In this document: positions 1 to 64,000 of the stretch, piece by piece
Layout: every line of letters begins with the position of its first letter
Numbering within the stretch: position 1 is the stretch's first letter
Assembly (NCBI GenBank): GCA_963971425.1
Contig: OZ020517.1
Span: 8,806,501 to 8,870,500 of the forward strand
Source: Bryoerythrophyllum caledonicum
Lineage: Eukaryota; Streptophyta; Bryopsida; Pottiales; Pottiaceae
DNA length: 64,000 nucleotides
Reading direction: 5' to 3'
Made by a program: the position numbers and the translations under genes
The notes under the pieces: model-generated
Seen by the model: the letters and a program-made list of their open reading frames with translations, nothing else
The model's database searches: none
Told to the model about the DNA's origin: nothing

Positions 1-763
1 GGCCATTAGGGGTAATTTTTTTAAAAAAATTCTATAATAGATTCATGAAAGCTTACTATTAAAGATAAATGTACTTATTTGCCATAGGCTTCTTCAAATT
101 AGAGCAACAAGATTATACCCTTAGATGTCAAAAGGTGCTACTCGTGGCCATAATATTCTACATGTATGGTGTGGTATTTGAACATGATCAGGTTCAAATT
201 GATTGAAATGACCTCCAAATGAAAGATGTTAGTTGAAGAAGCTTCAATCCAAGGTGTAAGCGTTGCTTAAATTTAATACGTATTTTGAATCCTACAAAAT
301 ACGTGACTGTACATTCGGGAACCGACAGTAGATTCAGGATAAACCATCGTCGCGACGACGAACGAAACTCCTCGAACGTCGCCAGATTCCGTCGAAAAGC
401 GTGGCCACGGCCACACCCTCCAAAACGCCGGGCCAACCCGACCCGGCCCGGCCCGGCGGAGGGAGGGGAAAGAGCCGGGGCAGCGAGCGGAAGGCGCTGC
501 TGCAATGTTGCGTGATCTGCTTGAGCTGCTGAGCGTTCCGCGACGAGAAGGCAGCTCGACAAGCGACGCCGTCACCAGCAGACCACACGAATACTCAGTC
601 GAAATCCAACAATAGGCGCTCACTCTCGTCTCTTCAGATGTTGTATCGATTCGGCCTCCGGAGGACTGACAATTATGGTGGAGTTTTGCTTCTTGGTTTG
701 AGGATAAGGTACTAGTTTTCTTTTGTTTTTCGAATGTGCTCTTGCGGCCATGGTGTGACTGCC
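1..763 (+). promoter_or_regulatory. Upstream region of MRL1 (promoter and 5' leader)
   Basis: No gene was found here. Positions 119-325 are a dispersed repeat (separate entry). Positions about 360-560 are strongly GC-rich, unlike the AT-rich sequence before them, which fits a core promoter or 5' leader. No TATA box stands out. Short ORFs in this stretch have no recognisable domain and are treated as chance. Confidence 0.45.
119..325 (+). repeat. Dispersed repeat also found at 58396-58590
   Basis: About 200 bp here match 58396-58590 in the same orientation with many small differences. Shared landmarks are a stretch around 'ttctacatgtatggtg', 'gaaatgacctccaaatga' and a closing 'acaaa...atacgtg'. 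I see no terminal inverted repeats or tail, so the class is unknown. It lies about 400 bp upstream of the MRL1 coding start. Confidence 0.7.
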
Positions 764-3700
764 ATGGCATCTGCTGCGAGTACTCCTCCGGCGCTGCAAT
801 TGCGTCCGCCACTGTCATGCGCGCTACCGTCCACCATCCCGCCGTCGTTGCTGCTGCTTCCCTCGCGGAATTCCGCGTCGGCTCGGTGCTCGTGGTCGCG
901 GACAAGCGCGGCGCCGCGGGAGCATGTCACGAGTCGAGAGGATGAGGAGCAGGAGGAGCGGGAGCGGGGAGTAGCAGCTGTGCGGGACGCGCCCGCCAAT
1001 GGCGCTGTGAACGGGGCCGCGAACGGGAATTCCAAGCCGCGGCAGCAGCTGGTGGAGGAATTCTTGTTTACGCAGGATTATTTAGAGTCGTTAGATTATG
1101 GCGCGTTTCGCATTGGAGTCGCGGCTGTGGAGGAGGACAGTGCTCCTCCTCCCCGCGAGCGGAGTGCAAAGGTTACGGTTGCATTGGATCCGAGTTCTGG
1201 TTCCGGGAAACGATTGAGATTGAAATTGGCGAGTGGAAATGCTGTGAAGCGCGACGTGCGGAAGCCTGGCGGCCGGGTGCTGCCCGCCACGGTTGCGGAG
1301 GTGCTCCCTTTTAAGCCCGAGACAGGCATGAAATTTTACATCGATTTGTATGCCGCCTTGTTGAGAACTGGAAGGTAAATCATCATCGATTGTTCTCTCC
1401 ATTGGAATATGATTCACCAGCTTTCGACATTTTGATTTTTGGATTCATGCCTAATTCATGCTTAATTTGCTAAACCTCTAAAACCTCTCATTGAATTAGA
1501 GGCGGTGAATTTGTGAACTGAATGTGGCAGGATCAAGGACTGCCTTGTGTTGCTGGGAGAAATGGACAAAGCGGGGAAATTGAGTTTGATGAAGGTACTG
1601 TTAGCGAGCCATGTATTCAGATTGAGGCATTTGGCATTTTAGAGATTTATGAGGTGGTTGTCCTAATTGTTCATCTAACTCTTGTAGGTGAATCACTCAA
1701 AATTTTACGAAGCGTGCAAATCGAGAGGATCTGTGGAAGCTGCATTCGCTTTCGTTAAGATTATGCGAATTTATTCAACAATAAAGCACTACACGATGCT
1801 GCTCGGTGTCTGCTGTCATTTCAAAGACGTCGATGGTGAGAATGACCTGGGCACTGGTCTAGGTTGGAGTTCAAGTGTACCGGTTGCATGTGGTGTTAGG
1901 CTTTCACTCGAGGAGAGACCGTCTCTAGTATGAATGTCTGGCTTGGGGTCAGCAATTGTCTTGATGATTTGCAACAGCGATTAACTTGGAATTTCATTCG
2001 GCAGGAGGATTGCGAGTACTCGCTTTGTTAGAAAGCCGGGGCTTCAAAGCGGATTGCATGTTCTACACGACGCTTATCTCTGCTTGCGCCAAATCTGGAA
2101 AGGTGGATCTTCTCTTTCAGGTTCGAATACAAAACCATATTTTAGAGTTCTTGTTTTTCTGAAGAACAGGTTGAAGGTGAATGTAGGTCTTACTGAAAAC
2201 TTTAGATTCTAAATGCATGTTTTAGTTGATTTCACAATGCTGCAATTTCATTCGAAGCCCATTCGTCCAGATATTCCATGAGATGGAGTTGCACGGTGTC
2301 GAAGCCAACGTTCATACCTTTGGAGCTATGATTGATGGGTGCGCTCGAGCTGGGCATCTGCCCAAAGCCTTTGGAGCTTATGGTATAATGATAGCGAAGG
2401 TAACGGGGAGCCTTCCAGCTAGTCTCATGTTTCCGTTCATTTTGATGCGATCTTCTGCATGCTTTTCTAGGACATTGAACATTCGAGTTCAAGAATGATG
2501 AAAAGATCAATGCAACTATTGTTAATTCTGCATCTTTAATCTTTTTTAAGTGAATAAATTCTGAAAAGTGCTAGATTTATTGTGTATACAGCAAGTGAAG
2601 CCGGATCGAGTTATATTCAACACGCTTATAAACGCATGCAGCAGGGCTGGAGCTGTTCAAAGAGCATTTGATGTTTTAACGGACATGAAATCGGAAGCAA
2701 CTCCAGTGAAGCCAGACCACGTCACGTATGGCGCTCTAATTTCTGGTTGTGCCCGTGGAGGAGAGGTAGCATTCGAAAAACTATTATCTGAGTCTAGAGT
2801 CTCATCAGGGTGTATGCACGAATACTCTATCCACGGACTAAGTTAATGAGGCTGTGAAACATCCAGTAAATTTGTTTTTGCTGGGTACCTCAGGGACCGT
2901 ACATAGCAATTCATATGCAGATGATTTGATACAATGCAGTACTTTATGATTACAGGTGGACAGAGCTCTTGAAGTTTATCAAAGCATGCGCGAAGACAAT
3001 GTGAAGGGATCTCCTTCGTGCTATACTGCTGCTGTACATGCTTGCAGTCAAAAGGGGGACTTGGATTATGCCCTTTCAGTATATGAGGATCTTAAGACGG
3101 ATGGAGTGAAACCCGATGAGGTATCTCTTGCATTTATATGAATCTCAGCAAATAATTTGCGGTGGCTGTGAGATTCAGCTGTACTGGTCGAATTGCTAAT
3201 TTTTTTCTTTTTTTGTGTGGTCCTGTTACATCAGATTCTTGTTCGAGGGTTGTTTGAAATATTTGATCACACTCAAGGTTAAATTGGTTATGTTAATCAC
3301 TACGAGGTGAATTCGATTTTGGCCAGGTATTCTTCAGCGCGTTGGTCGATGTTGCTGGTCATTCCAAGGATATTGACAAGGCCTTCAGCATTCTGGACAA
3401 CATGAAGAAATCGGGCAGAAAGCCTGGAGCGGTTGTCTATAGTTCTCTCATGGGGGTCTGCAGCAATGTAATTAAGCTAGCATCATTATCCTCTAGATTT
3501 ACACATCGATTAGTGTCAAATAACACATTGTAGAATTCTTAAAGCACTGAAACACTTGCTGCCCTCTCTCCCGTGCGTGTTTAAAAATTCTCACAAGAAT
3601 AGTCCAAATTTACTCATGAAGCACTCGAGAGTTGTGCTTTATTAATATAGTATCTTAAACCTGAACACGGGAAGATCCAGACGTACTCTAACGCAATGTG

Positions 3701-6657
3701 CCCTGCTCTTTGTTTATATATTGGTGCATCATGCAGCTAGGAGATTGGAAAAAAGCATTGGAATTATACAACGGCATTCGTTCTTCTCGCGTGAAGCCCA
3801 CGGTGTCAACGTTTAACGCTCTTATGACAGCTCTTTGTAAGTTATCCAGACTTCCTTTCTCTCTTTCTCTCTCCCTCTTCTTCTTCTTCTCCTTTTTTTT
3901 TTTTTTTTTTTTCCCCCCCTTTGTGCATGATATTATTTCTTAGGTGTTGTATTGATGTTATTTATTATTATTATCACCATCACCATCATCATTTTTAATT
4001 TGTTTTTGACATGCCATGTGAGATTTGAGACTTTTAAGTTTTGTGCAACCTGAATTATTGACCAGACGACTATAAATTGGCCTCTTTCCCGCTCAGGTGA
4101 AGCATCGCAATTGGACCAGGCACTTTCTGTTCTCAAAGACCTGAAAAGGACAGGGACGCCCAACGAAATTTCTTACGCCATCTTACTGAAAGGTTGCGGA
4201 AAGTAAGAAACTTCCCTACTATTAGTTTGATTTGTATTGAACGTGTTCGCAAACATCCAAATAAGTAGGATATGTAACATTTCAAGCTCATTTGAGAGTT
4301 GATGATATTTCTCGTGGATGTGCAGGGCGGGAAGCGCCGATATGGCTCTTGATCTATTCATGACCGCAAGTGCTGAGGGTATTAAGCCGAATGTAATCAT
4401 CTGTGACAGCATTATAGGTACATGTCGACAACTTTGGTTTTGCAAAACAATCGTGATGAACAAGGAGATTGGACTCCCTTAAGAGAGAAACGCACAGAGC
4501 CCACAAGTAGGACTCTATACTTGACTTTCTATATTTAAAAAACTAGTGATGCTCCGAACCAGGACGTTCATCTTTGTCTATACAGAAGGTCCAGTCAGTG
4601 GAGCTTTCTAGTCTAATGAGAAATTGCTTTTGTAAGTGTTCAACTGTTTTAGTATGTTATGATCGTATAATGCTTGCAATCTGGGCTATATTTGCGCAGC
4701 TCACACAGATGGGGATGATTTCTTTCTTTAATGAAATTGGCATTTACTAAGAAGTGTGATTTGTGTTCTCTGGATTTTTTCTACAGGCCTGTGCTTACAA
4801 CAAATCCAAACCTCTGCAGCGGCACCTCAGGTTTCGTTGACCATGCTTCCTCCTGCAGATTCTAGCAACATTCACCCACAAGACCAGTGGTATCATCCTG
4901 TTTCACTCGCCGAGATCTGGTTACCTCTGTTGCCAAATTTGAGATTTATAAGAGAGGATTTTATCATATCATAATCATTTCCATAATCATCATAATTTCA
5001 TGTGGATATACTCATGTATACACGATAATACCACCTTGGACAGGTTGACATGGGCCCTTGCTATGTATCGCCAAACCATAGAAGCAGGTGCACTTCCAAC
5101 AATCGAGACTTTATCGCAGTTACTGGGCTGCTTGCGCAAGCCAGAGATACCAGCACCCACTGCGACAAGCTTTGAAGACAGGAGCCTTACGTTTTTTGGA
5201 CATCCACCTGCCCAGTCTCCGCCTCCGCCACCAACACCTGCAGTGTCTCTTGATGGCTTCGATGGCTTTGGCATCTACGATCCTCGTGCTCTTTCCCTGT
5301 TTGAGGTTCAAATTCACAACTCCTCTTCTTGTGATAGGTCTTGTGAAGGGAATGCCTTGGTCACGAAGAAAGCAATTTTTGTGGTTTTTGGATCCCATTT
5401 GGGACGAAGATTTGGCATCAAAAGAAAACAGAAGGTTATTTGAAGGATTATATGACACTAGCACACATCATCTTGTTTCAAGTTTGTAGCAGCTGAAGAC
5501 TGGGCCGAGGTTTCGTTTCTTGTATTCAGCTACTTACCACTGAGCCTAATCGATATTGCAGGAGGCATCAACGCTTAAAATTGCACCAACGTTCGATTAC
5601 ACCACACTTCAGCCAATTGTCATCAATGCGGAGTCAATGCCGGCTTTTGCAGCTGAGGTACTTTTCTGTTTCTCCCTCCTGGGAAGTATTGACCCCTCTT
5701 TCCTTAGGTTGATTGCACTGAATGATAATAGAATCACTGATTTCCGATAGGAGTTGGAAGGATATCTTTATTTCTACGAATTTCCGCTTCAGTCACTTCC
5801 CTTCCTTTATGAGAGGTTGCAAATTGAATGGTAAATTTACATCGATGCCCTCTAAGTCACGTCCTTGACTCCCACAGGTTTGCTTGCTTACTGTATTGAA
5901 GGGTTTGAAACAACGACATACTGCAGGTAATAATACATTCACTACAATCCCAGAAATGCATCCCACCTGTATTCATTCAAGGACTTAAAGATCTTGCAAA
6001 ATCCGGTTTTTTAGAAAGCATTACCAGGCTTCAGCCTCAAGGATGTGTGAGATTTTGAGATTGACCTAAATGAAGTGTGTATGTCACTTTACAGGTGCAC
6101 GTGTACCAGCTGTATTAATCAAGTTACATGTAGACAGGAAAGAAACTTTCAGGCCCAAGGGGGGCATGATTTCTATGACCGTCGCTGATAAGTGCGTAAC
6201 ACCCTTACTCAACCAAATGCTTTGAAGCTAATTGCACTAAAGTCGCACAGATTTGTACATTGTATTAACTTCTTTCTGTGCATGTAACAGGACTGGCCAA
6301 GCAGTAGCAGCAGTCTTAAGACGACTACATCTGAAACCTCAAGGTTACCCAAGCGGAGGCGAGCTTCGTCTCACAGTGGTGGAAATACAGAAGTGGCTGA
6401 AGCGTAAACCGAACACATCATCATCGGCAATGAAGACTCCGTTCGCTGCCCCTGAGAAAGGTCACTCTCACTTCTCTATGCTGGCGAAGACCATAGCAGA
6501 TCAGCAGCGAGCCATTCGAATGGGCACTTTGACGCCCCACCACCAGGCCTTGGACATGTTTACCGACATGGACATGAGGCAGGGGCAGTTGGACCAGGAG
6601 GACTTCACGGAATCATATTCTCCCAAGCGCTCTCGCAGGCGCTCCAGCAGCTTCTGA
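764..6657 (+). CDS. MRL1: MRL1-like chloroplast pentatricopeptide repeat protein (17 exons)
   Basis: In Arabidopsis and Chlamydomonas, MRL1 is a chloroplast PPR protein needed to stabilise and process rbcL mRNA. Exons that keep frame throughout: 764-1374, 1531-1594, 1688-1835, 2005-2120, 2271-2399, 2592-2765, 2956-3120, 3327-3467, 3737-3836, 4097-4202, 4326-4417, 4787-4889, 5044-5305, 5562-5657, 5879-5936, 6095-6191, 6291-6657. They total about 942 aa. The N-terminus is Ser/Arg/Ala-rich and suits a transit peptide. PPR signatures follow across exons 3-11, for example HTFGAMIDGCARAGHLPKAF, VKPDRVIFNTLINACSRAGA and FFSALVDVAGHSKDIDKAF. These and the C-terminal TGQAVAAVLRRLHL block match MRL1 from family knowledge. 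An in-frame ATG lies 30 bases upstream (734); 764 has the better context (gccATGGca). Splice sites are inferred from GT/AG and phase, not from transcripts. Confidence 0.85.
3853..3917 (+). repeat. Pyrimidine-rich low-complexity tract in an MRL1 intron
   Basis: A CT/CTT-rich run followed by a long T run lies in the intron between 3836 and 4097. It is a simple-sequence tract with no sign of coding. Confidence 0.8.
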
Positions 6658-7222
6658 AACAGGTTCTACACTCCCTTCTTTTAATTCGTCGAAGCTTATT
6701 CACCAAGTAGAAAAAGCAAACAGTCTGGTACACTTGAATGTTACGTCCAACTATCACGGATCATAGGAGATTTTGACTCTTTCCACTGACAACCTGGCCC
6801 GAATTGGGCCTAGACTTCCTGGACAGAGCAAGGTGAAGAGGAAACCCTACTGAGCTGTGACCTCATGCTGTGGTCACACTATCTTGTTAGCAACAGTAAC
6901 TCAGATTTCAATATCATGAGCATTCTAGAGATAGCTCCACCTTTTTAGAGGGAAACTGGAATTTCATCTTGTAAAGATCCTTTAATACATGTTAGAACAT
7001 CATGCGATTGCCTTTTTTTCTGCTTTCAGTTTTCCAATTCATGTGTACTTTTTCCGTATAAGTGAACTAACCCTCTCAGGACGAGCGACCCATCTGTGGT
7101 CGTTAGAGCACATACGAACCGTACGTGCTGCGGTTGCCTCATCTTCTACAAAGTGCCTATCAGAAGGTAATAACACCAGCCTTACAGTTGAGCAGAATCC
7201 ACTGGTCAAGTTGCAACTTGCG
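6658..7222. other. Convergent 3' region between MRL1 and the ABCA gene
   Basis: The stop codons of two convergent genes lie 565 bp apart. The interval is presumably both 3' untranslated regions and both polyadenylation sites. I see no other gene, and short ORFs here look like chance. Confidence 0.6.
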
Positions 7223-10200
7223 CTACGAAAGTGCAACCACGCCACCTGCCTTGGAAACTTTGATAAACACGTCTTCTAGGGTGGTGTCGGTAAGACCCCA
7301 GGCTTGAATGTGCAAGCGTTGCTTTGCTTGCTCCATGCTCATGAACACGTTGGCCACGCTCACTTCAGTCTTGGGCAGCTCGAACTTTTGCGTGCCTGCT
7401 AGACTGTACACTTTCCTGGCATTCTTCGACAAGTTCATGGCCACGTCGATCACTTGTGCTTCTTCCTGCTGCGGTGTTGTGATTGTCAGCACATACAGTC
7501 CTCCAAACCTGGCTCTCAGCTGTTACATCACAGCTGATTTCTCAAGTCAGACCTTGCTGATTGTCTGCGCTACTTTCTCAGTCCATATCTGGAGACGAAA
7601 GACATGAGATGCATCACCTCTTTTGCGTTACCAATGCATTGGAGCTCGCCGTTGACGAAAATACCGACCCGGTCGCACAATGCTTCCGCCTCTTCCATGG
7701 AATGAGCTGAAATGGCAATCCATTGTGTTAGTACGTAAACGAGCATTGTTCGTTATGAGTTTCATGAGGAAAAGGAGAGAGCATACTCGTGAGGATGATA
7801 GCACGATCTTGCTTGGAGTCTTTCACCACACTCCACAGGTTGTACCGAGACGCGGGGTCAAGCCCCGTGCTTGGCTCATCCATATACACTACCTGCAAGC
7901 AAGTTGGCCACCATCCAACATTCTATTGCAACGTACAGGGACTGATACCTTTCACTTTGGGGGAAGCTACTACTTTCTAGAAGTGTACCTGAGGATTTCC
8001 AATCAGGGAAATCGCCACGCTCAGCCGTCGCTTCATGCCACCTGAGTATTTCCGACATTGTTTATCGCCCACTTTGTTGTCAAACAAGTTGACGCGTTTC
8101 AAAGAGCTCTCCACCGCCTGCGCCAAATTATCATACAACTCAATGTTAGTTGGAATCGATCCGCAATAGTCTCTTTTCACACTCAGTGCAGCAGAAGACA
8201 CATCTCTCTTCTTCTGTTCTGCACCGAAAAATTAATGTCTCTTCTTCAGAACAAGATTTTCCCGTCATCAACAATTCTATTTCCCACATCACGTGACGGT
8301 TGGCAGACTTACAGCGTTGAGCTCTGCGCCGGTCAAGTTTTTCAAACGGCCGTAAAACAACAGGTGTTCACGAGCAGTTAGTTGTCCCCACAACAAACTG
8401 CAAAAGACACACGAGTTGGATCATAAATCTCTTCCAAGCTATGTTCACAGACCAGTCTACTCAGACAGTAGCTCAAGTTGAAGGAGCAAGAAACGCACTC
8501 GTGCTGGGGGCAAACCCCCATACAAGAATAGATGCGGTTCATTTCAGTGAGAATATTCATCCCTTGAATATATGCGGTGCCTGCTGTTGGCTTGAGGAAA
8601 CCAATCATCTACAGAAGAAGAAGAAGGTGGGACATCAGGAAGATCTCAACCAATAGCAGTAAAGTAAGCATCGAGATGAGTAGGGGCTGTAACACGTCAC
8701 CATGTTGATGCTGCTGGTTTTGCCAGCTCCATTAGGTCCAAGAATTCCGACGCACTCCCCTCGCGCAACTGCCAGTGAGAATGTCCTCACAGCGTACTTG
8801 GGCGGGTTGCCATCCTTAGCGGGATAAACACGCTTCAGGTTGTCGCAGATGATAGAATAAACTTTATCCGGCCTTGAACGCAACTCCTGCACCAACTTCT
8901 TCTGCAACATGACGAGCATGATTCACCATGATTGTAGGGAATCTGTCAAGATGAGAGCGAATGAAAGACAGTCTACTACCTCACGAGCAACGTCTGGACG
9001 ATCGCTGGGAAGCTTGTCATCTTCAGGATTTATGTGTGACGCAGCCTTTAACTCTTCGCAAAAGATCGTATCCAGTTCAGAGTTGGGCTTCAAAAACTTC
9101 AAAAAGAAGAGAGGATGCTTGTTCACTCCACTTTCTGATGCAGCCACTTGGTCCAAGTAGATGGTCAAAAGCATAAAGATCATCCACTCCATGAACAAAA
9201 TGACTAGCACGTTACTCAACCCGTTCTTCGAGTCCTGCAGATTACGCCATCGCATACCGTTCGTGTTCTGCTTCGAAGACAACTTACCCGCATTATTATC
9301 AGAAGGAGATTCACACCTCAACTGCTTCATAACAAAATGTAGATTCACATGAAGATGTACTGTACTAGTCATTACTTGTTACTTACCGCGTACACAGCCT
9401 GAAATGAATACTGCGAGAATTCATAGAGGCCTCTGTAGGTCGCGAATGCTGGAATTATCTCCAATCCCAAAACGAGATGCGCTGCAAGGATCCCAGCTAT
9501 GCATCAGATCCGAGTGCATTGAGACCACAATATGGACTTCGGAGATATGAATTTGAACAGAAAGTATTCTAAAGATAGTCATAGTTATACAATTATACAG
9601 GATTATAGAAAACTTACGGCTGGTTTGAGGGTCAACAACAAAGTTCTCGAAGAAAAATCCACCGAGTAAACCAGATCCAAACACGTACAGATATCCAGCC
9701 ACTGCCATCCAGATCCAGGTTAGTGCTAATGAAGCAAAGATGAAAGTAAAACGCAAAAGATTAAGAGAAGGGGACCAACCTGTGGCGGTTTTGATGTCCC
9801 AGAAAAAGTTGGACGAAAGGAAACCGAAGGCGATGATCATGTTTATATAGAGAAACGAGAAGACGAATTGAATACCATAGTCATTCTTCAAGAAAAATTG
9901 CAGCCCTGCGGAAAATATGGCATGTCTAAGTTGAGAAACAACAGTCTAATGAACAGCAACGAGAGAATAAACTGAATGAAAGCTACAGCTAAATAACCAA
10001 CTCATAACTGCATGAAAGTTAAAGACACATCACCAAGAACTAGTACAAAACCAAGAGCTACTCACCCACGGCAGAGCCGAAAAGAACGAAGCAGAACATA
10101 TAGATCATAAAGAGCACCAGAAAATAGATGTAGGTAATGGTCCAGTAAGATAAATCGCCAAGGCCATGCATTTTCATCATCATCCGGAGATGGTACTGCT

Positions 10201-12979
10201 TCTCATACACTAACGCTGTCAAAACCACCTAAGACATATCCAACCACATCTTCTGTGAGTTTGAAAGCAATAACAAACTTTAGATCTACTTCTATGAGGA
10301 CTCTGTCTAGTGCGTAAGCAGCAACATTAGCATCTATAAAAGACATCAGTTGAAGACGAAGTCAACTCAAGTAAGCCTGGCAGGTGATGAAACTTACAGG
10401 GTACAGAAAGCCCAAAACCCACATGTAGAAATGTGGCCCGAGCAACGATGAGAGATCAAGTCGAAGTTGCATGGAGGATTTGGGCATCTCCTTCACAAAG
10501 AGCAATGGTAGTTGGGCCTTCGGACCCATCAGAAAGCGAAAGAAAGCCTGTGAAGCCTGCAGATTATAGAGGGCTTCAAAACACGACAGATCATCCTAGT
10601 AATTTCCAATATGCACAGGTCAATTATAATCACCCTCAAATCCATGTCCATCGCATTCATTTAGTGATGATACAACATCAATCTATAGTAAATATTGCAA
10701 ACAGAAAGGAGCATGGCACCCATCTGCAGGTGCTTCAGTAACATACACAAGAGAAGTTCATAATAGTAGGCGGTGAAACATTCTGTTTTACACTATGTGT
10801 GCGTGGTTTGATTCACCATGTATCAGAGTTTTGACTGGTCATAGGAACAAGGAAATGCAACTCAAATGACCTTGGTACCAATGCTAGCCTCAGAAGAACA
10901 TTGATAATAAGGTATACCATATTCAGAGACCGCGAAACTCGAACAAGACTTGGAGATTCATGAGCAGTCTGGTTGCTGAATGTCGCATTGAACCATATGT
11001 CCGCATAGAATGCAGACGCATTTGTACGCCCGAAGTCATAAGCTGCCAGGCTCAGATGTTAGAGAATCTGTCTCTGCAGCAGCAGCAGGTTAGGACAAGT
11101 TGCAACTACTAACACATGTCATAAGAAACGTACGTACCTACGGGAAATTCATTGATCTGCTTAAAAGCATTTCCCTTCCGAAATCCTCGATAAAGTTCGT
11201 CATTGACAGATTCTGCAGAACTTAGCCATAATGTTGTGGTCGGGACGCACTCAAATGCTGCACATTTGCCCACAATCAACGTGAACTCTGCAAAAGATCA
11301 TACAAGACCGGCCTTCCCTCATCCACACCAGTGTGGTAGTTCAAGAGAAGGGCGGATGATGACTACATGAAGCAAGCCAAATCATGGTGCATTGCTGTAA
11401 ATTCAGAGTACAATCAATAGACTAGCTATTTGAGACTTGGAAACATATCAGATTATCCGATAACATTATCCGAACAGTATCCATCAGATGAGTAGTACCT
11501 TTGACTACAGGTGGCCCTAACGCACTTGGAATAGATAAAGTGAAGGCCGCATACGAGCAATTAGGTTGCAGCAGCTGAATCGGCGTCTGTTTTACAAATG
11601 CCGACTCGAGCAAAAGGGTATTCCATGGATGAGCATCCGAACCCTGAACATTCCACCAGCCTGAACAGAATCAAACTTCATGACTACATCAAAACATGAG
11701 ACACGATAAATCTGGACAGCATAGTATAACCAAATGAAAAGATACAGTCCATCAAAGAAGAGGTTTCAGCAAGTAATTACGCATTTGAACTCACCGCAAC
11801 CACTGTCGAAAGCGAGTAGAGAGGATCACTGCCATTCAAAGCACCGCCGACCAACAAATAACTGGCCAAGACTGCAGCAGATGAATAGTGATGTTAGGTG
11901 AAAAGCAGGTACACCTCAGATGGTTCTCAGGAAAGCTCTAAGTCAGTGCAGCTTACTATCGGCCATCGTTTGGTTGGATCCCGTGTAAGGAATGGTACAT
12001 CCGCAGCTTCCAGTATCCCGACATGAAGCATCTTGCAGGGCGGGCGAGCCAGGATTTCGGACAGCACGATGCTGTGGCAGCGGCACCTGCAAAATGGCAG
12101 GCCAACCTTGCGGGTACGGTACCTCGCAGAACTCCACCTGATCTTGGTCCGAATATGCAACTCCACAGGTCTTGGTGCACCCAGCAGTTCCATTCACATG
12201 CGGCACACATTTACACCCACACTGGAACTCGCTGCCAAGAAGGTGGTTCACCACTGCTTGGATCACGACAAGAAGCACGCACAGGGTAAGTGGGAAGCAA
12301 ACCATACAGCTATTGGTCTTCCAATTCCTCTTCTGCACAACAATCAACCAGAGCATACGTTAGGCCTCTAACAGCTCATATCTATCTCATACCCCACACA
12401 AACGTTGTAAAATCGAACAAGCAACAAAGTGTAAAATAATACTGTATAACTCTTCAACTCCAGTGTACACAACTTCAATCCATCAATCGAAGCACAGTTG
12501 TAAGAACCTCATACAAACAACGAGAGCAAGACTTCACTTTTCTTATGCAAATGATCAGATTGTCTGAAGGCACAACGTCCAGAATAATTGACTTGCAAAT
12601 AATAGCAAACATGAGAGAACTCCAGACTTTAGCTCATTCATAATTTCTTTCCTTGCTGAGCTGCAAGGTGATAAAACCTCAACTCTTTTTCATCCTGCAT
12701 TGTTTGTTAAAAGGGTTACAGCCAAATATACATTACCTGGTAGGTGAGGTTCTTGCGAAAGAGAGCATCGGCTTGAGTGCGGTAGGCTGTGTGATGCAGT
12801 GGACCACTATGATCCAGAGTCCCATCCTCTGTGGTGGAATATGATCCCGGGTCCAAAGTTCGATCATCCGCAACAATGTCCAAAGGTTGATCATCTGTCA
12901 TGGATTTTGCGTCCCGGTCCGTGGCGCGTTCAATCGCCATGGTGCTTGATTCCGGCTCCAAAATGCAAGCAATCGTCAT
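7223..12979 (-). CDS. Half-size ABC transporter, ABCA family (plant ATH subfamily)
   Basis: ABCA proteins are membrane pumps, usually for lipids; this half-size form has one membrane domain and one nucleotide-binding domain. About 19 exons read on the minus strand. The order is: a TQADALFRKNLTYQ exon (12737-12979); a membrane and Cys-rich lumenal exon with QCGCKC (11957-12332); several lumenal exons (11871-10918); RLDLSSLLGPHF (about 10400-10555); ALVYEKQYHLRMMMKMHGLG (about 10071-10230); further membrane exons (9905-9387); and the ATPase. The ATPase shows Walker A GPNGAGKT (about 8730), Q-loop MGVCPQHE (8500-8608), signature YSGGMKRRLSVA (about 8010-8040), Walker B VYMDEPSTGLDP (about 7860-7890) and the switch region AHSMEEAEALCDRVG (about 7690). 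All key ATPase motifs are intact. The start is uncertain: ATG at 13004-13006 or 12937-12939 is also in frame. Exon ends are approximate. Confidence 0.85.
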
Positions 12980-14745
12980 GGTTAAGATCTCCTTCTTTCC
13001 AATCAAATATCAATCAGATAACCTAAAAACCATCCTTAGGTTTTCTCTGCAGAATATACTCCTCCTACATAAAAATCGGTTTGCTAAACATTCCTCTCCA
13101 ACGAAATTGGACGTTGAACACCCCCAAGACACACCGCAACCATCAATATGATTCCTCGTTGCATGGGTGTTACATCCACGTGAAAAAACCCTGATCCATC
13201 TGTTGTGTGTGCGGCCCCCTCATATTCTTCACAATCAATCCAAGAGGGAGATGGACAAAGGATCACTTCTCTTCTGCCACGATCTGTCGCCATTTGGAGA
13301 ATTTTTTTTTTACGCCCCACTGTGAGAGCGAACCGGGAAGCCAGTCCAGGAATCCACTTATCAATTGAGGAAAGCCTGCACTTTCCTGCATCTTCTTCTC
13401 CTCCCGCTATCCCTGTATGCAAGGCTGCCATGGTGAAACCGTAATTCTGGATCCGCCGACTATGAACAGGCGCTATGTTAATAGAATTGCAAGGGGCTTC
13501 TCACAATAATCTGGGTGCAAACCTCGATCCCGCCTCTAACTCTATCCGTGTATGATGATGGCCGGATTTCTAAATGGCTGCAATCCCACATACAGATCGT
13601 TAACCAGAGTCACGTCTCGAGGTTGTAACTAAACAAATGAAAAATATTACCCTCCTTAAGCCTCTATTTACACCACGAAGCAGGTTCTACCATAAGACCT
13701 AACAGTCCAACCCTCCTGCACTTTCAGGATGGGTACCAACATCCTGAAGCCTCAGCACATTCAAGTAGTTGGCACACACCTGAAAACCAGAAGAATTCTG
13801 TGTGTCAGCATCATTAGGTCCAAAAGAATTGAGTTTCTAGAATACGAAGTGTAAGAATTGCAAGAAATACGTCGATTGCAAGAAGCTGAATGTTGAATGA
13901 AGACTGACCTTACCAGGCACTGAGATGCCCAAGGATGTCAATCTTCAAGCGAATCATCTCCATCCCACTTCAGCATGACAACCATTCATAAAGATCTGAG
14001 CAAATACACCTAGAAACTTTAGCTCGAGCCAAGGATGCCGGTTCAGTGACGCTGCCAGATGACTGATCGAAATTCTACCGGCAACACACATGAGAGATAC
14101 ACTTCATTTACTGGCGTTTTGTGCCATAAAACCTAGAAAAGCAGAACGTAACAGCAGCGACTTCCTCCATCTTACATAGATGTTACATTAGGAGGTTCTT
14201 CAGCTCAATTTCTGGTGGAACTTGCCATTTCCTGCGCAACGCAAGCATGGTAAAACCAGTATAATGATCAAGCGTGCAGGCACACAGATGACCAGAGAAG
14301 TCGTAAGAAAAGTAACAGCACAGTCTATTGCCTTTAGGGCTTCATATCTTTTGATATAATCAACATACGACTGACCTCGTAGAGATTTGAGCACACAAAC
14401 GACTAAGACCGCAAATCGTTGTACATAAAAAAATTCCGCTGAAGATATGAGTTACAGCTGCATGTGAGAAGAACCTCAAACATGACTGAAGCGTGCTCTA
14501 TCCTATCATTGTTGTGGCTACAAAATTATCCACAATCTGAGATAGCCACAACATGTTTCTCGAATCCAGACAGACCAGGAAAAGACATCTGCTCCCTCCA
14601 GCTCAAAGATGTCTCGGCGACCCATATTTGACCACCAGATATACTACTACCACTCTAATTCTGTGTGTATGCTGGTGTCATCTGTATCAGAGCTCTGATG
14701 GATGTCTGCCTAACGAACAAGTTAAACTGTGATCATACCTTCGGG
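12980..14745. other. Intergenic: ABCA promoter side and 3' region of the CANIN gene
   Basis: Both neighbouring genes run on the minus strand, so this interval holds the ABCA promoter and leader and the downstream region of the CANIN gene. A minus-strand ORF at 13084-13431 and plus ORFs at 13205-13444 show no domain, and I do not call them. No repeat or RNA gene was recognised. Confidence 0.5.
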
Positions 14746-16329
14746 TCACTCGAAGTTCTCTTCAACAAAATTTACAGGAGAGCTCTCTCTGTCATGACCG
14801 TCATGCTCGTACTTTTCAATGAAAAAGGACGCTATATTTCTCAGCTTGGTGGCAAAAGCGCGGTCATCACCTATAAAGATCTGTCTTGAGCAAGATCCGA
14901 GGAATTTGAGCCATCTCAATCGTGCAACTTCATCACGCAGGCCTTCATTGCACCACAAGAACATGTCCGCCATCACCAGCTGATAGTAGATCTTTTCGAA
15001 GTCGACCTCCTTAGCCTTGAGATTAAGCTTCTCAAATGAGGCAGTGACCTCCCTCGCAGTAGAGAGAACAGGCTTTCTTTGGTTTGCGAGTTTTGCGAGT
15101 TCGCGCAGAGCCAAACGCTTCTGCAAATCCATGGAGCGGTTTCCCAGACCGCTCAACACTCCAAGAAGGAAAACCCCATTGTGAGGTCGATCTGTCAAAC
15201 CTGAAATACCCGCAGCCACCCGAGAACACGCCTCTCCTTCCCACTCTTGGGAGCTGAAACAGCGGATCAATGCCACAACACAATCTTGCACTTTATCTAG
15301 TATTGGAAGCAATCCACGCTCCAGCGTGAGATGCATCATGAGAATCAACAGCGCTTCAATCTCCACAACTGAGTATCCCATATCCCGGGTCTCAAAACAG
15401 GTCGCTATGAAGTCAAGCAGAGACCGCAAGTTCTTCGGAGGTCTGCTCTCGATGCTCTCGCTGGAATTTTCCCCATCTCTGGTTAAGCCCTCCTCATAGC
15501 CATACACAAACAGCGTTTGCTTCACATCCACCAGAGCTGGTAACCAATCCATCTGCAAAGGAGCTCCCGTACCCTGCTCAACCCTGAAACGTCAGTCGGG
15601 AACCATACATGCAGGCGCGTATTCGATTACAAGAGAGAGCTTACCATGTCGATTCGAGAGACCAGATCACAGAGAAACTTGCAGGCGGCTCTTTCCACAG
15701 CGTCATCGGTTGCGAACGCCATTTGATGATACGCCCATCGTAAAGTTGGCTCGTCGCAGCGGTTAGTACCGAGAGCCCATGCACGTAGAAACCCCGACCT
15801 GGCTAACTCCTCCAGAGAGGTTTCACGCCCTTCCTCCTTGGAGCATCGCAATGCCCGCTCAAGACTAACCGGAGCTCCTCGGGTCTGAGAGAAGATGATA
15901 ATCAGGCACTAAAGAGATGATCAGAAGAACAACAGAAGATGGAAGATGGGTTACCAGTGACGGGAATTCTCTTGGCGCTGCAGCAAAGACGCGTGCGCCA
16001 TACTCCGGCTCCACTTCCTCAGCAACCGCAAACTGCGACTCCAGGTCCGCTAGCATCTTCGGGATGGCTTTCTTGCATCCGCTATCCTCCTCATCTGAAG
16101 AAGTGTACAGATACGACTTGGCATTCAACTTCGCGATCAGCTTCTTACTCTTCTTCTTCCCCCCTTTCAGCTTCTGAAGCGTCTCCTTCCGCTCCGCTTG
16201 CAGAAGATCATCCACTGTGAGCACCTTCTTCTTCTGCCTCTTCTTCTCCGCTGCAGCCCCCTCGTCCGCCGTCTCCTGCGACGCCAGCGGCGCCCTCATC
16301 CAGTCCTCATCATCCTCCAAATCGTCCAT
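14746..16329 (-). CDS. Putative SLF2/NSE6-like protein with CANIN domain
   Basis: Three minus-strand exons keep phase: 16329-15955, 15884-15645 and 15573-14746, giving about 480 aa. The acceptor of exon 3 could also be at 15552. The N-terminus (MDDLEDDEDWMRAP) is acidic, then Lys-rich (KKKSKKLIAKLNAK), and probably disordered and nuclear. The rest is helical, with a block around LRAWALGTNRCDEPTLRWAY, followed by DWLPALVDVKQTLFVYGYEE. This pattern recalls the CANIN domain of SMC5/6-associated SLF2/NSE6 proteins (ASAP1 in Arabidopsis), which help load the SMC5/6 complex during DNA repair. That assignment is from memory of the family and unconfirmed; the gene model itself is firmer. It is divergent from the TMEM45-like gene. 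Confidence 0.55.
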
Positions 16330-16860
16330 CACTCCCCCGCACAAACCCACGTCCTTTCCACCTCAAATCTGTGATCCTAAAACCCTAAACCTCACAAAAA
16401 AAACCCTTGCAATTCAACAATCGGTCTAGAAAACCTAACTCACCCCGGCAATAGAAAGACAAACCCTCGTCAAACTCGAAACCCATCATCGAGAGACACT
16501 GCATCGATGATTTCGATAGACGAGGTACCGGCATCTCTCAGGTTGCAGATCTATACCGGCATGAAGCCCGGACAATACCTCGTCACTCTCGTTGTGAAAC
16601 CAATACTTGAATGCTTGCAGCAGCTTCTCTCTCTGTGGCTATGGAGTTGCGGATCGCTAGTTGAGAGACTTGATCCTCCACCGAGAGAGGGAGAGAGACC
16701 GCGCCGTGGTGATGGATGTCTAGGATTTTCAGTTAGGGTTTGACTTGCGCAAGTCACGGTGCTTTCTGGTTGAGGTTGATGCAGGTTGAAGCCACGATTG
16801 TGTGAGAATGTGACTTGATCAAGAGCTTGTTTGCTGGAGATTGGGTTTCGGGCTTTCGAG
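16330..16860. promoter_or_regulatory. Divergent promoter between the CANIN and TMEM45-like genes
   Basis: Only 531 bp separate the start codons of two head-to-head genes, so both promoters and leaders must share it. A GA-rich stretch (16677-16698, gagagaggg type) lies near the plus-strand gene. A short plus ORF (16507-16743) has no recognisable domain. Confidence 0.6.
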
Positions 16861-17864
16861 ATGGTGAGCCAGGGCGGGCATGTTCTGCAAGGGATTATTT
16901 TTCTGTCGCTAGGAGTATGGCATCTGTTCTGCTTCTTTGCGACGTGGGTGAAGTCGCCGCGGGAGTACACTGCGCGCGCGTGGTATCCGGTAGGGTTATT
17001 GCCGGCGCGGTACAAGCATCTGGAGCTGCACATTCTGCTGTTCCTGCTCCCGCTGGCGATCTTCTACGACCTGGGAATCTCGGCGCACTTCCAGCCGCAA
17101 CGCGACGGCGGAATGCCGACGAGCAGCATCATGGGGTTCGAGCACGTCACCATCCTCTTCATGTTCTGGCTGTTTGCGTTGACGGTGCTCGTGAGCGACG
17201 CCACCTCGCATCTCCCGTTCCCTAGCGAAGGCTCGTTCCTGTTCGCTAGTCTCGCCTTTGGACTGCAGTGGCTGTCCATCACTCACAGCGCAAGCCAGAG
17301 GTCGGATTTCGAAAGGCAGTGCAGCAACCTGCTTGCGTACACCGCGGGCGCATCCGCTGTTTCCTCAGGTAATGAATCTACCGTCATTCTTTTCATCAGG
17401 TCCTTCTTCTTCTAACTGCATTTCTGAGACTTTGTTGTTGTTTGCTTTGTATAGGTCTGCTGGTGATTCGCCCCCGGGCTTTCCTTGTCAACTTGGTGCT
17501 CTGCCTCTCGCTCATCTTGCAAGGGACCTGGCAGTTCCAGATGGCGCTCTCGCTCTACTCAGAGAATTACATTCCCATCGGGTGCCAGTATACTCCAGTG
17601 AACTACGGCCCGGGTGACTTCACGCTCTTGAGCACCACGCGCTGCGAATCCACCATGAACGTCCGTGCAGTTGCCCTCATGAACATCGCCTTCAACTGCC
17701 ATGTCATTGCCGTGATTCTCTTCGCCGTCTTCACGTTCGCCATCATGGCCAGGCTCAAAGGCCACCGCCGCAGCGCATCCTTGGATCAAATTGCTGCTGA
17801 TTTCGAACTCGAGGCTGAGCTTGTGCAGCTCAACCAAAACAAACTGAGCTTTGAGAGGAGGTAG
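16861..17864 (+). CDS. TMEM45/DUF716 family multi-pass membrane protein
   Basis: Two exons, 16861-17368 and 17455-17864, join in frame (SS-G-LL) to give 305 aa. The protein has about seven hydrophobic segments, for example QGIIFLSLGVWHLFCFFATW near the N-terminus, then HILLFLLPLAIFYDLGI and ILFMFWLFALTVLVS, and VIAVILFAVFTFAIMA near the end. The internal GFEHVTILFMFW block and the motif TWQFQMALSLY fit the DUF716/TMEM45 family. In plants this family is known mainly through defence or virus-responsive members, and its biochemical role is unclear. The C-terminal tail is charged and probably cytosolic. No key defect is visible. Confidence 0.8.
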
Positions 17865-19135
17865 CTCTACTGCCAGGTATCCATACATAACAGTCACAGC
17901 CTTTGTAGCTCTAGATTAGTTATAGAGAACATAATCCTCGCTAGTAACTCCAAAATGCAACCACTGGTAGTATGGAGTCTTTTGTATTTTTTGCCCTCTG
18001 AGGATGTTCAGCATTCATGTATGATATAGTTTCACTCTAAGCTGTGTGAGCAGATGAGGGCAACTGGTTTCATCTTGTGTGGGCGTAATCTTTGTGAGTA
18101 TTTTCTCGAGTATTGGAAGTGGGACACATCTGATGGATGTGAATGGGACATGGTATTGCTGCTACGAGAAACTAACTCATTTCAGGATAAGTGAAGTATA
18201 GTAATAAGGTACGATTTCGTATACTGGAGGGCGGAAAGGATGTCTGCTTTCACACCTCGCTGCAGAAGAACGCCACAGGTAGAGGAGAAGAGGAGATGAA
18301 GAGGACACAGAAGAGGGAGGGAGGCGAAGAGGGTGCCATGGCCTCAGCCAGCGCCCCTCCGATGCTAACCGTTGCGTCCATCGCTTCACCGCTGCTCCCA
18401 CATCCATCTCTCTCTCCCTCTCTCTCTCTCCGCTTCGCCAATTCCTGCATTCGTTATCGTCCTTGATATCATGACCAATTTCTTCTCGTATCTCTTAGCA
18501 TATCCTGTATCAAGCTTCCCCCCGGGCCATGACCAAGGGCTTGGGCTCAGGCTCGCAGTCTTTGTTTGCGGAGCTGAAGCATCGCTCTGGCTCTGACTCT
18601 GACGTGCTGGATTCCGCAGTCGCCACCAATTCATGTCCATGCAGCTCCAGCAATCCATGTGTATGACTCAACGGTGAGTTCTCAATCTATCTTCCGGGTT
18701 TTTCCTTAATCGACTGTCAGCTCCGTGAATGCATGCTTTGCTTTAAGCTTGTGGAGAGCAATGTGAATTACGCGAATGATGCATTGGTTAAGTGAGGACT
18801 TGCGTTACTTTTGTGTTTTGGTTTGCTTGCAGATAACGACAGTCGTAGAGAAGTTGCTTGCTTGGACTGTGAACGCACATCCTTTAAGTACGAGGTCCGT
18901 ATGCATAATTGGCCGCTGGGTGCCGATGCGTTTCTTCCATCGAGTGAGTCGTAGAGCAGATGTTCTGAATAAGTCTGAATCTGCTTCTCTTGCAGAGTGG
19001 CAGACTGAGTTTAACCGAGGGAGCAGGTGATGTGGTTTCTCTCATGTCCCGGAGGAGCCTTAGGGAGCTCAGTTCTGCCCAAGGTGATGCAACCCTGAGG
19101 CAACTGGAACTTTGCGTACTCTCAACTTGGAGAAA
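17865..19135. other. 3' region of the TMEM45-like gene and leader of the RING-CH gene
   Basis: About 300-400 bp after the stop are AT-rich 3' sequence. From about 18290 a purine-rich stretch and then a CT-rich run (18403-18430) look like the transcribed 5' leader of the next gene, possibly with introns (an acceptor-like end near 18832). ORFs here carry no domain. Confidence 0.45.
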
Positions 19136-21652
19136 ATGTCAGAAGCTCCCCAAACAGGGCAACGAGAGGAGACATGTCGCATTTGTCTGGAGTCGTCTCC
19201 AATCGCCAACAGCAGCACTGGCAGCGTATCAAGGTTCACTCATGTCGAAGACGAAGATCGTTTAATTTCGCCCTGTGCATGCAGCGGTACTCGCCTGCAA
19301 ACCATGTCTTATTCATACTTCCTGTTCTTAGGTCTATGCTCTGTTCCAGCAGATATTTGTGCTTTGGTGGAATTAACTTAATTCCATCGTGTATCAGTGT
19401 CTCCGAGTTGGTGATCTCATCACCTCTTTTTTCCCTGGACAGAAGGAAATGTTTGCTTACAGTCATCATCAAATTTTTGTTTCTGGTGATGTAGGAACTC
19501 AAGCATACGTGCATTACAAATGCCTGCAGAGATGGCAGCAATCTGTGATGGCATCAAGAAGGATTGGCCCAGGATTACAAAGTCCAGCACTTATGTGAGA
19601 CACGAGTATTCTCCTCGTCAATGCATACTGAAACTTTCCAGTCATTTTCCAGAGCGGTACTTACACTTGTATTATGCATGTTCTTCACAGATGTTCCGTT
19701 TGCACACATAAGTTTTCTGTAGCTCCGCCACGACCGACAATGGGTGTCCGGATGCGGAAACTTTTCACCAGCTATGCCTGCGAAGTCACAGGCCTTCTTA
19801 TTATCTTGGTAACCTGTACACTTTTCTCGAGGCTGATTTTTACTTCATCGTATCTTCTTTGGTTCTTAGTCTTATCAGTGGTACTATTAGAAAAGCTTGT
19901 TCTGTTATTAGGGTCGAGATTAGCTACGCTGAGATCTTCATTCTCGGTAAAGTTAGGTTCATAGGTACAGTAAGTTGCATTTGTAGAGTCCTATCAAACT
20001 GGTCGTATTTCGACCCTTTTTATATCAATTTTACTGAGGATTCTTCCAAAGTGTTCCTGAGTGCTGATTTAGAATCTTAGCTTTCAGCTTGCATGCTATG
20101 TGGCGCTCGCCGGCCACAATTTACAAAATCTTATCGACGACTTTGAGAGTGGTCTCTCACTGGCCATTGAGGTATTGCCATGCAGCCTTCAGATGAAGGT
20201 TTTGGAGGATGGTTGCAACTCCAAGACATGCAAGTAAGCCTCTCTTCAGCTCATACTTATTTATTGAATTATTTCACAAGGCAAGGCGTTTAGCAAAAAA
20301 AGCTTTGTAGTAACCACAGGATTCAGAACCTCAGAGGCGAAATTTTGATCGTCCTTTTCCATCGAGGCGTTAGATGGTCATGTTGTAGATTTCTATAGAC
20401 TTTGTAGATCCAATTGGCATCCCATACTTACGTCATCTAAGGTCTAACTGGAGGAAGTAGTAGAGTTTTAAAGCGCCTTAGTGTCTGTAGCATAGCAAGG
20501 AGGTGACAGGAGTCTTTTGATTGGATGCAGCAGGGGAGGCGGAGAGAGCAGTGCTGCGAATGGGGTGGGTTAGTTGGCCGAGGTAAAAAAACTAACCCAC
20601 GTAGCGGCCCCTGCTGCAGCACTTTCAAACTGGGGAGCAGGTGGTGGGATTCTTCAAGTCCCTTGCACGCTGGCACGCTCTTGGTGGCGACTCCGGCCAT
20701 GTTATCCCCATACTACTATGGCACTGTGGTGCGTGCTCCTCCCACCCTTCATTGAAAATAATAGCAGCATACGTTGAAAATCTGCAAGAGTAACACTAGC
20801 AATGCGGGTTGAAGAAACGAAAATCCGCGTGTTGCTGCAGGTGCTGCTATACGAGCACGAAAGGTGCAGAGGCTCCCGAGGAATTATACTCAACAAACAG
20901 TCAGAGGTGATGATTTTGACAAACAATTGCATTGTTTCGCAACCAGCTGACTTTGGAACGGAGGGTGCCTTGGCATGAATAGGCGCTGGATGAAAACTAG
21001 AGTATCACTTCTTTTTTATTCACGTAGTAGTAGGTTGGTTGTTGTACTTCCAACGGATTTCTAGTAGAAACTTTCTAGAAACTAAACCTGTGCAGAAGCT
21101 ATCTTTTTAATGAGAAAATTGGAAGGATAAGGCAGCAACTGATGAGAGCCTTTGTTTGATCAGGAGGGGGAGATCCTGAAGTGGGAGAGCCAGCTTTTCT
21201 TGGGGATTCAGAACAGTGTGGCTTTGAAGCACGTTTCACATGGCACAGGTGGAACTCACAAACCAGACGACTGGTTCATCCTGCAACGCTGCTCCGCGTC
21301 CCCGGTGAAGTGTAAGCATTGCACAGCGGAGGCGGTGCGACCCAAAACTTGTAGCAAAGACTGGGGGCGGGAAGTTCTCCCTGGCATCTTTTTGGGGAAG
21401 GATGTGGGGCCAGTGCTGCACCATCTGAATGGGTGCAAGAGATCAAGCAATGTGTTGACCAGTGATAACATCAAAAGTGAAGAAGAGTGTTACAGTGTTG
21501 ATCATCAAATCATACATGGTCATGCTGAGTGGTATGTTGGACAGCTGGGAAGCGCCGTGCGGCGTGGGCTGTGGAAAACAAGAGAAAATGCCTCCGCCAT
21601 TCTCCTCTCCACACCTCCTCACGAGCTTTGGCACACACTTTTCTCTGAGTAG
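19136..21652 (+). CDS. RING-CH (MARCH-type) E3 ligase fused to a YqgE/AlgH (UPF0301) domain
   Basis: Seven exons keep frame exactly: 19136-19286, 19495-19594, 19691-19808, 20088-20233, 20620-20728, 20841-20906 and 21164-21652, giving 392 aa. The N-terminus is a complete C4HC3 RING-CH finger: C14, C17 (CRIC), C47, C49 (CAC), H57, C60 and C85, C88 (CSVC). It is split over three exons. One or two hydrophobic segments follow (GLLIIL-LACYVALAG). The C-terminal half reads as UPF0301: GTLLVATPAML, then VVLLYEHERCRGSRGIILNK, then REVLPGIFLGKD, then HGHAEWYVGQLGSAVRRGLW and a final LPP/STPPHELWHTLF. MARCH-type ligases ubiquitinate membrane proteins; the role of AlgH-like domains in plants is unclear. 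The start was chosen as the first in-frame ATG just before the finger. The fusion rests on phase-consistent splicing, not on transcripts. Confidence 0.75.
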
Positions 21653-22845
21653 CTTCTTTAGTTTATTTCCTTAAATTAGCTTAAGAGGAAAGGATTAAAA
21701 AAGTTAGCTTACTATTAGATTGGAGGAAAGGAATATGTGCAACTGCATTGAATGAACAAATCAATATCCAGTTTCCTGTTTTATCCTTTCCTGCAGCTAC
21801 TCATGAAGACAGAAATGTGATGCCCTGTCTAGCGCATGTTGAAAATGTGATACACTTCAGCGTATGGATTTTGTAGTGAGAATTTTCCGCGGTCTTTTGC
21901 TTTTTGAATGGATGATCATGCTGGGGTTCCCGTGTTACACATTCTCTTGTGAACAATTGTCAGGTTCATGAATGCACTTTCAAAAAGAAAGTGTCCAGAC
22001 AGGAAAGAGAAAATGCGGAGAATCTACAAGCCCTTCATGTTCACCCAATCGCATGTAAAAAGTGTAAAAAAGTGTAGGAAAGTGCAAAATCCATTCAGAG
22101 GGCTACGAACTATGACACTTGGCTACTGCTCATGTGTAGCATGATGGATATTAAAAAGAGTGCAATCGAAAACTCAGAACTTTTCCTCTCTTTTTTTTCC
22201 AAATTTTGAAGTGATTCTGTCTGGGTGTAAAGTGAAAGCATCACAAGGAAAGGCCTGGATAGAAGTAAAAGTGTGATTGAGCTCTTCATGCAGTGGAGTG
22301 TGGATCCAGCACAACCAGCTTGGGTTCATGCGCTGGACCGCTCATGGCTACATGGATACGGTCATGCCCGCGTGTTTAATTTGCAACACGCGCGTTTGAT
22401 TTCCAACAAATTATATTTGATAGCTTCCCATCCATTGCGCAGATGTTGGATGTAAGGTTAACAAATACATGTACTTGGACAACTGAGTGCATGTATTTGG
22501 TGTATGCATGTATTTGGATGTTTTGATATTGACGACACGTTTATTGTTGATTGCACCTTCTCTCCCTCACTCAGTCATGCATTTGGTCGTAATTGGGATG
22601 TGGTGTACAACCGAATATTTGTAATTGTAATTGAAATTTGTAATTGTAATATGAATAAATGGTATCCATACTTGATGACCTTGGTTGCATGCCATGTTGC
22701 AAGTCTCAGTTTGTCCAGTAGAATCCATCTGGTCACCCGGGTCCCAATCCGGGATTCCGGGACGAGATGCAGGTCGAAATCCCCTACTGCACTCATGTGC
22801 GTTGCTTAGTAAAATGCACTTTTTTTTGTTAGTCACATGTCTAGC
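21653..22845. other. Intergenic, no gene recognised
   Basis: AT-rich sequence follows the RING-CH gene. Short ORFs (for example at 22273 and 22504) have no recognisable features. Nothing else is supported. Confidence 0.5.
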
Positions 22846-23402
22846 ACTACACTAAAATTTATGTTTAGTGTAGCATACACTAAAGGCGAACCCATACACC
22901 AATTGCAAACGAGGCATTTAGTGTAGTGACAAAACCCTACACTAAATGCCAACTACTACACTATTTGTCAATTATAGTAAAGATTTCAACATAATTTTTT
23001 CACTTGTGCACATTTTGTGTATCAATAGTAGACGTATAAAAAAAGGTCCAGCAGTCGAGGGTTGTCAGAGTATCTTATCAGCAGCTTTCAATTGGCGACA
23101 ACTCATTCATTATAAACCCGAATTGGACATATGAGGTGTTTTTTGGCATCTACAGAAAATGTAGATGCTAAAAAACACCTCATTTGCCCAATTTGGACAA
23201 GTTTTGAATGAGTTATGACCATTTGAAAGTTGCAAATGAAGAGAAGCATGGGCTGGAATGATTGGGGGATTGATTGGGGTTTGAGTGAAGGTTACATTAA
23301 TGACATTGGTAGCTAACACCAATTGTCAACTTCTTTACAAATAGTGTACTAGGGTAAGTACACTATTTGTACCACTACACTAAACACAAATTTTAGTGTA
23401 GT
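22846..23402. mobile_element. Foldback MITE with ACTACACTAAAATTT ends
   Basis: The left end (22846) reads ACTACACTAAAATTTATG and the right end is the reverse complement with one change in that stretch. Further inverted copies of TTTAGTGTAG lie just inside. The middle is a long imperfect inverted repeat centred near 23157. No transposase is present. The end sequence recalls CACTA elements, but the terminal base pair is not CACTA on the right and I see no clear 3-bp duplication, so the superfamily is open. Confidence 0.75.
23131..23183. repeat. Near-perfect hairpin inside the foldback MITE
   Basis: Two 23-nt arms (23131-23153 and 23161-23183) pair with one mismatch that would be G-U in RNA. 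The loop is 7 nt. Flanking sequence extends the pairing imperfectly for about 50 nt on each side. A transcript would form a miRNA-precursor-like fold. Confidence 0.85.
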
Positions 23403-24038
23403 TCATATGCTTCAAATGGAACATTTCCCGGGCGCATAGGTGCAAGCATTGGAGAGCAACAATTATTTTTTGAAGTGAGTCAATGTGAAATGTACCCTAT
23501 ATGTAGACATTTTTCTCCATTATTTAATATTTATTGTGCATTATCTAATAGTTGTTGTGCATGCTCTAATACACTCATGGATTCTCTCGTGCCTTGTGAA
23601 GGCCTCCGGCGTTAAAGGGTTTATGTAGTGTTCCATGATTCACCCATTTATGGGACAATCTCGCAACATGCAGCATTAAACATGCCTGGTATGGTGCCAG
23701 GAAGATGGACATTTTTTTGGGATTTGGATTGATTTGGGTTGTCTCCTCAAACTGATCTGCTTTGCGAAATCCAGCCGAACCCTCCCTCTTGCATCCACTT
23801 ACAATTTGGATTTGCGCACGGATATTTGGGCTTAGCCACAAGTTACATTCCAAAAAAACATTTGACTTATTTGTAAATTCACCCAAAGTTGGAAAATTGT
23901 CGTACCAACTTCTTTTTCTCGATTAGAGTTGTTTGTCAACTCATCCAAAGTTCCAAATGAGAGATCTCCCCTTCTAATTTAGTATCTGTTCATGTTATTC
24001 TTCAAACCTTGATGAGGATTATTTGGATAGAAAATGGA
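23403..24038. other. AT-rich intergenic sequence, no gene recognised
   Basis: No ORF with a domain and no clear repeat ends were found between the foldback MITE and the next TTAA-bounded element. Confidence 0.5.
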
Positions 24039-24234
24039 TTAACCGGTAAGGTACCGTGACATTTTCACACCAAAAACACTTCAAAATTGTTGGACTCTAG
24101 TCCAATGAAGGAATAATGAATAAAGGAGGAAACAAAAACGTCGATTTCTAGTTTTGACCGTGGGATCTCAAATACGACTTATCATAAACTTTGACTGCAC
24201 GGATTGAAAGATAATAGTGTTTAAAGTCAAACAA

Positions 24235-24266
24235 AACACGCAATTAAGCAATTATGCACTTGGCCA
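24235..24266 (+). repeat. Left terminal inverted repeat of the large transposon
   Basis: This 32-bp end is preceded by the target duplication ACAA (24231-24234). It differs from the right end at one position near its inner edge. Confidence 0.9.
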
Positions 24267-24807
24267 TATAAAAGTGCACTTGGGTACAACGGCGGCCATT
24301 GCGAACAAAAGTGGCAAAATTGCAAAAAAAAAAAAAAAAATCAATGAAAAAAAATGATTTCCAAAGAAAAAAAATTGAGCTTCTACAACAATATTACGTA
24401 CAATCATGGTTGTTAATATTGAAAGCGGTTTTTTGGCATTTTCAACTAATTTTTGGTGGCCCCTCGTTAATACTAGATAAATCTGTATTTAATATAGTTT
24501 CACAATATTTCAAAGATAGATTTGAAGGATTGTAGTATACAAACCGGCGTAATCACAGAAAAACATAGTTTATGCAAGGGTTGGCAGTTGATTAAAAGAT
24601 ATTCTACGTAGTATATAATGCATACAATGGTGGAAATTAAATATAGATTCTTCTACATCTGGACTTAGCACCAATAGTAAAATTACCTTTACTCTATAGG
24701 ATTAATGACATAACGTCTTACATCACCCTTAGAATATACTACTCTTATACGTACACTATATATCAATTACCATACACAACTAGTATACTCTCATAAAGGC
24801 ACACTAT

Positions 24808-27800
24808 CTACTCTACAGAATTTAGGGCTGCTTGCAAACGGTCGTCATCGATAGCTTCGGTTTGCATTGCAATATATTGTAGGATGTGAGCCTTTGCCGA
24901 TTGAAGAATGCGAATCCTGCTTTCAACTTGCACTCCAAATACATTGCGCTTTCTCCACCCGCTCGCCCCAGACATGGTTCTTTCCAGTGTGTCTACCCAT
25001 GAAAAAATGCATGAATCTTTCTCTACCCAACTATGGCTCTCCCCAGATGGCTCCCAGAATGAATCCATGCAATTTGCATACCGTTGTGCAGAAGACCCAT
25101 GTCCATCAGCAACCCCCCTTTGGATGATGGGCCAATACCAACAAACCTTAATCTTAAGTCTCCATCGGTTTTTTCCTTCCTCAATCACTTTTCCCACATA
25201 GAATGGTACACCGCCTTCTATCTCTGCTTGATCAACACTCAAGGCTACAAACTGTCCACAACGGATATCAGATTGTGGATTAAATGGTGGAAATGGGTCG
25301 TGATTACCTTCATACATTGCTCCTTCTTCGGCGCGTTCCTCAACATAGTTGCGCTCTGTTTGTTGTGCCCTACGCACTGCTTGATTAGAGGGTCTCTCTC
25401 TACGAGAACCAAAGTATCCTCGAGCCTCGGCATTTAGAAGCATGGCCACTACCTGCTCTACAACATCTATCTCGCGATTTTCTTCACTTGCACCATCCAT
25501 TACATCCAAAGATGCGCTCCCTGTAGGTCCGGTGTTGGAGAACTCTGAAGGCCAAAACGGTGAGGAACGATGCTCATTGCTACGATCTTTGTGTGGAAAT
25601 TCAGCTAAATAGAGTTTCAATCTTTCAGCCTCTACTTTTGCCTCACGATTCTTGTCCTCATGCTGCAACCTTTGGATGCACCTTTGTTTATATACAATGA
25701 AGTCATCCAACGCCTTCAACTCCCGTTCATCCGCTCCAAATACTTCCGCAAACGCTGGTCGCTCATCCCTACTTGGCAACGACCTCAAAGTTTTCGTCCC
25801 TGCCTCCGGTCCCCATGGATCCTTGCAATAATGCTTGTGTTGTACTCGAACCACACGAGTCCCTTCTCGATTGTCCATATAGAATCGCATGTGGTGCGGA
25901 AATGTTATGCCCACCAATGAATCCTGACCTGTCAGTAAATGAGGAGTTATAAACAATTTCCAATCCCATACATTCTCTAGCAGCCGGGCGCTAACAAATG
26001 CCTCTGTAGGGGATGTTCCTTGTTCTATAAGACTCATCATTTCCTTCAACGAATCCACGTCCGACCTCTTCAACGTATTTGAAATACAACTGAAGCGTTG
26101 ATCAATATCTTCGTGTGTATGGCCCACTATAAGAAAAGATAGTTCCACCTCCTGAAAAAACCCCAATCCCACCAATGTAGCACATAGAGCAAACATATAA
26201 ATGTTTTTGTTCTCACGCGTGCAGTTGTCGGCCTGAATCCGTAATGTTGGTGGCAAAAAGCCCCTCCTCCGCAGCACATCTCCTATCACGTACAACAATG
26301 TACTTACGACTTGGTTGCTATCGTGTTTGTGGTGAGCCCCGAACCACACGTCGCAATATAAACCAATCCCATGTACAAGAGCACCACACAGATGGGTCTT
26401 CACAAATCGGTGTTCAATATTCTTCACAGTCTGACGCATCCTCGGTACCATGGTCGTGTTTTGGTCCATGCCATCCACGATGATGCACATGTACAACTCA
26501 GGGCTAATATAACACGACCTTTTGAATATCCAATAATGCCTACGTTCTTCCATCTGGTTGCGTAGATGCAACATAAACAACTCCTTTATCTTTATCCTTG
26601 CATCCGCATTGGTGGTTCCTTCCATCGCACATTTATACTCCCAACAATGATAACACTTTGAGAATCTCGAGAATGGAGGTACCTGAACGTGGGGATACTT
26701 GATGCGCCACAACCTCCGAAACGAACTCATAGAAATGGTTTCTCCATTACAAATTCTCTTGACCTCCTCGTTCACGTAATTGAATACATCAAATTTGGCT
26801 GTATTCATAGGAAGGAGAATGAGAGGCACCACTTCGTTGTCACTCTTACGGCGAATACAACGATGAGGTTGAGGACAACCAGCTTCATCGACAAACGATA
26901 TGAAGCAAGCCTCTGCTGCAGACATTCTACTACTCTCTCTTATCGGATCTGAAAGGGTATTGCCGTGAATCGATGTCACTCTTCCATATATTAGACAGTC
27001 CTTCTTCAATTGCTTAAATCGCCTCTGTGAATATCCAACCCCAAGAGCGTAGCAAGCATTGCAAACTTCTTTCCCATCTAACTTTGTTACAAACTTGTCT
27101 CGACGAGTTCCTTCCATCCTTGTGTAAAAAGAAACCAGCATCTGTCTCATCCACGTACTTCGAACTGAAAACTCATTACCCCATGCATTATATCGCATGT
27201 CCAATAGATACCTTGCTGGAACGTCCCTCAAACAATTGCGTTTGCATCCTCCTTGTGCCATTGCAATTTGCACGCTTCTAAGCGATACCTTAGCTGGTGC
27301 AGCTTCTGTCAATGATGGCTCCCTTGAATGTCTCCTTCTCCTATTTTGCATAGAATATGGACGACGTGTTGGTCTAACATAAGCAAATCCATCTACATGG
27401 GGCAAATCTTGGATACTCGAGGGAGTAGATTGGGAAAACGGCGAATTTTCATCTATGGCGTTTGAAGCATGACTACTACGTCGAGACCTCTGGGTGGATC
27501 CTGATGTGTTGATAAACTCAGGAAAATCAAATTTTGTGGCCATCACTTGTGTAGGCGCTATCTGTGATCCAATGTCACCAAGGACACCTGTGATATCGGG
27601 TTCTATAACCACTACACGTAGCAAAGACCGATGCCAACGAATGATCAAGCCCACACACATGCCAAGGCGTTCTCCTACAATCTCTCCGGTCCAATGCAAT
27701 GCATTATCCACCCTAGTGATACGCACCGCCACCTCGAATGGGAACAACTTTGACCCATTCAACTCCATGCCACTTTTCAATGCATGCTCCCTGGTTGCTA

Positions 27801-27999
27801 AGCCCACCACATCTCCTCTCTCAGAAAGCAATTCTACTACCGTTTCTAATTCAGATGTCATGATATCAACAGATCTCTGTTGAATTTGCCTTGCACGTGC
27901 TGCTCGTACTAATCGGGCCCCCACAGAGCTATTGGAAAGCATATTATCCCTTTGGATGTGTGGCCGTATCGAAGGAGTCTGAATCGTGCGGCTCTCCAT
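24808..27999 (-). CDS. Putative transposase, DUF7869-like (about 1063 aa)
   Basis: One uninterrupted frame; ATG at 27999 is the first true start (a GTG codon precedes it). An N-terminal part with Ser/Arg-rich linker is followed by a Cys pattern (GGCKRNC near 253; KEVCNACYALGVGYSQRR near 312-328). The core then shows IIVDGMDQN (about 507-514), LRIQADNCTRENKN (about 586-599) and FLIVGHTHEDIDQRFS (about 622-637). Conserved Asp at these sites and the GHTHxDxD motif resemble the DUF7869 domain of many unclassified plant and animal mobile-element proteins, probably an RNase-H-like DDE fold. The C-terminus (about 910-960; GQFVALSVD...YVGKVIEEGK...VCWYWP) looks like a small beta-rich chromatin-reader-type domain. 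It lies inside the TIRs, so a transposase role is the simplest reading. Catalytic assignment is inference. Confidence 0.7.
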   Translation of the reverse strand: MESRTIQTPSIRPHIQRDNMLSNSSVGARLVRAARARQIQQRSVDIMTSELETVVELLSERGDVVGLATREHALKSGMELNGSKLFPFEVAVRITRVDNALHWTGEIVGERLGMCVGLIIRWHRSLLRVVVIEPDITGVLGDIGSQIAPTQVMATKFDFPEFINTSGSTQRSRRSSHASNAIDENSPFSQSTPSSIQDLPHVDGFAYVRPTRRPYSMQNRRRRHSREPSLTEAAPAKVSLRSVQIAMAQGGCKRNCLRDVPARYLLDMRYNAWGNEFSVRSTWMRQMLVSFYTRMEGTRRDKFVTKLDGKEVCNACYALGVGYSQRRFKQLKKDCLIYGRVTSIHGNTLSDPIRESSRMSAAEACFISFVDEAGCPQPHRCIRRKSDNEVVPLILLPMNTAKFDVFNYVNEEVKRICNGETISMSSFRRLWRIKYPHVQVPPFSRFSKCYHCWEYKCAMEGTTNADARIKIKELFMLHLRNQMEERRHYWIFKRSCYISPELYMCIIVDGMDQNTTMVPRMRQTVKNIEHRFVKTHLCGALVHGIGLYCDVWFGAHHKHDSNQVVSTLLYVIGDVLRRRGFLPPTLRIQADNCTRENKNIYMFALCATLVGLGFFQEVELSFLIVGHTHEDIDQRFSCISNTLKRSDVDSLKEMMSLIEQGTSPTEAFVSARLLENVWDWKLFITPHLLTGQDSLVGITFPHHMRFYMDNREGTRVVRVQHKHYCKDPWGPEAGTKTLRSLPSRDERPAFAEVFGADERELKALDDFIVYKQRCIQRLQHEDKNREAKVEAERLKLYLAEFPHKDRSNEHRSSPFWPSEFSNTGPTGSASLDVMDGASEENREIDVVEQVVAMLLNAEARGYFGSRRERPSNQAVRRAQQTERNYVEERAEEGAMYEGNHDPFPPFNPQSDIRCGQFVALSVDQAEIEGGVPFYVGKVIEEGKNRWRLKIKVCWYWPIIQRGVADGHGSSAQRYANCMDSFWEPSGESHSWVEKDSCIFSWVDTLERTMSGASGWRKRNVFGVQVESRIRILQSAKAHILQYIAMQTEAIDDDRLQAALNSVE

Positions 28000-28061
28000 T
28001 ATCACTATTCAAAAAATAGGAACATTATGGCTGCACATTAGTCAAAATACATGTACTATTG

Positions 28062-29145
28062 TTAACCTTTAAAGCACCATTCATCTGATAAAAGATATGT
28101 TTCTAAACACATATTTACAGTTCAAAATATGATGATGATATTGGACCTTTTGATGAATCAAGTTTGAAATAAAAAAATTAAGAATTTTTAGAGCATGAAC
28201 TCTTTGCACAGAGTCTTTAATCTGAAGATACAATGACAGTTTTACACCAAAAACACTTCAAAATTGTTGGATTCCAGCGCAATGAACAAAAAAAGAAACA
28301 AAAACTTTTATCTCTACTTTTGACCGTAGAATCTCAATTAAGACTTATTCAATAAACTTTGACCGCACGGATTGAAAAATTATAGTGTTTGAAGTCAAGC
28401 AAATGGTTCATTTTGTTCCATGCATGCAGTGGATCAGCAAACTTTGACTTCACTTGGTGTCAATATTTTGCAGTACAGAAGGTCTAAATCCATAACCATC
28501 TTGTTAAGCATGATGTTAGTTCCTTGTACACCAATTTTCAGAGGTAAAGAATGGGTGCAGCATATTCAAAACAACTATGCAAGGAGTGGAAGTTTGGAAG
28601 TTGTTAAGTCACAGTGTCATTTTTTGTGAACTTAATATGTTTTAGATTGGTAATTCAAATCGTCAATAAGAAGGTTTACACCACATAATGTTGTGGAAAA
28701 AATGAAAAGTGAAATATAAAAAATTATCTAGGTTTTAATTGAAAAACAAGAAGTTTTTTTGGTACCTTGTCCAACACCGACTGACAATGTGTGAAATGTT
28801 TGACTTGGGTTGGTATGCTATTTTTCGCCAAAAACAAGAACTTATTTTGACAACATCAAGGGAAATTATATTACTTGCAAGTACTGAAAATCTCACATTC
28901 AACATAGTGTCTTAGCAAAAGTTTTTGGACGTGCTCGACTTGCCTACACTCCCCATTTGAAATTCAAAACCCTTAATTGTTTTGATCAAATGTCCAATTT
29001 AGGTAAAAATTGTTTTCCCACTAAAGTCTTCGTAATGCCTTTCTATAGAAAAAATTTCAAAGAGAAATGGTGGAAATTGACACCATAGGAACTTGACCGA
29101 ACTTTCAAAAAGCCCATTTTGGACACTTGATCCTTTAGGGGTTAA
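28062..29145 (+). mobile_element. TTAA-bounded MITE inside the large transposon
   Basis: It starts TTAACCTTTAAAG and ends ATCCTTTAGGGGTTAA. Its internal sequence matches the split copy around 24039-37643 in the same orientation, and it preserves the uninterrupted version of the large transposon's target site near 28384-28412. Non-coding. Confidence 0.7.
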
Positions 29146-30200
29146 ATATGCTACACCTCTTCTGCATCCCTAAACATTGGTGTAAATAGAACTTGTGGCT
29201 TTTTTTGACATGATGATAACGAATCTAGATCATGTGTGATGCGATTTTTTGAATCCAAGTGAACTGAAACGAAGGGAATCCACTGAACTTAGGGAAGAAA
29301 ATGAACCATGTTGTCTACTTGCTATTACCGACACCATTGGAACTTATTACGATCGCTAACAAAAAAAAAGTTTCTACATCCACATAAAGGTTATTCTACA
29401 AACAACATAGTATAGAAGATCAATCAACAATCAATCTTAAACTTGTATAAAAATAAATGTTTACCTCAAGATACGTTGCAGGTGTTAGCGGTATACACAC
29501 AGATGCTTGATGGCGTTCAATATTTAATCACCATTCCGTCGTTGTTGAACATGTTTTTTAACCCTTCTCACTTTACCTGCACCACATGCATAAAATTTAT
29601 ATGGTAAACTATGCAATAAAACCTCCTAAGTATCATCGTATTACATATACCCCAAAATTTTAATAAAATATGTAAAAAATTTAAACATAAGGAGGAACAA
29701 AGCAAAAGGTCCAAAGTTCAAAAGTCAAACTTTGACTTGTAAACTTGAGGCACAAGGTTCCAACATGGATATAAGGTTTCTATGCAAATCTGGAGGTCAT
29801 TTCTCTTCCCAGTTTCTAAGGTGAGCTCTCTTGCATTCAAAACCTTAAGCCATGTGCATTTTTACTCCATTCACTAATTTCTGTCAACTTTGTGTACTGT
29901 GTAGATTGAAGGAAATTTGCACATCGAGGAGATAATAGCGAATTTGGTAAGCTTCTAACTTTGTTTCAATTCTGCATAGAGGGAACTCAAGGATAGGTAC
30001 ATGATGATTGAAGTTCAGTGAGAGTTACGATAGAGTTAGGTAAATACCAATTTCTGAATACACAAATGAGGACACCAACTTCAGTATGTACAAAATTGCA
30101 ACGTTGAATGAATACTCATACAGCAGTCAAAAACTAGTAAGTTAAACCTTCGTTCAACTGAAATAATTACACCAACACCATACAAATTGAAGTCAATGTG
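29146..30200. other. AT-rich spacer between the two transposon genes, no gene recognised
   Basis: This is part of the central intergenic region of the large transposon. It should include the transposase promoter side. No ORF with a domain is present, and it ends at the assembly gap. Confidence 0.5.
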
Positions 30201-30400
30201 NNNNNNNNNNNNNNNNNNNNNNNNNNNNNNNNNNNNNNNNNNNNNNNNNNNNNNNNNNNNNNNNNNNNNNNNNNNNNNNNNNNNNNNNNNNNNNNNNNNN
30301 NNNNNNNNNNNNNNNNNNNNNNNNNNNNNNNNNNNNNNNNNNNNNNNNNNNNNNNNNNNNNNNNNNNNNNNNNNNNNNNNNNNNNNNNNNNNNNNNNNNN
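30201..30400. other. Assembly gap (200 N)
   Basis: Exactly 200 unknown bases. The length may be a placeholder, so the true transposon size is uncertain by this amount or more. Confidence 0.99.
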
Positions 30401-30640
30401 CCAAACTATTGCTTGCATTTCTCACAACCTCCCCAAACTTCTCTCCTTCTCTCTCCCAAACCCTAGACGCCCACTACTTCTCTCCCTCACCAACTCCCCT
30501 CCATTCCTCTCCCTCACAACTCTACTCTCTTCACCCTCTCAAGCCCTTCTCTCAAACCCTCCTCCAAACCCTCTCTAACACTCACAGCCTCCCTCAAACT
30601 ACTGCCAGGGGTGTGCGCGCGCACACCCCCTCGTAGGACT
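30401..30640. promoter_or_regulatory. Pyrimidine-rich tract and 22-bp palindrome upstream of the second transposon gene
   Basis: About 200 bp of CT-rich sequence, typical of plant 5' leaders, ends in a perfect 22-bp palindrome (30608-30629, alternating GTGCGCGCGCAC core). Irregular 'ttgataccc' repeats follow to about 30830. It could be the leader or promoter of the plus-strand gene if that transcript is spliced; this is inference. Confidence 0.4.
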
Positions 30641-30839
30641 ACCCAACTTTGCAAAGGATTGATATCCTCCATTGATACCCACATTTCCAAAACCCTAGTA
30701 GCAAACCCTAATTGATACCCGACTTAGATACCTCGGTTGATAACTTGGAATTGGTACCTATGAACTCATACCCTGGTGGTGATACCCTCGCTATTGATAC
30801 CCAATATACCTTGGTCCATAAATGATGTTGAGAATATCT

Positions 30840-31150
30840 CAACCCAAAATCTTTAAAAATGCTTGTTTTAGTGCATTTAGCAAGGAAGACAAATTATAGT
30901 TTTTTTGGTCATTTTAACCGTAGGATCTTAATCCTTACCTATTAATTAATATGCTCACAAAATTTCATAAATTTTCACCGCACGGATTGAAAGATTATAA
31001 TGTTTGAAGTAGTGAAAAGCCTCATTTTCTTCACTGCGTTTTCTGGATCAGCAGACTTTGATTTCAATTGGTGTCACATTTTTGCACTATAAAAGGTCTC
31101 AATTAATTACCACAATGTTAAGGATGATGTTAATTTGCTATATACCATTT
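30840..31150 (+). repeat. Partial copy of the TTAA-family repeat
   Basis: The sequence around 30910-31130 ('ccgcacggattgaaagatt', 'tggatcagcagactttgat') matches the middle of the TTAA-bounded copies. The element's ends are not clear here because a tandem array follows. Confidence 0.65.
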
Positions 31151-32285
31151 TTTAGAGTTAGAAAAATAGTGTAGCATATTCAAAAAAATTGTGCAATGAG
31201 TGGGGGTTCAAAAATTCTCAATTCACATTATGTTTTTTTGTGAACTTCATATCGTTTGAAATGAGAATCCAAATGGTCAATACAAAGGTTTACATCACAT
31301 AATGCCGTAGGAAAAATCAAAAGTGAATCAAACAAAGATCTCAAAGTTTTATGTGGAAAGGTAGAAGTTTTTTGGTACTCTCCTCAAGAATAAGTGACAA
31401 TGATTGAAAATTATTGACTTGGATTAATATGCTATTTCACCAAAGAACCAAGAACATGCTTAACATGATGGTATTGGATGTAGATCTTGTGTAGTTTAAA
31501 AGATTTTAGAGGTAGACAAGGGGTGTAGCATATTAAACAAAAAATTGCAATGAGTGGAGGTTCAAAAATTCCCAAGTCACGTTATGTTTTTTTTTGAACT
31601 TGATATCGTTTGAAATGAGAATCCAAATGGTCAATGAGAAGTTTTACATCGCATAATGTTGTAGGCAAAATCAAAAGTGAATCATACGAAGTTCTCAAAG
31701 TTTTATGTGGAAAAGTAGAAGTTTTTTGGTACTCTCCTCGAAAATGTGTGACAATGTGTGAAAATGATTGACTTGGATTAATATGCTATTTCGACAAAGA
31801 ACCAAGAACATGCTTAACATGATGGTATTGGATGTAGATCTTGTGTAGTTTAAAAGATTTTAGAGGTAGACAAGGGGTGTAGCATATTAAACAAAAAATT
31901 GCAATGAGTGTAGGTTCAAAAATTCTCAATTCACGTTATGTTATTTTTTGAACTCGATATCGTTTGAAATGCGAATCCAAATGGTCATTGAGAAGTTTTA
32001 CATCGCATAATGTTGTAGGCAAAATCAAAAGTGAATCATACGAAGTTCTCAAAGTTTTATGTGGAAAAGTAGAAGTTTTTTGGTACTATCCTCAAAAATG
32101 TGTGACAATGTGTGAAAATGATTGACTTGGATTAATATGCTATTTCACCAAAGAACTAACAACATGCTTAACACGATGATATTGGATTTAGATCTTCTGT
32201 GGTGCAAAAGTTTTTAGAGGTAGACAAGGGGTGTAGCATGTTCAAAAAAGTTGTGCAATGAGTGGAGGTTCAAAAATTCTTATTC
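31150..32285 (+). repeat. About 355-bp tandem array (about 3.2 copies)
   Basis: The landmark 'gtgtagcat' recurs at about 31169, 31523, 31878 and 32231, a period of 353-355 bp. 'ggattaatatgctattt' recurs with the same spacing. The unit derives from the internal part of the TTAA-family repeat. The array stops about 60 bp before the second transposon gene. Confidence 0.85.
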
Positions 32286-32342
32286 CATACTAATAGTGAC
32301 TATCGTTTTGTAATGATATACAGGTTTTTTGAGTGTTGCGTT

Positions 32343-35300
32343 ATGGCACCACCAAATATTGATAGAATCTGGGAGAGCCACGGCTGGTGGATCGCGGAAG
32401 TGGATGAGTCGAGCGCCTTCTTATGGGTGACGGATTATCCCTTTGAGCTGGGGAAGCGTACATCGGCGTTGGGGAAGAGTTTTGGCAAAATCCAGGCAAT
32501 CACTCTTCGACGTGATGATATGATATATGTTACTTGCGCAGTGGGTCCAGGTCAATCGGAGGTGAAGACTTCTCTTTCGAAGAAGTTGCTTCTTGCACCT
32601 GTCCCTTTGAATCTTCTTCAAAATCCAGGTCAGGTGAAATTTCTCAAATCATTGCAGACGTTTTGGTTGAACATCTCTCTTGCGGTACGTACCGCTAGAC
32701 ACAACAACGTCTTAGCCTGTTTAGCGTTATCACCGGAGATGGTGCTGAAGGCTAAGAAGATTATGGAGGAACATATTAGATATGAAGCATTTCGGGAGAA
32801 GGACCCATCACGTGCGACAACTCAAGCCCCACCAGCGGAACCAGAAGATACAGAAGTTTATCGAATTCTTGCTGAGCCGTTGCAACTGGATTGGCGACCA
32901 CTGGAGGGGGGGAGAGGAAGTGGAGGCCAACATCCCACCACAACTTCTGAGGTACAGACATTACCGAATCCTCCATTAACGAGTAGACGTCCTACGAAGA
33001 GGCCACGACGTGTTGACAGTGATGTAGCTTCTGGTTCAAGAGAAGGCCCATCAAGTTTGGATCCAAGTGGGAGGAGGATGATTGGGAGAAGTGCAAGATC
33101 TGGTGGCAGGATTCCTAGGTCGGGGCTCAGGACGTCTGATGGTCATCATAGGGCCCCTACATCTACACCGGGAGATTCAGCTGATTTGTCAGCCATGGAG
33201 CCGGAGGAAGAAGATTTTCACAACCTTCCAGACAATATACCAGAGGATTTTGAAGACAATGCAGAGATACCACAGGATGTTCCAACTCCTATGAATTTAA
33301 AAGCACCAGTGCCTACAACAGAGGAGATTGCGAAAGGATCAGTGTGGGGGAATTTTGTGTTTATGGCACACATGGACCGCATTGTCTCTGTAGAGAATCC
33401 GGAAACCAACCACCGGGTTTTATCACAGAAGAGGGTCAGAGAAGTATTCAACCGCTTACGAGACCCAGAATCCGCGACTCGGGTGAGTAGATTGGTACTT
33501 CGACCGATCAGATACATCGTGCATACTACCACCGATGATGGTGTCGTTGAGAAGGAAGAGCTGCCATTTCCGTTGGTAGGTACTGCACGAGAGTTTGAGC
33601 GCATGTTCATTGCACACGGGAGTGCTTCTGCACAGGGTGCCATGGGATCCCAGTATTCTTGGCTTCAAGATCATATCATTTGGGAACCGGTGGATGGGCA
33701 ACACATAGTAGCAGCTTGTAAGTTTGCACAGCAGCAGTGGAGAGATGGTACTATGCCTTTAAACGAGTATCTGGACACGTTTGAGCGGCGGGAGGCCTCT
33801 TTTGTGGTGTATGATGATCGTCGCTTTTACATTGAGAAGTCTGCGCGGATCAACGTGGCGGAGTTCCAGAGACATTCATATTCTACCAAAGACGAGGATT
33901 TGAGGAAGATCCGTCAGATTTGGGATCTATACGGGAGGCCTGATAGCACACTACGTGTGGACGATGCACGTAGGGCAGTTGCTTTGGTGAGTGCGGCAAG
34001 TGCAGTGCATAAGTTGCCCAAGGGGGATGGAGTTCTCACGGTGAAGAGGTTGGCCAAAAACATGGAGGATCTGACCAATCATGCATGGAATCCGAGCAAT
34101 GACTGCTTCGAAGCTATCATTCAAGTATGCAAGGACTACGAAGACGGCATTCTCTTTTACAGCAAGGAGGAAGAGGAGAAGTGGAAGGACATGGCGAAGA
34201 AGAAAGAGCTGGATCCAAATGTGGACGTACGACCAACAAGAAAGGAGATGACGCAGAATTGGTTGAGGCCTCTAGGTAGGGTTCCGAATCCATATTATCT
34301 TCGGTTGGCAAAGTCTGCTGCAGCGAAGCCGGTGAGGGAGGATGGAGTAAGACCTTCTCAAGCATATTACTTCGACGGTGTAAAAGACAAGAATCCACAT
34401 CCTCGTACGATTGCCGGTGTGGTTGACCGATATCAGAGACGAGAAGCTGTGATGAATTCGATCCATTGGTTGATGGTGGAGAACAAGGAAAGTACACCTG
34501 ATTCCATGGAAGAGTTCTTTCGTATCCGTGTAGCGAAGTATTTTCCGAGGAGTAGTGCACAACTTGATATCTTTGGGAAGCTTTTGAATGCTGCCACGAA
34601 AAAAGCTTGGAGTGCTCCTGTGCGGGGGAAGGTGTCTAAACTGGAAGACATAGGCTACCTCATCCCCCCTTCCATCAGGTTTCATTATGGTGACATTGCA
34701 GCAGGGGGGCGTGGATACATTGGACTGTCCGTGGATGTGGGAGAATTGGCTACTGCTAATTGGGAATGGCAGATGGAAGTCAAGAGGCCAGGGCAGAGCG
34801 ACACAGAGAATCTTCTTCCGGTTCGGTGTAGAAGAGGATTATTCCGCACCGACTACATAGAGTTGGGAAAACCATGTTTGTGGGTGATTGATTGTCGACG
34901 TGGCGGTGGGAGGCATGGAGATGGTCATTGGGGAGACGCCCAATTATCCGCAGCTTTTGCAGAGCTGACATTATGGATGGCAAATATTGAACGATGGAAC
35001 GTCATCTTCTTGTTACCAGCGGCTGTGTATGCCAATGAGGAGTTTTTCACGAAGGTGAAGCTTCCAGAGGGATGTACTATGCGACGTGGATGCTGGGCTT
35101 TTGATCCCAACTCGGTTAATCCCTATGCTCTTGATTTTACAGAGAATGGGCGTTTGGAGCAAGTAGTACAACCGATTGGCGATGTTGTGATTTGTATGCA
35201 GCACCCTGTGGGTACATCTCCTGGCCCGAACTATGTTTCTGGAGACGTTCCACTTCCACTTGTATTCTTGGATCACTGGAGTGAGGCACGCCAACCCTCT

Positions 35301-36287
35301 GAAGTTGATTCACTTGAGAGATCTCCATCAGAGCTGGCAAGACTAGTGGGCTCATACTTGCCCCGTGGTTGGGGTTTAGTGGCGTGTAACATATCTACGG
35401 CCATTCCCACGATCCTTGAAGGAGATTTCCAGGGATCTGAGGTTTTCATCATTGACGATTGTACAGACAGAGTTTCATTCCTGTACAATGAGTTGTCCGA
35501 CAATTTCCAAGGACAACTGTTGGTCAGGACTGGTGGAACAAGTACTGGTTGCAACATTGTACCTGAGACCGAAGATGCGGTTGGTGGAGTGAGGAATGAA
35601 GAGGACAATGAGGATGGAGGTGGTTTACATGAGAGATTGCCACGTTCAGGTACCACTGAAGATTTTTCATCTGGCAGTGATTCAGACGCCGATGAGGATG
35701 GAGAGAGAATTCCATCAACACAGCGGACGGTGGGAGATACTTCAGGGGCGTCGTCTGCAACACCTACAGAGAGGATGCAAGATAGAGGTGTAGTAGATGT
35801 TAGTTTGGCGGCAGGGGCAGGACGGGGGCGTTCATTTGATGGTCCTAGGTTGGAGATGGAGGAAGAAGGATTGGATTCATGTGAATTTTTTTCGGTGCAG
35901 AGGAGGATTCGACAGCCTTCGATGCCTCCTCAATCAGAGCCTGTATCGGAGACACAAGAGACGTTCGGAGGTACTCAGAGTGATACCGGACCAGGTTTGC
36001 CTCCCATTCCAAGATCTAGCGTATCTGAGGACATCATTGCATTTCAGGGGGCCTTCTCATCAGAGCGAGAGATGTCCTTCAATGCAAAGGATGGCTTTTT
36101 CTATAATGATGACAGGGTAAGGCATACGCGGGAGGGTGTTCCTGGCAATTATCGATTTGTTGAGCGTGCGTCTATTGGCATCGAAGACGTGGGAGATCGT
36201 CCAGTGGAGGATCATGAACTATCCGCTATGGTAGGTAGCGCCATTGGACACGTGGAGGGAGTCGTTCCGCCAGCAGATGAGCTGTGA
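32343..36287 (+). CDS. Second large protein of the 12.65-kb transposon, function unknown (about 1314 aa)
   Basis: One uninterrupted frame. The frame is open from 32262 without an ATG at its start, and an in-frame ATG also occurs at 32313; 32343 begins a more protein-like sequence (MAPPNIDRIWESHGWWIAEV). I do not recognise the family. Layout: an N-terminal globular part (1-180); a low-complexity Arg/Ser/Pro linker (about 200-290); an acidic patch; a central globular region (about 330-1020); and an acidic, Ser/Thr-rich tail. The segment about 840-1015, with LWVIDCRRGGGRHGDG and later SLERSPSELARLVGSYLPRG, faintly recalls the layout of N6/N4 DNA methyltransferases, but no canonical DPPY or FxGxG motif is intact. 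It lies within the TIRs, divergent from the transposase, so it is probably an accessory transposition protein. Confidence 0.65.
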   Translation: MAPPNIDRIWESHGWWIAEVDESSAFLWVTDYPFELGKRTSALGKSFGKIQAITLRRDDMIYVTCAVGPGQSEVKTSLSKKLLLAPVPLNLLQNPGQVKFLKSLQTFWLNISLAVRTARHNNVLACLALSPEMVLKAKKIMEEHIRYEAFREKDPSRATTQAPPAEPEDTEVYRILAEPLQLDWRPLEGGRGSGGQHPTTTSEVQTLPNPPLTSRRPTKRPRRVDSDVASGSREGPSSLDPSGRRMIGRSARSGGRIPRSGLRTSDGHHRAPTSTPGDSADLSAMEPEEEDFHNLPDNIPEDFEDNAEIPQDVPTPMNLKAPVPTTEEIAKGSVWGNFVFMAHMDRIVSVENPETNHRVLSQKRVREVFNRLRDPESATRVSRLVLRPIRYIVHTTTDDGVVEKEELPFPLVGTAREFERMFIAHGSASAQGAMGSQYSWLQDHIIWEPVDGQHIVAACKFAQQQWRDGTMPLNEYLDTFERREASFVVYDDRRFYIEKSARINVAEFQRHSYSTKDEDLRKIRQIWDLYGRPDSTLRVDDARRAVALVSAASAVHKLPKGDGVLTVKRLAKNMEDLTNHAWNPSNDCFEAIIQVCKDYEDGILFYSKEEEEKWKDMAKKKELDPNVDVRPTRKEMTQNWLRPLGRVPNPYYLRLAKSAAAKPVREDGVRPSQAYYFDGVKDKNPHPRTIAGVVDRYQRREAVMNSIHWLMVENKESTPDSMEEFFRIRVAKYFPRSSAQLDIFGKLLNAATKKAWSAPVRGKVSKLEDIGYLIPPSIRFHYGDIAAGGRGYIGLSVDVGELATANWEWQMEVKRPGQSDTENLLPVRCRRGLFRTDYIELGKPCLWVIDCRRGGGRHGDGHWGDAQLSAAFAELTLWMANIERWNVIFLLPAAVYANEEFFTKVKLPEGCTMRRGCWAFDPNSVNPYALDFTENGRLEQVVQPIGDVVICMQHPVGTSPGPNYVSGDVPLPLVFLDHWSEARQPSEVDSLERSPSELARLVGSYLPRGWGLVACNISTAIPTILEGDFQGSEVFIIDDCTDRVSFLYNELSDNFQGQLLVRTGGTSTGCNIVPETEDAVGGVRNEEDNEDGGGLHERLPRSGTTEDFSSGSDSDADEDGERIPSTQRTVGDTSGASSATPTERMQDRGVVDVSLAAGAGRGRSFDGPRLEMEEEGLDSCEFFSVQRRIRQPSMPPQSEPVSETQETFGGTQSDTGPGLPPIPRSSVSEDIIAFQGAFSSEREMSFNAKDGFFYNDDRVRHTREGVPGNYRFVERASIGIEDVGDRPVEDHELSAMVGSAIGHVEGVVPPADEL

Positions 36288-36853
36288 GCCGTGGAGCTAT
36301 ATACTATAGTAGAGCATGCACGCAGTTTAGGTGGCAAGTACGTTAGTATTATGCAGTTTGAGATGTGTCTATCGTTCGGTTGGTGGTATATATTTATATA
36401 TTGGGTGGTCCATATGATATGTTTGATTTTAGAATTCCTCAGCAATAGTGTGGAATTGCTTGATTATGTATGTTTTTGCATTATAAAATACAGTGAGGTA
36501 CTTTACACTGTCTTAGGAATTTGCATATATATTTTTGTATCTCTTACACATTGTATTTGTAGTGCAGTACTCTAAAATCCTATAATAACTCATAACACAT
36601 TTATAATCTCTTTGGGCACATGATCATAATTTTGTAGCATGATTTGCAAACTAAAGTAGAAATCATATATTTTCTAAAAAAAGGTAGCCAATGTAAAAAA
36701 AATATTACTGATATGAGCATAAAGATGCCAATGTATGATACGACAAACACCAAAAAAAAATGACTAAAAACATACTAAACTTTTGCCAAATTTTGATTTA
36801 AAAAAAAGTTATGAGCAAATAACTTGCGGCTTTCTACCACCAACCAGTGCACT
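36288..36853. other. 3' region of the second transposon gene to the right TIR
   Basis: AT-rich, non-coding sequence with A runs, presumably a 3' untranslated region and subterminal transposon DNA. Confidence 0.6.
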
Positions 36854-36885
36854 TGGCTAAGTGCATAATTGCTTAATTGCGTGTT
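36854..36885 (-). repeat. Right terminal inverted repeat of the large transposon
   Basis: Inverted copy of 24235-24266 with one mismatch, followed directly by the target duplication ACAA (36886-36889). Confidence 0.9.
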
Positions 36886-37730
36886 ACAAATGGTTCATTT
36901 CCATCCCTGCGTTGAGTGGATCAGCAGACTTTGACTTGACTTGGTGTCAAATTTTTGCACTAGACAAGGTCTAAATCCATTACCATGTGTTAAGTGTGAT
37001 GTTATTTCCTTAGACACCAAATTTTAGAGGTAGAAGAGGGGTGTAGCATATTCAAAACAACTGTGCAAGGAGTGAAGGTTCAAAAATTGCCAATTTGCAT
37101 TTTAATTTTTTGTAAACTTAATATGTTTTAGATTGATAATCCGAATGTTCAATAAAAACATTTACACTATATATTGATGTTGAACCAAAAAAAAATCATA
37201 AATATGAAGATCTCTAGGTTTTATGTGGAAAAGAAGAAGTGTTTTTTGTACCTTGAGTGACAATGTGACAATGTGTGAAAATGTTTGACTTGGGTTGATA
37301 TGCTATTTTTCACTAAAGACAAGAACTTTTTTATGACAATATGATGGAAAAAAATATTACTTGCTTGTATTGAAAATCTCACATTCAATAGAGTATCCTA
37401 GCAAAAACCCCTATAGAGAGGTGCCCGAAGTGCCCCCTCTCCCCATTTGAAATTCAAAACCCTATAAGTTTGTCATCATATGTTGGATTTAGGAGAAAAT
37501 TGTTCTCCCACTAAGGTCTTAGTAATGTCCTTCTACAGTAAAAATTTAAGATTTTCAAAGTAGAATGTTGGAAATTGAAACCATAGGAACCTAACCGAAC
37601 TTTCGAAAAGCCCATTTTTGACACTTGGTCCTTTAGAGATTAATATTATTTTATTTCAACTTCCACTCTTTACACAAAAATTGTAGTTTGAAGTTTTTTT
37701 TGGTGTGGAGTAGTCAAGGAACTTTAGAGG

Positions 37731-38290
37731 TTAACCTCTAGAGGCCCATTTAACGTTTTCCATTTTAGGCACATTTTCATGGTCTCAATTTTTATCATGA
37801 ATTTCTAAAAATAATAATGAAGGTGCAGCATGGTAGTAGCTTAGTGGGAATTCATTTTTTTTCACATTGGACCTTTAAAAAGATAGTTATGTTGTTCCAA
37901 GTGCAAAATTGAGACTCTAGGCAGCTCTAAAAGTTTTGCTAGAAGTTTCTATTGACCTTAAGATTTTTCATACATGTAAAGAATATCACCTTCTCTGAAA
38001 ATGTTTTAAAAGTTCTTGTTTTTCAGTGTAAAAAAGCATCATAATCTAAGTCAAACATTTTCACACATATTTGGAAAAGGGAAGGAAAAAACTTGTTCTT
38101 GCATTTCAAATGCAATAGTCTTTATATCCATGCGGTGGACTGCAACAAAAAAAAATATGGCATGTTCTTGTAGAAGTCTATATTAAGATCTTGCAAATAA
38201 AAGAGCAAAATTTTTACTTTGAAATTAGATTTATAGTGGCAATTTTGGATTGTTTCTTGAAGGCAAATGCCTTGGGCCTTTAGGAGTTAA
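37731..38290 (+). mobile_element. Short TTAA-bounded MITE
   Basis: It begins TTAACCTCTAGAGGCCC and ends GGGCCTTTAGGAGTTAA, matching the ends of the TTAA family with changes. At 560 bp it is shorter than other copies, and it is non-coding. Confidence 0.6.
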
Positions 38291-38359
38291 CATTAGGAGC
38301 TAACATGAGATGACAGTCTTTGACCAGATATCATCTTCATTATGTTTTTTGTTGTTAGA

Positions 38360-38505
38360 AAAGTGTTTACCATCAAGAAGGGGGAGTAGTTCTATTACAC
38401 TAGCCTATACCCTGTGGCCATATGTTTAGTGAAAAGAATGAACAAAAACTACATTCACGCCCGTCTACTTTGAAGTCCGGAGTTCTTCTCATTCTTCATT
38501 ATGTT
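38360..38505 (+). mobile_element. LINE 3'-end fragment
   Basis: About 140 bp match the 3' tail of the LINEs at 54633-57360 (reverse strand there) and 41604-42475. Landmarks are 'gggggagtagttct', 'gaatgaacaaa' and 'attcacgcc'. A severely 5'-truncated copy; the Tc1 element starts just downstream. Confidence 0.65.
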
Positions 38506-38518
38506 CCCTTCTACTGTA

Positions 38519-40222
38519 CAGTACCCGGAAGAAATGTTACGGGATTTTTACTTAACTCCAATTATACTAGATTACAAATAGTGAACTTCAAGTGACCACT
38601 AGGAGTTCAATTTGTGAGCAATTGCCTTGGGATTTTCACCTATTTGTAGGACTAAGAGTAATGTTGTGAAAAATAACTTGTATGTGGATAATTATCTAAA
38701 ACACCCATGTAAAGTTACAGTTCTCCATTGCCCTATCCAAACTGTGTCCACACGTTTTTCATGCACCGGCTTGCATTGGGCCTCATTACGGCATGACAAT
38801 GTTTTGGACCACTGTTTTGAAGAAGATATGTATGTGATATTGTGTTGTGATTGCATTGTAAGTTGTGGGGGTAACTTTGACATGATTGTATGTGAATTTG
38901 TGACTTGGTTTAGGGTGAGGTGTATTATTTTTGTTGAAACAAGTCTGTTTGGTGTTGCAGGTAGGTTGAGTGGCATAATCTGTTGAGAAAGATGAAGACT
39001 AGAGCGTTGACAGATGCTAAGAAAGGAAAAGTGGTTGGAATGCATAAAGGTGGAATGAGAGATGCGCAGATAGCAAGAGAGTTAGGGATGCCATCTTCCA
39101 CGGTTTATGGTGTTTTAAAAAGTTTTAAGAAACGAGGAACTGTAGTGTCACCAAAGTCACCGGGTAGGCCTCAAAAGTTTACACAGCGCAGAATGAGACA
39201 CTTAGAACGCCTCCTTAATAATGATCGTCGTTCATCACTCACAAAGATTACAAATCAAATGGCAAGTATTGCACATGTTAGTACTCGTATTGTAAGGAAT
39301 GCTTTGAAAACCCTTGGTTACAGAAACCGTGTTGCAGCAAAAAAAACTTTTCTCAATGAGAAGCACAAAGCAGACATGCTAGAAAGTATAAAAGCTGGAC
39401 TGAGGAGGATTGGAAGAAGGTTGTTTGGACCAATGAATCATCTTTTGAAATTGGAAGGAATTCTAGACAAATTAAAGTGTGGCGAAAGGCATATGAGAGA
39501 TATTCATCTAAATGTCTAGCACCTATTTTTAAGTCTGGACGTACTTCAGTGATGGTTTGGGGTGCTTTTAGTGGCTTTGATAAGTCTCCTTTAGTAATCA
39601 TACCTCCACAGAGTAGAAGTGCAAGTAATTTTGTTGATCTTATTTATGAAGGCACTTGAAGTGGGTTTTATTTTCTCCATGATCATCGAGAAGACATTAT
39701 ACTTATGAAGGATGGCGCTCCGGTTCACCGCAGCAAGTTGCCAGAGTTGTGGAGAGGAGCTCATGGCATAAAGAAGTTGAAATGGCCAACCAACTCTCCA
39801 GATCTAAACCCAATAGAGAACTTATGGAAGATAGTGAAAGACAAAGTTCAGAGTACATCGCAGCTACACAATAAAGAAAAATTGGTGGAATCTCTTCATA
39901 GAGTATGGGAAGAGATACCTTTAGACATTTTGCAAACCCTTATTGCTACCATGCCTGCACGTATGAAGGAAGTAATTAGTGCAAAAGGTGCTAGTACTAG
40001 ATTTTGAACACTATATAGGAGAAAGCAAATTGTGTGTTGATTTTGGATTTTTTTCTATGTAAGCAAATTTTATTACTGAAATAGAATCCAAAAGCTTTCA
40101 ATTGCAATTTTTCATATAAAATTCCATGAATTTTTGAGTTCGTATGAGCTTACTAAAGTAGCTCTATAGTACATGTTTTTGGAAAATTTCTGGAAATCCC
40201 GTAACATTTCTTCCGGGTACTG
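38519..40222 (+). mobile_element. Tc1-type DNA transposon with perfect 29-bp TIRs
   Basis: The ends 38519-38547 and 40194-40222 are identical inverted repeats starting CAGTACCCGGAAGAAATG. A TA dinucleotide flanks each side (38517-38518 and 40223-40224), the classic Tc1/mariner target duplication. Length 1704 bp. It contains one transposase frame that is now broken. Confidence 0.95.
38992..40007 (+). pseudogene. Tc1-type (DD34E) transposase, inactivated
   Basis: The N-terminus is a helix-turn-helix (GMRDAQIARELGMPSSTVYG) and a basic GRP hinge. The frame shifts near 39390: the catalytic part continues in another frame as TEEDWKKVVWTNESSFEIG. A TGA interrupts it at about 39657. Downstream are MKDGAPVH and SPDLNPIENLW, with 34 residues between the second Asp and the Glu, so the type is DD34E (Tc1 rather than the usual plant DD39D). 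The first catalytic Asp is replaced by Asn (WTNES where WTDES is expected). The copy is therefore inactive three ways. Confidence 0.9.
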
Positions 40223-40224
40223 TA

Positions 40225-41020
40225 CACTACAAAAGTGATGGTTCATGAATGAACTTACTTTTGTCTCCGAATGGAATATAATAGTCTACATTCACAATAA
40301 GAGATCCCTTGGGCCTTGAGTGAGGAAGTGAGGATACCTCTCCTTTTCAACCGATGTATATTTGGTGTCAGACTTTGATACTTGCAGATATTTTTTGTTT
40401 TTTTTCGCTCTCTTTTGGATTGGGTCAAGTACGTTCTCCGAGAACTAGACAAACATACACATCCACCACAGAAAGCCCCAGTGCCATGTGACTGCCACCT
40501 CACCTCATTGGACGGGTCACATGACAATGGTGGAGTAAAACTTGTCTGATGATCAAATCATGTCGCTTTTGTAACCTACCTTTAAACATTGAATTTGTAT
40601 TGGGATTGTGGTCCAAGGGAGTGGCCTTGTTTCCAAGAGTCCAAAGCTTGCTTTCATCATTCACTTGGAGGCCATGTGCAAGGCGGCTTAACCTACATTT
40701 TATATTCTTCTATTTCCCCTACCGACAATGTGGAGCACTCAAACAATGAGAAGTGGACCATCACACAATTGCTAACAACTTATGCATTTATATGTTTCCA
40801 ACATGTACAGTACAGTACCAGGCAAGCCTCGTTCGTACACCTGTTGCTGAAACTCAGCAGGGATTTGGGAACCTCTAACTTGGAAATGACACTACATGCT
40901 CAAAAATGTATGGAATTGCAAACCGTAAATTGAGTTTGGAAGATAATGAAGTCTAGTTTCATGGCATACACTTTTATTGCATTGAAATAGTCAAAGCATA
41001 CATGAAGCATTTTGTGGTAT
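40225..41020. other. Spacer, no gene recognised
   Basis: ORFs at 40255, 40549 and 40589 show no domain. 'acagtacagtacc' at about 40805 recalls a Tc1 end but has no partner that I could find. Confidence 0.4.
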
Positions 41021-41025
41021 ACTAT

Positions 41026-41603
41026 CTACCATCTAGTACTACCACCCCTGGCATTAATTATAGCCTTAATCCAGTGAGGCATGCTAGCAAGGAGAATTTC
41101 AAGGGTCTCCATGGATATAGCTTCCCATGGCCACTCAGTGCTTTTGATCAGTTCATCTTTGTTGTTTGGCCTCGTCTCCTTTTGTACAAAGTCTTTTAGA
41201 ATCATCCACACATTCTGTATGGGATTCAAGTCCGGTGAGTCTGCAAGCCATGTAATCTTCCTGATCTAATGAGCTTCTCACCATACTACAATGTACTAGG
41301 GCACCATCTTCCATGAGGAAAAGACTTTGAGGATCATCATGCTTATTAAAAAAGCCACTCAGTCCACCCTTGTACACAACATCAACAAAATCAACACTTG
41401 TCCGTCTATGGGATGGCATAAAAACAATGGGGCACTTCTCATAACTTGTAAAAGCGCCTCAAATCATGATGAATGTGCAGCCAGGTTTGAAAATGGGTGC
41501 TAAGCAATCCCATGTATAACGTTCATTAGGTTGTCACCAAACCTTCACTTGCCTAGAATTTTTGTCTATCTCAAATGAGGAACTATCTCTAGAATTTTTG
41601 CCT
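41026..41603 (-). pseudogene. Tc1-type transposase relic, C-terminal part
   Basis: Read on the minus strand: SSSFEIDKNSRQVKVW (about 41580-41530), then MEDGALVH (about 41320) and NPIQNVWMILK (about 41220), in different frames with stops. The catalytic Glu position is Gln (PIQN). With 42624-42900 it forms one old transposase gene interrupted by a LINE fragment. Confidence 0.8.
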
Positions 41604-42475
41604 ATCATCAAAATGAACCACCTGTAAATGTTGAACAAAATCTCAACATACAATTTATTGAATACACATACTGTAACGATAGATTTTCTCCGGAAACCTT
41701 AGAAGCAAAAATCAACAGATACAGACCATTAACTGAAGGTATTGTTGCTAGAGGCTGGAAAATTGACCCCCTTATTGTCATCACAGCTGGTGCTAGAGGA
41801 GCTACGCACATCCCATATATGAAATTAATTGAAGACAAATTTAAAATACCTGAAACCACCATACAAAATACTTTTAAAAACATTATTACCATTGCTATCC
41901 AATACGCTATGCATATCCTCCTCCACAAAAGAAAACTATAAAATCACCAACCCCTACCTCAATTACAAGAGCCACCCTAATTGTAAATAAAAAGTTTTTA
42001 GTAGCTAGGTCTACTTTATTTTTTGTTAGCAAATGTAAGCACTGTCTCAGCTCACGCATGTGGTGGGCTGTTGGTTGGCACCACTCTCTCTTCTGCTTGC
42101 GATTGCTCACTTAGCAGTGCCAAGTCACTACATACCCCACATCTGCTCAAACGAGTCCATCAAGGTTCGAACCCGAACCAGTTATATGAGAAAAACACTC
42201 TCTCCAACCAACAAAGAGCTCGTGACTTGACAATCACCAAACTAGAAAAACACACTACTATACTGCAAAACTCCGATACCTAACCCTACTCAGACTCTGA
42301 CCACTCATGGTCTTTGTTATTGGTCACTGGATACTCAAGTGTCTACTCTCGAAAGGGGGAAGTAGTTCTATCCTTCTATTCCTATGTCCCGTGGACTTAG
42401 GTCTAGAGGTAGAATGAACAAACACTTTATTCACGCCGGTCTCTTTCGGAGACCGAAGTTCCTCTTCTTTTGGCT
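41604..42475 (+). mobile_element. 5'-truncated LINE inserted in the Tc1 relic
   Basis: It starts within the endonuclease-like domain (IQFIEYTYCNDRF, DPLIVITAGARGATHIPY) and reads to a stop at about 41941. A 3' tail of about 530 bp follows, sharing 'gggggaagtagttct' and 'attcacgcc' with the other copies. The protein is about as similar to the 54958-56271 copy as a separate, older insertion would be. Endpoints are approximate. Confidence 0.75.
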
Positions 42476-42559
42476 TATGTGTTGCAACACGGCTACAAAA
42501 TTCAATACATTTAATCTCCTTCCTTAGAGTACGTACGCAAACTTTCTCGGTCATCTTTT

Positions 42560-42930
42560 CTGAAGTAGAGACAAGTGGAATGCGTCTATTCTGTATAAGA
42601 ATGCATCCCAGTTCCCTTCTACCTCAATCAGTTAGTTTGCAATGTCGGCGCATGATCTTGCGAGTGACCATTGTTCCGTAATCATTGAATTTCTTCAAAA
42701 CATATTCAATGGTGCAATGTGGCATGCCTAACTCTACTGCAATGCTACATTGTGACATTCTTGAACGACTTATGCCGACTATGATACATTTTTCCTTTGT
42801 GCTCAAACGCCGACCTCTCATATTGCAAAATCTTAAACCCAAGAAAATGCACTTGAAAATGCAAATGAGCCTAATCGAATAAACAATAACATATAAATTG
42901 CAAGGAACATCATACCACAATGTTATCAAG
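42560..42930 (-). pseudogene. Tc1-type transposase relic, N-terminal helix-turn-helix part
   Basis: The minus frame gives RRLSTKEKCIIVGISRSRMSQ, then VELGMPHCTIEYVLKKF, matching the N-terminal domain of the 38992 transposase. The matching C-terminal part is at 41026-41603, separated by the LINE. Confidence 0.75.
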
Positions 42931-43692
42931 ACATGTATTATATAACATGATTTGTTTGCAAAAAAATAGAGTGTTAGATTGCCAAATCATCTTCCATTCA
43001 TGCATTTCGAGACCTAGCCATCAATCACAAGAGGTACATATGTGCACAGAGACTGAAATTGGCCTAATCCGAAGCATTCAAAAAATGAATTAACACTCTC
43101 AATTTGCACATATCACAGACATGTATATGTAAACTCTCAATTTACATATATCACAAAAACCACAAATTTTTTTGAGAAAAAGTGAAATTATTGAGTGTTT
43201 AAAATACGTCACATGCCTTTTATTATTTATGTTGATTAATCAATTCTAGAGCTATTTAGGATTGATTTTTAAATGAAAGAAGAGGTTAAAACGTTTGGTA
43301 TCCTTGCTTCAATTTACAAATGAGTTTAATTTCTAAAAATGTTTGCCTTATCAAATCACAAACATGAAGTGGAGGAGTCTATTGGAAACGTAATTTCAAA
43401 ACGAATTCTAAAGTGAAGTTGGTTTTGTAAATCAAGACTCTGAAGGAATTGAGGCCTTGATTTCTAAAGGAATCAAGGCCTCAATTACATTCTTTAAACA
43501 GAAAAAACATTACTACGTTTGCAGCCATGATATTTTAAACCATAAACATGCAAGTAAGAAATTATGCCCTCTGAGTTCAAAAATGCACTTATCTATCGTG
43601 GTGGCTATTGCGCACAAATATAATGGAATTGTGGATTTTCAAGGAATAAAGGTTTTCCCCTATAAAGCCCTTCCTGTCAATTACCATTGCAC
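42931..43692. other. AT-rich spacer, no gene recognised
   Basis: No domain-bearing ORF or clear repeat end was found. A 79-aa ORF at 43457 is not supported. Confidence 0.45.
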
Positions 43693-45610
43693 TTAACCCC
43701 TAACATACCAAGAGTCCCCTTGGGGGACCTTTGAAGATTTGGGCATGTTCCTCTTGTGTCAATTTATAAAAAGAAAAAAAGAAAAAAAATTATTGTAGAT
43801 GAACATTACTAAAACCTTTGTAATAGTCCAATATTTTCCGTCAATACAACATTTAATGAAAAAATATTAGGGTTTTTGAAGTTTATATGGGAATAGCAGG
43901 CACGTCGAGCAACTCCCAAAACTTTTGCTAGGACACTCTATTAAATGTGAGATTTTCAGTAGCAGTAAATAATATTATTTCCTTTCATATTGTCAAAAAA
44001 AATCTCTTGTCTTTGGTGAAAAATAGCATATCAGTCCAAGTCAAACATTTTCACATTGTCGCTCATGGTCGGGCAAGGTACCCAAAAATATTCTTCCTTT
44101 CCACATAAAACTTTGAGATCTTCATTTTTTTTACTTTTTATTTTTCCCACGGCATTATGTGGTGTAAATTTTTTTCATTGACCATTCAGATTCTCATTCT
44201 AAAACATATTAAGTTCACAAAAAAATAAAACGTGACTTGACAATTTTTGAACCTCCACTTCTTGCACAATTTGTTTTGAATATGCTACACACTTCCTTTA
44301 CCTCTAAAAATGGGTGTACATGGCACTAATATCATGCTTAATATGGTGGTAATGAATTTAGACCTTGTGTAGTGCAAAAATTGGACACCAAGTGTAGTCA
44401 AAGTTTGTTGATCATTTAAACGCAGGGAATAAAATGAATCCTTTTCTGTTTGTCAGACACTATAATCTTTCAATCTGTTTAAGAAAATTTATGAGTATGA
44501 TACTTAATCCCTAAGAGCCCAAGGCATTTTTCCTCAAGAAACACTTTGAAACTACCATTATCAACAAGTGGCAAGAAAATTTGGTGTTGAAGTATAATTT
44601 GGGGCTTTAAACCATAAGATCTTTAAGAAGACTTTTGTGTAAACTTACCATTTCTTTGGCAACAATCCACTGCACGGATATGAAGATTATAGCGTTAGAA
44701 GTCAAGAAAATGGTTCATTTTGTTCCCTAAGTTGAGTGAATCTACAAACTTTGACTTCACTTGGTGTCTCTTTTTTGCACTACACAAGGTCTAAATCCTT
44801 TACGGTTTTAGTTCCTTGTACGCCAATTTTAAGAGGTAGAGAAGAGGTGTAGCATATTCAAAACAAGTGTGCAAGAAGTGGAGGATCAAAAATTTCCAAT
44901 TCACAATTTATTTTATTGTGAATTTAATATGTTCAAAATGATAATCCAAACGGTCAATAAGAAGGTTTTCACCACATGTTGTTGTAAAAAAAGTGAAAAA
45001 TATGAAGATCTCTAGGTTTTATGTAGAAAAGAATAAGTTAAATTGGTACCTTGCCTGACAATGTGTGAAAATGTTTGACTCGAGTTAAAATGTTTTTTAC
45101 ACTAAAGACAAGATTTTTTTTTAAGATCTTCAAAGAAGAAAATATTCTCTATACATATGAAAAATCTCAATGTCAATAGAAACTTCTAGAAAAAAATTTG
45201 GAGTTGCCCGGAGTCCCCAATTTAACTTTGAAGGTTAATAACTTTCATATTATGTATCCAAAAAATCAAAAAAAAATTTCCTCAAAGATCTTATCAGGGA
45301 CAATCTAGAATAAAAATTTCAAAAAGAAAAGATTTCTTTTCAAATTTTAAATACTTGCCCAAAATATGAAACGTCCTCCTAGGGTTAAATGGGCTCTTAG
45401 GGGTTAATAAATCTTAATTGAGATCCTACGGGTCCAAACTAGAAATAAAAGTTTTGGTTTTCTTCTTTACTCATTGCACTAAAACGATCAGTTTTGAAGT
45501 ATTTTTAGTTTGAAAATGGCTTGAAAATTTACGGGTTGATACATTTTGTCTTGCAAAAATTATGAAATCTTGCAGATATTCATAGGGTTGGCACTTCAAA
45601 TCCATGCCCT
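43693..45610. mobile_element. TTAA-bounded MITE carrying a second one inside
   Basis: The outer copy starts TTAACCCCTAACA at 43693 and reads in reverse orientation to the 28062 copy. At 44514 it is interrupted by a complete related element and resumes at 45408 ('taaatcttaattgagatcctacgg'), matching the order seen around 30920-31000 in reverse complement. The far end, near 45610, is degraded. Confidence 0.65.
44514..45407 (+). mobile_element. Inner TTAA-bounded MITE (894 bp)
   Basis: It starts TTAATCCCTAAGAGCCC and ends GGGCTCTTAGGGGTTAA, a good inverted repeat. TTAA stands at both ends, and the host element rejoins when the insert and one TTAA are removed. Confidence 0.8.
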
Positions 45611-46005
45611 AAAATCTTTGTTCTCTTGATGGAAATGCCTTGGTCACGAGTTGCAAGCAACTAGCGCGCTTGCCGTCACTCATCCCTCCTAAAGTTATAA
45701 CCAAACTAGTACATCCCCCGTTGTCATCAATTGGCCGGGGCAATCCCAAGTTAAATAAACCTATGTAAATGCAAAAATCAAATTTATCCATTATATACGC
45801 ATTAAGTACTATATATACCTATTATTCACTTTAAATACCCATTAATTATTTCATATGCGTGTTATTGTCTTTAGATAACTATCATTTATTTTATGTACCC
45901 GAGGTAGTATATTGTGTAGTTTCAATATGTTGGAAATTATGGTTTTATTTTTCTATTTTTGATACATAATAAAATTTTAAAACTCAATAAGCCAAATTTG
46001 AATAA
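45611..46005. other. AT-rich spacer, no gene recognised
   Basis: Nothing beyond short, unsupported ORFs was found. Confidence 0.45.
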
Positions 46006-46282
46006 AAGGGCACTATATAGGATTCCTCCGAAGGGCACTATAGAGGATTCCTCCGAAGGGCACTATAGAGGATTCCTCCGAAGGGCACTATAAAGGATTC
46101 CTCCGAAGGGCACTATAAAGGATTCCTCCGAAGGGCACAATAAAGGATTCTTCTGAAGGGCACTATAAAGGATTCCTCCGAAGGGCACTATAAAGGATTC
46201 CTCCGAAGGGCACTATAAAGGATTCCTCCGAAGGGCACTATAAAGGATTCGTCCAAAGGGCACTATAAAGGATTCCTCTAAA
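46006..46282 (+). repeat. 25-bp minisatellite, about 11 copies
   Basis: The unit 'gggcactataaaggattc' plus 'ctccgaa' repeats every 25 bp with few changes (tatag/tataa; one caca variant; ttct for cctc in one unit). Confidence 0.95.
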
Positions 46283-46385
46283 GGGCACATATGGAGGATT
46301 CTTTCAATGTTCACATTCAATTCAAAGGGCACATATGGAGGATTATTTCAATGTTCACATTCAATTCAAAGGGCACATTTGATTC
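46283..46385 (+). repeat. Derived 46-bp tandem repeat, about two copies
   Basis: 'agggcacatatggaggatt' followed by 'tttcaatgttcacattcaa' occurs twice in a row. It begins with a variant of the minisatellite unit, so it probably arose from the array edge. Confidence 0.8.
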
Positions 46386-46990
46386 AAATGGCAAATCCAA
46401 AGGTCACGTGAGCGGGAGCCGCCGACAGACTGACGCCTTTTATGTAGGTAGATATGGCTTTGGTGAATGGAGGTGGTAAGAACTTAGCAGAGGTTAAAAG
46501 TTAATAGTGGGTCTATGGCACCCTACGCGATGGTCACTCTCATTCATAAATAATTAAAATTGAAGAATCTACCAATTTTTGTGAAAAATTCAAGAGATCT
46601 GTCTAGGTGATACCCATGTAATGCCAAGGTGATGCATGTATAACACCAAGGTGATACCCATATAATGCCTTTGAAATAGCCATTGTGTCCGAACCACTAC
46701 AATCTAGAAAAATAATTAGTCTGGAAGATAGTGTCTGAAAGTGACTAGAGGGCATGGTAACTTCTACCCAATTGCACCTTCATCCATGTGCACCTTTTCA
46801 AGCCGCAATTGTCATCCAACTTTAGAGACGAGGTGAGGTTGCTACATAGGCTCGAGAAGAGGCCGGAAGTTGACACGGTGGCCAGGGCACCAACAAGCCT
46901 ATCAGTAGTGGTTATTAGTTAACTGATAGGAGGTATAACTTGTGGGAGGGATTAGTGTAGGTGAAAAAGAACATGCAGTGTTTCAAAAGA
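46386..46990. other. Spacer, no gene recognised
   Basis: It includes 'aggtgatacccatgtaatgcc'-like phrases repeated about three times between 46600 and 46675, but no gene. Confidence 0.45.
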
Positions 46991-47945
46991 GAATGTAGAA
47001 GACAAAAAAAAATTATTCCCTAAAGAAACAAGGCATTTTAGAGGGAAAAACTAGTCCAAAACTACCACTTCCATAACGAGGCATGAGAATCACATTTTTG
47101 AGTCAAGTATCCCACTTTCAGCCGCAAGATCTTAAAATGGACTTCTATATGAACATACCATAGTTTTGTTTTGTTGCAATCCACAGTATGGATTTGAAGA
47201 ATATAGCGTTTGAATTGCAAGAAAAGGTTTTTTTACCCCCTTGCCCGAAATGTGTGTAAATGTTTGACTTGGGATAGTATGCTATTTTTCACTAAAGACA
47301 ATTATTTTTTTGACAATATGAAAGGAAATAATATTATTTGCCAGTATTGAAAATCTCACATTCAAAAGAGTGTCCTAAGAAAAGTTTTTGGAGATGCCGA
47401 CATGCCCGCTCTCCCCATTTGAAATTGAAAACCCTACAACTTTTGGTCGGGCTACATGGGCTAAGACCCTCAGTAGGTGCAAACAAGCTTCGGAGAAGAG
47501 TGAGCTTTTTACTAAGCGCTTCAAGAAACAATGGTGTTGCAACGAGGTCCTCGCGTCGTGGGCAAATGAAAGACCGTAGTGGAATTTTTTTTCCAGTGAT
47601 AGCTTTAGTCTAAGGAGTAGCATTAGGATTGACCCTCACCCTAACACACATACTGACCACTAACCCGCCCCGGGTTTCGGCCCAGCCTCGCCGGGCCTAG
47701 CGGGGGTCCGCCTTGTTCTTCTTCCCTGCAGTAAAGGCTCTTATTGCTTGTGTCAAAAAAAAAAAAAAAAAAAAAAACCCTACAACTTTTGCATTAAATG
47801 TCAAAAAAATGATTCTCCCACCGAGATCATAGTAATGCCCTTTTACAGTAAAAATTCCAAAGAGGAATGTTAGAAATTGACATCTTTGGAACCTGACCAA
47901 ACCTTCAAATTGCCATTTCTGAAGACTTGGCCCTTTAGCACTTAA
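46990..47945 (+). mobile_element. TTAA-family MITE interrupted by a poly(A) retroposon
   Basis: Internal sequence matches the family (for example 'atgctatttttcactaaag' and 'ttctcccacc'). The right end is GGCCCTTTAGCACTTAA. The left end is not sharp. The copy is split at 47446 by a retroposon with a target duplication. Confidence 0.6.
47446..47773 (+). mobile_element. Poly(A) retroposon with 17-18 bp target duplication
   Basis: About 300 bp end in a long A run. Direct copies of 'aaaaccctacaactttt' flank it (47428-47444 and 47774-47790). The body contains the end of an open frame (GRATWAKTLSRCKQASEK to NERP, stop about 47577) and a GC-rich hairpin-like stretch around 47665-47705. It is probably a 5'-truncated LINE of the L1 type, less likely a SINE or a processed transcript. 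Confidence 0.85.
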
Positions 47946-48216
47946 ATTGGACTTTCCCTTGCAAATAAGAGGAGCTGGTTGGAGCTGACGGTGATTAAGA
48001 GAACTAAGCAATTTGGTTGCCATGTGTCCAAAGGCAGTGACAAGTATGGAGTCTGAACATTAAATTTAAAAGCAAGCAAAGCATGTACATTCACTGCTGC
48101 AGACACAACTCTCACCAGATGGTGCAATCATGGTCAGTCCGGTCCCACTTAACTGAGCATAGTCAGCCTTTGAAATGAAATTGCATTCTCTCACTTAACT
48201 GATGGGACAAATCAGG

Positions 48217-48494
48217 GGCGCGGACAGGACGTCCCCACGCTCGGACTTACCCGAGGTGGGCCCTGTCTTAATTGCATGGGTTCATTTTTCTGGCCCTCCC
48301 ATTTTGGAGGGGGTCAGAGGCTTTTTTTGGCTTTTTTTTACTAAATTGGGGCCGACGGTCCCAGTTTAGTCTATAAGTCCTCCTTTGGCTAAATTTAGGC
48401 CCCCATTCAAAAACAAAATAGGAGCCAGGTTTTGGCCCCACCACCTCATCCCCCACCCGGTAAGTCCAAGCGTGGGGGATGTCCTGTCAAATCG
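48217..48494. mobile_element. MULE-type MITE with 9-bp target duplication
   Basis: Ends of about 30 bp are inverted repeats (GACAGGACGTCCCC-ACGCT on the left; the right end matches with small changes). The 9-bp 'caaatcagg' flanks it at 48208-48216 and 48495-48503. No coding capacity. A 9-bp duplication is typical of Mutator-like elements. Confidence 0.85.
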
Positions 48495-48503
48495 CAAATC
48501 AGG

Positions 48504-50059
48504 CCTCTCAAAAATTTCAAACAGAAAATATAATACCGTACCCTTATGCGTTCTTCAGTTTCATACATAACTAAATTCACAATGGAGAATGTCGAGAATT
48601 TTTGGAAAATTCTTGAGATTTGTCTAGGTGTTTGTGATTTGGAAAAATAAATAATTCGGGAGGGAGGTGCTGAAACTGACCGATGCGTACAGTCATTCCG
48701 AACACATAAAGGTCTCCGTAACTCATGAGTAATGGATCATGGAGCCAATCCACGAGGAGGACAGAACATGGTACAATGTTTTTAGATCAAATTGGAACAG
48801 TTTGATGCAGAGATGAGAAAGCTGCAGTCTGGAGGGGTTCACCAATTGAGAGTCCGAGCCAATGGGATTGCCTCTTTTCTGATGCATGTTTTCTCCCTTT
48901 TCTCCCTTAGATGCAATGTTCTTGCACATGACTAGCGTGCGCCAGGCACCACCAATTGTTGGATGGACCTTGGTTTCGTTATCGTGGGTGCTAGATGAGT
49001 TCTTGAGTGGACGCATGACAGGAGGGGTGTTGGAGCATCTGCACCACTCCTCACCATGGGAGCCCTCCTTTTTATTTGGAGCAGGGCCAGATGCAGGGCT
49101 GGCTATCAGGCAATTCCCAATTTCCTCACCTCGACCACCATATCAACCCCGCCAAACACTTCATGTGCCACGTGCCGCCCTAACATTTGTCCTGTTCCCT
49201 GTCACCTGTCTTGCAGCTGATGAAATCTGGTCAATAAGGTTTAGCGTCCCTGTAAGCTCAAGGGGAAAATGGAGTGAAATCGTCACTTTTTGGCATCCCT
49301 GTATTGCATGGCATGAAAAATATTGCTGCCGTGCAGTCCAGTCTCGCCACTTTTGATATCCCATCCATTTGCGCCACTTCTGATGTTTTGATCTCATGAA
49401 AAAAAGACGTTGGACCTTGAACCTGTAAGGCCTAACGTCCATATTTGGGTCATGTGGGCACGGTAACCTTTGTAGCGAGTGCTACGTGCCACCTCCAAGG
49501 AAAATGTAAGTAGAATCTGGAGGCAGAGCAATATGAGCAATATGAGCATGGACTGGGATCAACACCACCAATATCGATGCAAGCAGTAACGAGTTATGTT
49601 GATTTCCATGAAGTCGAGTTGCAATATGATGTACCCTGTATGCAGATGTTCTTCTACATGATCTATTACACTAGTAGATTCTCCGTGGCCTTTTGAGCTC
49701 ATCGGTCTTAAATGTGTTAGTGACTCTGTTAACTTCTTTTGCGTGCTACATGGGCACCTTGTAACAGGCCCTCTTCATCTGATTGGATTGACTTTGCACA
49801 GGGACCATTGAAACACTTTGATCAATGTAAGGTCTTTGGAAGAATGTAATGAATTCTTAAGTTACTTTAACCCTTTAACCCCTAAGTTGACCACAAGGAA
49901 ACGGGAGAATCTACAAGAGTTATGTAAAACATGACCATGAAGTGAATACATTCCATTGCAATTCCATTTCACCCAAATCGATGTAGTTAACCAATGCTTA
50001 AAAAGATGGCAGATTAGGGCGACGTGTTGGAAAGTTCTCGTGGAGCTTGAAGTGCATTA
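48504..50059. other. Spacer, no gene recognised
   Basis: The longest ORF (48886-49356, 156 aa) shows no domain, and I do not call it. 'gagcatctgcacc' at about 49035 resembles Harbinger-MITE ends, but no partner was found. Confidence 0.4.
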
Positions 50060-50988
50060 TTAACCCCTAAAGGACCAAACGTCCCCCCGGGGTCATTTTG
50101 GATTTTGGTCATGTACCTACAATTCGAAAAAAAATCCTTTTTTACTGAATTTTTTTCAAGATAGGATCTGATAAGAGCTTCGTGGAGATTTTTTTATTTT
50201 TTTTTTGGATTTGTGGTTTGAAAGTTAGTACCACTGAAAGCCAAAAGTGGGACTCCAGGCACCTCCAAATTTTTTGACAAAAGTTTCTATTGACATTGAG
50301 ATTTTTCACACACATAAAGAATATTTCGTTCTATAGAAATTTTCAAAAAAAATCTTGTCTTTAGTGTAAAAAGGCATTTTATTCCAAGTCAAACATTTTC
50401 ATACATTGTCGGGCAACGGGGGAAAAAAACTTCATCTTTTCTACATAAAACCTAGAGATCTTTACATTTTTCGCTTTTTATTTTTTCAACAACAATATGT
50501 GGTGAAAACCTTCTTATTGACCGTTTGGATTTTCATTCAAATACATACGTAGTTCACAAAAAAATAAAACGTGAAATGACAATTTTTGAACCTCCACTCC
50601 TTGCACACTTGTTTTGAATATGCTACACTCCTTCTTTACCTCTAAAAATTGGTGTGTAGGGAAATAACATCATGTTTAAGAAATGGTAAAAGATTTATAC
50701 CTTGTACAATGCAAAAATTTGATACAAAGTGAAGTCAAAGTCAGCTGATCTACTCAACGCAGGGAAGAATATGAACCATTGTTTTAACTTTAAACACTAA
50801 AATCTATCAATCTGTGCGGTGGATTGCAACCAAATTTCTATGGCATGTTTATATATAAGTCTATTTTAAGATCTTATGGTTGAAAAATCTGAAATTCACT
50901 TTAAAATGTGATTTTCATGTCTCTTTTTGGCAATGGCAGTTTTGGACTGGTTTTAGAGCGAAAGTGGTCGTGGTCCTTTAGGGATTAA
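50060..50988. mobile_element. TTAA-bounded MITE (929 bp)
   Basis: It starts TTAACCCCTAAAGGACCA and ends TGGTCCTTTAGGGATTAA, which are inverted repeats with one change. It is the clearest single copy of the family, reads in reverse orientation to the 28062 copy, and is non-coding. Confidence 0.85.
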
Positions 50989-52756
50989 GACCGCGACAAC
51001 AACAACCAATCATGGTAAACAACCACCAAAATCAGCCCTTCTAGGACTTCCTAGACCTTAAAGGATTAATGTTATGATTTAAATACAACTTATATTGTTC
51101 ACTACCCATATAAATTAAACATAAAATAACAACCGACTCTGTGGTTGTGAAAGAGAACTTCAAAGTTAGTCCCTCACAAGATAGAGTGACACAAGTAACT
51201 TGCAGGTACACCAAACACTGCATATAGTGTGGACAAGAGTAGTTCGAGTTTCTACACTATTTGGAAAATTACATCCAATTGGCAACTAACACACACTTGC
51301 TTGGAAACGAATAGCCAATCAAATTTTGACATGCATGTGCTTGATGAAAATCAGTGTGAGTGATCCACATCAATTATGAATCCGCACTATATTATGTGTT
51401 TGGTGTAGCGTTTCACCGATACAGATTTTACAGGAAGGGGGTTGTAGACAAAACTTGCCCCTATTTTCATGTTCACATACCCTACTTCTATCAAAGTCGA
51501 GTCTCCAAGGATAATTTGGGACCACATGTCCGAAATTTGGCATTGTAATCCCAAAAAAAAGTCTCTGAACCCCTGGAGAAGAGGGAGGTGAAATAATGAG
51601 GCCCACCCTCAAAAATATCTGTATCAGTGAAATAATGAGGTCTGTGCTTCAGGTTCAAGATTGAAGTACACTTGGACCCCATCCATCTGATCCCATTTTC
51701 TTGGACTTGTGGGTACACTAGCAGGCTCTACCATTTGTGAAAGCAATTTTTGGTTCATGCACCCATGAGACTGCCACTAGGCTACAGCTATGACCGTTGC
51801 ATGAACCTTGTTGTCAACTTGGATTGACGAGCAATTTCCTGACAATAAGCTACATGTAATCCGCACCGACATTACAGTTCATGACAGTTGGGCCTACAGT
51901 ATATTGTCCACTGTACCAAGACCTCTTGGGTAAATAAACATTACTCCAAGTCACAAACATTTTATTCCACCATTAGAGCACCCACACCGCTCCACCCAGT
52001 GTGGGCAATAACAGGGAACACCGTGCCGGGTTGGATGAATTTTCCACCTGCGTTCAAACCGCGGAACTGGCCAGCCACACACCAGGAGTCAGGCTCAGAA
52101 TAATCCTGTGGGTGGGGGCATGGGTATACTGTAATTTGATAGCTCCATGCAGGCCTTTCTTTTTCTTTTTCTTTTTTGGTTGCAATTGGAGTCCATTGGT
52201 GAAAAAAAATCCAAAAAAAGCATTCCCCAAAAAAGTGGGAATTTTGTGATTTTATAGCTCCAATGTATCATTCATGGCCGTTGTCATATCGCCATATTGC
52301 TACTAATGATCAGGCCGGGACTCCATCCTGTCGCCAGAGAGGATGCACAAATATATGTTGATGGAGAAAATTTGGATTTGTATGGTTTCAGGAGAAATGT
52401 TGTGTTGCCGAATGTGTACTCTCCAAAAAAAAATGGTGCAGCCACTCTGGCTGTAACAGTGAAACCAAGAAAAAAAAGGGCTGGCTGGATGGTTTGCCTT
52501 GGAGAGTCATGCAATCCACCACGGTCCACAGCCAAATCTCAAAATGGATCAGAGTTTGACTCCCTACAACACTGTTTACACTCCTGCTTTCACATGGTTA
52601 AGTTATGATTCAGAATATCCCATCATTTCTGGATTAGATGATTCCGGAGTAGACCTTGGAAGCCTGGAATGGGACTCCGGAGGTGCTAAAACTAAATTTG
52701 CATGAAATCCATGAGGAACTAGGCGTCTAGATACGAGGTTTAGACTTGTGCACATA
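50989..52756. other. Spacer, no gene recognised
   Basis: A 103-aa ORF at 52297-52608 has no recognisable domain. 'TTAGAGCACCCACACCG' at about 51976 looks like one end of a Harbinger-type MITE, but its partner is not evident. Confidence 0.4.
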
Positions 52757-54043
52757 TTAACCCCTAAAAGACCAAAGTCCTCTCGGGGGACATTTTGAGT
52801 TTGGGTAAGGTACCACATTCTCAATTCTAGGCATTATTTTCTGAGATTTTTTAATAAATGGACAACTTTTGATTAGCTTTGTGTAGATACAAATTTCGTA
52901 GAATTCCGACTTATGGTTCAAAAGTTACAATTTATTTTCACTTACATATACAAATAGTGCAGCAATTTAGTGTGACATATCACATATACTGTAACTGAAC
53001 TAAAATAACCTCTAAATTCGATTTTTTGTCCATTTAAAAGAAAGAAAATGTCCTCTTGGAAAATAAATTGAGATCTTTGCATCTACCGTACGGATTTGTG
53101 AATTTCAGACATTTGAGAAGGATATGATATATGCAAAATATAACGCGTATTGTTGATTCTCAGCACATAGTTGCATTGCAGGATATTTTAGGACATCTTC
53201 TATACCTCTTCTACTTCTAAAATTAGGTGCACATGTGCCTAACATGATCCTTTTCAAGTTGACATAATAAATTCACGGCCCGTAGTGCAAAAAGTTGCCA
53301 TAGGAGGTGGTCGAAGTTTGTTGAAGGTGTTTAGTATGACCTCAAAAAGAGATCATGTCTCACTTCAAGGCCTGATATCTTTCAATCCGTGCACTCAAAC
53401 TTACCAAAATTTTCACCACACTCTCATACAACTCTAGTACAAGATCCTACGGTTGAATTTTTAGAAAAAACATTTTGCATCGTTTCGTGTTAAATGCGAT
53501 CAAAATGGCAGTTATGGAGTGATTTTGAGGGGAAAATGTCTTGGTCCTTTAGAGCACCTCCACCGGGGACGCGCCGGTCTAGTGGAGAGTGCCCTGGGTT
53601 TTGGCCCTGAATCCTGCCCCGCAATCGGGCTGCAAGGCGCCTATCGCAGCACCAGCCGGGAGCAAGGTTATCCGGCCTAGAAACCTATCTCTCATAATAA
53701 AAGTCCTATTGTGGGTCTCATTGTCAAAAGTCCAAGAGGAAGTAAAGTCAAGCGAGGTACATGCAAAAATGCGTCAATGAATGGACTGTCAGCGGCAGCC
53801 ACTTCCACAGCCATTGATGCTCCACCACGTGCTAGAACCAAATTGGTGGCCCAACCCCGGTGAAATTTCCAGTCGTCCGCCATATTCTCTCCTTTTCCAG
53901 GCTTGCTCCCAACTCCCTCCATCCCGCGTGACCCTTTTGGCGGCCCCGACCAGCGCGGTGGGGGAGCACCTTCCCCCGAACCCACCAAACCTGACAAGTC
54001 TGTCGGGATGGGGGCCTGCGGTAGAGGTGCTCTTAGGGGTTAA
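52757..54043. mobile_element. TTAA-bounded MITE interrupted by a Harbinger-type MITE
   Basis: It starts TTAACCCCTAAAAGACC. Its right end is split into TTGGTCCTTTA and GGGGTTAA by the insertion at 53552-54032. Removing the insertion and one TTA restores the normal end. Confidence 0.85.
53552..54032. mobile_element. PIF/Harbinger-type MITE with TTA target duplication
   Basis: The ends GAGCACCTCCACCG and (reverse complement) GAGCACCTCTACCG are inverted. TTA flanks both sides (53549-53551 and 54033-54035). It is richer in GC than its surroundings and has no transposase. ORFs crossing it are not supported. Confidence 0.85.
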
Positions 54044-54617
54044 GGTAAGCCCCCATAACCAACAAAATCCCATAGCCAACGCCTATAAAATTGGGGTATA
54101 TCCAACCCTCTTCCATTCCATTACCACCAACACATCTCCAAATGGAGGTTTGTTATTACTCAAGACCCTAACTTTTGGTCGTTGGTGATGGAGGGTATTT
54201 AGTGCTGGCCACCCACTAAACATGGCTGCATAGTTTGAAAATTCATAATTAATTTTGTTTTCATTGAAAAAATATGAAAGCACTTGGGTTGGAATTGTAA
54301 TTCTATTGGCTATCACTGAAAAATAATAGTATAATTATCTCCTCTCTCTATATATGCACATTTCTTAACTTGTCGGTTTTTGAGGGGCTTACCTTACATG
54401 AACACTCTCCAATAATTGTATCACGATTTGGATTTATAGAACTCTTGGAAAAGCTAGGAATACAACACAAATACATCAAATACACTAAAATAATGTGAAT
54501 ACAGTGAATACCATGCCACATACTATGTTATATTTCACACACATGCACATTGATTTTGGTCATAAATTTTGATTGAACGTTGTCTTTGAGACATTCTTCA
54601 TTGTTTTGTGATTATTG
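54044..54617. other. AT-rich spacer, no gene recognised
   Basis: No supported feature. Confidence 0.45.
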
Positions 54618-54632
54618 ATCTCTCTCCTCACA

Positions 54633-57360
54633 AAAGTAGAACGCCGGTTCCCGAAGGGGCTGACGTGAATAAAGTGTTTGTTTGTTCCACCACTAAGACC
54701 ATGCCCACCAGACAAGGAATTAGTAGTATGGAACTACTTCCCCCTCTCGATGGTAGACACTATGTAACAAGTAGCCAAAATATACAAGTAATCAAAACAC
54801 AAGTAACCAACCATATCCAAAGAATATCATAGGAAAAAATAGGGGAGGGGAGAAAAGAGGAGGAGAGGATAGAGAGGAGGGAAACATTGGGAGGGGTGTG
54901 TGTTTTTCAATGTATGAGGTTTTTGAAGTTTTAAAGGAAAGTAAGTACTGGATAATGCTATGGAGGATTTTGTATGTCGGGGAGAGCTTGGTTGTTTTCA
55001 ATTTTGCGTTTGTGTAGTAGGATGGACATAGCATGTTGAATGGCAATGGTGTTAATGTTATTGAAAGTGCGTGAAATTGTTTCGATGGGGATTTTAAAGG
55101 CATCTTCAAGGATTTTTATAGATGGGATAAAGGTGGTGGCACGAGCGCCGGCTGTGATTACAATAAGGGGGTCCACTTTCCATCCAAGGGCTATGATGTC
55201 ATCAATAAGGGGTTGATATTTATTCATTTTGTTTTCAATTGTTTCTAGGGAAAATCTATCATTACAATATGTGAATTCAATGAATTGAATGGTACAGTCT
55301 TGGTTTATGTGGTCGGGTGGGGGATCATTGTATGGTAGGCCTCGGATGCAAAGTATGTCTGGTTTGAGTCTAGTATTGCAATAACAACGTTGACTTATAC
55401 ATGTACATGGAAGTAGCCAAGGGGGAACCGTATTTTCTTGTGGGTTGTTATTAAAGGTGGCGGCATTCATGAGAATAAAACATCGCGATTTGATATGGGA
55501 GGTAATTAGTTTTTGAAATTCCCATATCGCTTTGTTGTGTCTTTTGACAATTAAGGAGTGTACTATGTGGTGATTTTGGCATTTAAGTAGAACATGTAGC
55601 CATGTGTCGGGGTCCGTCGAGGTGCATATGGGACATGTTATAGATGAGAATCTTTCTATTCCAAAGAAGAGTTGTTTTCGGGCGTTTCCCATATGTTGAC
55701 CCGTACAGAATTTGATGAGGCATGTTATTTGTGAGTTGGAAATGATGGGATTTTTCCATAAATGTGTAAAAAGTTCATTGCCTATTTTGTTGTTGCCAGT
55801 CCATTTTTCTATGTTAGAGAAGTTTTCTGCGATTGTGTCAAGGTTGTTATAGAGGTCTTGTTTTTTGAGGTATTTGCTCAAGAATCTAACCGGGCCTTTA
55901 TTAGGGGTATTTTCTTTAGAAGGCCAATCTTCTTTTTGAAAGTAGTATGGGGTAGCATGGGCATGTTCGTATGGATCTTTGGCATTTTTATGTGTTTTTT
56001 TGCGGTCTTCTTTTGCTAATTTATCTGCTTTTTCATTTCCATCAATATTGGCATGGGCTCTAACTTTGTAGAGGGTTGTGATTTGTGTTCGGTTTTGTAA
56101 CATTTGGACCATTGATTTTAATATGGTTTGGTCGGGGTGGCTATTGTGGAATGTAGAGTGTGTTATTTGGGTGTTTAGTAGATAAAGTGCATTGATACAA
56201 TCAGTGAATATGTGTGATGGTTCATTGTTGTATTTTGTTGTGATGATTTGTAGTGCTTCGTGTATGGCCATAAGTTATGTTCGAAAGATATTTTGTAGTC
56301 CATGGAGTCTTTTGACTAATTTAATTTCTTCGATAGGATTTTATATGCCATAGCCAGCTTTTTCTCTGCGCCAATCTCCTGGGCTAATTTGTTTTGGTGG
56401 TTTGAAGTAGCCATCACTATAATAGCTATATGCCGGGTCAAATTTTGGTGAGGTTAGAGTTTTGTAGTTTGGGAGGGGTGGAGGTGTTACAAGGTAATCT
56501 GATGTACTATAGATGTACTTTTGTTTTTACCATTTTTTGCTTCGGTTTACGGGGGTTTGTATAGGTGTCGGTGGGGCCATTTTTGTGTATAGGCGGTGTA
56601 TGTTTAGAGTATTTGCTATGGAGGTGAGTTCGGCAAGTTGTTCTAGGGTGCCAAGGGTTTGATTTTGGTGGTGGACACATATTATTTATAATGTAGAGGG
56701 TTCAATCCGGGGCTTATTTAGCTCAGGGGGAATAGTAGGTTCTTCGTATGGAATTGAGTCTGCTTCAAATAGTGCAATAATATGGGAGTCTATAAATGGG
56801 CTTGAGTGTTGGTTAAAGTTTTGGTACCAATTTTTGTCCGGTTTGATAATGAGTGTAGATGTGTGGTGTGGGTCATTTTTGGCAGCAAGGCGGGCCCAAT
56901 GTAGTGCTTGTTGAGTTTCCTCCTCATTGTGAGGATGATCTATACCATTATCGATCCATTTATAGTCAAAGACTTTTCCCAAGGAGCCAGATATTTTATC
57001 TCTTTCAAAAGGTGAGTAGAGTTTTTTTAATTTGGTGGAACATGTGATGGGGGAAGAAAAGTATGATTGTTCGATGTTAAAGGATGAAATTAATGAGTCT
57101 AGAATGGGTGTGGGTATTATGTATTGTGCACTTTTGAGGGGGTTATTTTTTTGGAATGCGGTATTTATATCTTTGGTATAGCCAAATTAATTTGGTTTCA
57201 AATGGTTGGGTTGTTGGTTCAATGTTTGTAGGAGTTTGTAGTTTCATATTGTATTGATTCCATAGCCATTGGAGTCTAGTAGTGGGAATAGTGTGTAAAT
57301 GTCGGCCATTTTCTTCATATAGAAGGGCTTGATTGTTCTCTATTTTAATTGTGTTTGAGA
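54633..57360 (-). mobile_element. 5'-truncated LINE with RNase H, CCHC and restriction-like endonuclease
   Basis: It is flanked by a perfect 15-bp direct repeat, atctctctcctcaca (54618-54632 and 57361-57375). The 3' end is at 54633 and has no poly(A) tail. The 3' tail (54633-54957) is shared with the fragments at 41604-42475 and 38360-38505. No reverse transcriptase domain was recognised, so the truncation probably lies downstream of it. Coding details are in the pseudogene entry. Confidence 0.85.
54958..57350 (-). pseudogene. LINE polyprotein C-terminal half: RNase H, zinc knuckle, endonuclease-like domain
   Basis: The intact part is 54958-56271 (437 aa); upstream sequence to about 57350 is coding-like but broken by stops and shifts (for example 56686-56982). 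RNase H spans both: YYSDGYF (about 56415), then MAIHEAL (56271), IFTDC and GNEKADKLAKED supply the four acidic residues. A CX2C...HX4C knuckle follows (CPICTSTDPDTWLHVLLKC). Then comes a PD-(D/E)XK-like block: KPDILCIRG, FIEFTYCNDRF, KMNKYQPL. This order resembles R2- and Dualen/RandI-type LINEs. The retained upstream part (HTSTLIIKPDKNWYQNFNQH) is not recognised. Domain names are from motif reading only. Confidence 0.75.
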
Positions 57361-57375
57361 ATCTCTCTCCTCACA

Positions 57376-57882
57376 TACGAAACTTCCCCTTTGATTCGTA
57401 TCAGTTTGGAACATTTTTGTATACAATCAAGTAGAAAAAAACAAAAAAATCACCAATAATTGTGTGAAAATATTTTCTTCACATATGATATGTCAATGCG
57501 AAGCTATCAACCTAGTGCACATGTGAAGCACTCTTATTCAAAGTAAACAAATTCCTGCAAGAATCTATTGATGGTTAAAGTAGTATACCCTCCAAAATCG
57601 ACAGTTTTCACTACCAATATTCGGTAATCTCAAACACTATAATCTATTCTATCAACCATTGGATGTTGCGAAAAGTTATAAAACGCGCCCTATAGGTGCT
57701 CACCAGCGGCCAACCTCGGCCCACTGCCCAGTGAGCAGCGGAGTGGACGGCCATAGGCCTATCCAATGCAAGATTGAGATCGGTTTTGTGACCAGTGGGT
57801 ATGATTTCGGGGAATACTCCACGCTGTCCGTTGGGTTTGTAGATGGGTGGTGGTACTCTAATACTGAGAAGATATGAACTAA
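57376..57882. other. Spacer, no gene recognised
   Basis: A 72-aa plus ORF at 57659 has no domain. The region ends at a MITE. Confidence 0.45.
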
Positions 57883-58381
57883 GAGCATTGGCGTAGGAAT
57901 GACCCCCTCATAGCTTCCCAAAAGTATAGAAGAAGGTGAATGGGTCCATCTCCATCTTCATCCCGCAACCCAATTCACTACCATCTCTGCTCAAATCTTA
58001 AACCCTAAATTTCACCAATAAACTCTGGTCCTTGAATCCTAACCCATACACCTTGAACTTTAAACCCTAGTCACAAGGGAAACATAAAGATAAATGACTT
58101 CATTTATCTTCCTCATCCCCTTGGGAGACAATGAGGGGATGCTTTTATTGTTTTCAACCATGGATTTTGGTACAAGAATAGACAACACTCTACCTTAGAG
58201 ATGGACAAAGATACCTTGTGAGGTAAGGAGGTGAGGCCAGGCGACTTTATGGTCTGCAAGCTTGGCGGAGGATGGGATGATTGAAGGTTGGCTGGCATGC
58301 CAAAAACAAGGTTGGTGACTATGATAAACCAACCTAGCTACAAGTGTCGGCCTCCTCTCTGCCCGTTGGATGGAGATGCTC
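57883..58381. mobile_element. Probable Harbinger-type MITE with TAA duplication
   Basis: The left end GAGCATTGGCG and the right end (reverse complement GAGCATCTCCATCC) share GAGCAT. TAA flanks both (57880-57882 and 58382-58384). The inverted repeat is short, so this is less certain than the 53552 element. Confidence 0.6.
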
Positions 58382-58395
58382 TAATCTCATTTTTA

Positions 58396-58590
58396 TCCCT
58401 TAAACGTCAGAAGGTGCCACTAGTGGCCACAAAATTCTACATGTATGGTGTTGTATTTGAACATGATTTGGCTGAGATTTTGAAATGACCTCCAAATGAA
58501 ATGACCTCCAAAGGTGTAAGTCTTGCTAAACTTTAATACTTTCTTGTATTCTACAAAGTGAAATACGTGCATGTATATACGGTTCCCAAT
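58396..58590 (+). repeat. Dispersed repeat also found at 119-325
   Basis: Same-orientation match to the repeat upstream of MRL1, with a small internal duplication of 'gaaatgacctccaaa'. It directly follows the MITE at 57883-58381. Confidence 0.7.
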
Positions 58591-59092
58591 TGACATACAA
58601 GGGTTGATTAATCTTTTGGAACCAAATGGATGTGTATTTCATGGAAGGAAACAAACATATGTTGAACCAAAGTGTGAGGCCTTCGGCAAAGAGCACCAAC
58701 ATAAAGCATCAAATAAGGCCCGCTTTACACTATGATGGAGAACTCCGCCGGCCAAGAGTTCAAGGGAAATGAAGCAATATGATTGGAGAACAATTTGTTC
58801 TTCAACGGATTGGATTTACACTTGGCCAAGACTTGACTAGTGAAGAACTTCAAGCATGGATGAAAAAATGACATGGATGCCTACGTGGAAACACCTTTTT
58901 GAAGAGTTCCTCTCCTCTCGATTAGTTTCTTGTCCAACCTCAACCCCCCGGACAAGAAACCAAACCACTGGAGAAGAAGAACTTACTTAAAATATTCCTT
59001 CCCTTTGCAAATTTGTTGAACTTTACTGCAATTCAAGTTCTTGCTTCTTCTTCCATGACTGTCTATTTAAAAAAAACATTATTAGGTAAGTT

Positions 59093-59505
59093 GCACATTT
59101 TTGTCTTGTTTCTGTGGTACAAATCTCAAGTTAGTTCGATTAGTATTCAGTGAGTTACGTGCATTTTAGTGGAAGGGGGTTCTGCCAAAAAATTCAGGGT
59201 CAGTTTTGAACACTGCAACTTTGGCGTGGTGTAACTTCTTGATGGAAATTCCTTATCCAACACTTGTTTTTTTTAGAGATGCGCATTTTTGTCTCGTTTG
59301 TGTGGTATAAATTTCAAGTCATTTTAGTTAGTATTGAGTGAGTTATGTGCATTTTAGTGGAAGGGGGTTCTGCCAAGATAATCAGGGTCAGTTTTGAACA
59401 CTGCTACTTTGGCGTGCTGTAACTTCTTAGTGGAAGATCCTTTTCCAACATTTTTAAAAAAAATATGCGCATTTGTGTCTTGTTTGTGTGGTACAAATTT
59501 TTTAT
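59093..59505 (+). repeat. 186-188 bp tandem repeat, about 2.2 copies
   Basis: Units start at about 59093, 59281 and 59467 ('gcgcatttttgtct' type). Each full unit contains 'gtggaagggggttctgcca' and 'cagttttgaacactgc'. Confidence 0.9.
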
Positions 59506-59704
59506 GCAATTTTTTATTGCTATTGATTTTCAGTTGTTCTTTATTTGTAAATGACATGATTGTGGGGCTTGTGTTTCAGGTAGGAGTTTACTACTTGTTA
59601 TTCTTTCTTAGATTTTAAAAGTTGACTGTAGCCCAAAAACTCTATGCTAGATTATATTTTCTATACAAGAAGTAGAGTTAACCCGGTGTAATAAATTGCT
59701 GTCA

Positions 59705-59825
59705 AAATTACATTGTATGTTGAATTCATGTGAACTTTTTACCACACAAACTAGACAAGTAGGACCAATTTTTCCAACAAGTTTTACTACATTTTTACAC
59801 TTGATGTTAAATATATAGATTTTGA
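59705..59825 (+). repeat. Direct repeat, partner at about 60722-60840
   Basis: 'cacacaaactagacaagtag' and neighbouring sequence occur in both places in the same orientation, about 1 kb apart inside the 2.4-kb element. Confidence 0.8.
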
Positions 59826-61137
59826 AAGGTGATTGGGGCCAAAAACGCATGGGGGACCTTATATCATTAAGTAGATGGGAGATATCCATCCTTTGTTCAA
59901 AGAAATCAGAAGCCAATTTGGAAAATGATTTTTCATCTACAAAGAGTTGGTGCATTGAAGAAATTAAAAGGAAAAGACAAAACGACATTGGCAAAAAGCT
60001 GGATGGAAATTTTAAAAAACTTGTACTAATGGTGTATGTTTTATTTAGAATAGTTCCTTTTGAGTTTTACCTTATATTTGGACATCAATCGTTGTCAAGG
60101 CATATCTTATCTTTATTTTTATTTTTATATTGAAATCTTTTGAGATTTCTTTTTCACACTCTTCCAACGTGCAAAAATCATTTCATTTCTATTAATTGGG
60201 TCAATTATTGTCCACATAAAAAAACACTGTCCTAAAGTTTCATACTAATTTATTTTTTCAAATTGTGTGTTATTTTTCATATTTCATTTTTAAAATTATT
60301 GTATTGAAAATATTGTATACCAACTTCATATCGTCTTTTTACAATATGATCTCAAGAAGGATTGAATTTTGAAACAATATTGATTTTATGTCAATATTGA
60401 TATGGAATGCAATTATGACCCATATGGAATCTACATGACCATAAGAAACATATATCTTTGATATATGAATCTACATATGAACAAAAGTGCCTTCTATTTT
60501 CCTGATGTAATTTTGGTAAATAAATTTTGAGCAACTAAATCGATTTTTTTTTGTAGTATAGAAATTATAAAGTACAACCCAGAGTAAGCACATAGATGTG
60601 TTGTTACTTAAACTAATGTCAGCATCAACAAGACTTATGTGGTAATTGAAGAAAAGGCAAGCAAATAATTAAAAGGTTTGAAAGAGATCAATTATAACAT
60701 GGTTGTGTGTGCTAACATCATGTATATTGTATTCATGTGAAATTTTTTCCACACAAACTAGACAAGTAGGGGCTTTTTTCCCAACAACTGTTACTACATT
60801 TGGACATTTGATGCAAAAGATATAAATTTTTGTAGTTCAACGGAGCCCATAATGTACTGTACATAATATGTCCATGGAGACCATTAGAAATTGTGGTTTT
60901 CATTGGCTAGCATAAACTTTCTTGGTGGTGAAGTTCACCGGTGGTCTTCACCGTATGAAGTTGGCCGGTGGACTTCACTGTTGGGTGTTTACACTACTAA
61001 ACGGTCAAGATTTCTTCATGCATTACTTTATTCTTTTTTTGTCTTCTCCAATATCCACCGCTCACCTCAAATAACCATGTCTTGGCCGAGACTTCTTGAC
61101 CGGCCGGTGGAGTTCTCCACCATAATGTAAAACCCCC

Positions 61138-61987
61138 TGAGTAACCAGGGATCAAATTCACGATCAACCCGAATGATCAAAACAAAATTTACAACCATTC
61201 ACCAAAAGACAACCCACCTATCTCTAATGCATTTGTTTTAGTTTTAGTTTTTTGCCTTTTCCTTTCAAATCCTGTATAACCATTAAAGGTTGTTCAACCA
61301 CAAGACAAATATGCTTCTTTTTATTTTTAATTTGGTTGATCTCAACTTTATCCACTTTTTTTCTTTTTTTCTTCGAATTTTTTTATAAGAAGGGACTTAA
61401 ATAGCTTCAAATCAGCGAAGTAGCACCAAGAGTCATTTGCTCTATATTTCATCTTATTGTTTGAAAAAGTAGACTAGTATCCGCCAAACCTACTATGATA
61501 TCTTTTTTTAATCGATAATAGTAATCTTTGTGTTGATATATGTGGCATTTTCAATCAACAAGAGGAAAGAAACCGACATTACAATCAATCAAAGGTCAAT
61601 TGGATCACTAAGACTAACTTTCACTACAAAATTCTTGGTCTCAATACACCATCAATCATACCGATAAGTGGAAAGCTTAGATGCAAATATGACTATTCAA
61701 TATACTTGTTGTCCTACTCAGCTCATAACTCCAGCACAAAGGGAAAACGAAAAAGCAAAAGAAAAGGTCAAATATTCAATTTACTAGTGATTCGTTGGAA
61801 TGAATTGTAAATTCCATTCCATCACCCATCATATTTGAGCTGATAAAAAAAAAAATGTAAATATGATTTATGGTGGTGCTCGACTCTTTCACAACAAACT
61901 AAAATTTGTATTGGCAATTCTTGAACCATTGCTCCTGATTCATTTAAAAAAATACATTGCGCCCATGAAGGGTAGCATACCTCTCGC
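61138..61987. other. AT-rich spacer, no gene recognised
   Basis: No supported feature. Confidence 0.45.
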
Positions 61988-62910
61988 TTAACCCCTAAGA
62001 GCCCAAGTGTACTTGGGACGTACGTTTTGGATTTTGGGCATGTACCTTTGAGTGGAAAAAATACTCCGATTCTTATGAAAATTTTACACTGCATTGTCCT
62101 TTAAGAAATCTATGTGGGGAATTTTTCAAATATGATTTTGGACTTTTGGTTCAAAAGTTATTAGCCTTCAAAGGTCAAAATGGGGAGTCTGGACTATAGG
62201 GGCAGCCATGTCAACCAATGCAATTTGAGGAGAAAAAAGGGGCAGAATTTTGGGACAAAAAGGGCGAGGAAAGGAATCCAGACTTCTATGCACTGAGTCC
62301 AAGTAGAAAAAGCATTGAAAATTATCAAGAAGAATTGTTAATTTATTCCATATATTCATAAAAATTATGGATTTTACTTTTTTTAGTCGTTTCTTTTTCT
62401 AAAATTAGTGAAAAAATAAATTGAAAGTTTCCACCATTGAGATTCTTAAATGCAACAACTTGTATGAAACAAAGAATTTCATATCACTTACGTAGTAATT
62501 GTCAACATTTTATACCCCCTTTCATTGAAGTGTATATTTCTACATCTGTTACCCCTCGAATTGACCTCAAATTTTGCACACAAATACCTAACAACATATA
62601 AGTTATATTGGTAAAAGATTTGATCACATTTCAATGTAAAAACTAGAAGATATACCTAGTCAAAGTAGGCTGACCTTGCCGGGCTAGGGGGGAAAAATAC
62701 TTTTCTTTGCACTTCAAATGCTATAATCTTCACATCCGTGCGGTGAATTGCAACCAAATTTGTGTTGTAAGTTCATATGCGTGTCTATTGTAAGATTATA
62801 TGGTTAAAAGTCTAAAATTAGACTGTAATGTTAGATTTCGTTGCCACTTGTTGATGATGGCAGTTTTGGAGTGTTTCATGAGGGAAAATGCCTGGGCTTT
62901 TAGGGGTTAA
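61988..62910. mobile_element. TTAA-bounded MITE (923 bp)
   Basis: It starts TTAACCCCTAAGAGCCCA and ends TGGGCTTTTAGGGGTTAA, inverted repeats with one change and TTAA on both sides. Non-coding. Confidence 0.85.
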
Positions 62911-63109
62911 TACCCTCCAATAAAGGTTGTTGTTTAAAAAAAAAATTAAACCATTTTTACAGTCGTTTTGGACAACAAAAACAACCATTACACACACACT
63001 TCAAGCTCAATGGCTCTATAACTCCACACACACCTTTTGTAACATATTGAGAAGCCTTGGTAGAGCATGAAGATTGTGAAAGTACTATTATGTACATTCT
63101 AGGGTTTTA

Positions 63110-63850
63110 AGCAGGAGGTATGCTACCATCAAGTTGACCCTCCTTTTGCAACAAGCACAACTTGGATTTTATAATGAAGCGTGTCTACCAAGCTCTACAA
63201 CCATTCTCGATCAAGGCCTTCCCAAATCGCTTGCAATTGTGTCCACATCTTATTGTCATAATGAGCTCTAGGCCACTTTTGCAGGTCTATTTTTATCTTG
63301 GCCCAAACATTCTCAATAGGGTTCAAATCCGGATTGGTTGCTCGTCAATCAAGCTTTTCAATCAGATGCAGCTCCCTCCAAAGCTTTGGTGCCTTTGATT
63401 GGTGGTCTGAGGCACCATCTTCCATCAAGATAGGGTTTTTGATGGTTGGTGAAAAGTGGATTAACTCACCATCATACACTTGGTCCACGAAGTCAAGTGC
63501 TATACGGCGTCCTTTTGTGATGCGGACAAGTTTGCTATGCTTACAACCTGCAAAAGCTCCCGAGACCATCACCAAAGAACGGCTAGACTTAAAAGTTGGC
63601 GCAACACAATTTATATTGTACTTCTCGTAGGCTATTTTCCAAATCAAGACACGCCTAAAATTCTTCCCAATCTCAACAGTCAACTCATCACTCCAAATGA
63701 CATAATTTCAATCTTAAGCACTCTACTTCTTGTGTTGCAAAACAAACTCCAACCTCTCTGCCTTGTATACATTGCTAAGGTAAGGCTTCTTTGGTGCCAT
63801 CCATGCAAAAATCCAATAGATTGAAGAGCGGTCGTGATAGTGTTAGGGCA
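63110..63850 (-). pseudogene. Tc1-type transposase relic
   Basis: The minus strand gives NYVIWSDELTVEIGKNF (about 63700), PTFKSSRSLVMVSGAFAG, ILMEDGASDHQS (about 63420) and, after a stop, NPDLNPIENVWAKIK (about 63320). The three catalytic acidic residues are visible, but the frame is broken and the N-terminal DNA-binding part is missing or beyond recognition. Confidence 0.8.
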
Positions 63851-64000
63851 AATCTTCTACGGCATACAATTTGTGATCTTCGCCAAGGTAGCACGTTTTA
63901 AGGTTTAGGGTTTAGGGTTTGGAGTTAAATGACAATGCTTTCTTTAAGATGGCATAACTTTTCGGGACTTTTTTCATTTGGGGTTTTAACACCAAGCTTG

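Follow-up and report, generated by a model that had tools for sequence, protein, structure and literature searches.

In the parts of the literature drawn on here, Sola transposons are characterised by 4-bp target site duplications, a DDD transposase and terminal inverted repeats (TIRs) of 11–1124 bp, are mostly 2–9 kb and sometimes more than 15 kb long, and are present in the moss Physcomitrella (PMC10741241), with the duplications of Sola2 described as AT-rich (AWWT; PMC3627910). Second genes reported for eukaryotic transposons include TET/JBP, SET and a Vandal regulator (PMC12730594) as well as Fanzor (PMC3627910). Fungal transposons with a TET/JBP dioxygenase and plant VANDAL elements with VANC (PMC12730594, PMC10398659) are, as summarised in these sources, DNA transposons whose additional protein is believed to affect host silencing, and in this respect they resemble the element described below, although they encode different proteins and belong to different superfamilies, and the role of the second gene here is one that we infer.

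In a bacterial ParB-methylase the ParB domain is reported to nick DNA, and among proteins of phages and bacteria the ParB/sulfiredoxin (Srx) fold has been linked to the nicking of DNA and the use of NTP (PMC5512222); in Paracoccus phages, 36 methylases are described as having a ParB domain at the N-terminus, and it has been suggested that DNA-modifying enzymes are guided on phage DNA by ParB-like proteins (PMC6536676). The N4CMT protein of bdelloid rotifers is described as a catalytic (SPPY) bacterial capture with a chromodomain fusion. Our search of titles and abstract openings, with subscription journals mostly outside its scope, retrieved no description of a eukaryotic transposon encoding a protein with ParB and methyltransferase parts.

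In the 64-kb window (the whole stretch of Bryoerythrophyllum caledonicum DNA that was analysed), an element bounded by TIRs interrupts a dispersed repeat, as follows:

24039..24234, plus strand, left part of the target repeat, with TTAA at 24039–24042
24231..24234, left ACAA target site duplication (4 bp)
24235..36885, element of 12,651 bp, delimited by the TIRs and the flanking duplication
24235..24266, plus strand, left TIR (32 bp)
36854..36885, minus strand, right TIR (32 bp)
36886..36889, right ACAA target site duplication (4 bp)
36890..37643, plus strand, right part of the target repeat, with TTAA at 37640–37643

The two TIRs are inverted and identical at 31 of 32 positions, and both they and the ACAA duplication were found as given in the initial annotation of this DNA. 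When the end and its reverse complement were scanned across the window, the two TIRs were the only places with at least 24/32 matches, and a threshold of 22/32 added one weaker place, matching at 23/32, at 43545. For each of 300 permuted ends the top match in the window was at most 23/32, a value reached by two of the 300.

With the element subtracted, the TTAA-bounded target repeat comes, by arithmetic, to about 950 bp. An empty site was reconstructed by fusing both flanks with a single ACAA and was compared with the window by BLAST, which returned 12 rows: two were the flanks themselves, five spanned the junction and five were partial matches that stopped short of it. The junction-spanning rows are other copies of the dispersed repeat (at 28225, 30965 and 44669 on the plus strand, and 44478 and 50820 on the minus strand), with 78–85% identity to the fused flanks, and in a multiple alignment of the repeat copies the junction shows gaps of one base at most. 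Because the fused flanks align across the junction in five copies, one insertion with a 4-bp duplication broke one repeat copy; the element is thus a single insertion into a copy of a TTAA-bounded dispersed repeat. The match at 28384–28412 that had been put forward as an empty site is real, but it belongs to a paralogous repeat copy nested inside the element, whose interior holds, besides the genes:

28217..29145, plus strand, complete nested TTAA-bounded repeat (MITE-like), between the genes
30201..30400, assembly gap of 200 N, between gene 1 and gene 2
30912..32292, plus strand, further copy of the dispersed repeat, tandemly expanded, its end about 50 bp upstream of gene 2

Within the last of these, a 354-bp unit is repeated in tandem about 3.2 times (31150–32280). 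The length of 12.65 kb is uncertain because the gap lies inside the element, which without its nested repeats would be shorter than this; the annotated figure is correct for the span but counts in one or more nested repeats. Neither the gap nor the nested repeat at 28217–29145 was mentioned in the initial annotation. A gap in this position, between the genes, is also what would be seen if two different elements had been joined over it by a scaffolding artefact. Such a chance join would not be expected to give the 31/32 identity of the ends, the ACAA on both sides and the outer flanks, which together make up a single repeat found unbroken in five other copies, and we consider an artefact highly improbable.

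Repeats of the same general kind are found elsewhere in the window, where MITE-like copies of about 0.9 kb bounded by TTAA lie at 44504–45407, 50060–50988 and 61988–62910, the first of them inside another copy of related sequence. Their ends resemble TTAANCCCTAAGAGCCCA, to which there are 10 matches in the window at up to 3 mismatches, against 0.13 expected. Other neighbours include Tc1-like remains at 38965–40004, with HTH_Tnp_Tc3_2 (38965–39516) and DDE_3 (39660–40004) in separate reading pieces; a frame of retroelement type that matches RNase H (54961–56274) and a shorter one related to it (41579–41938); and likely host genes, represented by a CANIN-domain piece (14749–15591) and two pieces of a DUF716 gene (16819–17861), the latter being compatible with a plant genome.

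Two long open reading frames in divergent orientation lie inside the element:

24808..27999, minus strand, gene 1 (ATG at 27999, stop at 24808, 1063 aa; frame open from 28005)
25858..26409, minus strand, DUF7869 (PF25273) in gene 1, residues 533–716 of the protein P0001 (Pfam E 7.3e-51)
26107..26475, minus strand, putative catalytic acids of gene 1, from D511 via D593 to E632/D633 of P0001
32343..36287, plus strand, gene 2 (ATG at 32343, stop at 36287, 1314 aa; frame open from 32262)

Gene 1 stops 573 bp and gene 2 598 bp short of the respective end of the element, and neither frame has an internal stop (the other two frames on the strand of gene 1 have 63 and 65), in agreement with the earlier reading of two open genes ending about 600 bp from the ends, the second encoding some 1.3 k residues. 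The identification of the element as a TIR-bounded, two-gene DNA transposon of the cut-and-paste type is well supported. By eye, a candidate 3' splice site (tgatatacag) was seen directly before the gene 2 ATG (32300–32343), which suggests that gene 2 may have an intron in its 5' untranslated region.

The DUF7869-like character ascribed to gene 1 was borne out by Pfam, and the domain was present in all 14 members of the gene-1 family; scoring of 8000 candidates gave at least 13 relatives with 53–85% identity. Five acidic residues of P0001 (D511, D514, D593, E632 and D633) are invariant in 14/14 members, and the three proposed as catalytic are spaced by 82 and 40 residues. Gene 1 is therefore read as most likely encoding a transposase of the DD(E/D) type. 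This putative function, the RNase H fold included, is one that we infer, since the predicted structure was unusable (pLDDT 39.0), and the model was not taken into a structure search because matches from low-confidence models are meaningless. A sequence search of solved structures gave no significant match. Towards the C-terminus of gene 1 (about 913–1005 of P0001) a resemblance to a BAH or SH3-like chromatin domain was noted by eye, and the profile match to a BAH chain (E 2) is a hint at most. Searches of viral_contigs and genome_contigs retrieved no relative of gene 1 or gene 2, and tblastn with all 24 family members detected no further relative of either in the window (best E 0.25).

A 4-bp duplication, a putative DDD-type transposase, TIRs and a range of sizes that includes large elements are shared with Sola, as is occurrence in a moss (PMC10741241), so that the element could be a member of this known superfamily with an unusual second gene rather than of a new one. 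The ACAA duplication differs, however, from the AWWT preference given for Sola2 (PMC3627910), no link between DUF7869 and Sola was found in the parts of the literature searched, and the Sola descriptions consulted do not mention a ParB/methylase-like second gene; on balance we regard membership of Sola as somewhat unlikely.

The condition of the copy was assessed at alignment columns that are constant among the relatives. For gene 1, 1 of 136 such columns differs in the window copy, compared with 0 to 4 departures in eleven of thirteen relatives and 8 and 19 in the other two; for gene 2, it departs at 6 of 154, compared with 0 to 6 in the six closer relatives and 24 to 37 in three distant ones. 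These few departures, judged from the sequences, argue against decay of the window copy. Together with the intact frames they lend weak support to the suggestion that the element is young or active, as evidence that bears on decay and not on activity.

The 23/32 match at 43545 is by itself within chance, given that two of the 300 permuted ends did as well, and was retained because the alignment extends over 88 bases of the element's left end (43545–43632) with a local score of 66, whereas scores did not exceed 39 in six shuffled windows and peaked at 40 among unrelated places in the window. It appears to be a divergent lone left end, for which the window offered no partner, and points to older relatives of the element in the same genome. 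Among the relatives of gene 1, P0015 (728 aa, without the N-terminus) lies on a contig of 673,695 bp, and among the matches listed no gene-2 relative is on a contig as large; P0015 may thus represent a copy without gene 2.

At least nine relatives, with identities down to 37% (about 8000 candidates scored), make up with gene 2 a separate family, which is more diverse than that of gene 1, for which a similar number of candidates gave at least 13 relatives down to 53%. A search with the gene-2 alignment profile recovered the same nine relatives (7,999 candidates scored). No convincing sequence family was found when the ten members were compared with Pfam, NCBIfam and PHROGs. Six Pfam families (best E 0.1), five NCBIfam families (best E 0.0091) and seven PHROGs (best E 0.0018, function not given) were rejected as weak or confined matches, each being hit by one of the ten members. 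In the predicted structure of gene 2 (mean pLDDT 53.9), two domains were matched in the order of the phage ParB-methylases, a ParB/Srx fold followed by a beta-class methyltransferase fold:

33351..33875, plus strand, ParB/sulfiredoxin-like domain of the predicted model (residues 337–511; motif EPVDGQHIVAA)
34755..35513, plus strand, beta-class DNA-methyltransferase-like domain of the predicted model (residues 805–1057; DCRR for DPPY)

In a Foldseek search of this model against the PDB, none of the 210 matches reached E ≤ 0.001. Three long viral structure alignments had rmsd values of 25–27, so that the domains cannot be superposed as a single unit, and alignments over 771–899 columns were also obtained with some unrelated long viral proteins, which ranked lower and had worse E-values. 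The structure of N4CMT, a bacterial amino-methyltransferase fold in a eukaryote, was among the matches of the model; gene 2 differs from it in lacking the catalytic motif and in lying inside a transposon.

For comparison at the sequence level, at least 120 phage ParB-methylase loci were collected, yielding 111 reading frames with motif I, of which 102 also had an upstream DPPY-type motif; limits on length and spacing left 56, and removal of near-duplicates reduced these to 50. The consensus of these 50 reads iidGH.R..aa, TDPPYGV, TQKPVE ... VYDPFLGSGTT ... GRrCYGmEIdPkY, and the motifs paired with it by eye in gene 2, in the same order, are EPVDGQHIVAA, LWVIDCRRG, LERSPSELARLV ... GLVACNISTAIP ... 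GSEVFIIDDCTDR. Aligned in this way, gene 2 has Ile at the Arg position of the ParB motif. Both DGQH and DCRR are invariant in 10/10 gene-2 members. A DPPY-type motif near DCRR is absent from all ten, as is a glycine-rich SAM loop (DPFLGSGTT-like) at the motif-I position, which varies among members with only Thr-Ala constant. The residues for SAM binding and methylation are therefore missing from gene 2. Given that a constant DCRR replaces DPPY and the SAM loop is missing in every member, gene 2 is probably no methylase; within the limits of the predicted model, it would be a relic with another use.

Profile-profile comparison by hhalign found no similarity between gene 2 and the 50 phage ParB-methylases (probability 0.1–0.3%), and column shuffles scored at least as well as the real alignment in 23/100 cases for the ParB part, 26/100 for the methylase part and 53/100 for both; the methylase-part query (545 columns) included the relatives' tail past model residue 1066, which could only have diluted the comparison. 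Phage and bacterial ParB-methylases, such as Bce_0392 of Bacillus cereus and the Paracoccus phage enzymes, have the same order of a ParB/Srx-like and then an amino-methyltransferase-like domain, whereas gene 2 has about three times their length and no detectable sequence similarity to them. Homology between them is suggested by predicted fold and motif order, and is unsupported by the profile-profile comparison. The resemblance might instead reflect a common Rossmann-like, alpha/beta arrangement, gene 2 being an unrelated new fold combination; we hold this to be rather unlikely.

On the evidence of the observed TIRs and ACAA duplication, the occupied site and its empty paralogues, the two intact genes and their protein families, and of the domains in the predicted gene-2 fold, we favour, with some reserve, an intact cut-and-paste transposon in which gene 1 would be a DUF7869-type DD(E/D) transposase and gene 2 a non-methylating accessory built on the plan of a phage ParB-methylase. 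Against it stand the hhalign null, the low confidence of the gene-2 model, the Foldseek E-values and rmsd, the unusable gene-1 model, the gap between the genes and the possible lack of gene 2 in P0015; nor did the analysis come upon another copy containing both genes. In this explanation, and to judge from the ends, the duplication and the conserved acids, the gene 1 protein would recognise and bind the 32-bp TIRs, cut, and insert the element with a 4-bp stagger. The gene 2 protein may bind DNA or nucleotide through its ParB-like part without methylating, its methylase-like part serving as a non-catalytic docking or binding module, and would either aid the transposase or shield the element from silencing.

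Gene 2 could, on the other hand, be essential to transposition, for example as an end-pairing or target-selecting subunit, rather than an anti-silencing accessory. Many DNA transposon superfamilies need one gene only, which weighs against a necessary second subunit, while the fact that gene 2 maintains its own family of relatives and the reported ties of the ParB/Srx fold to DNA nicking and NTP use (PMC5512222) speak for it; we consider an essential role rather doubtful.

Relative to the favoured explanation of an accessory on the phage plan, a bolder proposal can be entertained tentatively: the element may represent a new superfamily of eukaryotic DNA transposons marked by a DUF7869 transposase and 4-bp duplications. 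Its second core gene would derive from a ParB-methylase of the phage type that ceased to methylate, acquired newly conserved residues and took on another task, either in transposition or in evading silencing. The description of the element as previously undescribed is plausible in that the term DUF7869 was not found in the literature searched and gene 2 has no convincing family, but Sola remains a candidate.

Because the copy is intact, the hypothesis can be tested directly. If true, it would give DUF7869 a transposase function, and the list of second genes of eukaryotic transposons, with TET/JBP, SET, the Vandal regulator and Fanzor, would be extended by a ParB/methylase-like protein. A non-catalytic ParB/methylase within a transposon would link proteins of prokaryotic conflict to the conflict between transposon and host, and gene 2 may embody a novel strategy of a transposon towards its host.
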